From Lichina pygmaea (taxonomy: Eukaryota; Ascomycota; Lichinomycetes; Lichinales; Lichinaceae), in the NCBI GenBank assembly GCA_963422465.1, contig OY730169.1:3162001-3226000 (forward strand): a stretch of DNA of 64,000 bases, in the 5' to 3' direction. The position numbers and the translations under genes were made by a program. Below are positions 1-64,000 of this stretch, in pieces (position 1 is the stretch's first letter; every line of letters starts with the position of its first letter). The notes below the pieces were generated by a model, which searched no databases, had not been told where the DNA came from, and saw nothing but the letters and a program-made list of their open reading frames with translations.

Positions 1-528
1 GATCGGGCCATCCGGTCCAAAGCCGACATCTACAAGGTAAGTTTTAGAGTCGATCGAGACGATGTTCACCATATGGCTCCTATCCACTGTCAACCCCTGT
101 ACGGATGACGCTGGAGCAAAAGGAGGCATTCCCTACCAGCCCGAGTAACGCTCGTTGGTGCGACCGTCCCCGGACATGCACACACGGGCACCGGCGGAGA
201 AGAGCGAGAATCCCAGACTCCGTAACACGCCACCGAAGAAGGTGTTGTTCTCCATGCAGTACCCGCCACGCTTCCGTACAACAATCTTCCTGAAGAGGGC
301 TTGGGGATCGATTGAGATGGAGTGATGCTGTGAGTAGTGCAGCGAAAGGTTTTCAAAAGGCACATGAGCCATCTGGCATCTCTGCAGTCGCCTGAGAAGG
401 CTGAGCTGTCCAGACCCAGACGACCACAACGACCACACATCCTCTTTGGTCGTTCCAGCATAGAGATCGATCCGTGCGAGGTACTGATCCAGCTCATCTT
501 TCACGTACGTCCAACTCGACGCGGCCAT
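1..528 (-). CDS. arylamine N-acetyltransferase (NAT), 5' part, two exons
   Basis: NAT moves an acetyl or malonyl group from CoA to arylamines in the cytosol; in fungi it detoxifies aromatic amines. The minus-strand ATG is at 528. Exon 1 (528-137) carries the RGGYCMENN motif with the catalytic Cys. A 57-bp intron (136-80, GTAGGG...GATAG) is needed because the frame hits a stop just after YSGW; splicing gives YSGW-SHMVNIV, which supplies the catalytic His. Exon 2 (79-1) continues to YLVDVGFGPDGP with the catalytic Asp. The full Cys-His-Asp triad is therefore visible in the expected order and spacing. The C-terminal half lies outside the window. It is divergently oriented to AHA1. The family is certain; the substrate is not. 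Confidence 0.93.
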
Positions 529-1104
529 GGCGAGGGACCCTTGGCGCCTCCACTTTGTCTGTAGTCTTACTCCTTGTGGGAAGATACTGTCGAGCAGGAG
601 TCTTGATATACGTGAGGCTAAGGTGTTGAAGACGTCACTGCCCCGCCGTCAGGACGGTGTGGGCAATTTCACGAAGGGATCGTAGGGACTAACGACAGAT
701 CATCTAGTCTTTTGGTTCTCTGCGATACACAGGCCTGAATGTAAAGCAAGATTGGTATCATGTCTTTAGATATCGCAGCTCCTCCTTGCAAAAGTCCGGT
801 TGTTTCTCCTATTGTTGCCTGTCTGGAGTCTCCCGTGTCATGACGACTTTTCCAGCGCGCCAACAATTTACACTCAGAAGCCCCACTCGGCAGCTCATTC
901 CAGCAGACGTTGACCTAAGATCGGAGGAAACCTCGCCGGTGAGTAGCGTGCCATTGACGACGATATCACCAAGGCTCCATCCATCTTCATGACCAGTCCC
1001 TTACCGTACCGGTAGTTGTCGGGAAGCCAACTGGCCCCAACTAGATTTGCTACTAGAATCCTGGCTGGAGGCCGTTCGAACAGCGATCCAGGTCCTGTTT
1101 CGAG
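529..1104. promoter_or_regulatory. divergent intergenic region between NAT and AHA1
   Basis: This 576-bp spacer separates two genes transcribed away from each other, so it should hold both promoters. I see no convincing TATA box, RNA gene or additional coding exon. Short reading frames here have no recognisable content. Confidence 0.5.
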
Positions 1105-2351
1105 ATGGTGCTTCACAATCCCAACAACTGGCACTGGGTCAACAAGGATGTCGCCGCCTGGGCCAGAGAACACGTCGAGAGGCAGCTGAAGAGCATATCG
1201 GTGGAGGCCAACGGGGCGTCGGCGACGGTAGATCAGGTGTTGACCTTCGACGGAGACGTCGATGTCAGCCAGCGGAAGGGGAAGGTGATGACGCTCTTCG
1301 ACGTCAAGCTCGTCCTGGAATACAGCGGTGCGTCGTTCGAGACTCGTGGAGCTCGACGCGGAGCCGTCAGGCTGACCGGAAGGCTTCCGCCAACAGGGAC
1401 TACGACCGACGGAAAGGACGTACGCGGCACCATTACGGTACCAGAGGTGGCGCACGACACGGCCGAAGATGAGTACGTCGTACGTTCCCTTGCACCTCGG
1501 CTACTATTTGGTCATTCGTTGCCGGCGGCCGGTATCCTAACGGCGACGATAGTTCGAGATTGATGCCTACTCGGACGAGCCAGCGAAACAGCCGGTGAAG
1601 GATCTGGTGCGCAAAGAGATGGTCCCTCAGCTGCGGAAACAGCTCGTTCAGCTTGCGCCGGCCATAATCGCCGAGCACGGCAAGGACCTTCAACACGCAG
1701 CCAACTCGAACCCGTCCAGCGGAGTCGCGACGCCGGCAGACGCGGGCCCCTCGGGGTGTGCGAAGCTCGGTGAGAAGCAGCCGGCGGCGGCTGCAAAATC
1801 GACTAGCGGCGGCAAGGGAGAGACGCTGGTTAACGTCACGACCGTGACAGACACGGAGGAGTTCCGGACAACGGCGGCGGAGCTGTTCCGGACCTTTACG
1901 GACCCTCAGCGCATCGCCGCCTTCACGCGGTCTCCGCCGAAGGTGTTCGAGGGCGCGAAGAAGGGCGGCCGGTTCGAGATCTTTGGCGGCAACGTCTCGG
2001 GCGACTTCGTCGAGCTCGAAGACCCGAGCCGGATCGTGCAACGCTGGAGACTGTCACAGTGGCCGGCAGGCCACCACTCGACGCTTCAGATCACGTTCGA
2101 CCAGAACGATCAGGATGGCGTCACGGTGATGCGGGTCAAGTGGGACGGAGTCCCGGTGGGACAGGAGGAGGTGACGAGGAGAAACTGGGGCGAGTACTAC
2201 GTGGTACGTTTCGCGCGCCGACCTGCGCCTCCGGCTCCTTCCGTTCTTCCTTTCTTCTCGGAACCCTCATGCCGGCACGGTTCATCCTGGGCACGAGGAC
2301 GCTGACCGACGCTGGCGCGTGCAGAGGAGCATCAAGACGACGTTCGGGTAA
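1105..2351 (+). CDS. AHA1: Aha1-type activator of Hsp90 ATPase, three exons
   Basis: Aha1 binds the middle and N domains of Hsp90 and stimulates its ATPase in the cytosolic chaperone cycle. Exon 1 (1105-1479) encodes the N-terminal Aha1 domain and begins MVLHNPNNWHWVNKD, including the conserved NNWHWxxKD signature. Intron 1 (1480-1552) has a GTACGT donor and a CTAAC branch site. Exon 2 (1553-2203) holds the end of the N domain (PVKDLVRKEMVPQLR), a low-complexity linker, and the C-terminal START-like domain ending in NWGEYYV. Intron 2 (2204-2324) has a CTGAC branch site. Exon 3 gives RSIKTTFG and TAA at 2349-2351. The total of about 350 residues is normal for fungi. Many homologues end a few residues later (FGFGxxL), so the last codons could be a further splice site (GG|GTAAGT) rather than the true end. 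Confidence 0.93.
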
Positions 2352-5300
2352 GTGTCAAGCGTCTCTCCTCGTCTCTCGTGTCTCCATCGCCCATCGGAGG
2401 ATGTGCCAATATCGGCCGCCTTCCGCGGCTCAAACCAACCACCCGAGGTACATCTTGATATCGGCAACGGACAATCGCGGCGCGGTCGGCGTCGAGCCTG
2501 TCCCGCTACACTCCTGACACCCGTTCCGAAAAGACTCCCTCGGGAAGACGGGAGCAAGGGCGAGAGTATTCGCTCATCCTACAACGGCCCCGCTCAAGCG
2601 GATCTTGTTCGTCCCTGCGTGGCCGGGCGGGATCGCTTGGTCCGCGGCGCGCCCGTCTGGGGAGATCCTGGCCGTGAGAAGGCTCAGCCTCAGAAGCGAC
2701 CCACGAGCGCCTCAACGGCGTCTCCCACGGACCGCCCTCCTCGTTCGCGATGCAGCCGGGCCTGGAGAGAAACACGTTCGATGTCGGTGCAGGGTTTGCT
2801 GACTGCGAGTCTCTCGGTCACAGATTCGGTGCCATCCTGTAGCCCATGCATTCTGAGACGAGTGCCGGTCGAAGACGGCACAGAAGCCGCACAGCAGCAG
2901 CTCTGTACGGGGGGGGGGCGATCAAAGTCTCCGACGGAAGAGGAGGTTGTGAGGCATTTCGAGGCTGTCGTCGAGAAGGCCATCAGACCGTGAGATTACT
3001 CGTAAGCTGGGTTTCTAGACGCCTGCGGCCCGTCTTACAGTTCTACAGCCGCGTCGAAATCGAAGGACGGTTGGCATGTTTCTCCAACCTGACCTGCGAA
3101 TGCACCTCTGTACTTCCGTACGTACGTACAAACGCCGCCGATGCACGTGAATTGTTTCGAAAGATCTACAGCCGTGTTTGCAGCTTCGCCTGCTGCGTGT
3201 TGCTCGCCGCTACACCAGCACGAGGCCACCAGTACGTATTACTAGCCCACATGGAGAGATCTCCGTTCTAGCCCCGTAACTCCACCGTATGACTGTAGAT
3301 GTGTAATGACGAGATTTACATACGAGGTTGTGCCCTCAGGCAGTCTGACGACGACCAATTTCTCTACACCTCCGTTACGTACGTACGAGTATGTAATACG
3401 TACTGTACTCCGTATATACGATTGCAGATGCAACAAGACTGAGGTTTGCGTGGTGCTTTACAAACCATGAATACCCGTGCTGGCACGGGTACGGCCGAAT
3501 GCGGCTGAATGCGGCTGCTGCGTGTTACAGTACGACTACTATATGTTACGTACGTATCTACGGTGTGTGCTGTGCGGTGCAGTGGAAATTGTAAGTTGTC
3601 CTTTCAGAACCGCTGACATTGGCAGTCACTGACGATATGCTTGCTGACTGCCAAGAACATATGATTTGATGTCCTGATAATTCCGGCGCACTGATAGGAT
3701 GGAGGACGGATGGGACGGAGCCACCACCACCACTTCTTAGCTCCAGCCACGTCCGCCACGCTAGAAGAGCCCCGCAGTGCCCCGCTACAGTAGGTACAGA
3801 GTATACATACGTACGTATGAGTACGAGGAGTATACTGTAGCGGATGGGACGTTACGTGTGTACGCTTAGTAAGCTGAAAGGGCTCGCAACATTATCAAAA
3901 TAATTTGGTCAGATCGCTTGCCCAGGCACACCAGCCATCATAGATCTAGTCCCTGAGTTCTTTGATGCACCAGCAGCCCCAAAGTGACAGCAAATGACTC
4001 AAGGTGAGTGTCCTGTTGCCAGGCAGTCATTGATGCCAACAGGGGGCACACATGAGTTGGACGAGTGCAAGTATCTAGATATCTCAAGAGTTTTGACAAT
4101 GCGGCTCTGAAGTTCTCTATGGCTTGTATACACGTAACGTTATTTCGGCTATACGTACGAAGTACCCATACGTAGTCGTACACCTCGTACTGCACGGTAC
4201 GGGGGTACTATAGATTTGCTGACTTGCCACCGAGGAGCAATTGATTAGTCATCCAATGTCGGACCCAACCCAGTAATACGATACGTAATGTGCCCGTCGT
4301 AATTACGATACCTACAGTGAGGAGACGAGAGACTGATGCCAAAGTCATCAAAAGGCTTGTCACGATGCTAAGCCGGATGACTCTCTGTCATCTACTGTAA
4401 TCACATGACGCCTCAGAGGCTACGTTAGGAGGTATATCTACGATTACGTACGAAGGTACAGTGCGTATAAGGGGTGCGGTAGGACTGACCAAGAAATCGA
4501 GGGGCGTCGATTTCATGTCATTGAGCATGGATGGAGAGCGTTGACATGTCTCTGCATTCTTCGCCGGCCTCGTTGGTCGTCGTCGTCGTTCATTTTCCTT
4601 GCTATTATCGTCGCGGCTGTCTGAGCCAACCAGAGGGCAAGCCGTCGTCGTCGCTATGGGTATGAGGGGCTGGCTACTACCTTCTTCATTTTCCTTTTTC
4701 TTGTTCACTTGCATCTGAGCCATTGGTCGGCGGGCTTTGGCTGCTTCTTTTCTCAGCCTCAGGCCAAGCCAACGGAACGACAGGTCGAGAAGATCTGCGG
4801 AGACGGTCTGCCTCATGCGGCCACGCACCTCCACGCCGGAAAAACTCAAAGATAAGAAGGACTGTGGGAGCGGAGGGCGAAAGTCGACTCGGCCGAGCTG
4901 TCACCTGCCCCGCACAGACGTGTCGTGACAGCGGCGCAGATGGTGGGCACGGTGGGGCACGCGCATCAAGACTCGCCCATTGTGATCCTCTGGGACCACA
5001 GGATGATGCCGCATGGTCTCGACTGGGGTTCGGCGGTCGGGATCAGGCTCTACGATGTCGGATACCACGAGGGCTGGGGTTCTGTTCGCATATAGCCGAG
5101 AGGGATCCTTGGGCAAAGGCGAGGAGGGTCTGGGCATGAGCAGCATCCACATGCACATCCACTCGATCGTCAACGGACAGTACGTATGTACATGCCGGAC
5201 GGCGCTACCCTGACAGTTGCATCCGACATACGGAACGAACACACCGACCCACGCCGCTGCTGCCAATCGTGCCTCGTTGGGCTGAAATCGGAACATTCCC

Positions 5301-6250
5301 CGGCAGATGCATACCTCGCCGCCTCCTGCCTCACACGGCCTTCACCGCCGCTCGCCGGACGGAGACAGGAAGGAGATCTGATGGGGATGGGCTTGACCGA
5401 TCCGGCTCGGCAGGGAGAAATAGAGGGCGGGTCGAGCGGGCCAACCGATCGACTCTGCATTCCAGTCAGAAGGCTGGACCGGCCTTACGAAAGACGGGAC
5501 AGGAGAATCGTGCAAGAATCTTAGCATTGTCGCGTCGACGAGACGCGCTAGTCGACGCGGAACTAACAGCATACTTACACGTCGACGGGGGAGGGGCTGC
5601 GGGGTCCGGACACCCCTTGCCTGGGTCGGGCTGGGAGGTCAAGGTGCCAACGGGCGAGCGTCATCGTGCCAGCTCATCGAGACAAAAGACCGCGCGCTGC
5701 AGCAGGAGCACATACTGCCACGGCACACCGGGAAGTACGATACGTACTGTACGTATTACAGTAAGTGAGGGTGGAAGGTGAGGCTGGACCAACCGGCTCG
5801 AGCGCCAATCGGCCGGCGAGACCTCCTTGCTGACTCGGCAGCCGTCACATATCCCATCGTCTGTCCGACATTGGCTGCTACGAGGGGTACAGCATTCTGA
5901 AGATCTGGAACTCGACCTGAGGAGAGGTCAGCACAGCAACCCTTGCGCCGGCGACAGCTGAGGGGCACATAAATATCTCGCGGCATCGGCAGAGGAAGCT
6001 TGGAAGGGTGAAACGGGTCTCGACGAAAGACGCACCGGCCCGCCGGAGTCGATGTTTTTCGTCCGCCATCTTTCCTCGACGGAGCCTACGACGCCTGACG
6101 GAACGAGCGAGCGAGCGAGCGACAGGCCTGCCGCGCCTGCACGGGCATTGAGCCAACGGGCCAGTCGAGAGGCCGCAACGCCCGGCCACTGCTTGTTCGG
6201 CTGGGCCATCGGTACCCGACAGCTCGCGCCAGAAGGCGCGGCTCCGGAAG
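2352..6250. other. long intergenic spacer, no supported gene
   Basis: About 3.9 kb downstream of AHA1. Many frames are open because the DNA is GC-rich, but none shows a recognisable domain, a convincing start or a consistent splice structure. It contains a G run near 2910-2919, many TACGTAC-type tracts and scattered low-complexity DNA. A peptide-like stretch at about 4856-5092 (plus strand) is discussed among the rejected items. No tRNA or 5S gene was recognised. Confidence 0.6.
3110..5760. repeat. recurrent TACGTAC-rich tracts in intergenic DNA
   Basis: Runs built on the palindrome TACGTA or its register CGTACG recur, for example near 3117-3130, 3377-3420, 3547-3556, 3805-3840, 4150-4210, 4445, 5177 and 5737-5757. 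Similar runs occur near 6527, 10783-10795, 10955-10980, 11035-11085, 11278-11290 and 13256-13270. They are absent from the four genes and from the retroelement block. They could be degenerate microsatellite or a binding motif; sequence alone does not decide. Confidence 0.55.
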
Positions 6251-6914
6251 CACGTAAGTAGCTGTTCGCCCACGGGTGCGTTTGAAGCTACTGCTTTGCG
6301 TGTTTTGCGCGACAAAGTGCGCTGGACTCCCCGCGTGTACTACCATACTCGTACTATTATTAAGATGACTGCATCTTCTCCTCCGTACGCGACATTGGTG
6401 GTGGCAGCGATTCGAGTACGCGCTAACGCTTGGCTTCCCGCCGTCGGAGTAGGCGCGAGCCGGTCGATCCGCGTCGTCGAGTCCAAAACCATACGGGTAC
6501 GAGATAGGTACGGAGGTACGAAGTCCGTACGTACGGAAGTAATGCAACCAGCACCGGACGTTCGCCCTGGAAACATCCATAGGGCGCACTAGTCGCGGCG
6601 TGGACGGGGGAGGGAGTCGAAACGTTTCGAGCTTTCCCGAGAGAAGCCATTGGTGGCCTCTCGTCGAAAGAAAAGGCTCCAGCCCAACGCCTTGAAACGG
6701 CGACGGAGGAGGAACAGCAGCATCAAGAACAGCCGCGGCATCATCGGCAGCAGCAGGTCTCGGCAGGACAGAGCTCGACACACCAAACAACACGTTCCGC
6801 CGGTGACGTTACGCGGGCGGGAATCTCAGGTGGATCTCGTGGTTGCACCCCGCGCTTCACCGAGCAGCGACCCTTCTTTAAGAAGGCATCGCCCGTCGAC
6901 CCGGCACAAACTCG

Positions 6915-6990
6915 ATCATCATCATCATCATCATTATTATTATAATCACCATCACCATCACCACCACCATCCATCGACATCGACATCGAC
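6915..6990 (+). repeat. trinucleotide microsatellite (ATC/ATT/CAC, then GACATC)
   Basis: Tandem ATC units pass into ATT, then CAC/CAT units, then three GACATC hexamers. The run lies in the cyclin leader and would encode His/Tyr-rich peptide if translated, for which there is no support. Confidence 0.85.
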
Positions 6991-8091
6991 ATCTCCTCCC
7001 CTCTCGGTCGTGCATAAGCGCAGGCAGGCACTGCAGGCGGCATCCCTTCCAACCCCACAACCAATCTCGCCCTGCTCCACCTTCGAACAGATCTCGTCCT
7101 CTCACACACAATCTCGTCTGCGCCGCAGTGGGCCTGCGCCTCCGTGTCTTCCGCGACAACCGAGCCGGAACTCCACCAACCCCCGCGCCTCGTCGTTACA
7201 AGCGAGAAAGTCTGCCGCCAAGGGTTCCCGCACCCTGCGACGACACAAGGCGTAACCCACGACGCCTGTCGAGTACGCTCCTCCTGTGGGCTGTGCCTCC
7301 GGGAAAGTCGGACGGGTTTAAACGGACGGAGGCGCCCTGGTTGGCCTTGCCTGCTTCGTCATTCGACATTCTCACACGCCTCGCCCGCTCGGCCCCGGTC
7401 CGAGTTCGAGCTTCATAATCGCCGACGTTCGTCCAGCCATCGGTCATCGTCATTGTCGTCAGCCGCCTCCCTCCGCCAAGGCTCCACGTCCTCACCGTCG
7501 TTCGACTCCGCCATCCCCTCCTTGACACTTCAACCACCGCGACCGGTTTCGTGGTCCGAAGCCTACCATAACTCTCAGGTGTAATCCGCCGGTCGGGTTC
7601 GCATTTCTGGCAGTCTAATTCCTCCGACACGGAGAAGAATCTAATCGGTCTTTCTCCCGGGGCGAAGAAGCGCATTCGTCGTACGGAACGACCGACGGCG
7701 CAGACTGTCTTCGACACAGCGATCCCTCTCTCCGTGTCTAGCGCTTGTACGTGTTGGACTGCCCAGCCGGACACGACGAAACGGGCAAAGGGCCTTTTTA
7801 CTTTCTTGCTGCGTCGACAAAATCAAACGCTCTCGGATTGCGCGAAACCAGGCGCTCACGCAGCAGAATACGAAGTCGCTCCGACACTGACTCGTGCACC
7901 GGGCTCGGTGAGAGCGCCTCCGCCCAGGAAGGCGATCATAAAGAAAACCCTCCCAACTGCCGCAAATACTGCTTGCGTGAAAGCGTGGGAGCAAGCCGAA
8001 GAGACGCTGCAGGGTCGATATTTCCCTCAGTCGAGCGGGACCGGTGCCATACCACCGGCGGCACATCAACCATCCGTTCGAGCCAGCTCCT

Positions 8092-8118
8092 CCCCCCCCC
8101 CCCCCCCCCCCCCCCCCC
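8092..8118 (+). repeat. 27-base poly-C homopolymer
   Basis: An uninterrupted C run in the putative 5' leader, 306 bp upstream of the cyclin ATG. It is G-rich on the other strand. Its length may be unreliable in an assembly and is probably variable among strains. Confidence 0.95.
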
Positions 8119-8424
8119 GATCCGCTTCGAAGCTCGAACCAACCGAAGCGTCTCGCGACTTGCCCGAATCCGACTAGGCGGCGCCTCTTTCGCTCATTCG
8201 TACTTTGAACCCACTCGTCGTCCCGGACGTCACCGTCGTTGTTCGGGATTAGGCTTCGCGCAACGCTCCCTCGGTGTCGACGGCCCCATCAGGCCACAGC
8301 ATCCCTTAAAGCACGCCCTTCACGCACTCGTCGGAGCATCTCGTGCCCAGATCGACCCGTCCTCGACGATCGTCTAGGTTCCCCTTGCTGCTCCCTCGCC
8401 GACTTTCCGCCCCGTCGATCGGTC

Positions 8425-9215
8425 ATGGCAAACTCGACGCCGCCCACGATGACAGCTCCGCCGACGTCGACGAGCGCGGTCGAGGCCGACGACGCCCTCG
8501 AGCAGTTCGTGCGCCAGCCCGTCTCGAGGGAGATGATCCGGCATCTGGCGCAGAAGGCCTCGTCGGTCATCCGGTGCGAGCCCACGACGGCCCAGGCGGC
8601 GCCGCGCGCCAGATTGCCGCCGACGCCGCCGCGCACGCCTCCCCAGGCTGGCGCGCCCGCCCTGGCCCCGCCCGAGGTGCCGCTACCCTCGCTCGAGGCC
8701 TTCATCGGCTCCCTCGTCGGCCGCTCGCACGTGCAGGTGCCGACGCTGATGACGTCGCTCGTCTTCCTCGACCGGCTGCACCAGCGCCTGCCGCCCATCG
8801 CCAAGGGCATGCGCTGCACCGTCCACCGCATCTTCCTGGCCTCGCTCATCCTCGCGGCCAAGTACCTGAACGACTCGTCGCCCAAGAACAAGCACTGGGC
8901 CCGCTACAGCTGCGTGCGCGGCTTCGAAGGCTTCGGTTTCTCCGTGACCGAGGTCAACCTGATGGAGAAGCAGCTGCTCTTCCTGCTCGACTGGGACCTG
9001 CGCGTCACCCACGACGACCTCCTCACCCACCTCGCTCCCTTCCTCGCCCCGATCCGCGCCCGCATACAACAACAGCAGCGGCAGCAGCGGCAGCAGCAGG
9101 AGATGCAGATGCGGGGCGAGGAACTCGTCCTGCGGCAAGAGAGACTCCGCGAGCGCGACTTCATCAGCCACCAGCACCAGCAGCGCTACCCCCCTCGGTT
9201 TCCCGCCGTCGAAGC

Positions 9216-9246
<31 letters not shown>

Positions 9247-9864
9247 ATGATGGCTCGCGTTGAGATGTCTCTGTACGATTCGCCCACCACCACCACCACC
9301 ACCACCATCAAGGCCGCCCCCTCGGCCTCCTCCTCTTGCTTGTCTATCGCCTCGACCCCGTACGATCGTCGCTCGCTACGGCCGACCCTCGCCAGCTGCA
9401 CCTTCTCCTCGCAGTCGGCCACCTCTCTGGCCCCGCCACACCGGTCTCAGCTGACCGTGCCTCGACAATCCCTGTCGCCTCCGTCGTCCATCGACGTCCC
9501 GCAACTGACGCGCAGCGCCACGGCCGACACCGTCTCGACGGCGTCGCGGTGTTCGTCGTCCATCAGCACGCCCGCCTCGAGCGTCGGCTCGTACGTCGAC
9601 GTCGAGGACGACATGGGCGTGCAGGCGGCCAGCTTCCAGGCGAGCCCGTCCGTGCCGCTCGTGTCCGTGCCCAGCAAGCTCAAGTCATCGTCATCCTCGT
9701 CGCAGACGATCAAGATCCATCAGCTCTGCCTCGACCGGCTCGAGGACGGCAAGCCGCCGAAGAAGCAGAAGACCGCTGGCAGCATCTTCTCGCGTTTCCT
9801 GGGAACGGGCGTCACCGAACGGTACGAACGTTTGAACGCTCGCTCGCGCCCTCAGTACGTCTGA
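8425..9864 (+). CDS. PHO80/PCL-type cyclin (Pho85 cyclin, PCL1/2-like)
   Basis: Predicted partner of a Pho85-type cyclin-dependent kinase, acting in G1/S or morphogenesis control. The single exon encodes 479 residues. I chose the ATG at 8425 because the upstream in-frame codons look like leader and the MANSTPP start precedes the first conserved segment. A Pro/Ala-rich N-terminus (1-85) leads into the cyclin box, about residues 90-205: [14 protein letters not shown], then [17 protein letters not shown], then the KNKHWAR segment and [14 protein letters not shown]. These are the usual PCL-class signatures. The tail is long and low in complexity, with poly-Gln, poly-Pro and poly-Thr tracts, and ends with a basic segment ([13 protein letters not shown]). 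Family confident; which PCL orthologue is not certain. Confidence 0.9.
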
Positions 9865-11997
9865 GCAAACGATCGAGCGGCGCTCCATCTTTTTGCGTCA
9901 TCTTGGGTCATTCATCCTACGCGGCGTTCTTGGTTCATGGAATCCGGCGGCACGGCGCAAACCACCGACGCGCGCGAGGCTGGTTTCACGAGGGGGCACC
10001 CTCCGGCATGTTTCAGAAGCACCATGCGGTGCGTCGTTCGACGCCATCTATTATTCAGCGCGAGTACAACATCAGCAACCACACTATCGTCCTCGACGAC
10101 CCTCACACTTCACCACCATCTACAACACCATAGATCATCACGACCGACACGAATCGAGACAAGGCAGACCCACCTCGGAAGACGAGACGCGGCTTCCGTC
10201 GTCGATGCCGTTGCTCCCAACTGGTTGGGACGACGAGAACCTCGTCCGACACCATCCGTTGTCTCATCAGCGCCTCAACCGACCTCACCTGTCATTTTCC
10301 CCCCCTTCTCGGCCCAGCGCCTTTTTCATTACTTTCTGCATGCAACTTGCACACGGAGTTGTCTCGGGAAGCTTTCCCGATCGAGTTCTTATCCTTTGGA
10401 CGATATTTGGGCCCCTCATATTACCCCGGAGGAGGGAGATAGAACCGCACCGCATCATCAACGGGCGGGGGTTCCAAATCTGTTCTTTGGGTTGCCAGTA
10501 TCTCTGGCTTCTTACGACGGTTGTTTATAGCATAGCGAAAGCGGGGAAGAGCGATATCCATATCCAATCCTGTTTAGCGTTTCAAGGAGATTTTTGTGTA
10601 CAGAGAGGTTGACCAACAGCCAGTTGGCTGAGCGCTTCTTATATCTGGCACGCCGGGGCAACAGTGGAGAATTTCGCGGGGATTGCTTCGTGAAGTAATG
10701 ACTCTTTGTCTACTCATGCTAATGCACCTGCGCCACTTCTCTGTGGAGAGCCTCGACACCACATAAACCCTCGCAGTAGTACATACGTACGTAAGCACAG
10801 TAAATACTCTTCCGGTCGAGAGACCGCCACTGCTCGTCATACCTACGAGTACTGTCACGGACTCTGGCTATCTCGCCCGCCTTGTTACGTGGCGGGGTAC
10901 CCAGCCGTGCCAGCCTAGGTACGCCGAGGCTCAGTCGTGGGTATGCAGGTACCGTACGTATGTACCGATACCTCACGTACGAGATAGTGGCTAGGAGTGA
11001 TTATGTAACAAGCCCTCAAGATCTAGCTACTTACGTACAAATGCACTGAGCTGAGTAGAAGTGCATACGTACCGTACGGTACTTCTGAACAGGAGGGCCC
11101 GATACTTGTCAGTTCTCAATCAACATGAGAAGATCAACACAACAGCGTGATCGGAGTAAAAGTCTTTTTTCCTGACACCATGTAGCTGCCGCTCCTGCAA
11201 GGCCAGGCATTTCTGGAGACCGACCTTGTACGAAGTGCGCAGGTACATGACACTTGCCTTGAAGAGCTCACTGGTAAGTACGTATGTACCCATCGGTTAC
11301 CGCACCTGGTCTCGTCGAGGGCTTGATGTCTCACCGTACTATAAGCATATGACGAAAACACGAAGGAAGCTCACAAGACAGCCTACCCTGTCGTGCCTTC
11401 TTCCATCATCGTGTATTCGACAAGGTAAAGTATGGAAGTAGTACGTACACCGCTAGCCGTACTCGATGCCCGCCGATCCCATCGCCGCCTAACCAAAGGA
11501 AGGATACGATGCTGCAAGGCGGCGAGCCCTTGCATGAAACGGTGATCTCCCATCTTTATCTCCACCGCGGAAGTCAGCGAACATGCTCGACCTTGAAGGA
11601 AAGTACACCGCCAATGTCGATGACCCCTGGCAACTTCGAATGTGACGGCTCTTCGTTCAAAACGTGGGGAGACGTATCGGTCATCTCACCTCGCTTTGCT
11701 AGTCCTCAAAAGGTCACAGCTCTTACGCCATTACGAAGATTGAATATCGAACACGAGGCTGCTTCGCCTCGCGATGCCTGCGATTGCATACTTTTTCTGG
11801 CCGCACTCTGCGTGCATCTCTTTCTCCTTCTCTTTCTACAATGGCCGACCCTCTGATTTGACCATGCACACGCGCTCTGCTGTGGACATCTCCCGTCGGC
11901 GGACGGCTTGCTCCACCATTCCTCATCTCTATTGACTGCGAGGGAGAGGTTGACTGTCTTCGAGAGCCAGATCACATTACCTCTACCGTCTGTCGTC
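9865..11997. other. intergenic spacer, no supported gene
   Basis: About 2.1 kb between the cyclin and the secreted-protein gene. The first part should hold the cyclin 3' UTR. A short hairpin-like stretch (CAGCCAGTTGGCTG) lies near 10617. TACGTAC tracts recur between about 10,780 and 11,450. Frames up to about 240 codons exist but have no domain, no codon pattern and no homology I recognise. Confidence 0.55.
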
Positions 11998-12888
11998 ATG
12001 TGGTCTCTGCCAGGTCTCCTACCTCTTGGGCTGGCGGCCATCGTGGCAGGTCTGCCACTGCGGCACTCCCCAGAGGATACATCGCGCTTTGAACTTGACC
12101 GTGGCATCGGCGGGCCAAGGGAACGCAGTGAAGCGATGGCGCGGCTATATCTTCAAGACCACCCTGCCACTACAGGTCACGAGGCGGCTTTGGGACACTC
12201 GCATAGCGGGCTACGCAAGCGTAACATCACTCTGGATAGGATTCGCCGCCAGGCTCGGACTGGATATCGCAGACTGCGAAACTCCATCTGGTCGGGCATC
12301 AGTAAAGAACGTTGCTTCCAACGGAAGGTTGGTGTCTCCCAACACTCTTGGCAGCCTATCGTCTGCATGGTCGCTGAGATGGACGATCACACTCAGGCGG
12401 CCGAACTGTTCAAGGAAAGCAGTTCAAGGTTTCCCACCGCTGCCACCTTGGATGCATGGCTGGATATATGTAGCACATGGGAAAAGGCTCACGCTGATAC
12501 GAAGGATCCATACATCGGCCGATCACTCACAGACGGAGATCTCAGAGACGCAGCAATCAATCGGCCAAGCCCCAGTGTCGAGGAGCTACTTGCCGCACTT
12601 GCCGTCATGCGCAAGTTGCCCGGATATTCACCTTTACTGGACGAGCTCGAACGCAGCTTGCCTGATAACGTAAGAGCAGGCTTCAAGCTGAATTCCTATC
12701 TCAGGAAGCTGGAGAGAATGAAGCGGAGAGGGAGAATACCCAAGGGCTACAACAACGACTTTACCAATGTCTCTCCGGACTTGCTAAAGCAACCCTTGAA
12801 GTATTTCGGGATCAGGGGAAACGCCGGCATGACTCCTGCAGGCAGCCGGCCGATGACGGGTGGAGGAGGGGTCATGAGGCCTATCTAG
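11998..12888 (+). CDS. putative secreted protein of unknown function
   Basis: I do not recognise this protein. It is a single exon of 296 residues, starting at the ATG at 11998 because that places a good signal peptide at the N-terminus: a hydrophobic run through about residue 18 with an AG cleavage site. An upstream in-frame start would bury it. An RKR site at residues 73-75 could be a Kex2 cleavage point. The rest is charged, mostly helical-looking, with three Cys (106, 123, 158), no transmembrane segment and a Gly-rich end. It is the last gene before 50 kb of retroelements, a usual setting for fast-evolving effector-like genes in fungi. That role is only inference. Confidence 0.6.
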   Translation: MWSLPGLLPLGLAAIVAGLPLRHSPEDTSRFELDRGIGGPRERSEAMARLYLQDHPATTGHEAALGHSHSGLRKRNITLDRIRRQARTGYRRLRNSIWSGISKERCFQRKVGVSQHSWQPIVCMVAEMDDHTQAAELFKESSSRFPTAATLDAWLDICSTWEKAHADTKDPYIGRSLTDGDLRDAAINRPSPSVEELLAALAVMRKLPGYSPLLDELERSLPDNVRAGFKLNSYLRKLERMKRRGRIPKGYNNDFTNVSPDLLKQPLKYFGIRGNAGMTPAGSRPMTGGGGVMRPI

Positions 12889-13850
12889 TGACGGATCATC
12901 AGCCGGGGAGTCGCGGAGGAGATGAGCGCATTCGGGCTGGATCCAACATCTTGACATTTGATTTTCTCGCTCGCTCATCGCTCATCTCAACATTCCTCCA
13001 GCTCTCCAGATGATGACCGCATAGGCCCACAGCCCATAGAGCCTTGTCCCAACTGATCTATACCTACCCATCCCCAAAGAATCTTTCATCTCTTTCTTCT
13101 AGAAGTAGCAACCCTTGAAAAGTCTTGAGCTCTATTCATGTTCATGGTCAAGAGAGTCACTCCTGTACATTAGTCATGAGAAAGCGTCTCTCCCTGCAGA
13201 ATAAGCACTCATGTTTTGAAACACCCTCCCTCCCACCCTCACAGTAGTTGCCGAGTACGTTCCGTACGTCAGACTTCATTGTTCATTGCACTACACACAA
13301 GTACCATGACTCTTGATCTTTCAATTTCACTCGATACTTCCTCACAATCTTCGATCGAGTGAGAAACCTGCAGGAATGACACGGCTGATGCCTGCACACA
13401 TACCGCACGTATGGGAAACAGTAATGAGTGAGTGAGTCAGTTGGTCTTGCTTCATTACCACGACTGTACCGTACCTGGCTGTTGGGGTAAAAAACGATGG
13501 CCACAACCAGCTTTGTAGAGGAAGCTTGCGCACTCCGCTCAGAGCTACAGCGACTCATAGAAGTAGCCAGTCCCACTGCCGACAAGACCCAGGTGAACGG
13601 GGGACTACTCCGGCGGATCACCAGACACCTGCAAGCATCAATCACACAGACTGAGACCTCCAACACCGGTGCCGCAACACCACCTGCCCACCACAACACC
13701 ACTGAGCCCACCCCAAGGACCATCCTTGAGGTGGTGCAGTGTATTGAACAACAACTGGATACCGGCCTACCACCTCCCAATCAAAAACTCTTCCCAGTAC
13801 CACATCGTCAAAGGACCATCACTTTTGACAATCAGCGGATTTTGTCATAA
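12889..13850. other. boundary region between gene island and retroelement block
   Basis: From 12889 to 13496 there is the 3' flank of the secreted-protein gene and a last group of TACGTAC-like tracts. An open frame at 13497-13850 (plus, 117 codons, starting MATTSFVEEACALRSELQRL) has a helical N-terminus. It could be the first ORF or leader of LINE-1, or a host remnant. CpG is still frequent here and falls sharply beyond about 13,900. Confidence 0.4.
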
Positions 13851-14468
13851 GTCCTGGAAACCAGTCGCGAACCTTGCCGAAACCACCCACTTCCCAAGGG
13901 TGAAAACCCATCCCTTTTCTGAATCAGGCCTATTGGTCAAAAGTCGTGATCCCAGAACTCACGTCTTCTTGCTTTAACTACCAACCACCCAGCCACAACA
14001 AGAGTGAGAGAGACCAGAGGTATCCTGAAGGACTGGGCAAAGCTCTTCCTACCTTGGAACAATCAGCCCTGAGACCAAAACTCAGGATTAAGCCAGCACT
14101 CCCAGTCTATCAGAGATAAAACACCAAACCTCTTCTAAAAGTGAGAAACATCCACCAACAAGGAGATCAGGGCTCCCAGGATAAGAGGAATAGTTTAGAG
14201 CTTGCCTCTAGTGCTGGTAGAGTTGAAAAACTCTAGGAAAGCTCAGGCAGGGGGTGTGGTCCCTAGCTTGAGTTAATACAACCAGATTTCCCTAGAGTCT
14301 AGTTGGAAAAGACTGCCCAGGAAAGTACAGTCTTGGGGAGTGGTCCCAGGATTGTGCAACTACTGCTAGGAACCAGGTGACCCTTTGCGAACAACTGGAA
14401 GAAGCCTCCAAAAGAGCCTTACCAATCCCAGCCAAAAAGAACTACTGGAAGACATCTAAAATCATATA

Positions 14469-15871
14469 ATGTCAAAGAGAAAACCAGAGAAAGAGAAAGA
14501 AAACCAGTCTTCTCCAAGCTCCCAGCAACCCCCAGTGGCCAACTCCCTGACAGACCAATCCCAGACTCAAGAAAAAGAAGAAGAGAAGGGGCTGACACCT
14601 CCCCAGCTAGTGGAAGAATAGCTTATCCACACAAAAGCTCCCCAACACATCAAAAAAGCATGGGATAGTATTCTGTCCAAAGTGGCAGAAGCTCTGGACA
14701 AAGATGTCCCCACTCACTCACCTAACTCCCAGAGTCTCCAGAAGATACTTGAGAGACTGGACAGTATTGAGAAACAAGTCCAAAAACAAAACACCAAGCC
14801 AACATATGCCCAGACAGTCCAGAAAACAGTAGGATAGGAAATCCCTGTTCCAACCAGAATCTACAGTGAAATCACAATCAGACCTGGAACACAGACTGGC
14901 CAGCTAGCAAACAGAACACCAGCCCAGCTTATGGAAGCTCTCAAGAAGAAAACACCACTCTCCTGCCAAAAAGAAATAAGAGCAGCCAGAAAACTACTCT
15001 CAGGAGATATTATAATCTCTCTGGAAACTCCTCAAGCCAAGACTCAGCTAGAGGAAAACAAGGACTGGATCCCAGCTGTCTTTACAGCAGAGGCCAAGAT
15101 ATCACCCAGAATCTTTCCAGTGCTTGTCCATGGAGTGCAGACAAAAGACTTCAAGCCAGAGAACCTGGAGGAAACAAAAAGGCAATCTTCTCCCAAAACC
15201 CTGGGATGGAAAGTAAAGTCAACATCCTAAGAACCTACTAGTCCAGAAAAGCCAAACTCCTCCAGAAGCCAGTCACATCTCTACATCTGGATCTAGCCAC
15301 CCCAGAGCAAGCAAACCTTCTAATTGAGAAAGGAGTAGTTCTAGGATACACTCTACATAAGGTAGAACCAGCCCTGCTAGCAACATCAGTCACCCAGTGC
15401 TACAAATGTGCAAGGTTTGGACACCAAGCACGCACTTGCCAAGCCCAAGCCCAGTGCACAGCCTGTGGAGGAAAGCATGCCAGAAGAGACTGCCAGACTC
15501 CTCCAGAAACTCTAACACCAAAATGTGCAAACTGCAAGGGAAACCACCCAGCCTGGTCAAAGTCCTGCCAGAAAAAACAGGAAGCAATCCAGAAAGCAAG
15601 GGAGGCATGGCTAGCAAGACCAGGGAGGTACACAACAGCCCCCAGACTAGCTCTACCTCAGACTCCCTCAACACAAGAAAAAGAGCCAAGTCTACAAGAC
15701 AGACAAGAAGCCAAGAAAAGAAAACAAGGGGAAGTACTAAGAGCATGCTCAAGCTCAAGACTGAACTCTCAGCTCCCCACTTTCCCACTTGCACAGAACT
15801 CAGAGTTCCAAATCAACATACCCAGAAAAAAAGCTACTGAGATCTTGGAAGACTCTAGCCAAGAGGATTAA
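14469..15871 (+). pseudogene. LINE-1 ORF1, gag-like zinc-knuckle protein, degraded
   Basis: ORF1 products of Tad-like LINEs bind the element RNA. The ATG at 14469 starts a Lys/Glu/Gln-rich N-terminus. The frame is interrupted by TAG codons near 14621 and 14835 and shifts near 15180, so it no longer makes a whole protein. The C-terminal part keeps three CCHC-type knuckles between about 15,395 and 15,570: CYKCARFGHQARTC, then CTACGGKHARRDC, then CANCKGNHPAWSKSC. The stop TAA at 15869-15871 shares its last A with the ORF2 ATG (TAATG). Confidence 0.85.
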
Positions 15872-16543
15872 TGAGTTACTCCACACTTAACCTTCTCCAG
15901 TACAATGTCCAGAAAAGCCAGACATGCCAAGAACTTCTACTGGCAAACCCTAGACTACAGGAAGTGGACATCATCACTCTGCAAGAACCCTGGAAAAACC
16001 CCCACCAAGAATCAAGCATCTCTACAATATTCTCAGCCTTCTACCCTTTACAAAGCCAGGAGCTAGGGAGAACACTTGTTCTTGTTAACAGAAGAATTTT
16101 GCGGTCATCTATAAGCCTAATTTTCTGGAGTAAAGATCTAGTCTCCTTGGAGATAAGAGTTCAAACAAAGTCATTCTGGATCCACAGCCTCTATTTCACA
16201 CCCACAAGCCAAAGGAACTATAGAGAGTCAGCTCAGACTCTTCTAGACCTACTGGAACAAGCTATCCAAAAAGAGGGTGAACATATTCTCCTGACAGACT
16301 TAAATCTCCACCACCCAAGTTGGTCAAAGTCAAGCCAGCTATACTCAGAACTGGCCTTATCCTTCAAGGACCTAACAGACAAATGGGGACTAGAGCTGGC
16401 AATAGCTCCCTACACACCAACAAGAGCAAGAACTTCTCTAGAACCATCTTTATCAGCAATTGATCTTTCTTTTATTTCAAGTTCTTTACTTAATTCTCTT
16501 ATTTACTCACAAATTAACATGAGATTCCACACAGAGTCAGACC
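15871..16543 (+). pseudogene. LINE-1 ORF2, endonuclease part
   Basis: N-terminal apurinic-like endonuclease of a LINE, which nicks the target for target-primed reverse transcription. Visible segments are LLQYNVQKS, ITLQEPW (catalytic Glu), LLTDLNLHHPSW (Asp/Asn) and AIDLSFISSSL. The final SDHRP motif lies across the B1 insertion. It starts at the TAATG overlap with ORF1. The frame is open right up to the insertion. Confidence 0.9.
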
Positions 16544-16956
16544 TGTTAAGGCCTAGGCCGGAACAGCCTAGGTAAGCGAGGGAGGTGTGTTAGTCATACG
16601 GAACAACATCCGACCGACCGGTGGACGAGCAGGAGCTAAGCGAGGAGCTTGACCGGTGGACAAGCAGGAGCTAAGCGAGGAGCTCGACCGGTGGACGAGC
16701 AGAAGCTAAGCGAGGAGCTCGACCACGCAAAAGGATGATACCCCTCGAGGAAGACCCCCTCCCTCAGGCATCTGTATAAAGACCACCCCAAAAGCCCAGA
16801 GGGATTAGCTCTCCAGGCTGAACACATCATATAAGACTAATAGTACAGGGAGATTTACCTACCTGTCTATTTATCTATTGAGTCCCTGTCCAGAATCCAC
16901 TCTGCAAAGCAACAGACCGTACTGGTTTCTGTGTGAACTCGGCCCGGCCTTTAACA
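16544..16956 (+). repeat. B1 5' LTR
   Basis: 413 bp. Three tandem units of about 36 bp (about 16,605-16,725) can form hairpins. A TATAAA box is at 16775-16780. The segment AGGCTGAA (16815-16822), 40 bp downstream of it, is complementary to TTCAGCCT just beyond the LTR (16959-16966), the probable primer site. Confidence 0.95.
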
Positions 16957-16991
16957 GTTTCAGCCTCTAACATATAGGACACTGACTTGAT

Positions 16992-18200
16992 ATGATAGTG
17001 GATCCACAAAGCCCTACCCCTTCTCAGGCTGCTCAGGCGGCTCAAGCCCAGGCTGCTCAGGTGGCTCAGGCCCAGGCTGCCCAGGTAGCACCTGTTGTCA
17101 ATCTACCACCCAAACCCTTGAAGGTAGGAGTGCTGAAGAGCTACGATGGATCCAGAGAAGGACTGGAGTTATTCTTCTCACAACTGGAGCTCTACTATGG
17201 GTTCAATACAGCCCAGTTCCCAACAGATCAGGAGAAGGTGCTGTTTGCAGCCTCCTACCTGGAAGGACTGGCCTTCGCTTGGTTCAATGTCTACTTAAGA
17301 GATTACCTTGACAATCAAGCAGACCCCAAGAAGCAAGAAGACAATACCCGACAGGTCATGGGGAGCTTGAAGACCTTTAAGACAGCCATGAGGAAGATGT
17401 TCGGGATCCTCGATAAGGAAAAAGATGTGGAACGAAAGCTCCAAGCACTGCGGCAAACAGGATCAGTATCAGAATTTGTGGCAAAGTTCTAACAACTAGC
17501 AGTAAGGACCCAGTGGGGGGATAGCGCACTAACAGCACTATTCTACCAAGGTCTTAAGGAACAAGTTAAAGATAACATCACGCAAGGAGACCAACCCACC
17601 AAGCTCTACAAAATGATCAAGACTGCAGCCCACATTGACGACTGACAGTTTGAGAGAGAGCTTGAGAAGTGAGGCAAGCAGACAAAACTATAGGCAAAGA
17701 AAAAGCCAACACCCACCAAAGATAACTACAGCTTGGTACCCATGGAAATCAACGTGACAGAACCACAAAAAAAGAAGACACAGAAGTGTTACAACTGTCA
17801 GAAAGTGGGCCACCTTGCAGTGAACTGCAGGAGCAAGAAGAAGAGCAAGAAGGGCAAAGGGAAGCAGTTGAACACCACAAGTGCCTGGAAAGGCAAGAAG
17901 AGGGAGGAGTCCCAGAGAGCTCCCCAAGGCACACTGCCCCACAATTACTCTGAGGTGGCACTTCTCAGAGAGGAGGATGACCTCTGATGACACACCAAAC
18001 AACTTGAGAACATACTTCAGGAAACCTTGGATTGCCTCAACAAGGTCTAAAGGAAGGTTGATGGAATCCACTGGGAAGAAGACCTGATCTCCGAGTTCAA
18101 CGCAACCGGCTATATGGAGGAACTGGTTGATGACAAGAAAGCCAAACCACCACCAGTCCCCGACAAACCTGTCCTTCGATGACAGGATACAACCCTATCA
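16992..18200 (+). pseudogene. B1 gag region
   Basis: Capsid-type gag. It starts with MIVDPQSPTPSQ and a Gln/Ala repeat encoded by a minisatellite. A capsid-like helical domain follows (LELFFSQLELYYGF; DQEKVLFAASYLEGLAFAWF), then a CYNCQKVGHLAVNC zinc knuckle near 17,790. Broken. Confidence 0.88.
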
Positions 18201-19125
18201 GAAATAGGGGAAAGGCAAGTGTCATGATGGGTTGACAACACCCTCAGCATCACACAGGTCAGAGATATTGCCACACAAGTGGATCTGCACCAGGCTACAA
18301 CAGCAGCCTGCGGACAGCCTTACTGGAAGGTGTGCGAAGACAACCACTGCAAGGAACACCTTCTAGAGAAAAGAAAGAAGATGTGGTTCCCAGGGTCTGA
18401 GGTGGAAGTGCAATGGAATATGCACATCCAAAGGGTTAACTCTGAACAAGATGATTGTGACCAAGACCTGTGGGAATGATGCCTCACCACATGATGCAAA
18501 CAACATGTGGCAGAGTGTCAGGCCCAGGGTCTAGGCAACTCAAAAAACTAGCAGTGCTCTCCAAAACTGGGGTTGGAAGAGCAGGCAAGACAACACCCTG
18601 GGAGGAAGAAGTCAAGCAGAGTCTTGACATGACAGCCTGCAGCCCACACTTTCACATCAAGATCAGAGTCAATGGGTGGTTGGCTAAGGCCATGATTGAC
18701 TCTGGTGTGACTGGCAACTTCATGTCAGAAAGCTTTACCAGAAAGAACAAGGTTCCAGTCCAAAGTAAAAAAGACCTCTACCAGTTGATGGTGGTGGATG
18801 GAACACCACTCTCCAAAGACAAGAGACAAGTGACAAAAGAGACCAAGAGCCTGAGACTGAGTGTCCATGGCACGACAATTGGAACAGAGGAATTTGACTT
18901 GGTCTGAATACTACACAAAGTTATATTGGGACTTCTGTGGTTGGAGAAACAAAACCCAAGGATTGACTGGAGAAGAAGGCAACTAGTTTTTCCTGACAAA
19001 ACACTGGTCATGTCAGAACCAGGGGTGACGATTAAAGAAATCTCACTGACATGGTGGAAGAAATACCACCAGTGCGGGCAGGCCTGTGTAGCCTGGATAA
19101 AACTCTGAACCCAACAACTTTGTAC
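18201..19125 (+). pseudogene. B1 linker with W-C-C-H motif and protease region
   Basis: Contains a W-x2-C-x4-C-x2-H motif (WKVCEDNHCKEH, near 18,320) and then the retropepsin-like protease with an IDSGVTGNF active-site segment near 18,695. It is followed by the WLEKQNPRIDW segment. A1 is inserted at 19,126. Broken. Confidence 0.85.
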
Positions 19126-19719
19126 TGTTGCGGTCCGTACCGTACTGTCCTATCCGAGTATAGGATTAGGGCGAGAGGTGGAAGGCAGGTTGGTTCTCGC
19201 AGGAGAGGAGTGTCAAGGAGCGCGAAGGGGTTTGGTGGAACGTGGTGGTGGTGACACCTGATCAACAGCTTCGTACAAAAGGATTGTATTGAAGTAGATC
19301 TAGTTGTCTGGATCACAACATGAGTTGAAGACAATTGTTCCATAGGGGAACTATCACCGGACTATATAGTGCCCAGTTCGTGAGCAGAGTGAGCTCTGCT
19401 CACTTTGCTCACTTTTCATGCACGCTGCAGTGAGCTGGGTGAGCTCTGCTCACTTTGCTCACTTTTCATGCACGCTGCGGTGAGCTGGGTGAGCTCTGCT
19501 CACTTTGCTCACTTTTCATGCACGCTGCGGCGAGCTGGGTGAGCTCTGCTCACTTTGCTCACTTGTTTGTGTATATGCATGCTGCGGTGAGCACCCCCTG
19601 GTTTGTCTCACCGGTCACGTGACTGGTTCCCGTGTCACGCTGTCTGGTACTTCCATCCAGTATCCTGTCTGCTGCTTTCTGTGAGTATATAAAGACTGTG
19701 TTCCTCCTGGGTCGTAACA
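19126..19719 (-). repeat. A1 3' LTR (left)
   Basis: 594 bp; TGTTGCGG to GTAACA on the plus strand. Four tandem hairpin units lie between about 19,380 and 19,600; the first is a perfect 10-bp stem GTGAGCAGAG / CTCTGCTCAC with a 4-base loop. The palindrome ACTATATAGT (19361-19370) is the likely sense TATA. A second TATA (TATATAAAG, 19686-19694) points right, toward the antisense ORF. Confidence 0.93.
19686..19694 (+). promoter_or_regulatory. TATA box facing the antisense ORF of A1
   Basis: TATATAAAG lies 25 bp before the LTR end and 68 bp before the antisense ATG at 19763. A2 has a TATAAAT at the matching place (about 24,963) although the flanking LTR sequence differs, which suggests the box is kept for function. 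Confidence 0.5.
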
Positions 19720-19762
19720 CTATCCTCCTCTCCATCTTTCATCGTCTTGATGAAATCTGGTC

Positions 19763-20167
19763 ATGCCTCCAAAGTCACGTGCGACTGTTAGCCAAACTCA
19801 GCTGGCTGCTCAAATCTGTGATCAGGGTTTTGTTTCATGTACACCCTGTGACTTTTGTGTTCTCCGTGGTCGTCTGTGCTTCCAGATGCCAGGAGAAGAT
19901 GATAAGTTGAAATGTGCTGCGTGCACTCAGCGCGGAAGGTCTTGTGTCTCTGTGTCCTGGGAATCTTTGAACATGTTCCGGAACAACCTCTGTGAGGATG
20001 TTGCCGCTGACAAGGCAACACGCGATACACTCTTTGAACAACTTGCCACAGTACAGACTTGTCTGTCTTGGAAGCAAAAGGTGTTGGAGAGTGCTGAGGT
20101 CTGTGCGAGGCAGAAGCTTCAGTGCTTGGTGAAAGAGATGGAGTCGGATGGTGAGGATTTGACTTAA
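19763..20167 (+). CDS. antisense accessory ORF of A1: Zn2Cys6-spaced cluster plus coiled coil
   Basis: Reads opposite to A1 gag-pol, starting 44 bp inside the 3' LTR and stopping 4 bp short of the end of pol (tail to tail). It encodes 134 residues and looks whole. Cysteines 29, 32, 39, 51, 54 and 61 have the spacing C-x2-C-x6-C-x11-C-x2-C-x6-C, inside the range of fungal zinc clusters. A WESL segment and then a charged, heptad-like helix to about residue 125 follow. The layout suggests a small dimeric nucleic-acid-binding protein. The family is not one I can name; function is inference. Similar ORFs sit at the same place in A2, B1, B2, B3 and C1. Confidence 0.75.
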   Translation: MPPKSRATVSQTQLAAQICDQGFVSCTPCDFCVLRGRLCFQMPGEDDKLKCAACTQRGRSCVSVSWESLNMFRNNLCEDVAADKATRDTLFEQLATVQTCLSWKQKVLESAEVCARQKLQCLVKEMESDGEDLT

Positions 20168-20171
20168 TCAG

Positions 20172-23100
20172 TCATTGACATGTCCCTCCTGCAGGCCGAG
20201 CTGTTTGGTCCTGCTCCTGCCAAAACTGTCGCAGAAGAAGCCAGCAGTTCGCGAGGTTCTTGAGTGGTTCCCAGGTATTTTCTGAGTCTGGGTATCCTTT
20301 CCACTTGACGAGGTATTGCTGACCTTTTCTAGCCAGGATCTGTTCAACCTCAAACTCTTGTTCTTCTTCGGGTTGGTAATGGAATGTTTCCTGCAAGGGT
20401 GTGCTCTGGTCGGCTGGTTCAATCATTAATATATGAAAGTTTGGATGGACTCTGGCATCCCTTGGTAGTCGTATCTTGACGTTGACTGGTCCTGTTTTTT
20501 CTTCGACTGAAAATAGTCTGACCTTGATGTTGTCAAGTTTCTTTGTTTTTGGTTTCTTTGTTTTCCAATTTCTTGTAAGGAGGTAGACTTTATCCCCCTT
20601 CTTTAGCTGAGATGCCATTTTCGATTTCTTGTCCATTTGACATTGCATTCTTTCTGAGGTCTCTTGAAGGTAGTGCCTCATCATCGTGTGCGTTTGTCGT
20701 AGGAGCTTGTCATGTTGGAGTGCTTTCTCCACGTTTGGTGAAGCTCTGCTTGGCATCCCGATGTTCGCATGTTGTCCAAAATTGGCAAAAAATAGTGATT
20801 CCTTTGTTGAGTCTGATCTGTGCTGGTTGATTGCCAGCTGTGCCACCAGTAATAACTGTACCCAATTGCTGTGGGTCTGGTTGATGTAATACTGTAAGTA
20901 AGTCTCCAGGACTTGGTTTGCTCACTCTGTCTGGCTGTCAGTTTGTGGGTGATAGGCTGTAGACATTTTAGGTTTTGTTCCCATGGCTGCACTGATTGTC
21001 TTCCAGTAGTTGGATGTGAAGAGTTTGTCTCTGTCTGTAATGATCGTGATCAGAACTCTGTGGTCTCTGACCAATCTGTCCAGTAAAAAGTATCCCAACT
21101 GTTCTGCTGTGTGGGTCTCCTTGAATAGTACCACTATTAGATATTTTGTGAATCTGTCCACCATCACCATAATCAAGTCGTAGGTGATTCCTGTGACTGG
21201 GTCTTTGGACTTGGGTAGTTTTGTGATGAAGTCTATTGACACATCTTCCCACAGGCCTCTCAGTATCATGTTCAGGTGTTCTTCTCTGTATGGCTTGTGT
21301 CTTCCATGTTTGTTTTTCTGGCATAGTAGACACTTGCTGATGTAGTTTGTGACATGTTGTCAGAGGTTAATGATATTGTTCCCTGCCTGTTGGATAAGGT
21401 CTGTGGTCTTGGAGATTCCTGGGTGACCATGTGCTGGATTATTGTGGTAGTTCCTTATTAGTTCTTCAGTGTCTTCTGCTGTGAGCTTGTTGATCTGTGG
21501 TTGAGGCACCAGGTTTCCTTGCTGGTCCTGCTGTAAGATTGTTCCTTGGCGTTCATCATCTTCCATGTGGTCTTTTCGTCAGCTTAGTGTGTCTGCTCTC
21601 CCGTTGTCTTGTCCAGGGGTGTACAAGATCTTGAACTTGTGTTGCCCTAGGAGTTCAGCCCATCTGACTTGCTGTCTGTTCAGCTTCTTGGTTATCATGA
21701 ATGTTGTCAGATTCTTGTGGTCTGTGAGAACAGTGAGTTCAGAACTGCTTTCCGCGTACACTCTCCAGTGTTCAAGTGCGTTGACGACTGCCAGTAGCTC
21801 TTTATCGTGGATATCATAGTTTTGTTCCACTTGTGTTATTTTTTGTGAGTAGTAGGCAACTGGGTGCCACTTGCCGTCTGCCTGTTGGCATAGACATGCT
21901 CCCACTGCCTGATCTGAAGTGTCTGTCTTGATTTGTGTTGGTTGGCCTGTCTTGAAGTTGAGGAGAACTGGTTCCTTGGCGCAAGCGTCCTTGAGCTGTT
22001 GGAATGCTTTTTGTTGTCTCTCTGTCCACCGGTACTCCACGTCCTTCTTTGTGAGTTCTGTTAGTGGTGTTGCCATCTGTGAGTAGTTCTTAATGAACTG
22101 TCAGTTAAAGTTGGCAAATCCTAGGAAGGCTTGTACTTCCTTAACTGACATCAGTGTTGGCTATTGCTAAATCACTTTGATTTTCTCAGAGTCAATCTTG
22201 ATCCCTTCAATCTCTATGACATATCCAAGGAATTCAACTTCCAGTTTGTTGAACTTACATTTCTTTGGGTTGAGCTTGAGCCCTGCCTGTTGTAGGTATC
22301 GTAGAACATCCTTCACATGTTTGGTATGTTCCTGTTGCGTGTTCAAGTAGACAAGAATGTCGTCCAGGTAGGTGATAGCTGTTTAGTCCAGGTGTGCTCT
22401 GATGACGTTGTTGATCAATACTTGACATGTTGCTGGTGTGTTTGTGAGTCCGAATAGCATAACCAGATACTTGTAGTGTCTGTATCAGGTTCTGAAGACT
22501 GTCTTCCATTCTTCTCCTTCTTTCATGCGTATCAGGTTGTATGCTTCTTTCAAGTCCAGCTTGGTAAAGATTGTAGCTTGGCTGATCCTGTCTTGTAATT
22601 TGTTCGCATTTGGCAACGGATATCAGTTCTTGATGGTAATGTTGTTGAGTTTCCTGTAATCCACACAAAGTCGAAGACTTCCGTCTTTCTTTGGTGCAAA
22701 TAGTATCAGGTATCCTGCTGGCGATTGAGATTCTCGAATGAAACTCTTTTTCAGGTTTTCCTCCAGGTACTCGCGAAGTACTTGGAGCTCTTTCTCTGAT
22801 AACTGGTAAATTGGTCCAAATCCTGGCTCCGTCCCTGGTTGTAACTTGATCTCATGATCCCAAGGTTGGTGCTTAGACAACACTGCTGTTGTTGTCTCTT
22901 CCTGAAAGAGGTTATCATACTCAGGTCAGTACTCTTCAGAGATCTCCAGAGGGTTAACAACTTCCTCTCTCTTCATCTCTGACTGTTTGGCCACCTGGTT
23001 CCGGGGTGTGCCTGTCAAGGCAGACCTCTTCTCTTGAGAGTTGTCCTTTCTGTCAGTGAGGTTCCACTGAGGATTCCTTCCCTCATCTGTCCACACCTTC

Positions 23101-24400
23101 TGCGGCTGGTAACAGGTCTGAGCTGTGTTGTTAGTGCAGTTCCTAAATGTGAGTACTCCTGTCTTCCAGTTAACAACTGGGTTGTGCTTCTTTAGCCAAG
23201 GTATCCCCAAATAGATATCCTGAGTGGCCAACTTGACAATATCAAGGTAGATCCTTTCAGCATAGTGTCCGGTAACCATTTCCATTGGCTGCGTCTTATG
23301 GCAGACTAGCTCTGTCTGTCCATTTGCCATCACGAGCTGATAGGGCTGCTGCTTGCGTCTTCTTCCAGTGCTGAGGGTATTGTAAAGTTGTCTTGAGATG
23401 TAGTTTCCACTGGCTCCAGAGTCAACAAGTGTGTATGTCCGTACTGGCGTGTTGGTGTGTAGTGACACAGGCAATCACAGGTGCTTTGTGTTGCTAGGGG
23501 TCATGTTGTTGAGCTCCCGATGTTGCCCCTTGACAAGGGAGTTCAGTCTTTTCCTGATCGAAGTGTCTTACCACTGACTGGGCAATGGGTCCAGCCATTC
23601 CCATCAGTTCTGAGGAATCCGTTCATGAATTTGTCTTGCTGATGCTTGTCACATCCAGGCTTGAGGCAGTACTGCCAATTGTCAACGTAGCAGTTGTAGT
23701 TGTTGCCTTGCTGTAGGAACATGAGGTGTTTGTGCCAATCATGTGTGTGTCCGGGGAATGCGGTGTGTTGGTGTTTGTCCCAAAGATGGATCTCACACAC
23801 ATCCTTCTCACAATTGACCCAATGCTTGTGGCAGGTGGTGTGGTAGGGTGAATGTCCTCCGTACCTTCGTAGTTGTTCGTGGTAGGTGCAGTAGTGCTTT
23901 GTGCAAAACCTCCACTGTAGTTCGCCGTGCTGTAGATTTCGTGGGTCCATGCTGTAAGCATAGCTTCCTTGTGGTATTTCTTCTTTGATAGACATGGGTT
24001 TGTCTTGGTCCCCATCAGAGGTGGTTAAGGGCTCCTGTCCCTTGTCCTGACCTATCTGTTCTGGTAGGTCCTTGCCTCCTGATGTTGCCAGTTGGTGGGC
24101 TGCTTCCAATGTCTGATCATAGTTGTCCTATTGTTCAAGGGATAGCTGAGCCTCTCCTGGTGGGTCCTCTGGCTTGATGACATTCCAGTCTCTGTCGAGT
24201 GTATTAAGTTGCTGTCAGTGCACCTTGTTCTTTGAACAACAGTCTTTCGCCATGTGGCCTAGCTTGCCACAGGCATAGCACTTCAGTGCTTTCCTCTTTT
24301 TGTTGTTCCTTCCCTTCATGAACCTTCCCTTGTGGTGGACTGCATCCAGTTCCATGGGTGCATAGCCATATGGGTCATGTGGCGGTGCCTTGTTAGGCAG
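20172..24400 (-). pseudogene. A1 pol and distal gag region
   Basis: On the minus strand from right to left: gag zinc knuckle (CYACGKLGHMAKDC, ~24,260), a Cys/His segment with three W-x2-C-x4-C-x2-H motifs (~24,010-23,600), protease (LVDSGASGNY, ~23,420), reverse transcriptase (~22,880-22,100), RNase H (TDTSDQAVGACL, ~21,930), integrase HHCC and core (~21,450-20,700) and a chromodomain ([17 protein letters not shown], ~20,290). Chromovirus architecture. Broken in several places. Confidence 0.9.
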
Positions 24401-24998
24401 TGTTGCGGTCCGTACCGTACCGTCCTATCCGAGTATAGGATTAGGGCGAGAGGCGGAAGGTGGGTTGGTTCTTGCAGGAGAGGAGTGTCAAGGAGTGCGA
24501 AGGGGTTTGGTGGAACGTGGTGGTGGTGACACCTGATCACGGCTTTGTACAAAGGATTGTATTGAAGTAGATCTAGTTGTCTGGATCACAACATGAGTTG
24601 AAGACGATCATTCCATAAGGGAACTATCGCCAGACTATATAGTGCTGGCCTGTCAAGACGATCGAGATTGTCTTGACAGTCTTGATGTCAAGACGGGTGA
24701 GATTGTCTTGACAGTCCCACCATGTTATGCACCCTGCGTCGAGACTGGTGAGATTGTCTTGATGCTTCATGCATCATGCGTCAAGACTGGTGAGATTGTC
24801 TTGATGCTTCATGCATCATGCGTCGAGACTGGTGAGATTGTCTTGATGCTTCATGCATCATGCGTCAAGACTCCTGTGTGTGTCTCGACAGTCACGTGAC
24901 CCCTTGTTGGTTGGTCACTTGACTTCCATGGTGTCCTCTTGCCTGGCCTGCGGCCTGATTGCCTATAAATGAGTGGCTCCTATCCCTGGGTCGTAACA
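24401..24998 (-). repeat. A2 LTR (3' LTR)
   Basis: 598 bp. The outer parts match the A1 LTR, but the middle is replaced by tandem units of about 45 bp (TCAAGAC...GTCTTGA), several with perfect 9-bp stems (for example 24651-24659 with 24670-24678). TTGAAGAC, whose complement is the 5' part of the RNA, is kept. Confidence 0.9.
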
Positions 24999-25042
24999 CT
25001 ACCCTCCTCTCCTTCATTCATCATCCCGATGAATTCTTGAGT

Positions 25043-25540
25043 ATGTCTGCAAAATCACGTGCCTCTGCTTACCGAAACCAACTGGCAGCCCAGATCTGTG
25101 ATCATAACTTTGTGTCACTTGCTCTGTGTGACTTCTGTGTTTTGAACCACAAGCCCTGCTTCCAAATGTCTGACGACAACGATAAGTTGAAGTGTGCTGA
25201 GTGCACTTGTCAGGGAAAGTCCTGTGTGTCACTTTCTTGGGAGTTGCTGAACATGACTCAGGATAACCTTCGCAAGGATTTGGCTGTCGATAAGGCTAAG
25301 CGGGATGCTCTTGTCAAGCAGCTTGCCGAGCTGCAGGCTCGTGTGTCCCAAAAGCGAAAGGTTCTTGAGGGTGCTGAGGGTTGAGCAAAGAAGAAGCTCC
25401 AGTGCCTTGTTGCTGAAATAGAGGCGGATGGTGAAGACTTGTCAGCGACAGTCATTGATGTGTCCGTGCTGCAGGCTGAGCTGTTCAGTCCTGCTCCTGC
25501 CAGAACTGCTGCAGGAGGAGCTGGCAGTTCGCGAGGTTCC
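25043..25540 (+). pseudogene. antisense accessory ORF of A2
   Basis: Homologue of the A1 antisense ORF at the same place and orientation, ATG at 25043, 44 bp inside the LTR. It keeps C-x2-C-x6-C-x11-C-x2-C-x6-C and the coiled-coil-like helix, with clear but diverged sequence. Broken near its end region. Confidence 0.75.
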
Positions 25541-25544
25541 TGAG

Positions 25545-28500
25545 TGGCTCCCAGGTATTTTCCGAGTCTGGGTAGTCTTTCCACTTGACAAGGTATCACT
25601 GACCTTTTCTCTTCAGGATCTGTTCGGCCTTGAATTCCTGTTCTTCCTCTGGTTGGTAATGAAATGTTTCCTGCAAGGGTGTGCTCTGGTCGGCTAATTC
25701 GATCATTGAGATGTGAAAGTTTGGGTGTACCCGAGTGTCTCTCGGTAGTCGCAGTCTGACGTTGACTGGTCCAGTTTTTTCTTTGACTGAAAATGGTCTG
25801 ACCTTGACATGGTCCAGTTTCTTTGTTCTTGGTTTCTTCGTTTTCCAATTTCTTGTGAGGAGGTAGACTTTATCCCCCTTCTTTAGCTGAGGTGCTATTT
25901 TCGATTTCTTGTCTATTTGATGTTGCATTCTTTCTGAGGTCTCTTGAAGGTAGTGCCTCATCATCGTGTGTGTTTGTCGTAGGAGCTTGTCGTGTTGGAG
26001 TGCTTTCTCCGTGTTTGGTGAAGCTCTGCTTGGCATCCTGATGTTCACATGTTGTCCAAAATTGGCAAAAAATGGTGATTCCTTTGTTGAGTCTGATCTG
26101 TGCTGGTTGATTGCCAGCTGTGCCACTGGTAATAACTGTGCCCAATTGCTGTGGGTCTTGTTGATGTAATGCTGTAAGTAAGTCTCCAGGACTTGGTTCA
26201 CTCGCTCTGTCTGGCTGTCAGTTTGTGGATGATAGGCCGTAGACATTTTGGGTTTTGTTCCCATGGCTGCACTGATTGTCTTCCAGTAGTTGGATGTGAA
26301 GAGTTTATCTCTGTCTGTAATGATCATGATCAGAACTCCGTGGTCTCTGACCAATCTGTCCAGTAAGAGGTGTCCCAACTGTTCTGCTGTGTGGGTTTCC
26401 TTGAATAGTACCACTATTAGATATTTTGTGAATCTGTCCACTATCACCATAATCAAGTCGTAGGTGATTCCTGTGACTGGGTCTTTGGACTTGGGTAGCT
26501 TTGTGATGAAGTCCATTGACATGTCTTCCCACGGGCCTTTCAGTATCGTGTTCAGGTGTCCTTCTCCATATAGCTTATGTCTTCCATGTTTGTTTTTCTG
26601 GCATAGTAGACACTTGCTGATGTAGTTTGTGACATGTTGTCAGAGGTTAATGACATTGTTCCCTGCCTGTTGGATAAGGTCTGTGGTCTTGGAGATTCCT
26701 GGGTGACTGTGTGCTGGGTTATCATGGTAGTTCCTTATTAGTTCTTCAGTGTCTTCTGCCATGAGCTCGTTGATCTGTGGTTGAGGCACCAGGTTTCCTT
26801 GCTAGTCCTGCTGTAAGATTGTTCCTTGGTGTTCATCATCTTCCATGTGGTCTTTTCGTCGGCTTAGTGCGTCTGCTCTCCTATTGTCTTGTCCAGGGGT
26901 GTACAAGATCTTGAACTTGTGTTGCCCTAGGAGTTCAGCCTATCTGACTTGCTGTCTGTTCAGCTTCTTGGTTGTCGTGAACGTTGTCAGATTCTTGTGG
27001 TCTGTGAGAATGGTGAGTTCGGAACTGCTTTCCGCGTACACTCTCCAGTGTTCGAGTGCGTTGACAACTGCCAGTAGCTCTTTATTGTGGATATCATAGT
27101 TTCGTTCCGCTTGTGTCATTTTTCGTGAGTAGTAGGCAACTGGGTGCCACTTGCCGTCTGCCTGTTGGCATAGACATGCTCCCACTGCCTGATCTGAAGC
27201 GTCCGTCTTGATTCGCGTCAGTTGGCCTGTCTTGAAGTTGAGGAGAACTGGTTCCTTGGCGCAAGCGTCCTTGAGCTGTTGGAATGCTTTTTGTTATCTC
27301 TCCGTCCACCGGTACTCCACATCCTTCTTCGTGAGTTCTGTCAGTGGTGTTGCCATCTGTGAGTAGTTCTTGATGAACTGTCAGTTGAAGTTGGCAAATC
27401 CTAGGAAGGCTTGTACTTCCTTAACTGATGTCAGTGTTGGCCATTGCTGAATCACTTTGATTTTCTCAGGGTCAATCTTGATCCCTTCAATCCCTATGAT
27501 GTATCCGAGGAATTCAACTTCCGGTTTGTTGAACTCGCATTTCTTTAGGTTGAGCTTGAGCCCTGCCTCTTGTAGACATCGTAGAACATCCTTCACATGT
27601 TTGGTATGTTCTTGTTGCGTGTTCGAGTAGACAAGAATGTTGTCCAGGTAGGTGATAGCTGTTTGGTCCAGGTGTGCTCTGATGACGTTGTTGATCAATG
27701 CTTGACATGTTGCTGGTGCGTTTGTGAGTCCGAATGGCATAACCAGATACTCGTAGTGTCTGTATCAGGTTCTGAAGGCTGTCTTCCATTCTTCTCCTTT
27801 TTTCATGCGTATCAGGTTGTATGCTTCTTTCAAGTCCAGCTTGGTAAAGATTGTAGCTTGGCTGATCCTGTCTCGCAATTTGTTCGCATTTGGCAGCGGA
27901 TATTGATTCTTGATGGTAATGTTGTTGAGTTTCCTGTAATCCACACAAAGTCGAAGACTTCCGTCTTTCTTTGGTGCAAATAGTATCGGGTATCCTGCTG
28001 GCGATTGAGATTCTCGAATGAAACCCTTTTTCAGGTTTTCCTCCAGGTACTCGCGAAGTACTTGGAGCTCTTTCTCTGATAACTGGTAAATTGGTCCAAA
28101 TTCTGGCTCTGTCCCTGGTTGCAACTTGATCTCATGATCCCAAGGTTGGTGCTTAGGCAACACTGCTGTTGTTGTCTCTTCCTGAAAGAGGTTATCATAC
28201 CCAGGTCAGTACTCTTCAGAGATCTCCAGAGGGTTAACAACTTCCTCTCTCTTCATCTCTGACTGTTTGGCCACCTGGTTCCGGGGTGTGCCTGTCAAGG
28301 CAGACCTCTTCTCTTGAGAGTCGTCCTTTCTGTCAGTGAGGTTCCACTGAGAACTCCTTCCCTCATCTGTCCATGCCTTCTGCGGCTGGTAACAGGTCTG
28401 AGCTGTGTTGTTAGTGCAGTTCCTAAACGTGAGTACTCCTGTCTTCCAGTTAACAACTGGGTTGTGCTTCTTTAGCCAAGGCATCCCCAAATAGATATCC

Positions 28501-28790
28501 TGAGTGGCCAACTTGACAATATCAAGGTGGATCCTTTCAGCATGGTGTCCGGTAACTATTTCCATTGGCTGCGTCTTATGGCAGACTAGCTCTGTCTGTC
28601 CATTTGCTATCGCGAGCTGATAGGGCTGCTGCTTGCGTCTTCTTCCAGTGCCAAGGGTGTTGTAAAGTTGTCTTGAAATGTAGTTTCCACTGGCTCCAGA
28701 GTCAACAAGTGTGTATGTCTGTACTGGCGTGTTGGCGTGTAGTGACACAGGCAATCGCAGGTGCTTTGTGTTGCTAGGGGTCATGTTGTT
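25545..28790 (-). pseudogene. A2 pol region
   Basis: From right to left: protease (LVDSGASGNY, ~28,710), reverse transcriptase (~28,165-27,385; TYLDN segment near 27,640), RNase H (~27,290-26,940), integrase HHCC and core (~26,770-25,900; DFITKLPKSKDP near 26,510) and a chromodomain (~25,690-25,560). Very similar to the A1 copy. Broken. Confidence 0.9.
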
Positions 28791-30322
28791 GAGCTCCCGA
28801 TGTTGCCCCTTGACAAGGGAGTTCAGTCTTTTCCTGATTGAAGTGTCTTTCCACTGACTGGGCAATAGGTCCAGCCATTCCCATCAGTCCTGAGGAATCC
28901 GTTCATGAATTTGTCTTGCTGATGCTTGTCACATCCAGGCTTGAGGCAGTACTGCCAATTGTTGACATAGCAGTTGTAGTTGTTGCCTTGCTGTAGGAAT
29001 ATGAGGTGTTTGTGCCAATCATGTGTGTGCCCGGGGAATGCAGTGTGTTGGTGTTTGTCCCAAAGGTGGATCTCACACACATCCTTCTCGCAATTGACCC
29101 AATGTTTGTGGCAGGTGGCGTGGTAGGGTGAATGTCCTCCGTACCTTCGTAGTTGTTCGTGGTAGGTGCAGTAGTGCTTCGTGCAAAACCTCCACTGTAG
29201 TTCGCCATGCCGTAGATTTCGTGGGTCCATGCTGTAAGCATAGCTTCCTTGTGGTATTTCTTCTTTGATAGACGCGGGTTTGTCTCGGTCCCCATCAGAG
29301 GTGGTTAAGGGCTCCTGTCCCTTGTCCTGACCTGTTAGTTCTGGTAGGTCCTTGCCTCCTGATGTTGCCAGTTGGTGGGCTGCTTCCAATGTCTGATCGT
29401 AGTTGTCCTATTGTTCAAGGGATAGCTGAGCCTCTCCTGGTGGGTCCTCTGGCTTGATGACATTCCAGTCTCTGTCAAGTGTATTAAGTTGCTGTCAGTG
29501 CACCTTGTTCTTTGAACAACAGTCTTTCACCATGTGGCCTAGCTTGCCACAGGCATAGCACTTCAGTGCTTTCCCCTTTTTGTTGTTCCTTCCCTTTGTG
29601 AACCTTCCCTTGTGGTGGACTGCATCCAATTCCATGGGTGCATAGCCATATAGATCATGTGGTGGTGTCTTGTTAGGCAGCTTGTAGTGGTTGCTCACAT
29701 GCCATGCGGGGTGGCTGTATCCTCCGTCGTGGCGTTTCTCCATCGCTCGCTTGAATAGTTTGTTATCAATGTTGATTGCTTGTGCGATGAGTTCGTCCAG
29801 TGTGTTGACTGCTCGTCCGTCGAAGGTGATTTCATCCTTCATGTTTTCCTTGAGTCCACGTCAGTACATGACCATCAGGGTGTCGTTGTCCCAGTCAGTC
29901 AGTACTGAGTATTGTTTGAACTGCGTGGTGTACTCTGTGGCTGAGCGTTGTTGTTTGATGTGCTGGATCATTCGTATAGCCACTTTATCTTTGTTAGATA
30001 GTCCAAGGATCCTTTTGATCTCATCCTTGAATCACATCCATTTTGTCATCCATTCTGTTGTGCTGTCGTGGTCTCTGTTCCCTGAGAGGTGTTTGTTGAC
30101 GTAGGGTTTGATCCATCGATAAGCATTGCCTCTCATGTAAGTGGTTGCAAAGAGGGGCCACTTTTCCTTAGGCAGCTTCATCTCTGGTTGGAATTGAAAG
30201 TAGACTTGGAGTTGCATGAGCCAGTCGTCGACCTTGTTTCTTTCACCATAGAACAGGTCTGGCTTGGCGACACTAATCTTTCCATCTGGGAAGTTGGGGT
30301 TGGTTGCTCCTGAGGTACTCAT
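28791..30322 (-). pseudogene. A2/A1 gag region with Cys/His linker
   Basis: Gag starts MSTSGATNPNFPDGKI at 30322, only 18 bp from the LTR. A capsid-like domain (DWLMQLQVYFQF...TTYMRGNAYRWI) is followed by the knuckle CYACGKLGHMVKDCC near 29,550. The linker at ~29,300-28,880 has three W-x2-C-x4-C-x2-H motifs (WRFCTKHYCTYH, WVNCEKDVCEIH, WQYCLKPGCDKH). Broken. Confidence 0.88.
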
Positions 30323-30340
30323 CCTTGAGGGTCTTCAAAG

Positions 30341-30877
30341 TGTTGCGGTCTGTACCGTACTGTCCTATCCGAGTATAGGATTAGGGTGAGAGGTGGAAGG
30401 CGGGTTGGTTCTTGCAGGAGAGGAGTGTCAAGGAGTGTGAAGGGGTTTGGTGGAACATGGTGGTGGTGACACCTGATCAACAGCTTTGTACAAAAGGATT
30501 GTATTGAAGTAGATCTAGTTGTCTGGATCACAACATGAGTTGAAGATGATTGTTCTATAGGGGAACTATCGCCAGACTATATAGTGCCCAGTTCGTGAGC
30601 AGAGTGAGCTCTGCTCACTTTGCTCACTTTTCATGCACGCTGCAGTGAGCTGGGTGAGCTCTGCTCACTTTGCTCACTTTTCATACACGCTGCGGCAAGC
30701 TGGGTGAGCTCTGCTCACTTTGCTCACTTTTCATGCATGCTGCGGCGAGCACCCCCTGGTTTGTCTCGCCGGTCACGTGACCGGTTCCCGTGTCACGCTG
30801 TCTGGTACTTCTGTCCAGTATCCTGTCTGCTGCTTTCTGTGAGTATATAAAGACTGTGTTCCTCCTGGGTCGTAACA
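30341..30877 (-). repeat. A1 5' LTR (right)
   Basis: 537 bp, same GCTCAC-hairpin subtype as 19126-19719 with fewer units. The primer site TTGAAGAC (minus strand of 30331-30338) follows two bases inside the element and is complementary to the GTCTTCAA segment expected near the RNA 5' end. Differences from the left LTR are nearly all transitions at CpG. Confidence 0.92.
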
Positions 30878-30882
30878 TGTAC

Positions 30883-33700
30883 CACGCAAGATGCTGTGGG
30901 CAAGACTCAGGCACTGCAGTTGCCAAGTGAGTATAAAGAATACCAGGAGATGTTCGAAGAAACAGTGATTGTGACACTACCAGAACATCAGGAGTGGGAC
31001 TACAAGATTCCACTGGAAGATGGAAAAAAACCCACACATAGCTCTATCTATACTCTGTCAGCAAAAGAGCTTGAGGTCCTGAGAGATTACCTGGACAAGA
31101 ACCTAGCGAAAAGGTTCATAAGATCTTCAACATCACCAGCTGGATACCTGATATTGTTTATGCCAAAGAAAGATAGCAAACTTTGACTGTGTGTTGATTA
31201 TTGGCAGCTAAATGTGATCACAGTGAAAAATCACTACCCACTGCCATTGATATCAGAAATCCAAGACTGGATCCAAGAAGCCAAATAGTTTACCAAGTTT
31301 GATATTCAAGGCACTTTCAACCTGGTTAGGATGAAAGATAGCGAGGAATAGAAAACAGCTTTTTGTACAAGGTATGGGCACTACAAGTATACTGTGATGC
31401 TATTCAGTCTTACGAATACACTGGCAACATTCCAATCACTTATTAACACTGTCCTCTGATAATACCTGGATATATTTGTCACTGCTTACATCGATGATGT
31501 CTTGATATACACTAATGGAACCTTGGAGAAGTATAAACAGCATGTCAAAAAGATTCTACATGTGCTCCAGAAAGCAGGCATGAGGTTACACTTTGATAAA
31601 AGTGTTTTCCACACAAAGGAAGTGGAATATTTGGGGTTGATCCTGACAACAGAAGGAATCTGAATAGACAACACAAAAACTATAGTAGTGCAAGACTGGC
31701 CAACACCCAAAAACCTCAGAGAAGTACAATCCTTTTTGGGATTTGCAAACTTCTACTGACAATTCATCAAGGACTACTCAAGAACAGCAGCAGTCTTGAC
31801 AGAGTTAACCAGAAAGGAGGAACCTTTCAGGTGGGGGGAGAGCCAACAAGCAGTCTTCCAGGAGTTGAAGAATAAATTCATCTCCACACCTATTTTGGCA
31901 TCATTTGATTCTGAGAAGAGGATCATTCTGGAGACTGATGCCTCAGACCAAGCATTGGGATCCTGCTTGTGTCAACCAGACGCTGACAATTGCTTACACC
32001 CTGTCATGTATTGATCAAGAAAGTTCTCTGGCCCAGAACTGAAGTATGATATTCATAACAAAAAGCTGTTAGCAATTGTCAACACATTCCAAGAATAGAG
32101 GCCTTACTTGGAGAGGGCAAAATACATGGTAGACATGTACTCAGACCACAAAAACTTAGCTTACTTCACAACAACAAAGAAGCTAAACTGATAACAAGTT
32201 CAATGGGCAGAGTTGTTAGTATCATACAACTTTCAAATCCTCTACTGGAAGAGCACTGAAAATGCCTGAGCGGACACACTCAGCAGACGACCAGACCTGA
32301 TGGACAAGAAAACAACAGAGGAACACCCAATCCTAGCGACAAAAAAACAAACCTTGGTCTACACCCAACCCCAACTGGCAACAACTGAAACAAAGAGTCC
32401 ACTCCTTACTCTTGGCCACAAGATAGTAAACAAAAAGGAAATTGTGCCAGAAGAAGCACAAGAGGAGGTGATCTGAAGGCACCATGACAGGCCTTTGCAC
32501 AGACACTCTGGGTGAGATAAAACCTTGGAGAAAATCCAAAGGAACTACCACTTTGACAGAATAAAGTGCAAGGTGATGGAGTTTATTCACAACTGTGAAC
32601 AGTGTGCAAAGAACAAACCATCAAGACATAAGCCCTATGGGCAGGCACAGCAAATAGACCTACCTGAGGCACTATAGGAAACTATCATGATGGATTTTGT
32701 GGTCAAGTTGCCAAAGTCAACAGACTCAGCAACAAAGGTGGTATACAACAGTATTCTGGTAGTTGTTGATACACTCACTAAATACACTCACCTGGTCCCA
32801 TGGAAGAAGTCAGGAACTGCAAGCAAACTTGCAAGTGTCCTACTCAGAAAGCTGGTAAGCTATCAAGAGCTACCAAAAACAATCATCTCAGATCAAGACA
32901 AACTCTTCACCTTGAAATTCTGGAACATGTAGACAAGGCAACTTGGCATTGACACAAGGATGTTAACAGCCTACCACCCACAAACTGATAGACAAACTGA
33001 GCAAACAAACCAGATGATGGAGCAGTATCTACAACATTACATCAACCACCAGCAGGATGACTGGGTGGAACTGCTACCTATAGCCCAGTTTGCGTACAAT
33101 GACCAGCAACACAGCGTGACAGGGACAACACTATTCTTTGTGAACTACAGAAGAAACCCCCAATGGCAGGCAACAGCAGGAGGCAATGTTGTTGACATTA
33201 ACAAACTTGCTGCTATGCACAAGATAATGAAAACAACAATTGACTGTGCCCAGAACACCACTGCCCGCTGACTACATGACAAATGGTTGAAGAGACCAAC
33301 CCTGAAGAGGGAGGATAAGGTTTACCTATCAACAAAAAACCTGCGCTCAAAGTGACTGAGCAAAAAGCTGGATCATGTACAAATCAGACTATTCGAAATC
33401 AAGAAGTGCACTGGGAAAGTCAACTATCAACTGAGACTACCACAAAAAGCAAGGATACACCAAGTATTCCATGTCTCACTGTTGGAACCAGCACCCAGTG
33501 ATGCAGAGATCAAGACAGAATAGAACTTTGAGGACAACAAAGAAGAGTATGATGTTGAAAAGATCCTGGATAGTCAAAGGAACAGACAGAAAACTGAGTA
33601 CCTGGTGAAGTGGTTAGGATTTGACAAAGAGGAGAATTTGTGGGAACCAACTGAGAACTTCAGCCCTGTGATGAACCAGAAGCTGGTGGATTACCACTGA
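30883..33700 (+). pseudogene. B1 pol region (after A1)
   Basis: Reverse transcriptase (~30,950-31,700; TAYIDDVLIY near 31,490), RNase H (LETDASDQALGSCL, ~31,930), integrase HHCC (~32,490-32,620) and core (DFVVKLPKSTD, ~32,690; AYHPQTDRQTE, ~32,965) and a chromodomain (YLVKWLGF...WEPTENF, ~33,600-33,660). Many breaks. Confidence 0.9.
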
Positions 33701-34232
33701 GCAAACCCGCAGCAACCAGGTCTGACTGGGACAACAGCTCAAGAGAAGCCAAAGTCTCTGAAGAGAAGATGTCCTCAAAAGACAGCAGAGCAGCAGCCTG
33801 ACTGGCCTCCTGTTCACAAATAATGTGGAGAGTCTCTTGTTCTTGAGCATCAAGGGACTCTTGATCCTTGATGGCTGACAGCTTATGTTGGATAGCATCA
33901 GCCTTCTTCTGTGAGAGATAACCCAGCTGCCGGTGGAGACAGATCTGCTGGGGAAGCAACTTTGATAATTAATCATCAGTCTTCCGCAGCTGAGCTTTGA
34001 GCTGCTCACACTTAAGTTCCATCTTCTTCTATTCTGATTCTGAGAGATGAAGGTTGCAGCAACAACCCTTCATGATGTACTGACTACAGGAAGTTGATGT
34101 GGAACTAACAACACACTTAGTGTGGTCATGATGACAAGCACTGCATGCAATTTTTGATTCCTTGCCTATTTTGCCAATGTGACAAGAGAGAGAACTGCGA
34201 CAACAAGTACAAGTTGTCTGATCTCGGTTCAT
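33660..34232 (-). pseudogene. antisense accessory ORF of B1
   Basis: Opposite strand to B1 pol, starting 60 bp inside the 3' LTR and overlapping the end of pol by about 40 bp. It encodes the Cys-rich N-terminus and coiled-coil-like helix seen better in C1 (55413-55943). Broken. Confidence 0.75.
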
Positions 34233-34291
34233 GACAAAAAAAAAGTAGGAAGAAAGGATCTGGGGACAGAACTCTTGGAGGGAGAGGATAG

Positions 34292-34704
34292 TGTTAAGGC
34301 CTAGGCTGGAACAGCCTAGGTAAGTGAGGGAGGTGTGTTAGTCATACAGAACAACATCTGACCAACCAGTGGACAAGCAGGAGCTAAGCGAGGAGCTTGA
34401 CTGGTGGACAAGCAGGAGCTAAGCGAGGAGCTTGACTGGTGGACAAGCAGGAGCTAAGCAAGAAGCTTGACCACGCAAAAGAATGATACCTCTCAAGGAA
34501 GACCCCCCCTCTCAGGCATCTGTATAAAGACTACCCCAAAAGCCCAGAGGGATTACCTCTCCAGGCTGAACACATTGTATAAGACTAATAGTACAGAGAG
34601 AGTTACCTACCTGTCTATTTATCTATCAAGTCCCTGTCCAGAATCCACCCTGCGAAGCAACAGACTGTACCAGTTTCTGTGTGAACCCGGCCTGGCCTTT
34701 AACA
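34292..34704 (+). repeat. B1 3' LTR
   Basis: 413 bp, preceded by a purine tract (GGAGGGAGAGGATAG) and followed by the duplication AGACC. Compared with the 5' LTR it has lost most CpGs by transition. Confidence 0.95.
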
Positions 34705-37193
34705 AGACCACAGACCAGTGCACACAATTCTCAGTCTGGAGACCCCAAGAAAAACTAGAAGAGACAAAAAGAACTGGAGAACTCTGGATGCTAGTCAAGC
34801 AAGACAAGAAGCTGATAACCTACCACCTATTCCACCTCTAACTAGCAAGAAAGAAGTGGATGATTACCTGGAAAAACTGGACAAAACTCTCCAAGAAATT
34901 GCAAACAAGACAACCCGACCTTGCAAAGAGTCCAGGTATGCAGTACTATGGTGGAACCAGGAAATCAAAGAAATAATCCAGGAGGAAAGAAAAGTAAGAA
35001 GAAAAGTACTCCAAGGCCAAGAGGAAACCACCAGACTAGAGAAGATAACTAAAAAGAAAAAGAGTCTGATCAGACAAGCCAAAAGAAAGATATTCAGAAC
35101 ACATCTCCACCAGCTAGCAGAAACTCAGGACTACTGGAGAATTGCCAAATGGGGAAAAGAAAAAGCTGGCAAATTTCCTGACCTACCAATAGTCCCAGAA
35201 CTTATAGGACAACAAGGACAGCTGGCAAAGTCTTTTGAAGAGAAAACAGAAGCTTTCAGGACTCAATTCTTCCTTCTTCCCCTACAGCCAGAGCCAGAGG
35301 AACAGGACCTGCCAGAAGAAACCCAGGAATGGCAACTATCCCAAGACATCTCCAAGGAAGAAGTACAAGAGGTTCTAAAGAAGAAAAAACCTCTTTCAGC
35401 ACCAGGCCAAGATACTCTACCAAATGGATTTCTAAGAGCACTGGGAGACCCTTTCAACAAAAGAATTGCTAAGGTTTTGGAGGCTTGCTGGAGACTGGAA
35501 TACTTTCCAGACAGGTACAAGTCAGCCAAGACAATCTGCCTAAGAAAACCTGGCAAGGGATCCTACTGTCAAGCAAAAGCATGGCGCCCTATAGCTCTCC
35601 TGAATACAATTGGGAAGCTAATGGAAGCTATTGCAGCTGCAAGACTAAGTGAACTAGCTGAGAAAGAAAATCTCTTGCCAGAAATCCAGATGGGATTCAG
35701 AAAAGGAAGATCAACAGAATCAGCACTTTTTCTTCTGACCTCCCAGGTAGAAAAGATCTGGAAAGAAAGAATGGTTGCTAGTCTTCTCTCTCTAGACATC
35801 TCTGGAGCCTATGACAGAGTCTTGCCAGAAGTTCTCAGAAAGATCTTGATTAAGAGAAAGATTCCTAAGTGGTTTGTATCCTGGATCTTTTCTTTCACTA
35901 CTTCATGTACTACCTCTCTGGTGTTTGATGACTCAGAATCCCCCCAGTTCCCTATATACTGTGGAGTTCCTCAAGGATCACCTTTCTCTCCTATTCTATT
36001 TCTTTTCTATAAAGAAGAAGTGCGAGTACTTGGAGTGTACCTAGATGCAAAGCTCCACTGGCACAAACACCAGAGGATTATTCTTCAAAAAGCACAGAAA
36101 GCACTCTCTTCTCTTTCTAGAACTTCCTATTCTACTTGGGGCTTTCCAGTTCACACATCATGTCTGGTGTACACTGCTATACTGAGATCTCTACTGAGCT
36201 ATGCAGTGGGGATCTGGTTTAACCCTCTAAGAAAATCCTCCAATATCTCTTCTCTTGTTTCATTTCAAAACAGATGTCTAAGACTTATTGGGGGTGCCTT
36301 CAAAGCCACTCCTTCTTTTCTATTAGAGAGTGAGCTTTTTCTTCTACCTCTAGACCTATACTTTAAATTTCGCACTGCCTGTTTTCTTTCTTCTATTCAA
36401 AACTCCCCTCTCAAATACTTTCTTGACAGTATCTTTTCCACTATTTCCAGCTATGCCTCTCTCTTGAAGAAACCTTTAAAGAAATCCTCAACTATCTCTC
36501 CTAAGTGGAAATTCACTTGGTTAAGTCGAATAACTACTAACCAGGCTAGTTCAAAGAAAGAACTACAAAAGCTCTTTACTAAAGAGTGGGAAGACCAATG
36601 GGAAGAGAAGAAAGGAAGAAGCTATCCAGGCTGGCAGACTTTCTGTCAAAAGCCACACAAAAACAATCTGAAGCTCTACAAAGAGTTACAGAAAGCTGAG
36701 GCAAGTCTGCTACTGCAAATCAGGACTGGAAGAATTGGTCTGGCAAGTTTTCTTTTCAGAGCTGGAGTTCCTGACTTCCCTACCCCACTATGTGTGTGTG
36801 GCCAAGCAGAAGAAACTGCAAAACATATCACCTCTTCATGCTCTCTTTATTCAAGACAAAGACAACAAGTCTCTTTTAATCCCCAAGACTTCACCACTAT
36901 TATTTCAAACCCAGAGCTACTACAGAAGTTCTTGTACTGGTTTATGTCTTTGAAAAGACTAAACCAGTTTAATCTAGCTTTCAAACTCCACTATTCCCAA
37001 TCCAATACCTAGATTCTCTTCTCTTACCAGAAACTTCAAGATTCCTTTTGTTACATTCCCTAGTCACACCCTGCCTTCAGTTTTTATCTCTTCAAAGGTT
37101 TTCTGAAGGAGTTCACTATTAGCTAGAAGATCTGCATGGCTGTAAAGCTACCACCAGTGTAAGAATCAAATAAAAATAAAATAAAATAAAATC
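34705..37193 (+). mobile_element. LINE-1, right part
   Basis: Resumes after B1. It holds the rest of ORF2, a 3' UTR of about 160 bp, and a tail of AATAAAA units ending near 37,193. 34705-34709 is the second copy of the B1 target duplication. Confidence 0.9.
34710..37012 (+). pseudogene. LINE-1 ORF2, reverse transcriptase part, active site missing
   Basis: Continues the endonuclease from its SDHRPV motif. Reverse transcriptase segments: LSAPGQDTLPNGFLRAL, AWRPIALLNTIGKLMEA, MGFRKGRSTESALFLL, SLDISGAYDRVLP, GVPQGSPFSPILFLFY. Then FLFY runs straight into KEEVRVLGVYLDAKLHW: the FADD active-site block, about 90 codons in the two neighbouring copies, is absent, in frame. A C-terminal Cys/His motif (CVCGQAEETAKHITSSC) is kept. 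No RNase H domain seen. The two ORF2 parts (673 + 2303 bases) total 992 codons without a stop. The element could not reverse transcribe with this protein. Confidence 0.9.
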
Positions 37194-38662
37194 TCAGAAC
37201 TGCACAATACTGTACACACCCCTGAGAAAGGAGTTTCAGCACTTGGTTTTGCAGATGACACTAATCTTCTTGCATTCTCCTCTTCCTTGAAAAGCAACCT
37301 TCTCAAGTTGAAGTCTACACATTCCAAATGTCAGGACTGGGCAAGAAAACATAGTATGAAGTTTGCACCTGAAAAGTATGAACTTCTCTATTTTTCTAGA
37401 AGAAGAAGAGACAATCTTCAGCTCAGTCTAAGACTTGGAGAAGTGGTACTTCAACCAAAAGAAGAAGTGCGTATCTTGGGACTTTACTTTGACTCAAAAC
37501 TTGTCTGGAAAAAACACCAAAAAATCATGTTACAGAAAGTCTCCAAATATTTCTCAACTTTATCCAGAACAACCTACTCTACTTGGGGACTACCAGTCCT
37601 AACAGCACATCATGTCTACACTGCTATACTAAGATCTCTTCTTAGTTATGCAGTAGGAGTCTGGTTCAATCCCCAAAAGAAACTCTCTAATATTATTTCA
37701 TTATCTACTTTCCAAAATAAATGTATAAGAACTATAGGAGGTGTCTTTAAAGCCACTCCTATTTTCCTACTTGAATCAGAACTATTTCTACCCTCTCTAG
37801 ACTTATACTTCAAGCTGAGAACAGCATGTTTTCTTTCATCTTTCTATTCAAACACACTACCCAACTCTCCTTCTACACTTCTCCACAAACTACACAGTCA
37901 AATTTCTCTCTATGTTTCTTCTCTCAGAACTACACCAGTCTCTGACAACTATTTCTCTAAACTGGAGAACAGTCTGGCTGGAACAACTAACTACTAACTA
38001 AGACTTCTCAAAGAAAAGTCTACAGAAGGTTTTCCATAAAGAATAGGAAGCCAGATGGCAGGTAAGCAGAGGAAATTGTTCTGCTATTTGAGACATGTTC
38101 ACCAGAAGGCCACAGAAGAAAAACCTCAATATCTTCAAAGATTTGAGAAAAGCTGAGTCTAGTCTATTTCTTCAAAGTCTGTCAGCAAGAATAGGACTGG
38201 CCAGTTTTCTTTTCAGAGCAAATGTTCCAGACTTCAACTCCTCTCTATGCACCTGTGGTTTTGGAGAAGAAACAGCCCAACACATCACTTTTTTCTGTAA
38301 CAAATTTTCAAACCAAAGACAACAAGTCCAATTCCCTCTACAAGATTTCCCATCTATCTTATTCTCTTCCAAGCTACTTCCTAAACTTCTTTTCTGGTTT
38401 ATGTCTTTGAAAAGACTTGACCAGTTCAACCTAGCCTACCAACTCTCTTTCTAAGCTCTACCAAGTCAACTGTTTGTTTTAACAAATAGCTACATGTACA
38501 AATTTCCTCAGCTACTACATATTCCGCAAGATTTTCTCTAGTCTCTCCCAAGCTCCAGTTTTTATTCCTCCAAAGGTTTTCTGGAGAAACAAACATGTAC
38601 CTAGAAGTTCTGCATGGCTCTACAGCTAAATCAGTGTAAGAATAAAATAAAATAAAATAAAA
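37194..38662 (+). mobile_element. LINE-2: 5'-truncated Tad-like LINE, different subfamily
   Basis: Begins exactly at the codons for ISEL, next to the LINE-1 tail, and includes GFADDTNLL, the thumb region, a Cys/His C-terminus (CTCGFGEETAQHITFFC) and a tail of AATAA repeats near 38,640-38,662. It is diverged from LINE-1. Main open stretches are 37,287-37,997 and 38,095-38,454; the frame between them is broken. Confidence 0.85.
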
Positions 38663-38943
38663 TATAGTGCTCAGTCTGTGAGCTCAGTGAGCTCTACTCA
38701 CTTTGCTCACTTGGTGAGTCTGGTGAGCTCTGCTCACTTTGCTCACTACTCCTACATGCTACAGCAAGCTGGGCAAGCTCTGCTCGCTCTGCTCACATAT
38801 ATGCATACTGCGGCAAGCAATCTCTGGTCAGTCTTGCCGGTCACATGACTGCTTCCCGTGTTATGCTGCCTGGTACTTCTGTCCAGTATCCTGTCTGCTG
38901 CTTTCTGTGAGTATAAAGACTGTGTTCCTCCTGGGTTGTAACA
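38663..38943 (-). repeat. A-lineage LTR fragment
   Basis: Matches the right-hand part (plus-strand view) of the A1-type LTR, from the TATAGTGC segment through the GCTCAC repeats to GTAACA. No internal region or duplication is attached. It lies between the LINE-2 tail and LINE-3. Confidence 0.85.
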
Positions 38944-40741
38944 TTTCTGAGCTTTTTGAAGAATAATTCTCTGGTACTTATACTAGTGGAGTTTTGCATC
39001 CAGGTACACTCCTAATACTCACACTTCTTCTTTTGGTCTTAGAATCATATTCCCCAGTCTGAGCTTAAGCTGAAGATTGTCTGATCTTCTTCTGGAAAAA
39101 TAAAGTATTTTATATTTCTCAGGAGAGAAGACTATTCTATGTCTTGCAGTCTATGATAGATATTTGAGGTGTGTGTTCTTCAACTTCAGGAGGTTGCTTT
39201 TTAGAGAGTGTCCAAATACAAGCAGATTTGTATTATCTGCAAATCCCAGAGCAGAAACACCAGTAGAAGAAGAGTGTACAGTTTCATGAAGTTCAGAAAT
39301 GTAAAATAGAAACAGAATAGAAGATAAAAAGAAAACTTGAGAAACTCCACAGTGAATAGGAATAGCAGAAGACTCAGAGTCATCAAACACAAGAGTGGTA
39401 GAACAACTGGTGCAGAAAGAGAGAATCCAGGAAGATAGCCAGAGAGGAATTCTTTTTCTCTCTAGGATTTGTTGGAGGATCTTAGGTAGAACTCTGTCAT
39501 AGACTTCTGAGATATCCAGAGAAAGTAGAGATGCAACCATGCTTTCCTTCCAGACTTTTTCCACTTGGGAAGTTAGTAGGAAGAGTGCTGATTCAGTTGA
39601 TCTTTCTTTCCTGAAGCCCATCTGGATTTCTGGCAAAAGTCTAGCTTCTTCTGCTACCTTGCTTAGCCTGGTTACTGTAATAGCTTCCATCAGCTTGCCA
39701 GTTGTGTTTAGCAAAGCTATAGGGCACCAGACTTTAGCTTGGTTATAGTATTCTTTACCAGGTTTTCTTAGACAGACTGTTTTTGCATTCTTGAACCTCT
39801 CTGGAAAGTATTCCAGTCTCCAGCATGTTGATGTGAGAACAGCCATAGCTTGGCAGAACTTAGAACTCAGAGCTTTCAGAAATCTATTTGGCAGCTTATC
39901 TTTTCCTCCTGCTGTGAAAGATTTCTTCTTATTCAGGATTTGTTCCACTTCTTCAGCAGTAACTTCCTGAGAGAGCTGGATCTCTGGAGTACTCTGGGAA
40001 CTCTCTGTACTTGGTTCTGGAACAAGTGCTTTGGGGAAGAACTGGACTCAGAATACTTTTATCTTCTCAAAAGTTTTAGCTAGTCTTTCTTGAGTTTCCA
40101 AATCTGGGACCAGGGAAAGATCAGAAGTCCTGTTGGCTTTTGTTTTTCCCCACTTTGCAAGCTTCCAGAATTTTGAAGAACTGGCTAGCTTATAGACTTG
40201 TTATCTGAAGGTGGTCTGCTTTCTCTCTCTGACTGCTTTTTTCTTGTTCTTAGTTGCTTGCTCAAAGTCTTCTTGGGATGTCTGTCCTCTGAGAACTTGT
40301 CTTCTTACTCTTCTTTCCTCTCTAGTCTTGTTTTAGATGTCTTGGTCCCACCAGAGAACTGAGTGACCAGATTACTTCTGGAGCTGTGTACATTTGCTTG
40401 CCACTTCTTGGAGAAAGTTGTCCAGATACTCCAAGTACTTATCCACTTCATCTTTGTCTTGAAAGTGGGAAGGTAGCTGTAGCTTCTCACACTCTACTCT
40501 TGCAAGGTTTGAGTCCAGTGTCTTCCAGTTCCTTTCTGGCTTCCAGGTTTTCCTTGGAGGATCCAGGTCTAGACTAGTTAGTATGGGTCTGTGGTCAGAC
40601 CCATGAAAGAACTAGAGAGCCACTTTAGAGAAAATAAGAGCCACAGTCATACTATGCCAGAACATAGTGTAGAGTTGGCACCCCCCCACAGAGTCTCTAC
40701 CACACTTTCCCACAGTCCCAAGATCTCTTGCACTCTGCTGT
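38944..40741 (-). mobile_element. LINE-3: inverted, 3'-truncated Tad-like LINE
   Basis: Minus-strand ORF2 remnant. Best-kept part is 39,948-39,151: QILNKKKSFTAGGKDKLPN, VWCPIALLNTTGKLMEA, MGFRKERSTESALFLL, LGFADNTNLLVFG. The catalytic FADD reads FADN. It ends at 38,944 against the LTR fragment, so the thumb and 3' end are missing. To the right it reaches the endonuclease SDHRP motif near 40,600. Several stops lie outside the best-kept part. Confidence 0.85.
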
Positions 40742-41233
40742 ACATACTCACCCCTATTAGTCTGGCAAGTTTTCTTTTCAGAGCTGGAGTTCCTGACTTC
40801 CCTACCCCACTATGTGTGTGTGACCAAGCAGAAGAAACTGCAAAACATATCACCTCTTCATGCTCTCTTTATTCAAGACAAAGACAACAAGTCTTTTTTA
40901 ATCCCCAAGACTTCACCACTATTATTTCAAACCCAGAGCTACTACAGAAGTTCTTGTGCTGGTTTATGTTTTTGAAAAGACTAAACCAGTTTAATCTAGC
41001 TTTCAAACTCCACTATTCCCAATCCAATACCTAGATTCTCTTCTCTTACCAGAAACTTCAAGATTTCTTTTGTTACATTCCCTAGTCACACCCTGCCTTC
41101 AGTTTTTATCTCTTCAAAGGTTTTCTGAAGAAGTTCACTATTAGCTAGAAGATCTGCATGGCTGTAAAGCTACTACCAGTGTAAGAATCAAATCAAATCA
41201 AAAAAAAAATCAAAAAAAAACATGCTCACCTCT
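40742..41233 (+). mobile_element. LINE-4: short 5'-truncated LINE-1-family copy with target duplication
   Basis: The 464-bp insertion (40756-41219) nearly matches the last 450 bp of LINE-1 (about seven differences). It includes the Cys/His C-terminus, the 3' UTR and an A-rich tail. It is flanked by imperfect 14-bp duplications, ACATACTCACCCCT (40742-40755) and ACATGCTCACCTCT (41220-41233). This is a typical truncated LINE insertion and shows that LINE-1-type elements moved fairly recently. Confidence 0.88.
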
Positions 41234-42115
41234 GGGATCCTGCTTCAGAGCACTGGGTCACCAGCCCAGAGCCCACACTCCAACTGTAGTTTGCTTCCTG
41301 AACTTGTTGTTTGCAGTCTAAGCCTGCACTCTGTACAAACTGGCATGTGTATCTGTCCTCTTGGACTATATAGACAGTCTTGTAGTAGGCCCAGACTCTA
41401 CCTCTATCACTGCTATTATATGCCACACCTTGCAGTTGGTAACTGTTTGTGTTACCTTTGCAGATCTCTTGTACAAAGACTGACCATGCCTTGCAGACCT
41501 TACAGACCCTGCAGACTGTGCCAGCACCTGCAGAGCCACCTTTCCAGTCCACTAACCAAGTAGGGAGAAGTTCTCCTTGGTCCACTGTCACCTGTGGGGC
41601 TCTGGTTGCACCTGTTGGCCCACTGGATAACCCAGTCCTCTGGCCCCAGATTGTGGATTGTATGAAGAGACTTTGTGGCAAAGTCTTAGGCAAAACCATC
41701 AAGCCAGCACTTTGGCTATCACACAGTCTTTAGACACTGGAGTGGTAACATCTTCTTGTACAACCACTCTCTTTCTTTAACAGGTGGTCTCTGTTTGATT
41801 AACAACACTACAGTGCCAAGACCACTCCCCCCCTAGCAGATCCTCACATGTTAGCTGGAGACTCTGCTAGAAGGGTGACAACAAGAACTCCTCTTGACTA
41901 CTCCAGAGGTGCTCTATCAGACACCTAGACTTCACATCCACCAGCTGTGGGACTGGCTTCAGGCTGTAGTATACACAGTAGTTGTCTGTCAGGTGGTTTT
42001 CATCTCCCAAGCTTGGTTGCAGTTCTCTGTTCTGCTGTAGCTGTTTCACAGGGGTGTCCAGGGTGTCTGCATGACACCTCCAGTGGCCTGTCACTCTGCA
42101 ACACCAGCAGCTTGA
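41234..42115. other. CpG-free segment of unknown origin
   Basis: About 880 bp with essentially no CpG, as in the old repeats. A minus-strand frame (41702-41226, 158 codons) is Cys-rich (CRVCKVCKAW) and partly built on a CAGACC-like minisatellite near 41,490-41,520. It would read on through the LINE-4 target site toward LINE-3. No domain recognised; probably repeat-derived. Confidence 0.4.
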
Positions 42116-42651
42116 TGTTACAACCCAGGAGGAACACAGCTCTTATACTCACAGAAAGCAGCAGACAGGATACTGGACAGAAGTACCAAGTGGCATAACA
42201 CAGGAAGCAGTCAAGTGACCGGTGAGACAGACCAGAGGTTGCTTGCTGCAGGATGCATATGTGTGAGCAAAGTGAGCAGAGCTCACCCAGCTCACTGCAG
42301 GATGTATATGCGCAAGTGAGCAAAGTGAGCAGAGCTCACCCAGCTCACCACAGTGTGCATGAAAAGTGAGCAAAGTGAGCAGAGCTCACTCTGCTCACTG
42401 ATCACCTACTATATAGTCCAGTGATAGTTCCCCTATGGAATAATTATCTTCAACTCATGTTGTGATCCAGACAACTAGATCTACTTTAATACAATCCTTT
42501 GTACAAAGCTATTGATCAGGTGTCACCACCACCATGTTCCACCAAACCCCTTCGCACTCCTTGACACTCCTCTCCTGCGAGAACCAACCCACCTTCCACA
42601 TCTTGCCCTTATTCTATACTTGGTTAAGACAGCATAGTACAGACTGCAACA
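42116..42651 (+). repeat. A3 5' LTR
   Basis: 536 bp, TGTTACAACC to CTGCAACA. It has three GCTCAC-type hairpin units (about 42,265-42,400) and the CTATATAG palindrome near 42,410. The primer site and the gag ATG (42671) follow within 20 bp. Confidence 0.92.
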
Positions 42652-42670
42652 CTTTGAAGACTCTCAAGAA

Positions 42671-44397
42671 TGAGTACCTCAGAAGCACCCAACCCCAGCT
42701 TCCCAGATGGAAAGATTAGTGTTGCCAAGCCAGACCTGTTCTACAGCAAAAGAAACAAGGTTGATGATTAGCTCATGCAACTCCAAGTCTACTTTCAATT
42801 CCAACCAGAGACAAGACTGCCTAGAGAGAAGTGGCCCCTCTTCGCAACCACTTACATAAGAGGCAATGCCTATTGATAGATCAAGCTCTACATCAACAAA
42901 CACCTCTCAGGAAATAGAGAGCACAACAGCACAACAGAATAGATGACAAAATAGACACAATTCAAGGAAAAGATCAAGAAGATCCTTGGACTATCTAACA
43001 AAGACAAAGTGGCTATACAAATGATCCAGTATATCAAGCAACAACACTCCACTGCAGAGTACACCACACAGTTCAAACAATACTCAGTACTGACTGACTG
43101 GGACAACAAAGCTCTAATAGTTATGTACTGATGTGGACTCAAGGAAAATGTGAAGAATGAAATCACCTTTGACAGACAAGTAGTCAACACACTGGACAAA
43201 CTCATCACACAAGCAATCAACATCAATAACAGGCTATTCAAGTGAGTGATAGAGAAATGCCACAACAGAGAATACAGCCACCCCACATAGCATGTGAGCA
43301 ACCACTACAAGCCACCTAACAAGACACCACCACATAACCTATATAGCTATACACCCATGGAACTGGATGCAGTCCACCACAGGGGAAGGTTCACAAAAGA
43401 AAGAAACAACAAAAAAAGGAAAGCACTGAAGTGCTATGCCTGTGGCAAGCTAGGCCACATGGTGAAAGACTGTTGTTCAAAGAACAAGATGCACTGACAG
43501 TAACTTAATATGCTTGACAGAGACTGGAACATCATCAAGCCAGAGGACCCACCAGGAGAGACTCAGCTATCTCTTGAACAATAGGATAACTACAATCAGA
43601 CACTGGAAGTAGTCTATCAACTGGCAACATCAGAAGGCAAGGACCTACCAGAACAGACAGGTCAGGACAAGAGACAGGAGCTCTTAACCACCTCTGATGG
43701 AGACCAAGACAAACCCACATCTATCAAGGAAGAAATACTGCAAAAAAGCTATGCTTACAGTATGGACCCACAAAATCTACAGTATAGCAAACTACAGTGG
43801 AGGTTTTGCACAAAGTACTACTACACCTACCACAAACAGTTACAGAGATATGGAGAACACTCACCCTACCACACCACCTGCCATGAGCATTGAGTCAATT
43901 GCAAGAAGGATGTGTGTGAAATACACCTTTGGGACAAACACCAACACACCGCATTCCCTGGGCACACACATGATTGGCATGAACACCTCATGTTTCTACA
44001 GCAAGGCAACAACAACAACTGCTACGTCAACAACTGGCAGTACTGCCTTAAGCCTGGATGTGACAAGCATCAGCAAGACAAATTCATGAACAGATTCCTC
44101 AGAACTGACAGGAATAGCTGGATCCATTGCCCAGTCAGTGGGAAAATACTTCAAACAGGAAAAGATTGAACTCCCTTGTCAAGGGGTGACATCAGGAGCT
44201 CAACAACATGACCTCTAGTAACACAAAGCACCTGTGATTGCCTGTGTCACTATACGCCAATACGCCAGTACAAACATATGTGCTTGTTGACTCTGGAGCC
44301 AGTGGAAACTACATCTCAAAACAACTCTACAACACCCTTGGCACTGGCAAGAAACACAAGCAGCAACTCTACCAGCTCACAATAGCAAATAGACAGA
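42671..44397 (+). pseudogene. A3 gag, Cys/His linker and start of protease
   Basis: Homologous to the A1/A2 gag: capsid-like part, knuckle CYACGKLGHMVKDCC near 43,435, W-x2-C-x4-C-x2-H motifs between about 43,800 and 44,075, and LVDSGASGNY near 44,290. Broken. Confidence 0.88.
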
Positions 44398-44880
44398 TGT
44401 TAAGGCCTAGGCTGGAACAGCCTAGGTAAGCGAGGGAGGTGTGTTAGTCATACAGAACAACATCCGACTGACCTGGTGGACAAGCAGAAGCTAAGCGAGA
44501 AGCTTGACCGGTGGACAAGCAGGAGCTAAGCAAGGAGCTTGACTGGTGGACAAGCAGGAGCTAAGCAAGGAGCTTGACTGGTGGACAAGCAGGAGCTAAG
44601 TGAGGAGCTTGACTGGTGGACAAGCAGAAGCTAAGTGAGGAGCTTGACCACGCAAAAAGATGATACCCCTCAAGAAAAACCCCCCTCTAGGGCATCTGTA
44701 TAAAGACCACCCCAAAAGCCCAGAGGGATTAGCTCTCCAGACTGAACATATTGTATAAGACTAATAGTACAGGGAGAGTTACCTACCTGTCTATTTATCT
44801 ATCAAGCCCCTGTCCAGAATCCACCCTGCAAAGCAACAGACTATACCAGTTTCTGTGTGAACCCAGCCTAGTCTTTAACA
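44398..44880 (+). repeat. B2 5' LTR
   Basis: 483 bp, 70 bp longer than its partner because it has five rather than three of the ~35-bp hairpin units (about 44,470-44,650). TATAAAG lies near 44,700. Confidence 0.93.
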
Positions 44881-44921
44881 GTTTCAGCCTCTAACATATA
44901 GGACACTGACTCAATACAATA

Positions 44922-46120
44922 ATGGATCCACAAAGCCCTACCCCTTCTCAGACAGCTCAGGTCCAGGCTGTTCAGGCAGCTCAGGCCCAAGCTGCTCAGG
45001 TGGCTCAGGTCCAGGCTGCCCAGGCAGCACCTGTTGTCAACCTACCACCCAAGCCCTTGAAGGTAGGAACACTGAAGAGGTATAATGGATCCAGAGGAGG
45101 ACTGGAGTTGTTCTTCTCACAACTTGAGCTCTACTATAGGTTCAACACAGCCCAGTTCCCAACAGACCAGGAGAAGGTGCTGTTCACAGTATTCTACCTG
45201 GAAGGACTGGTTTTCGCTTGGTTCAATATCTACTTGAGAGATTACCTTGACAATCAAGCAGACCCCAAGAAGCAAGAAGACAATACCTGACAGATCATGG
45301 GGAGCTTGAAGACTTTTAAGACAGCTATGAGGAAGATGTTTGGGATTCTTGACAAGAAAAGAGATGTGGAATGAAAGCTCCAAGCACTGTGGCAAACAGG
45401 ATCAGTATCAGAATTCATGGCAAAGTTCTAACAACTAGCAGTAAGGACTCAGTGGGGGGATAGCGCACTAACAGCACTATTCTACCAAAACCTTAAGCAA
45501 TAAGTCAAAGATGATATTGTGTGAGGAGACTGACCCACCAAGCTCTATGAAATAATCAAGACTGCAGCCTGCATTGACAACCAACAGTTTGAGAGAGAGC
45601 TTGAGAAGTGAGGCAAGCAGACAAAACCATGGGTGAAGAAAAAGCCAACACCTGCCAAAGATAACTACAGCTTGGTACCTATGGAAATCAACACAGCAGA
45701 ACCACAAAAAAAGAAGACACAGAAGTGTTACAACTGTCAGAAAGTGGGCCACCTTGCGGTGAACTGCAGGAGTAAGAAGAAGAACAAGAAGAGCAAAGGG
45801 AAGTAGTTGAACACTATGAGTGCCTGGAAAAGCAAGGAGAGAGAGAAGTCCCAGAGAGCTCCCCAAGACACACTGCCCTATAATCACCCTGAGGTGGCAC
45901 TCCTCAGAGAGGAGGATGACCTCTGACAACATGCTGAACAACTTGAGAACATGCTTCAGGAAACCTTGGATCACCTTAACAAGATCTAAAGGAAGGTTGA
46001 TGGAATCCACTGGGAGGAAGACCTGATCTCCGAGTTTGATGCAACCAGCTATATAGAGGAACTGGCTGACAACAAGGAAGCCAAGCCACCACCAGTCCCT
46101 GACAAACCTGTCCTTTGATG
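44922..46120 (+). pseudogene. B2 gag region
   Basis: Gln/Ala repeat, capsid-like domain (LELFFSQLELYY) and knuckle CYNCQKVGHLAVNC near 45,735. The repeat length differs from B1 and B3. Broken. Confidence 0.87.
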
Positions 46121-49100
46121 ACAGAATGCAACTCTATCAGAAATAGGGAAGATGCAAGTGTCACGATAGGTTGACAATACCCTCAGTATCACACAGGTCA
46201 GAGATATCACCACACAAGTGGATCTACACCAGGCTACAACAGCAGCCTGCGGACAGCCTTACTGGAAGGTGTGTGAAGACAACCACTGCAAGGAACACCT
46301 TCTAGAGAAAAGAAAGAAGATGTGGTTCCCAGGGTCTGAGGTGGAAGTGTAATAGAATATGCACATCCAAAGAGTCAACCCTGAACAAGACAATTGTGAC
46401 CAAGACCTGTGGGAACAATGCCTCACCACACAATACAAACAACACGTGGCAGAATGTCAGGCCCAGAGTCTAGGCAACTCAAAAAACTAGTAGTGCTCTC
46501 CAAAACTGGAGTCAGAAGAGCAGGCAAGACAACACCCTGGGAGGAAGAAGTCAAGTGGAGTCTTGATGTGACAGCCTGCAGCCTGTACTTTCACATCAAG
46601 ATCAGAGTCAATGAGCAGTTGGCTAAGGCCATGATCAACTCTGGTGTGACTGGCAACTTTATGTCAGAAAGCTTTGCCAGAAAGAACAAGGTTCCAGTCC
46701 AAAGTAAAAGAGATCTCTACCAGTTGACAGTAGTGGACAGAACACCACTCTCCAAAGATAAAGGATAAGTGATGAAGGAGACCAAGAGTCTGAGACTGAG
46801 TATCCATAACACAACAATCAGAACAGAGGAATTCAACTTAGTCTGAATACTACATGAAGTTATATTGGGACTTCTGTGGTTGGAAAAACAAAACCCAAGG
46901 ATTGACTGGAGAAGAAGGCAACTAGTCTTTCCAGACAAAACACTAGTCATGTCAGAACCAGGGGTGACAATTAAAGAAATATCACTGACATGGTGGAAGA
47001 AATACCACCAGCACAGGCAGGCCTGTGTGGCCTGGATGAAACCCCAAACCCAACAACTTTGCACCACACAAGACGCTGTGGGCAAGACTCAGGCACCACA
47101 GTTGCCAAGTAAGTATAAAGAATACCAGGAGATGTTCGAAGAAACAGTGATTGCGACACTACCAGAACATCAGGAGTGGGACCACAAGATTCTGCTGGAA
47201 GACAGAAAAAAACCCACACACAGCCCTATCTATACTCTGTCAGCAAAAGAGCTTGAGGCCCTGAGAGATTACCTGGACAAGAACCTAGTGAAAGAGTTCA
47301 TAAGACCTTCAACATCACCAGCTGGATACCCAATATTGTTTGTGCCAAAGAAAGATGGCAAGCTTTGACTGTGTGTTGATTATCAGTGGCTAAATGCAAT
47401 CACAGTGAAAAATCACTACCCACTGCCATTGATATCAGAAATTCAAGACCAGATCCAAGGAGTCAAATAGTTTACCAAGTTCAATATTCAAGGCACTTTC
47501 AACCTGGTTAGGATAAAAGACAGTGAGGAATGGAAGACAGCTTTTTGTACAAGGTACAGGTACTACAAGTATACTGTGATACTATTCAGCCTTACAAATA
47601 CACCAGTGATATTCTAATCACTTATTAACACTGTCCTCTGACAATACCTAGACATATTTGTTACTGCCTACATTGACAATGTCTTGGTATACACCAATGG
47701 AATCTTGGAGGAGTATAAACAGTATGTTGAAAAGATTCTACATGCACTCCAGAAAGCAGGCATGAGGTTACACCTTGATAAAAGTGTTTTTCACACAAAA
47801 GAAGTGGAATATTTGGGGTCAATCCTGACAACAGAAGGAATCTGAATGGACAACACAAAAACTACAGTAGTGCAAGACTGGCCAATACCCAAAAACCTCA
47901 GAGAAGTACAATCTTTTTTGGGATTCACAAACTTCTACCAACAATTTATCAAGGACTACTCAAGAACAGCAGTAGTCTTGACAGAGTTAACCAGAAAGGA
48001 GGAACCTTTCAGGTGGGGGGAGAGCCAACAAGCAGTCTTCCAGAAGTTGAAGAATAAATTCATCTCCGCACTTATTCTGGCATCATTTGATCCTGAGAAG
48101 AGGATTATTCTGGAGACTGATGTCTCAGACCAAGCATTGGGATCCTGCTTGTGTCAACCAGACGCCAAGAATCACTTATACCCTGTTGTGTATTGATCAA
48201 GAAAGTTCTCTGGCCCAGAACTGAGGTATAATGTTTATAACAAAGAGCTGTTAGCAATTGTCAACATATTCCAAGAATAGAGGCCTTACTTGGAGGGGGC
48301 AAAATACACAGTAGACATGTACTCAGACCACAAGAACTTAGCTTACTTCACAACAACAAAAAAGCTAAACTGACAACAAGTTTGATAGGCAAAGTTGTTG
48401 GTATTATACAATTTTCAAATTCTCTACTGGAAGAGCACTGAAAATGCCTGAGCAGACACGCTCAGCAGACAACCAGACCTGATGGACAAGAAAACAACAG
48501 AGGAACACCCAATCCTAGTGACAAAAGGACAAACCTTGGTCTACACCCAACCCCAACTGGCAACAACTGAAACAAAGAGTCCACTCCTTACCCTTGGCCA
48601 CAAGACAGCAAACAAAAAGGAAATTGTGCCAGAAGAAGCACAAGAGGAGGTGATCCAAAGACACCATGACAGGCCTTTGCACAGACACCCCAGGCAAGAT
48701 AAAACCTTGGAGAAAATCTAAAGGAACTACCACTTTGACAGAATAAAGTGCAAGGTGACAGAGTTTATTCACAACTGTGAACAGTGTGCAAAGAACAAAC
48801 TATCAAGACATAAGCCCTATAGGCAGGCACAGCAAATAGACCTACCCAAGGCACTATAGAAAACTATCACAATGGATTTTGTGGTCAAGTTGCCAAAGTC
48901 AACAGACCCAGCAACAAAGGTGGTATATGACAGTATTCTAGTAGTTGTTGATAAACTCACCAAATACACCCACCTGGTTCTATGGAAGGAGTCAGGAACC
49001 ACAAGCAAACTTGCGAGTGTCCTACTCAGAGAGCTGGTAAGCTACTGAGGGCTACCAAAGACAATCATCTCAGATCAAGACAAACTCTTCATCTTGAAAT

Positions 49101-49900
49101 TCTGGAATACATAGACAAGGCAACTTGGCATTAACACAAGGATGTCAACAGTCTACCACCCACAAACTGATGGACAAACTGAGTGAACAAACCAGATGAT
49201 GGAGTAGTATCTACAATATTACATCAACCACTAGCAGGATGACTGGGTGGAACTGCTACCCATAGCCCAGTTTGTGTACAACAACCAGCAACACAGTGTG
49301 ACAGGGACAACACTGTTCTTTGCGAACTACAGTAGAAACCCCTGATGGCAGGCAACAGCAGGAGGCAATGTTGTCAATGTTAACAAACTCACTGCTATGC
49401 ACAAGATGATGAAAACAACAATTGACTGTGCCCAGGACACCACCACCCACTGATTACATGACAAAAGGTTGAAGGGACTAACCCTGGAAAAAGGGGATAA
49501 GGTCTACCTATCAACAAAAAACCTGCACTCAAAGTGACCAAGCAAAAAGCTGGACTATGTACAAATCAGACTATTCCAAATCAAGAAGTGCAATGGGAAA
49601 GTCAACTATCAACTGAGACTACCACAAAAAGCAAGGATACACCAAGTATTCTATGTCTTGCTGTTGGAACCAGCACCCAGTGACGCAGAGATCAAGACAG
49701 AATAGAACTTCAAGGACAACAAAGAAGAGTACAATGTTGAAAAGATCCTGGATAGTTGAAGGAACAGACAGAAAACTGAGTACCTGGTGAAGTGGTTAGG
49801 ATTTGATGAAGAGAAGAATTTGTGGGAACCAACTGAGAACTTCAGCCCTGTGATGAACCAGAAGCTGGTGGATTACCACCAAGCAAACCCACAGTAACCA
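46121..49900 (+). pseudogene. B2 linker, protease and pol region
   Basis: W-x2-C-x4-C-x2-H (WKVCEDNHCKEH, ~46,265), protease (~46,600-46,760), reverse transcriptase (~47,110-47,830), RNase H (~47,980-48,430), integrase (~48,640-49,480) and chromodomain (YLVKWLGF, ~49,790). Many breaks. Confidence 0.88.
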
Positions 49901-50414
49901 GGTCTGACTGGGACAACAGCTCAAGAGAAGCCAAAGTCTCTGAAGAGAAGATGTTCTTGAAAGACAGTAGAGCAGTAGCCTGACTGGCCTCCTGTTTGTG
50001 AATAACACAGAGAGCCTCTTGTTCTTGAGTATCAAGAGACTCTTGATCCTTGATAGCTGACAGCTCATGTTGGATAGTGTAAGTCTTCTTCTGTGAGAGA
50101 TGACCCAGCTGCTGGTGGAGACAGATCTGCCAGGGAAGTAACTTTGATAATTGATTATCAGTTTCCCGCAGCTGAGCTTTGAGCTACTCACACTCAAGTT
50201 CTATCTTCTTCTATTCTGATTCTGAGAGATGAAGGTTGTAGTGACAACTCTTCATGATGCACTAACTACATGAAGTTGATGCAGAACTAACAACACACTT
50301 AGTGCAGTCATGATGACAAGCACTGCATGTGATTTTCAATTCCTTGCCTATTTTGCCAATGTGATAAGAGAGAGAACTGTGACAACAAGTACAAGTTGTC
50401 TGATCTCAGTTCAT
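49850..50414 (-). pseudogene. antisense accessory ORF of B2
   Basis: Same place and orientation as in B1, beginning 60 bp inside the 3' LTR and running back over the end of pol. The Cys-rich and coiled-coil parts are recognisable. Broken. Confidence 0.7.
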
Positions 50415-50473
50415 GACAAAAGAGGAGTAGGAAGAAAGAATCTGGGGACAGAACCCTTGGAGGGAGAGGATAC

Positions 50474-50886
50474 TGTTAAGGCCTAGGCCAGAACAGCCTA
50501 GGTAAGTGAGGGAGGTGTGTTAGTCATACAGAACAACATCTGACTGACCTGGTGGACAAGCAGAAGCTAAGCAAGGAGCTTGACCAGTGGACAAGCAGAA
50601 GCTAAGTGAGAAGCTTGACTGGTGGACAAGCAGGAGCTAAGTGAGGAGCTCAACCACACAAAAGGATAATACCCCTCAAGGAAGACTCCCCCCTAGGGCA
50701 TCTGTATAAAGACCACCCCAAAAGCCCAGAGGGATTAGCTCTCCAGACTGAACACATTGTATAAAACTAATAGTACAGGGAGAGTTACCTACCTATCTAT
50801 TTATCTATCAAGCCCCTGTCCAGAATCTGCTCTGCAAAGCAACAGACTGTACCAGTTTCTGTGTGAACCCAGCCTGGCTTTTAACA
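50474..50886 (+). repeat. B2 3' LTR
   Basis: 413 bp with three hairpin units, preceded by a purine tract and followed by ACAGA. Confidence 0.94.
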
Positions 50887-50974
50887 ACAGACAGAGCTAG
50901 TCTGCCATGAGACACAGCCAATGGAAATAGTTACCGGACACTATGCTGAAAGGATCCACCTTGATATTGTTGAG

Positions 50975-51389
50975 TGTTAAAGGCTGGGCCGGGTTCACAC
51001 AGAAACCAGTACAGTCTGTTGCTTTGCAGAGTGGATTCTGGACAGAGACTTGATAGATAAATAGACAGGTCGGTAACTCTCCCTGTACTATTGGTCTTGT
51101 ACAATGTGTGTTCAGCCTGGAGAGCTAATCTCTCTGAGCCCTTGGGGTGGTCTTTATACAGATGCCCTGGAGGGGGGTTTTCCTTGAGAGGTATCATCCT
51201 TTTGCGTGGACAAGCTCCTCGCTTAGCTCCTGCTTGTCCACTAGTCAAGCTCCTCACTTAGCTCCTGCTTGTCCACTAGTCAAGCTCCTTGCTTAGCTCC
51301 TGCTTGTCCACTGGGTCAGTCAGATATTGTTCTGTATGACTAACACACCTCCCTCACTTACCCAGGCTGTTCCAGCCTAGGCCTTAACA
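50975..51389 (-). repeat. B3 3' LTR (left)
   Basis: 415 bp; TGTTAAAGGC to CCTTAACA on the plus strand, with three hairpin units between about 51,205 and 51,315. Confidence 0.94.
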
Positions 51390-51439
51390 CTATCCTCTTT
51401 CTCCAAGGGTTGTGTCCCCAGATTCTTTCTTCCTTCCCC

Positions 51440-52021
51440 ACTTTTTGTTATAAACTGAGATCAGACAACTTGTACCTATTGTCACAGTTCTCTCTCTTGT
51501 TGTGTTAGTAAAATAGGCAAGGAATCAAAAATTACATACAGTGCTTGTTATTGTGACTGCGCTAAGTGTGTTGTTAGTTCTGCATCAACTTCCTGTAGTC
51601 AGTGTATTGTGAAGGGTTGTTGCTGTGACCTTCATCTCTCAGAATCAGAATGGAAGAAGATGGAACTTGAGTGTGAGCAGCTTGAAGCTCAGCTGCAGGA
51701 GACTGATAATCAATTGTCAAAGTTGCTTCCCTGGCAGATCTGTCTCTGCTGACAGCTGGGTTGTCTCTTACAGAAGGAGGCTGATGCTATCTGATATGAG
51801 CTGTCAGTCATCAAGGATCAAGAGTCTCTTGATACTCAAGAACAAGAGACTCTCTGTGTTATTTGTGAATAGGAGGCCAGTCAGACTACTGCTCCACTGT
51901 CCTTCAAGAACATCTTCTCTTCAGAGGCTTTGGCTTCTCTTGAGCTATTGTCCCAGTCAGACCTGGTCACTGCAGGTTTGCTTGGTGGTAATCCACCAGC
52001 TTCTGGTTCATCGCAGGGCTG
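51440..52021 (+). pseudogene. antisense accessory ORF of B3
   Basis: Convergent with B3 pol. The Cys-rich segment (~51,470-51,640) and the coiled-coil part (~51,640-51,870) align with C1. Broken. Confidence 0.72.
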
Positions 52022-54947
52022 AAGTTCTTGGTTGGTTCCCACAAATTCTCTTCTTTGTCAAATCCTAACCACTTCACCAGGTACTCAGTTTTCTGTCTGT
52101 TCCTTCAACTATCCAAGATCTTTTCAACATTGTACTCTTCTTTGTTGTCCTTGAAGTTCTATTCTGTCTTGATCTCTGCGTCACTGGGTGCTGGTTCTAA
52201 CAGCAAGACGTGGAATACTCAGTGTATCCTTGCTTTTTGTGGTAGTCTCAGTTGATAGTTGACTTCCCCAGTACATTTCTCAATTTCGAATAGTCTGATT
52301 TGTATGTGGTCCAGCTTTTTGCTCAGTCACTTTGAGTGCAGGTTTTTTGTTGATAGGTAGACCTTATCCCCCCTCTTCAGGGTTGGTCTCTTCAATCTTT
52401 TGTTATGTAATCAGCAGGCAGTGGTGTTCTGGACATAGTTAATTGTTGTTTTCATCATCTTGTGCATAGCAGCAAGTTTGTTAACATCAACAACATTGCC
52501 TTCTGCTGTTACCTGCTATTGGGGGTTTCTTCTGTAGTTCGCAAAGAATAGTGTTATCTCTGTCACACTGTGTTGCTGGTTGTTGTACACAAACATGGCT
52601 ATTGGTAGCAGTTCCACCCAGTCATCCTGCTGGTGGTTGATGTAGTGTTGTAGATACTGCTCTATTGTCTGGTTTGTTCACTCAGTTTGTCCATCAGTTT
52701 GTGGGTGGTAGACTGTTGACATCCTTGTGTTAATGCCTAGTTGTCTTGTCCACATGTTCTAAAATTTCAAGGTGAAGAGTTTGTCTTGATCTGAGATGAT
52801 TGTCTTTGGTAGCTCTTGGTGGCTTACCAGCTCTTTGAGTAGGACACTCGCAAGTTTGCTTGCAGTTCCTGACTTCTTCCATAGGACCAGGTGGGTGTAT
52901 TTGGTGAGTTTGTCAACAACTACCAGAATACTGTCATATACCAACTTTGTTGCTGAGTCTGTTGACCTTGGCAATTTGACCACAAAATCCATCATGATAG
53001 TTTTCCATGGTACCTCAGGTAGGTCTATTTGCTGTGCCTGCCTATAGAGCTTATATCTTGATAGTTTGTTCTTTGCACATTGTTCGCAGTTGTGAATAAA
53101 CTCTGTCACCTTACACTTCATTCTGTTGAAGTGGTAGTTCCTTTGGATTTTTTCCAAGATTTTATCTTGTCCAGGGTGTCTGTGCAAAGGCCTGTCATGG
53201 TGCCTCTGGATCACCTCCTCTTGTGCTTCTTCTAGCACAGTTTCCTTTTTGTTTACTATCTTGTGGCCAAGGGTAAGGAGTGGACTCTTTGTCTTGGTTG
53301 TTGCCAGTTGGGGTTGGGTGTAGACCAAAGTTTGTTCTTTTGTCACTAGGATTAGGTGTTCCTCTGTTGTCTTATCATCTATTAAGTCTGGTTGTCTGCT
53401 GAGTGCATCCACTTGGACATTCTTGGTGCTCTTCCAGTAGAGGATTTGAAAGTTGTATAATGCCAACAACTCTGCCCATCAAACTTGTTATCAGTTTAGC
53501 TTCTTTGTTGTTGTGAAGTAAGCTAAGTTCTTGTGGTCTGAGTACATGTCTACTGTGTATTTTGCCCCCTCCAAGTAAGGCCTCCATTCTTGGAATATGT
53601 TAACAATTGCTAACAGCTTTTTGTTGTGAACATTATACCTCAGTTCTGGGCCAGAGAACTTTCTTGATCAATACACAACAGGGTATAAGTGATTCTTGGC
53701 GTCTGGTTGATACAAGCAGGATCCCAATGCTTGGTCTGAGACATCAGTCTCCAGAATAATTCTCTTCTCAGGATCAAATGATGCCAGAATAAGTGTGGAG
53801 ATGAATTTATTCTTCAACTCCTGGAAGGCCACTTTTTGGCTCTCCCCCCACCTGAAAGATTCCTCCTTTCTGGTTAACTCTGTCAAGGCTGCTGCTGTTC
53901 TTGAGTAGTCCTTGATGAATTGTCAGTAGAAGTTTGCAAATCCCAAAAAGGATTGTACTTCTCTGAGGTTTTTGGGTGTTGGCCAGTCTTGTACTGCTGT
54001 AGTCTTTGTGTTGTCTATTCAGATTCCTTCTGTTGTCAGGATCAACCCCAAATATTCCACTTCCTTTGTGTGGAAAACACTTTTATCAAGGTGTAACCTC
54101 ATGCCTGCTTTCTGGAGTGCATGTAGAATCTTCTTGATATACTGTTTATACTCCTCCAAGGTTCCATTGGTGTATACCAAGATGTCATTGATGTAGGCAG
54201 TAACAAATATATCCAAGTATTGTCAGAGGACAGTGTTAATAAGTGATTGGAATGTTGCTGGTGTATTCGTAAGACTGAATAGTATCACAGTATACTTGTA
54301 GTGCCTGTACCTTGTACAAAAAGCTGTCTTCCATTCTTCACTGTTTTTCATCCTAACCAGGTTGAAAGCACCTTGAATATCAAACTTGGTAAACTATTTG
54401 GCTTCTTGGATCTAGTCTTGGATTTCTGATATCAATAGCAGTGGGTAGCAATTCTTCACTGTGATTGTATTTAGCCACCAGTAATCAATACACAGTTGAA
54501 GTTTGCTGTCTTTCTTTGGCACAAACAATATCAGGTATCCAGCTGGTGATGTTGAAGGTCTTATGAACTCTTTCACTAGGTTCTTGTCCAGGTAGTCTCT
54601 CAGAGCCTCAAGCTCTTTTGCTGACAGAGTATAGATAGGGCTGTGTGTGGGTTTTTTTCTGTCTTCCAGCAGAATCTTGTGGTCCCACTCCTGATGTTCT
54701 GGTAGTGTCATGATCACTGTTTCTTTGAACATCTCCTAGTATTCTTTATACTTATTTGGCAACTGTCGTACCTGAGTCTTGCCCACAGTGTCTTGCGTAG
54801 TGCAAAGTTGTTGGGTTCAGAGCTTCATCCAGGCCACACAGGCCTGCCCACACCAGTGGTGTTTCTTCCACCATGTCAGTGAGATCTCTTTAATTGTCAC
54901 CCCTGGTTCTGACATGACCAGTGTTTTGTCCAGAAAGACTAGTTGCC
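52022..54947 (-). pseudogene. B3 pol region
   Basis: From right to left: reverse transcriptase (~54,740-53,990), RNase H (LETDVSDQALGSCL, ~53,740), integrase HHCC and core (~53,230-52,690; DFVVKLPRSTD near 52,980) and chromodomain (~52,170-52,040). Broken. Confidence 0.88.
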
Positions 54948-55360
54948 TGTTAAAGGCCAGTCCATGTTCACACAGAATGTGGGTGGTCCTGTCTTCGACT
55001 GAGGAGGGCAGGGACTCAATAGATGAATAGCAAGTGGGGTAACTCTCTTGCTATTGTCGCTCGTAATGTGTGTTCAGCCTGGAGAGCTATTCTCTCCGGC
55101 TATCTGGGTTCTTATATACAGGAGCCTGAGGGGGGGGGGTCCTCCCGAGGGGTATCAGCTTTCTGCGTGGACAAGCTGGACGAGCTGGTTACACATCGTC
55201 CACCTTGTCCACCGGGTCGGGTGAACATTGTTCCTGTGGACAAGCTGGACAAGCTGGTTACACATCGTCCACCTCGTCCACCAGGTTGGGTGAACATTGT
55301 TCCGTGTACCTCTGTACACTTGCTTCAGTCAGCTCAGCCGTTCCGGCCTGGGCCTTAACA
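54948..55360 (-). repeat. C1 3' LTR (left)
   Basis: 413 bp. Two tandem units of about 70 bp; the first holds the perfect stem GTGGACAAG (55167-55175) / CTTGTCCAC (55204-55212). The antisense ORF starts 53 bp beyond it. Confidence 0.95.
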
Positions 55361-55412
55361 CCATCCCCTCCCTCCAAAGGTTCTGTCCCCAGATCCTCTC
55401 ACTTCTCTTACC

Positions 55413-55943
55413 ATGACCCAGACATCTTGTGTTAATTGTCGTGGAGTCCTCAGTTCTCGTGTTGGCAAGATGGGCAAGGTATCCAAAGTTTCATGCAGCG
55501 CATGTCGTCGTGACCGTGCCAAGTGTGTCGTCAGTTCAGAGTCCACATTTTGCGGTCAGTGCCTTGAGAAGAGTCGCTGTTGCGATCTCCATCTTGCGGA
55601 GTCGGAGTGGGAGAAGATAGAGCTTGAGCGCACTCAGCTCAAGGCTCAACTGAAGGAGATCAAGGAGCAGGAGTCCGTTCTCCTTCCTCGCAAACTTCGT
55701 CTCCGTCGTCAGTTGGGTGTGTTGTCCAAGAAGGAGGGTGAGGCCATCAAGTGTGAGCTTGCTGCGATCGAGGATCAGGAGGATCTCAAGCAGGAGGCTA
55801 CATGTGTGGAGTCCCCGCCGCCTTTGGAGGACTTCTTCTCTTCGGAGGCTTTGGCTTCTCTCAAGCCTTTGTCTCCATCAATCCTGGCTTCTGCGGGTTT
55901 TGTCAGTGGAAACTCCGCAGTTTCTTGTTTGTCGCAGAGCTGA
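55413..55943 (+). CDS. antisense accessory ORF of C1: Zn2Cys6-like cluster plus coiled coil
   Basis: Best copy of the accessory gene: 176 residues, looks whole. It starts 53 bp inside the 3' LTR, on the strand opposite gag-pol, and overlaps the last 41 bp of pol, within the end of the chromodomain-bearing frame. Cysteines 28, 31, 38, 47, 50 and 57 read C-x2-C-x6-C-x8-C-x2-C-x6-C, and the first loop is basic (CSACRRDRAKC), as in Gal4-type zinc clusters. An extra CVNC pair lies upstream (6, 9). A long charged helix with heptad character (SEWEKIELERTQLKAQL onward to about 135) follows, then an acidic, Ser-rich tail. Predicted to dimerise and bind nucleic acid; role unknown. Not a gag, pol or env product. 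Confidence 0.8.
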   Translation: MTQTSCVNCRGVLSSRVGKMGKVSKVSCSACRRDRAKCVVSSESTFCGQCLEKSRCCDLHLAESEWEKIELERTQLKAQLKEIKEQESVLLPRKLRLRRQLGVLSKKEGEAIKCELAAIEDQEDLKQEATCVESPPPLEDFFSSEALASLKPLSPSILASAGFVSGNSAVSCLSQS

Positions 55944-58620
55944 AGTTCTCGGTGGGTTCCCACGAGTTCTCCTCATTGTCATACCCTAACCACTTGACCA
56001 GGTATTCAATTTTCTGTCTGCTTCTCCGGCTGTCTAGGATCCTTTCGACATCGTACTCTTCTTCATCATCCTCAAAGTGCCATTCTGTTTCGATTGCTGC
56101 GTCGCTGGGTGCTGGCTCAAGCAGTGAGACATGGAATACTCGGTGTATCTGTGCTTTTTTTGGCAGTCTCAGTCGGTAGTTGACTTCTCCAGTACGCTTC
56201 TCAATCTCAAACAGTCCGATTCGTACATGATCCAGCTTTTTGCTTGGTCGCTTCGAGCGCAGGTTTTTTGTTGACAAATAGACCTTATCCCCCCTCTCCA
56301 GGGTTGGTCCCTTCAACCTTTTGCTGTTTAGGCGGTGGCTTGTTGTCTTTTGTGCAGATTCAATTGCAGTCTTCATTTCCTTATGCATAGCAGTGAGTTT
56401 TTCGATGTTTGTTGAAGTGCCACTTCCAGCCGCCATCACTTCCCAGCGGGGGTTTCTGCCGTAGTTCGCAAAGAACAGTGTCATGCCCGTCACGCTGTGT
56501 TGCTGATCGTTGTACGCAAACTGAGCCATTGGTAGCAGTTCTACCCAATCGTCCTGTCGGTGGTTGACGTAGTGGCGTAGGTACTGTTCCATCGTCTGGT
56601 TTGTTCTCTCAGTTTGTCTGTCTGTTTGTGGATGGTAGGCAGTAGACATCCTCGTGTCTATCCCTAGCTGTCTTGTCCACGTGTTCCAGAATTTTGAGGT
56701 GAAGAGTTTGTCTTGATCCGAGATAATCTTCGTGGGTAGCCCTTGCTGGCTAACCAATTCTTTGAGCAGGACATTGGCGAGTTCGCTCGCTGTTCCTGTC
56801 TCTCGCCACAGGATCAGGTGAGCGTATTTGGTGAGTTTGTCAACAACCACCAAGATACTGTCATATTTCACCTTTGTTACCGGGTCCTCTGACCTCGGCA
56901 GCTTCACCACAAAATCCATTGTGATGGTATCCCAAGCCGCTTCTGGGAGGTCTATTTGTTGACTCTCTCCATAGGGTTTGTGGCGTGACAGTTTGTTTTT
57001 CGCACACTCTTCGCAGTTGCGAATAAATTCCGTCACTTTCCGCTTCATTCTGTTGAAGTGGTAACATCTCCGGATCTTTTCCAGGGTCTTGTCTTGCCCA
57101 GGATGTCCGTGTAGAGGTCCATCGTGATGTTGTCGAATCACGTCCTCTTGTGCACTCTCTGGCACTTCTTCCTTGTTCGTGGCCGCAACGTTGTGGCCTA
57201 GGGTCAGGAGTGCACCCATTTCTTCAGTTCTCGCTAACTGAGGTTGAGCATAGACCAGAGTTTGTCCTTTTGTCACCAGGATTGGGCACTCTTCTGTCGT
57301 GTCGTCTGTCGTCATATCAGGTCGCCTGCTAAGCGCGTCTGCTCGTGCGTTTTCTGATCCTTTTCGATAGAAGATCTGGAAGTCGTATGAAGCTAAAAGC
57401 TCTGCCCATCAGACTTGTCGTCTGTTTAGCTTCTTCGTTGTCGTGAAGTAAGCCAAGTTCTTGTGGTCTGAGTACACGTCCACTGTGTACTTTGCTCCTT
57501 CCAGGTAAGGTCTCCACTCCTGGAATGCGTCGACAATCGCTAACAACTCCTTGTCGTGAACATCGTACCTGAGTTCTGGGCCAGAGAACTTTCTTGATCA
57601 GTATGCGACAGGGTGTAGGCGGTTTTCGGCGTCTGGTTGACACAAGCAAGATCCAAGTGCTTGGTCTGAGGCATCTGTCTCCATGATGATCCGCTGTCCG
57701 GGATCAAATGATGCCAGTATGGGTGCGGAGGTGAACTTCTCTTTCAGCTCCTGGAACACTCTCTCTTGGCTGTTCCCCCATGTGAAGGTTTCTTTCTTCT
57801 TTGTTAGTTCAGTCAAGGGTGCTGCTGTCCTCGAGTACTCCTTGATGAATTGTCGGTAGAAGTTCGCAAATCCCAGGAAGGATTGGACTTCTTTGAGGTT
57901 TTTGGGTGTTGGCCAGTCTTGTACTGCCGTGATCTTTGTATTGTCCATACAGATTCCTTCCGTCGTCAGGATCAATCCCAAATATTCCACTTCTTTCACG
58001 TGGAAGACGCTCTTATCAAGGCGTAACCTCATTCCTGCTTCTTGGAGCACATGTAGGATCTTCTTGACATGCTGTTTGTGCTCCTCCAGGGTTCCATTGG
58101 TGTAAACCAAGACATCGTCGATATAAGCGGTAACAAATATATCCAGGTATTGTCGGAGGATGGTGTTAATAAGCGATTGGAACATCACCGGTGCATTCGT
58201 AAGGCTGAATGGCATAACAGTATACTTGTAATGCCCGTACCTTGTACGAAAGGCTGTCTTCCATTCTTCACCATCTTTCATCCTAACCAGGTTGAAAGCG
58301 CCTCGGATGTCAAACTTGGTAAACCACTTGGCTCCTTGGATTCAGTCCTGGATTTCCGATATTAACAGTAGTGGGTAGCGATTCTTAATCATGATTGCAT
58401 TAAGCTGCCGGTAGTCGACACACAGTCGTAATTTGCTGTCTTTCTTTGGCACAAACAATATTGGGTATCCGGCCGGTGATGTTGAAGGTCTTATGAACCC
58501 TTTCGCTAGGTTCTCGTCCAGGTAATCTCTTAAGACCTCAAGCTCCTTTGCTGATAGGGCGTAGATAGGGCTATGTGTGGGTTTCTTTCTGTCTTCCAGT
58601 GGAATTTTGTGATCCCACTC
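55903..58620 (-). pseudogene. C1 pol region
   Basis: From right to left: reverse transcriptase (~58,600-57,850; YIDD at 58,125-58,114), RNase H (METDASDQALGSCL, ~57,680), integrase HHCC (~57,130-56,970) and DDE core (DFVVKL ~56,920; SDQDKLF ~56,735; AYHPQTDRQTERTNQ ~56,640) and a chromodomain (EYDVERILDS...YLVKWLGY...SWEPTENF, ~56,080-55,930). The last 41 bp overlap the antisense ORF. Few breaks. Confidence 0.93.
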
Positions 58621-60854
58621 TTGGTGTTCTGGTAGCGTCACGACCGCTTCCTCACCAAACATCTCCTGGTAATCTTTATACTCACTTGGCAGCTGCGGTG
58701 CCTGAGTCTCGCCCACAGTGTCATGCGTGGTGCAAAGTTGATGGTTTTGGGGCTTCATCCAAGCCACATAGGCTTGCCCTCGCCGGTGGTGCTTCTTCCA
58801 CCCTGCATATGAGATCTCTTTGATTCTCACTTTCTCTGGCTCTGCTCGAGTTGCCAGACTCCTCTTCAGAAAGACTAGGTGCCTTCTTTTCCAGTTGATC
58901 CTTGGGTTTTGACTTTCCAACCACGGAAGACCCAATATAACTTCATGTGGTATCTGGACCAAGTCGAATTCTTCTGATCTGATTGTCGTACTGTCGACAC
59001 ACAGTCGTAGGTTCTTGGTCTCCTTCGTCACTTGTCCTTGGTTGTTGGAGAGTGGTGTCCCGTCCACTACTGTTAGTTGGTATGGATTCCTCTTTTCCTG
59101 AGTCGGGATCTTGTGCTTCCTGGCGAAACTTTCTGACATGAAGTTGCCAGTAGCTCCAGAGTTGATCATGGTGTTTGTCAGATGCCTGTTGACTCTCATC
59201 CTGATGTGAAAATGCGGACTGCAGGCTGTCGCGTCGAGGCTCTGCTCAACCCCTTCTCTCCGGAGTGTTGTCTTGCCTGCTCTTCCGACTCCGGATTTGA
59301 AGAGCACTGCTAGTTTTTTGAACAACCAAGGCCCTGAGCCTGGCGTTCTGCCGCGTGTCTTTCGCATTTTTCGGTGAAGCATAGCTCCCATGCGTCTTCT
59401 CCGCAATCATCGTGTTCTTTCCCTTGCTGGCTTAGCTGGTGCTTGATGCTCCAGGCTTTCTTGTGGTATTCTGGGCCAGGGAAGTAGTGCCTTCTCCTTT
59501 TCTCTAGGAGATGTTCCTTGCAGTGGTGGTCCTCACATCCTTTCCAATAAGGACGTCCGCAGGCTGGTGTCGTAGCCTGGTGAAGGTCCACTTGCGCTGC
59601 GATGTCTCGGGGCTGTGAGATGCTGATGGTGTCGTCCACCCATCGTGTCACTCTTGCTTCGCTGTCCTCCGACAAGGTCACATCCTGTCGTCAGAGTAGT
59701 GGTGTCTCGGGAACTGGTGGCATGCCGGTTATGTCAATCTCGTAGTCTGTTGTGTCGAATTCGGAGATCAGGTCATCCTCCCAATGAACCTTATTGATCT
59801 GGTCTTGGATTGTGTGCAGGTCCTCCAGTGACCTCTGCAGATTGTTCTCCAGTCTTTCGATGTGCTGTCTGAGATTGTCCTCCTGTCCGAGGAGTGTTGC
59901 TTCTGACCGGTTCATGGGTAGCATGCCTCTGGGAGCTCTTGGTGGCTCCTGAATGCCCTTGCCTTTCCAGGCACTGGTGGTATTCAACTGCTTACCCTTG
60001 CCTTCCTTCTTCTTCTTGCTTTGGCAGTTGGCTGCGAGGTGTCCTACCTTCTGGCAATTGTAACACTTCCGTGTTTCTTTCTTCTTTGTTGCCTGTGGTG
60101 TTGTTGCATCAATCTCCATGGGTGTCAAGCCGTACTTGTCTTGTGCTGGCGCTGTCTTTTTGCCCCATGGCCTTGCATGCTTGCCTCACTTCTTGAGTTC
60201 TTGTTTGAACTGTCAGTCGTCGATGTGTACCGCTGTGTCAATCATATCCTCAAGGTCGGTGGGTCGGTCTCCTCGTGCGATATCATCCTTGACTCGTTCC
60301 TTGAGAGCTTGGTAGAATAGTGCTGTCAAGGCACTGTCTCCCCATTGTGTTCTCACTGACAACTGTTGGAACTTCGCCGCGAAGTCTGATGCTGACCCTG
60401 TCTGCCGTAGTGCTTGGAGCTTTTGTTCTGCATCTCGTTCTTCATCAATGACCCCGAAGGTCTTCTTCATCTGGGTCTTGAAGGTAGAGAATCTCCCAAT
60501 GATCTGCCGTGTTGTGGTCTCCATGCTAGAGGGATCTTCCTTGTTGTCGAGGAAGTCTTGTAGGTAGACATTGAACCAGGCAAACATCAGTCCATCCAGG
60601 TAGGAAGCTGCGAACAGCACCTTCTCCTGTTCCGTAGGGAATTGTGCGGCGTTGAATCCGTAGTAAAGCTCAAGCTGAGAGAAGAATAATTCCAATCCCC
60701 CTCGTGATCTATCGTACCTCTTCGGCGTACCTACCTTCAACGGCTTTGGAGGTAAGGTGAGGGTGGTAGGGACAGGTGGTTCCTGGGCTTGCGCCTGAGG
60801 CACAGCCCGAGCTTGGCCTGCCTGCGAAGGGGTAGGGCTGCGTGGATCTGCCAT
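58621..60854 (-). pseudogene. C1 gag, linker and protease region
   Basis: Gag starts MADPRSPTPSQAGQ at 60854, with a capsid-like domain (LELFFSQLELYYGFNAAQF) and the knuckle CYNCQKVGHLAANC near 60,060. The linker carries WKGCEDHHCKEH (~59,545) and [12 protein letters not shown] (~59,390). The protease active-site region lies near 59,170, then [14 protein letters not shown] near 58,930. Few breaks. Confidence 0.9.
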
Positions 60855-60892
60855 CGTATTGAGCCGGTGTTCTATGTGTTAGAGGCTGAAAC

Positions 60893-61305
60893 TGTTAAAG
60901 GCCAGTCCACGTTCACACAGAATGTGGGTGGTCCTGTCTTCGACCGAGGAGGGCAGGGACTCAATAGATGAATAGCAAGTGGGGTAACTCTCTTGCTATT
61001 GTCGCTCGTAATGTGTGTTCAGCCTGGAGAGCTATTCTCTCCGGCTATCTGGGTTCTTATATACAGGAGCCTGAGGGGGGGGGGTCCTCCCAAGGGGTAT
61101 CAGCTTTCTGCGTGGACGAGCTGGACAAGCTGGTTACACATCGTCCACCTTGTCCACTGGGTCGGGTGAACATTGTTCCTGTGGACAAGCTGGACGAGCT
61201 GGTTACACATCGTCCACCTCGTCCACCAGGTCAGGTGAACATTGTTCTGTGTACCTCTGTACACTTGCTTCAGTCAGCTCAGCTGTTCCGGCCTGGGCCT
61301 TAACA
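60893..61305 (-). repeat. C1 5' LTR (right)
   Basis: 413 bp. The sense TATA (TATATAAG on the minus strand, ~61,064-61,057) is 39 bp upstream of AGGCTGAA (minus strand of 61018-61025). That segment is complementary to the primer site two bases inside the element (60883-60890). Confidence 0.95.
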
Positions 61306-63287
61306 TTGCCTTCTTTTCTAGTCAATCCTTGGGTTTTGTTTTTCCAACCACAGAAGTCCTAATATAACTTTGTGTGGTATTCAGACCAAGTTGAATTCCT
61401 CTGTTCTGATTGTCATGCTATAGACACTCAGTCTCAGGCTCTTAGTCTTCTTTGTCACTTGTCTCTTGTCTTTGGAGAGTGGTGTTCCATCCACTACTGT
61501 CAACTGGTAGGAGTCTCTTTTCCCTTGGACTGGAACCTTGTTCTTTCTGGCAAAGCTTTCTGACATGAAGTTGCCAGTCACACCAGAGTTGATCATGGCC
61601 TTAGCCAACTGCCTATTGACTCTGATCTTGATGTGAAAGTGCAGGCTGCAGGCTGTTGTGTCAAGGCTCTGCTTGACTTCTTCCTTCCGGGGTGTTGTCT
61701 TGCCTGCTCTTCTGACCCCAGTCTTGGAGAGCACTGCTAGTTTTTTGAGTTGCCTAGGCCCTGGGCCTGACACTCTGCTGTGTGTTGTTCACATCATGTG
61801 GTGAGGCATTGTTCCCACAGGTCTTGGTCGCAGTCATCTTGTCCAGGGTTGACTTTTTGGATGTGCATATTCTATTGCACTTCCACTTCAGACCCTGGGA
61901 ACCACATCTTCTTCCTCTTCTCTAGAAGGTGTTTCTTGTAGTGGTTGTCTTCGCACACCTTCCAGTAAGACTGTCTGCAGGCTGCTGTTGTAGCCTGGTG
62001 TAGATCCACTTGTGTGGTGATGTCTCTGACCTGTGTGATGCTGAGAGTATTGTCAACCTATCATGACACTTATATCTCCCCTATTTCTGATAGGGTTGTA
62101 TCCTGTTGTCAAAGGACAGATTTGTCAGGGACTGGTGGTGGCTTAGTTTTCTTGTCATCAACCAGTTCCTCTATGTAGCTGGTTGTGTCAAACTTGGAGA
62201 TCAGGTCTTCCTCCCAGTGGATTCCATCAATCTTTCTTTGGACCTGGTTGAGGTGATCCAAAGTTTCCTGAAGCATGTTCTCAAGTTGTTCAGTGTGTTG
62301 TCAGAGGTCATCCTCCTCTCTGAGGAGTGCCACCTCAGGGTGATTGTGGGGCAGTGTGTCTTGGGGAGCTCTCTGGGGCTTCTCTATTTCCTTGCCTTTC
62401 CAGGCACTTGTGGTGTTCAACTGCTTCCCTTTGCCCTTCTTGTTCTTCTTCTTACTCCTGCAGTTTACCACAAGTTAGCCCACTTTCTGACAGTTGTAAC
62501 ACTTCTGTGTCTCCTTTTTTTGTGGTTCTGTCATGTTGATTTCCATGGGTACCAAGCTGTAGTTATCTTTGGCAGGTGTTGGCTTTTTCTTTACCCATGG
62601 TTTTGTCTGCTTGCCTCACTTCTCAAGCTCTCTCTCAAACTGTCAATCATCAATATAGGCTGCAGTCTTGATCATTTCATAGAGCTTGGTGGGTTGGTCT
62701 CCTCACACAATGTCATCTTTGACTTGTTCCTTAAGGCCTTGGTAGAATAGTGCTGTTAGTGCACTATCCCCCCACTGAGTCCTTACTGCTAGTTGTTGGA
62801 ACTTCACCGCAAATTCTGATGCCAATCCTGTTTGCCGCAGAGCTTGGAGCTTTTGTTCCACATCTCTTTCCTTATCAAGGAATCTGAACATCTTCCTTAT
62901 AGCTGTCTTAAAGATCTTCAAGCTCCCCATAACCTGTCAGGTATTATCTTCTTGCTTCTTGGGGTCTACTTGATTGTCAAGATAACCTCTCAAGTAGATG
63001 TTAAACTATGCGAAGGCCAGTCCTTCCAGGTAGGAAGCTGCAAACAGCACCTTCTCCTGGTCTGTTGGGAACTGGGCTGTGTTGAACCCATAGTAGAGCT
63101 CCAATTGTGAGAAGAACAACTCCAGTCCTCCCCTGGATCTATTGTACCTCTTCAGCACTCCTAACTTCAGAAGTTTGGGTGGTAGGTTGACAATAGGTGC
63201 TGCCTGGACAGCCTGGGCCTGAGCTGCCTGAGCTGCCTGGGCTTGAGCTGTCTGAGAAGAGGTAGAGCTTTGTGGATCCACCATCAT
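61306..63287 (-). pseudogene. B3 gag, linker and protease region (right of C1)
   Basis: Gag starts MMVDPQSSTSSQTAQAQ at 63287 with a Gln/Ala repeat. The capsid-like domain, knuckle (~62,500), W-C-C-H linker (~62,030-61,780) and protease (~61,700-61,500) follow. The first five bases are the second copy of the C1 duplication. Broken. Confidence 0.87.
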
Positions 63288-63322
63288 ATCAAGTCAGTGT
63301 TCTGTATGTTAGAGGCTGAAAC

Positions 63323-63772
63323 TGTTAAAGGCTAGACCAGGTTCACACAGAAACTGGTACAGTCTGTTGCTTTGCAGGGTGGATTCTGGACAGGGACTTG
63401 ATAGATAAATAGACAGGTCAGTAACTCTCCCTGTACTATTAGTCTTGTATGATGTGTGTTCAGCCTGGAGAACTAATGTCTCCGGGCCCTTGGGGTGGTC
63501 TTTATACAGATGCCCCAGGGGGGGGTCTTCCTTGAGGAGTATCATTCTTTTGTGTGGACAAGCTCCTTGCTTAGCTTCTGCTTGTGCACTGGTCAAGCTC
63601 CTCGCTTAGCTCCTGCTTGTCCACCGGTCAAGCTCCTCACTTAGCTTCTGCTTGTCCACCGGTCAAGCTACTCACTTAGCTCCTGCTTGTCCACCGGGTC
63701 AGTCGGATGTTGTTCTGTATGACTAACACACCTCTCTCACTTACCCAGACTGTTCCGGCCTAGGCCTTAACA
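63323..63772 (-). repeat. B3 5' LTR (right)
   Basis: 450 bp, with four hairpin units (~63,555-63,700) against three in the left LTR. Followed by the duplication TTGAG and then by A3. Confidence 0.94.
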
Positions 63773-63777
63773 TTGAG

Positions 63778-64000
63778 TTGGCCACTCAGGATATCTACTT
63801 AGAGATACCTTGGCTAAAGAAGCATAACCCAGTTGTCAACTGGAAGACAGGAGTACTCACATTTAGGAACTGCACTAACAACACAGCTCAGACCTGTTAC
63901 CAGCCACAGAAGGTGTGGACAGATAAGAGAAGAAGTCCTCAGTGGAACCTCACTGACAGAAAGGATGACTCTCAAGAGAAGAGGTCCACCTTGACAGGCA
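63778..64000 (+). pseudogene. A3 protease region, continuing past the window
   Basis: Encodes LATQDIYLEIPWLKKHNP and the segment leading to CTNNTAQTCYQPQK, matching A1/A2 downstream of the protease active site. The element continues beyond the window. Confidence 0.88.

What the first reader, a model, noticed from the sequence alone, without database searches (positions are those of the whole stretch)
55413..55943. Antisense Zn2Cys6-plus-coiled-coil gene carried by every LTR element whose 3' end is visible
Seen directly: at 55413-55943 (C1), 19763-20167 (A1), 25043-25540 (A2), 34232-33660 (B1), 50414-49850 (B2) and 51440-52021 (B3) an extra frame lies between pol and the 3' LTR, on the opposite strand, converging on the end of pol (4-bp gap in A1, 41-bp overlap in C1). 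The two that look whole share C-x2-C-x6-C-x8/11-C-x2-C-x6-C followed by a charged helix. Known: this spacing is that of fungal Zn2Cys6 clusters, which often sit next to a coiled-coil dimeriser. Plant elements such as Ogre and Grande have antisense genes, but a zinc-cluster-like one is not something I know as described. Presence in the divergent A and B/C lineages implies long retention. Inference: an element-encoded regulator.
Basis: partly seen in the sequence, partly recalled or inferred. Interest (0 to 1): 0.88.

Follow-up and report, generated by a model that had tools for sequence, protein, structure and literature searches.

The report
Antisense zinc-cluster gene in fungal retrotransposons
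Hundreds of jumping elements in this fungus carry, backwards beside one end, a conserved gene for a small protein that looks DNA-binding, and in the copies examined each version of the gene sits next to its own kind of repeated DNA site, as if the elements carry exchangeable self-recognition switches.

Summary
The antisense frame is real, at the stated place, and is a protein-coding gene. Of the 100 best-matching C/B-type pol ends in the genome, 98 have a converging copy. Copies of one family decay almost neutrally, but between families the protein is under purifying selection: dN/dS 0.27-0.44 for C against B, 0.18-0.33 for A1 against A2. All six cysteines are shared by A and B/C types. The C1 model has a short helix at each CxxC and one long helix; the entries printed by the structure comparison are HAP1, Pho7, PPR1, GAL4 and Leu3 (low Z). 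Pfam Zn_clus is hit only below its cut-off.

Array plus gene form one block, 56-80% identical between A1 and A2, while the adjoining LTR half is 95-97% identical. The B block has moved onto C-like backbones. I infer a self-specific regulator/operator cassette. Antisense genes in fungal elements are known (brtn); the rest I did not find described. Binding, transcription and sign of regulation are untested.

The parts
55413..55943 (+). C1 antisense gene, 176 codons (Zn2Cys6-like module, long helix, acidic-hydrophobic tail)
   Evidence: 61 C-type copies
55494..55583 (+). six-cysteine module of C1 (residues 28-57)
   Evidence: cysteines invariant in the 9-sequence alignment of A and B/C types; structure entries printed are Zn2Cys6 factors
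55599..55808 (+). predicted long helix of C1 (residues 63-132), likely dimeriser
   Evidence: AF2 block means of pLDDT 90-96 over residues 71-120
54947..55360 (-). C1 3' LTR
   Evidence: 97.3% identical to 60892-61305
55167..55306 (.). C1 U3 array, two 69-bp units with GGAC(G/A)AGC and GTCCACC sites
   Evidence: tandem GGAC(G/A)AGC motif in 30 of 30 and inverted GTCCACC motif in 29 of 30 C copies
55112..55118 (-). TATA-like box for the sense transcript of C1
   Evidence: one such box in 30 of 30 C copies
55903..57315 (-). C1 pol end: integrase and chromodomain
   Evidence: Pfam
57598..60854 (-). C1 reverse transcriptase, protease, CCHC knuckle and gag frames
   Evidence: Pfam
60892..61305 (-). 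C1 5' LTR
19763..20167 (+). A1 antisense gene, cut short by a TGA at codon 135 (166 codons in 4 of 30 copies)
19126..19719 (-). A1 3' LTR (ends approximate)
19380..19562 (.). A1 U3 array: four dyads GTGAGC-n3-GTGAGC-n3-GCTCAC-n3-GCTCAC (0-1 mismatch)
   Evidence: present in 30 of 30 A1-like copies
19686..19693 (+). TATA box pointing at the A1 antisense gene, 77 bp before its ATG
   Evidence: -77 in 29 and -75 in 1 of 30 copies
25043..25540 (+). A2 antisense gene, one internal stop
24399..24985 (-). A2 3' LTR (ends approximate)
24653..24888 (.). A2 U3 array: six TCAAGAC-n10-GTCTTGA dyads with 0-1 mismatch
   Evidence: present in 10 of 10 A2-like copies
24964..24970 (+). TATA box pointing at the A2 antisense gene, 79 bp before its ATG
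   Evidence: sequence; in 10 other copies at -79 (9) or -80 (1)
33660..34232 (-). B1 antisense gene, decayed (two internal stops)
34369..34471 (.). B1 U3 array, 35-bp units
49850..50414 (-). B2 antisense gene, decayed
51440..52021 (+). B3 antisense gene, decayed

Best explanation
The antisense frame is a genuine gene of chromodomain-bearing Ty3/gypsy elements. It encodes a small, probably dimeric, Zn2Cys6-like DNA-binding protein. Together with the dyad array in U3 it forms a self-specific regulator/operator cassette. Proposed working: transcription enters the gene from the 3' LTR; the protein binds the arrays in the LTRs of its own family (the 5' LTR array lies upstream of the sense TATA box) and sets the element's transcription. 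Activation or anti-silencing is slightly favoured over repression, because the C-terminal tail is acidic and hydrophobic. The gene lies next to U3, and both new LTRs take their U3 from the 3' end of the RNA (textbook reverse transcription, recalled). So one template switch in or near the end of pol replaces regulator and operator together and keeps them matched. Shown: gene, selection, cysteine module, arrays, linkage, block exchange. Inferred: dimerisation, binding, transcription, sign of regulation.
Against: No RNA, binding or expression data. PF00172 never reaches its cut-off (best 14.9 of 21 bits) and is absent in 5 of 10 proteins scanned. The A1 model is poor in the zinc part and Foldseek returned no chain for it. 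A to B/C homology is weak (hhalign E 0.011 and 7.9e-4, probabilities 3.7% and 24.7%). None of the 30 C copies has a TATA box at the antisense position (one match at -417). The N-terminal 25 codons are hardly constrained between C and B (dN 0.38, dS 0.44). Linkage of array and gene also follows passively from adjacency. The sites are not classical CGG triplets. Most A1-like copies lack the tail (stop at codon 135 in 26 of 30), which weakens the activation-domain idea.
Confidence: 0.6

Rival explanations
1. The protein is real but acts in the replication cycle rather than on transcription: for example it binds element DNA in the pre-integration complex, helps nuclear entry, or helps the chromodomain target integration.
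For: Nuclear localisation is reported for the antisense product of maize Grande and such roles are proposed (PMC7264820, passages). The end of pol with the chromodomain lies in or next to the exchanged block (77-88% between the window's A1 and A2).
Against: It does not explain why each gene type has its own dyad array in U3 between the sense TATA and the gene.
Confidence: 0.2
2. Passive linkage: the arrays are slippage products or host-factor sites, the gene has an unrelated role, and both travel together only because reverse transcription moves U3 and the 3' end as a unit.
For: The block coincides with what one template switch would move. Family-specific tandem repeats of unknown function are found near the 3' end of plant Retand elements (PMC11963269, passages).
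Against: The units hold dyads, kept while array length varies (3-6 in 29 of 30 A1-like copies) and in a divergent A-like LTR at 38662-38944. Zinc-loop and half-site differences run in parallel.
Confidence: 0.2
3. The antisense RNA, not the protein, is the agent: it makes double-stranded RNA with pol and feeds host silencing.
For: The host has Piwi-family matches at two loci. Antisense RNA roles are discussed in PMC7264820 (passages).
Against: Purifying selection on the encoded protein between families; the coding overlap with pol is only 41 bp in C1.
Confidence: 0.08
4. A recently captured host gene fragment carried as a passenger.
For: The host has Zn2Cys6 genes of its own; 27 matches.
Against: Presence in at least two divergent types with shared cysteines, between-family dN/dS well below 1, and relatives in other sources.
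Confidence: 0.03

Closest known systems
brtn, antisense gene of Boty-like Ty3/gypsy elements of Botrytis cinerea (Zhao et al. 2011, Virology 417:248; paper not held; known here from passages in PMC7264820, PMC8365987, PMC4227169, PMC5987419)
   Same: Fungal element with a chromodomain and an extra gene between pol and the 3' LTR in antisense orientation.
   Different: Whether BRTN has the six-cysteine module or lies beside a U3 dyad array could not be checked; no sequence or full text was available.
Antisense additional ORFs of plant elements (Grande gene23, RIRE2, Retand TRP28)
   Same: Place, orientation, presence in most copies, suspected DNA binding, family-specific tandem repeats nearby (PMC7264820, PMC11963269, passages).
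   Different: TRP28 rather than a Zn2Cys6-like module; the Retand repeats reported lie between pol and the LTR, not in U3. In the passages read I saw no report of gene and repeat moving as one cassette.
VANC proteins of Arabidopsis VANDAL transposons (PMC5735166 passages; PMC10398659 abstract)
   Same: Element-encoded factor paired with rapidly diverging tandem motifs, with specificity for its own family; an anti-silencing role is plausible here because CpG decay and methyltransferase genes are present.
   Different: Not retroelements, a different protein, motifs in introns and upstream regions; binding and loss of methylation shown there, untested here.
HBZ of HTLV-1 (recalled; touched on in passages of PMC7264820 and PMC11963269)
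   Same: Antisense gene served from the 3' LTR, coding for a nuclear factor with a coiled-coil dimeriser.
   Different: bZIP rather than zinc cluster; no family-specific operator cassettes known to me.
Fungal Zn2Cys6 factors such as HAP1, PPR1, Pho7, GAL4
   Same: Cysteine spacing, predicted fold, helix after the cluster, dyad-like sites nearby.
   Different: Encoded by an element, about 134-190 residues, below the Pfam cut-off, sites without classical CGG triplets.
Immunity regions of lambdoid phages (recalled)
   Same: Regulator and operators exchanged as a block between otherwise near-identical genomes.
   Different: Unrelated proteins and life cycle; superinfection immunity has not been shown for these elements.

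Membership tests
Zn2Cys6 (fungal binuclear cluster) | Cysteine spacing C-x2-C-x6-C-x5-12-C-x2-C-x6-8-C (recalled) | tested here: met
   C1 x2,6,8,2,6; A1 x2,6,11,2,6; six cysteines invariant in the 9 sequences of A3; each kept in 28-30 of 30 C, 14 of 14 B, 29-30 of 30 A1-like, 10 of 10 A2-like copies
Zn2Cys6 (fungal binuclear cluster) | Profile match to PF00172 above its cut-off | tested here: not met
   Best 14.9 bits against 21 (P0001, E 0.028); hit at all in 5 of 10 proteins. Hence called Zn2Cys6-like, not filed as a member
Zn2Cys6 (fungal binuclear cluster) | Binuclear-cluster fold | tested here: inconclusive
Zn2Cys6 (fungal binuclear cluster) | Zinc and DNA binding | not testable with these tools
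   needs protein
[quoted passage not shown]
   98 of the 100 best pol ends (of 150 listed)
Antisense additional ORF of LTR elements (brtn-like) | Conserved as protein | tested here: met
   dN/dS 0.27-0.44 and 0.18-0.33 between families
brtn of Boty | Sequence homology to BRTN | not testable with these tools
VANC-type self-specific factor | Family-specific tandem target motifs in the element | tested here: met
   (motif arrays present; that they are targets is not shown)
VANC-type self-specific factor | Binding to the motif and loss of silencing | not testable with these tools
   needs experiment
VANC-type self-specific factor | Homology to VANC proteins | not tested
   no direct comparison was made
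HBZ-type antisense retroviral factor | bZIP domain | tested here: not met
   no Pfam bZIP match; six-cysteine module instead

The most novel reading that the evidence does not exclude
LTR retrotransposons of this fungus carry heteroimmune-style cassettes: an antisense zinc-cluster regulator plus its matching U3 dyad array, swapped as a unit between near-identical backbones. Each element lineage thereby controls, activates or un-silences only its own kind, and a new cassette founds a new specificity.
Probability: 0.45. Interest if true: 0.88.

Novelty: new variant of a known kind. Interest (0 to 1): 0.75.

Why it matters
Antisense genes next to the 3' LTR have been noted in plants and fungi with function listed as unknown (PMC7264820, PMC11963269, passages). 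Here the likely binding sites, a protein module with well-studied DNA-recognition rules, four natural variants and natural recombinants occur together, so the function becomes directly testable by simple DNA-binding assays. It also offers a reason for the gene's odd place and orientation: next to U3, regulator and operator are inherited as one block through reverse transcription. If confirmed, it would be an LTR-retrotransposon counterpart of VANC anti-silencing and of phage immunity regions.

Tried and rejected
Chance frame: rejected (150 copies listed; the other five frames full of stops). A neutral relic: within families the adjusted ratio is C 0.99-1.00, A1-like 0.80, B 0.55 (14 B copies picked for being open), but pol in the same C copies is 0.84, so this is largely decay after insertion; two of 30 C copies (L014, L031) were dropped from the pol count because pol does not align in frame.

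Led nowhere: Pfam for C1 and A1 at E 0.1; PDB sequence searches gave only HAP1/CYP1 at E 0.74-0.89 for C1 alone, coiled coils and other weak rows for the profiles (CYP1 and HAP1 again at E 3.3 and 4.9, GAL4 at E 2 for the A-type profile); fold search of the A1 model; Histoplasma as host (passages, not settled, host left unnamed); paper searches for a zinc-cluster antisense gene or for element-encoded autoregulation through U3 repeats gave nothing to the point (one search listed the papers that mention brtn). A DUF3716 link is weak (E 0.055 and 0.084). The P0044 type has no close copy among the 150 rows for this genome (at most 66% identity).

Apparent exception looked into: L062, an A1-like copy with one A1 dyad and six GTGGAC sites upstream. 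The GTGGAC sites belong to another element inserted in the A1 LTR, itself with a C-like gag and LTR half joined to a B-type array.

Not excluded: other LTR families of this genome without the gene; I tested only C/B-type pol ends for presence. The U3 link was tested on 30 A1-like, 10 A2-like, 6 B and 30 C copies; A1-like, A2-like and C copies were among the best matches to the window's own genes, and B copies were chosen for open frames. The motif counts allow up to 3 (A1), 2 (A2, B) mismatches; C motifs were exact with C/T or G/A at CpG places. In the window itself only one B dyad is left because its B copies are decayed. In one search the first bin (-699 to -600, 54-60% in all comparisons) lies outside the LTR and is left out of the statement.

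Full report
WHAT IS THERE. The window lies in an unnamed fungal genome of 32.47 Mb in 8 contigs. Much of it from about 16.5 kb onwards is nested, mostly Ty3/gypsy, elements. Element C1 runs from 54947 to 61305 on the minus strand, with 414-bp LTRs 97.3% identical, and carries gag, CCHC knuckle, protease, reverse transcriptase, integrase and a C-terminal chromodomain. It interrupts B3, whose two parts flank it. On the opposite strand, 52 bp inside the 3' LTR, starts the 176-codon frame 55413-55943, which overlaps the end of pol by 41 bp. A1, taken as whole, is not: its frame stops at codon 135 by a TGA, a stop present in 26 of 30 copies, while 4 of 30 run to 166 codons.

HOW COMMON. The A1 and A2 proteins each fill their lists of 150. 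Of the 100 best of 150 matches to the C1 pol end, 98 have a converging antisense match: 59 C-type and 39 B-type.

IS IT A GENE. Copies of one family have diverged mainly by transitions, many at CpG. With that spectrum allowed for, the nonsynonymous/synonymous ratio within C is 0.99, and 0.84 for pol in 28 of the same 30 copies, so both largely decay after insertion. Between families it differs. C against B (30 and 14 copies): dN 0.24-0.27, dS 0.61-0.89, ratio 0.27-0.44 by transition weight; by part, at weight 3, zinc dN 0.16/dS 1.15, coil 0.25/0.81, tail 0.27/0.55, and the first 25 codons 0.38/0.44, that is, hardly constrained. Using only the 72 codon columns fixed in both families the ratio is 0.39. 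A1 against A2 (30 and 10 copies): 0.18-0.33. For C1 pol against B1/B2 it is 0.11-0.23 in the integrase block and 0.22-0.43 towards the end. The other five frames of the C region hold 2.4-6.8 stops per copy.

THE ARRAYS. Each LTR type has its own tandem array in U3, between the sense TATA-like box and the antisense gene: A1 a 50-bp unit whose core is GTGAGC-n3-GTGAGC-n3-GCTCAC-n3-GCTCAC; A2 a 42-bp unit with TCAAGAC-n10-GTCTTGA; B a 35-bp unit that in fresher copies holds CTCGTCC-n3-GGACGAG; C two 69-bp units with GGAC(G/A)AGC sites and inverted GTCCACC sites. Shuffled windows gave on average 0 to 0.2 of the A1, A2 and B dyads (five shuffles, single-base composition only); the window itself has 13 A1 matches (up to 5 mismatches), 7 A2 and, its B copies being decayed, 1 B match. 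Of 30 A1-like copies all have the A1 dyad (3-6 in 29, 1 in L062, whose LTR is interrupted by another element) and none the A2 dyad; of 10 A2-like copies all have 5-7 A2 dyad matches and none the A1 dyad; 6 of 6 B copies have 2-4 B dyads and none of the C motifs; of 30 C copies all have the C tandem motif, 29 the inverted motif and none a B, A1 or A2 dyad. A TATA box aimed at the antisense gene stands 75-80 bp before its ATG in 40 of 40 A copies; 0 of 30 C copies have one there, with a single match at -417 in L013.

THE CASSETTE. Five A2-like copies were compared with six A1-like ones (30 pairs, copies picked mainly for open genes) in 100-bp bins: the half of the LTR before U3 is 95-97% identical, as within each type; then identity falls to 56-61% in U3, 65% before the gene, 67-71% over most of the gene and 80% at its end, while within each type these bins are 92-99% (the first bin, outside the LTR, is left out). 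In the window's A1 and A2 it is 77-88% over the end of pol and 92-95% from about 20566 to the end of the comparison at 20985. B and C repeat the pattern: B copy L098 is 89-100% identical to C1 over its first 160 bases, 47-78% through U3, and 87-88% again in the last 80 bases before and at the start of the gene. Of 39 B-type genes beside top-100 pol ends, 32 sit on pol ends 87-93% identical to C1 (protein), in the range of C itself (86-97%), and 7 on pol ends of 79-82%. At nucleotide level five B copies of the first kind have pol ends 93-94% identical to C1 (third positions 89-91%), three older pol ends 81-82% (third positions 69-75%; two of the three lie beside B genes listed), while 14 of 14 B genes are 70.8-71.8% identical to C1's. 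L103 joins a C-type LTR half and sense TATA to a B array and B gene, and the element inserted in L062 has the same kind of mosaic LTR. So array, gene and at times the end of pol move as a block. Reverse transcription gives a simple reason (textbook knowledge, recalled): both new LTRs take U3 from the 3' end of the RNA, so one switch in or near the end of pol carries everything from there through U3, while R and U5 come with the 5' end.

MOST LIKELY WORKING. I infer a dimeric Zn2Cys6-like regulator that recognises its own family's U3 array. A detail fits the known division of labour in such factors (recalled: cluster reads the half-site, linker and coil set the spacing). B and C have nearly the same loop between the second and third cysteine (RRDHAK in 12 of 14 B, RRDRAK in 18 of 30 C), share the GGAC(G/A)AG half-site and differ in arrangement. 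A1 and A2 differ in the loop (VLRGRP in 12 of 30 A1-like with near variants in the others, VLNHKP in 10 of 10) and in the half-site; there the zinc part is less constrained than the coil (dN/dS 0.17-0.42 against 0.08-0.19), whereas between C and B the zinc part is the most constrained. Sign of regulation is open. CpG-directed decay and three DNA methyltransferase matches make anti-silencing, as for VANC, a good candidate; the tail leans to activation; autorepression is compatible with the anatomy too.

AGAINST KNOWN SYSTEMS. Antisense genes at this place are known in plants and in Boty of Botrytis (brtn), with function listed as unknown (PMC7264820, passages read; the brtn paper itself is not held). 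Retand elements have antisense TRP28 genes with predicted DNA binding and family-specific tandem repeats (PMC11963269, passages). VANC proteins pair with diverging tandem motifs (PMC5735166 passages, PMC10398659 abstract). In the listings of searches I found no report of a zinc-cluster antisense gene, of its coupling to U3 dyad arrays, or of the exchange of the two as a cassette; most subscription papers are not in that library. Verdict: a new variant of a known kind, with an unusually testable hypothesis.

Recounting against the calls altered some figures of my draft (Zn_clus in 5, not 6, of 10 proteins; B gene identity; block identity up to 80%; best P0044 identity 66%; tail motif in several, not all, relatives) and added, which extended the C motif count to all 30 copies and explained L062.

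Noticed in passing
19763-20264 and 30 A1-like copies: Internal stops recur at the same codons (11, 105, 135, 164) among A1-like copies and are mostly TGA, suggesting C-to-T change at CGA codons; decay is strongly CpG-directed. The TGA at codon 135 is in 26 of 30 copies, so a shortened form may itself have been amplified.
   Followed up: partly
L103 (G000:C6:3094085-3094600) and L062 upstream part: Mosaic LTRs: C-type first half joined to a B-type array (L103 with a B-type antisense gene; in L062 the 5' LTR of an element with C-like gag inserted in an A1 LTR).
   Followed up: yes
19126-30878: Chain of A-type LTRs: A1-type LTR, A1 internal part, A2-type LTR, A2 internal part, then an A1-type LTR (30341-30878); looks like a tandem or recombinant arrangement.
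   Followed up: partly
38662-38944: Divergent A-like LTR (73-83% in parts) that keeps the GTGAGC dyad core (two matches with one mismatch) although its array unit differs.
   Followed up: partly
P0096, P0100, P0107, P0114, P0117, P0119, P0123, P0129: Wider relatives of the A-type protein in other sources, several on short contigs; the five that cover the whole module (P0096, P0100, P0114, P0119, P0123) keep all six cysteines. Their genomic context is unknown.
   Followed up: partly
P0015, P0114 (A-type proteins): Weak similarity to fungal DUF3716 (E 0.055 and 0.084), of which this genome has 9 matches above cut-off; DUF3716 may be related to these six-cysteine modules.
   Followed up: partly
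1105-2305 and 8425-9864: Host genes: Aha1-type Hsp90 co-chaperone and a cyclin, before the repeat-rich part of the window.
   Followed up: no
15871-16572, 35621-37009, 39154-39846: Endonuclease and reverse-transcriptase frames that look like non-LTR elements; 36734-37186 is repeated at 40756-41208 (97.4%).
   Followed up: no
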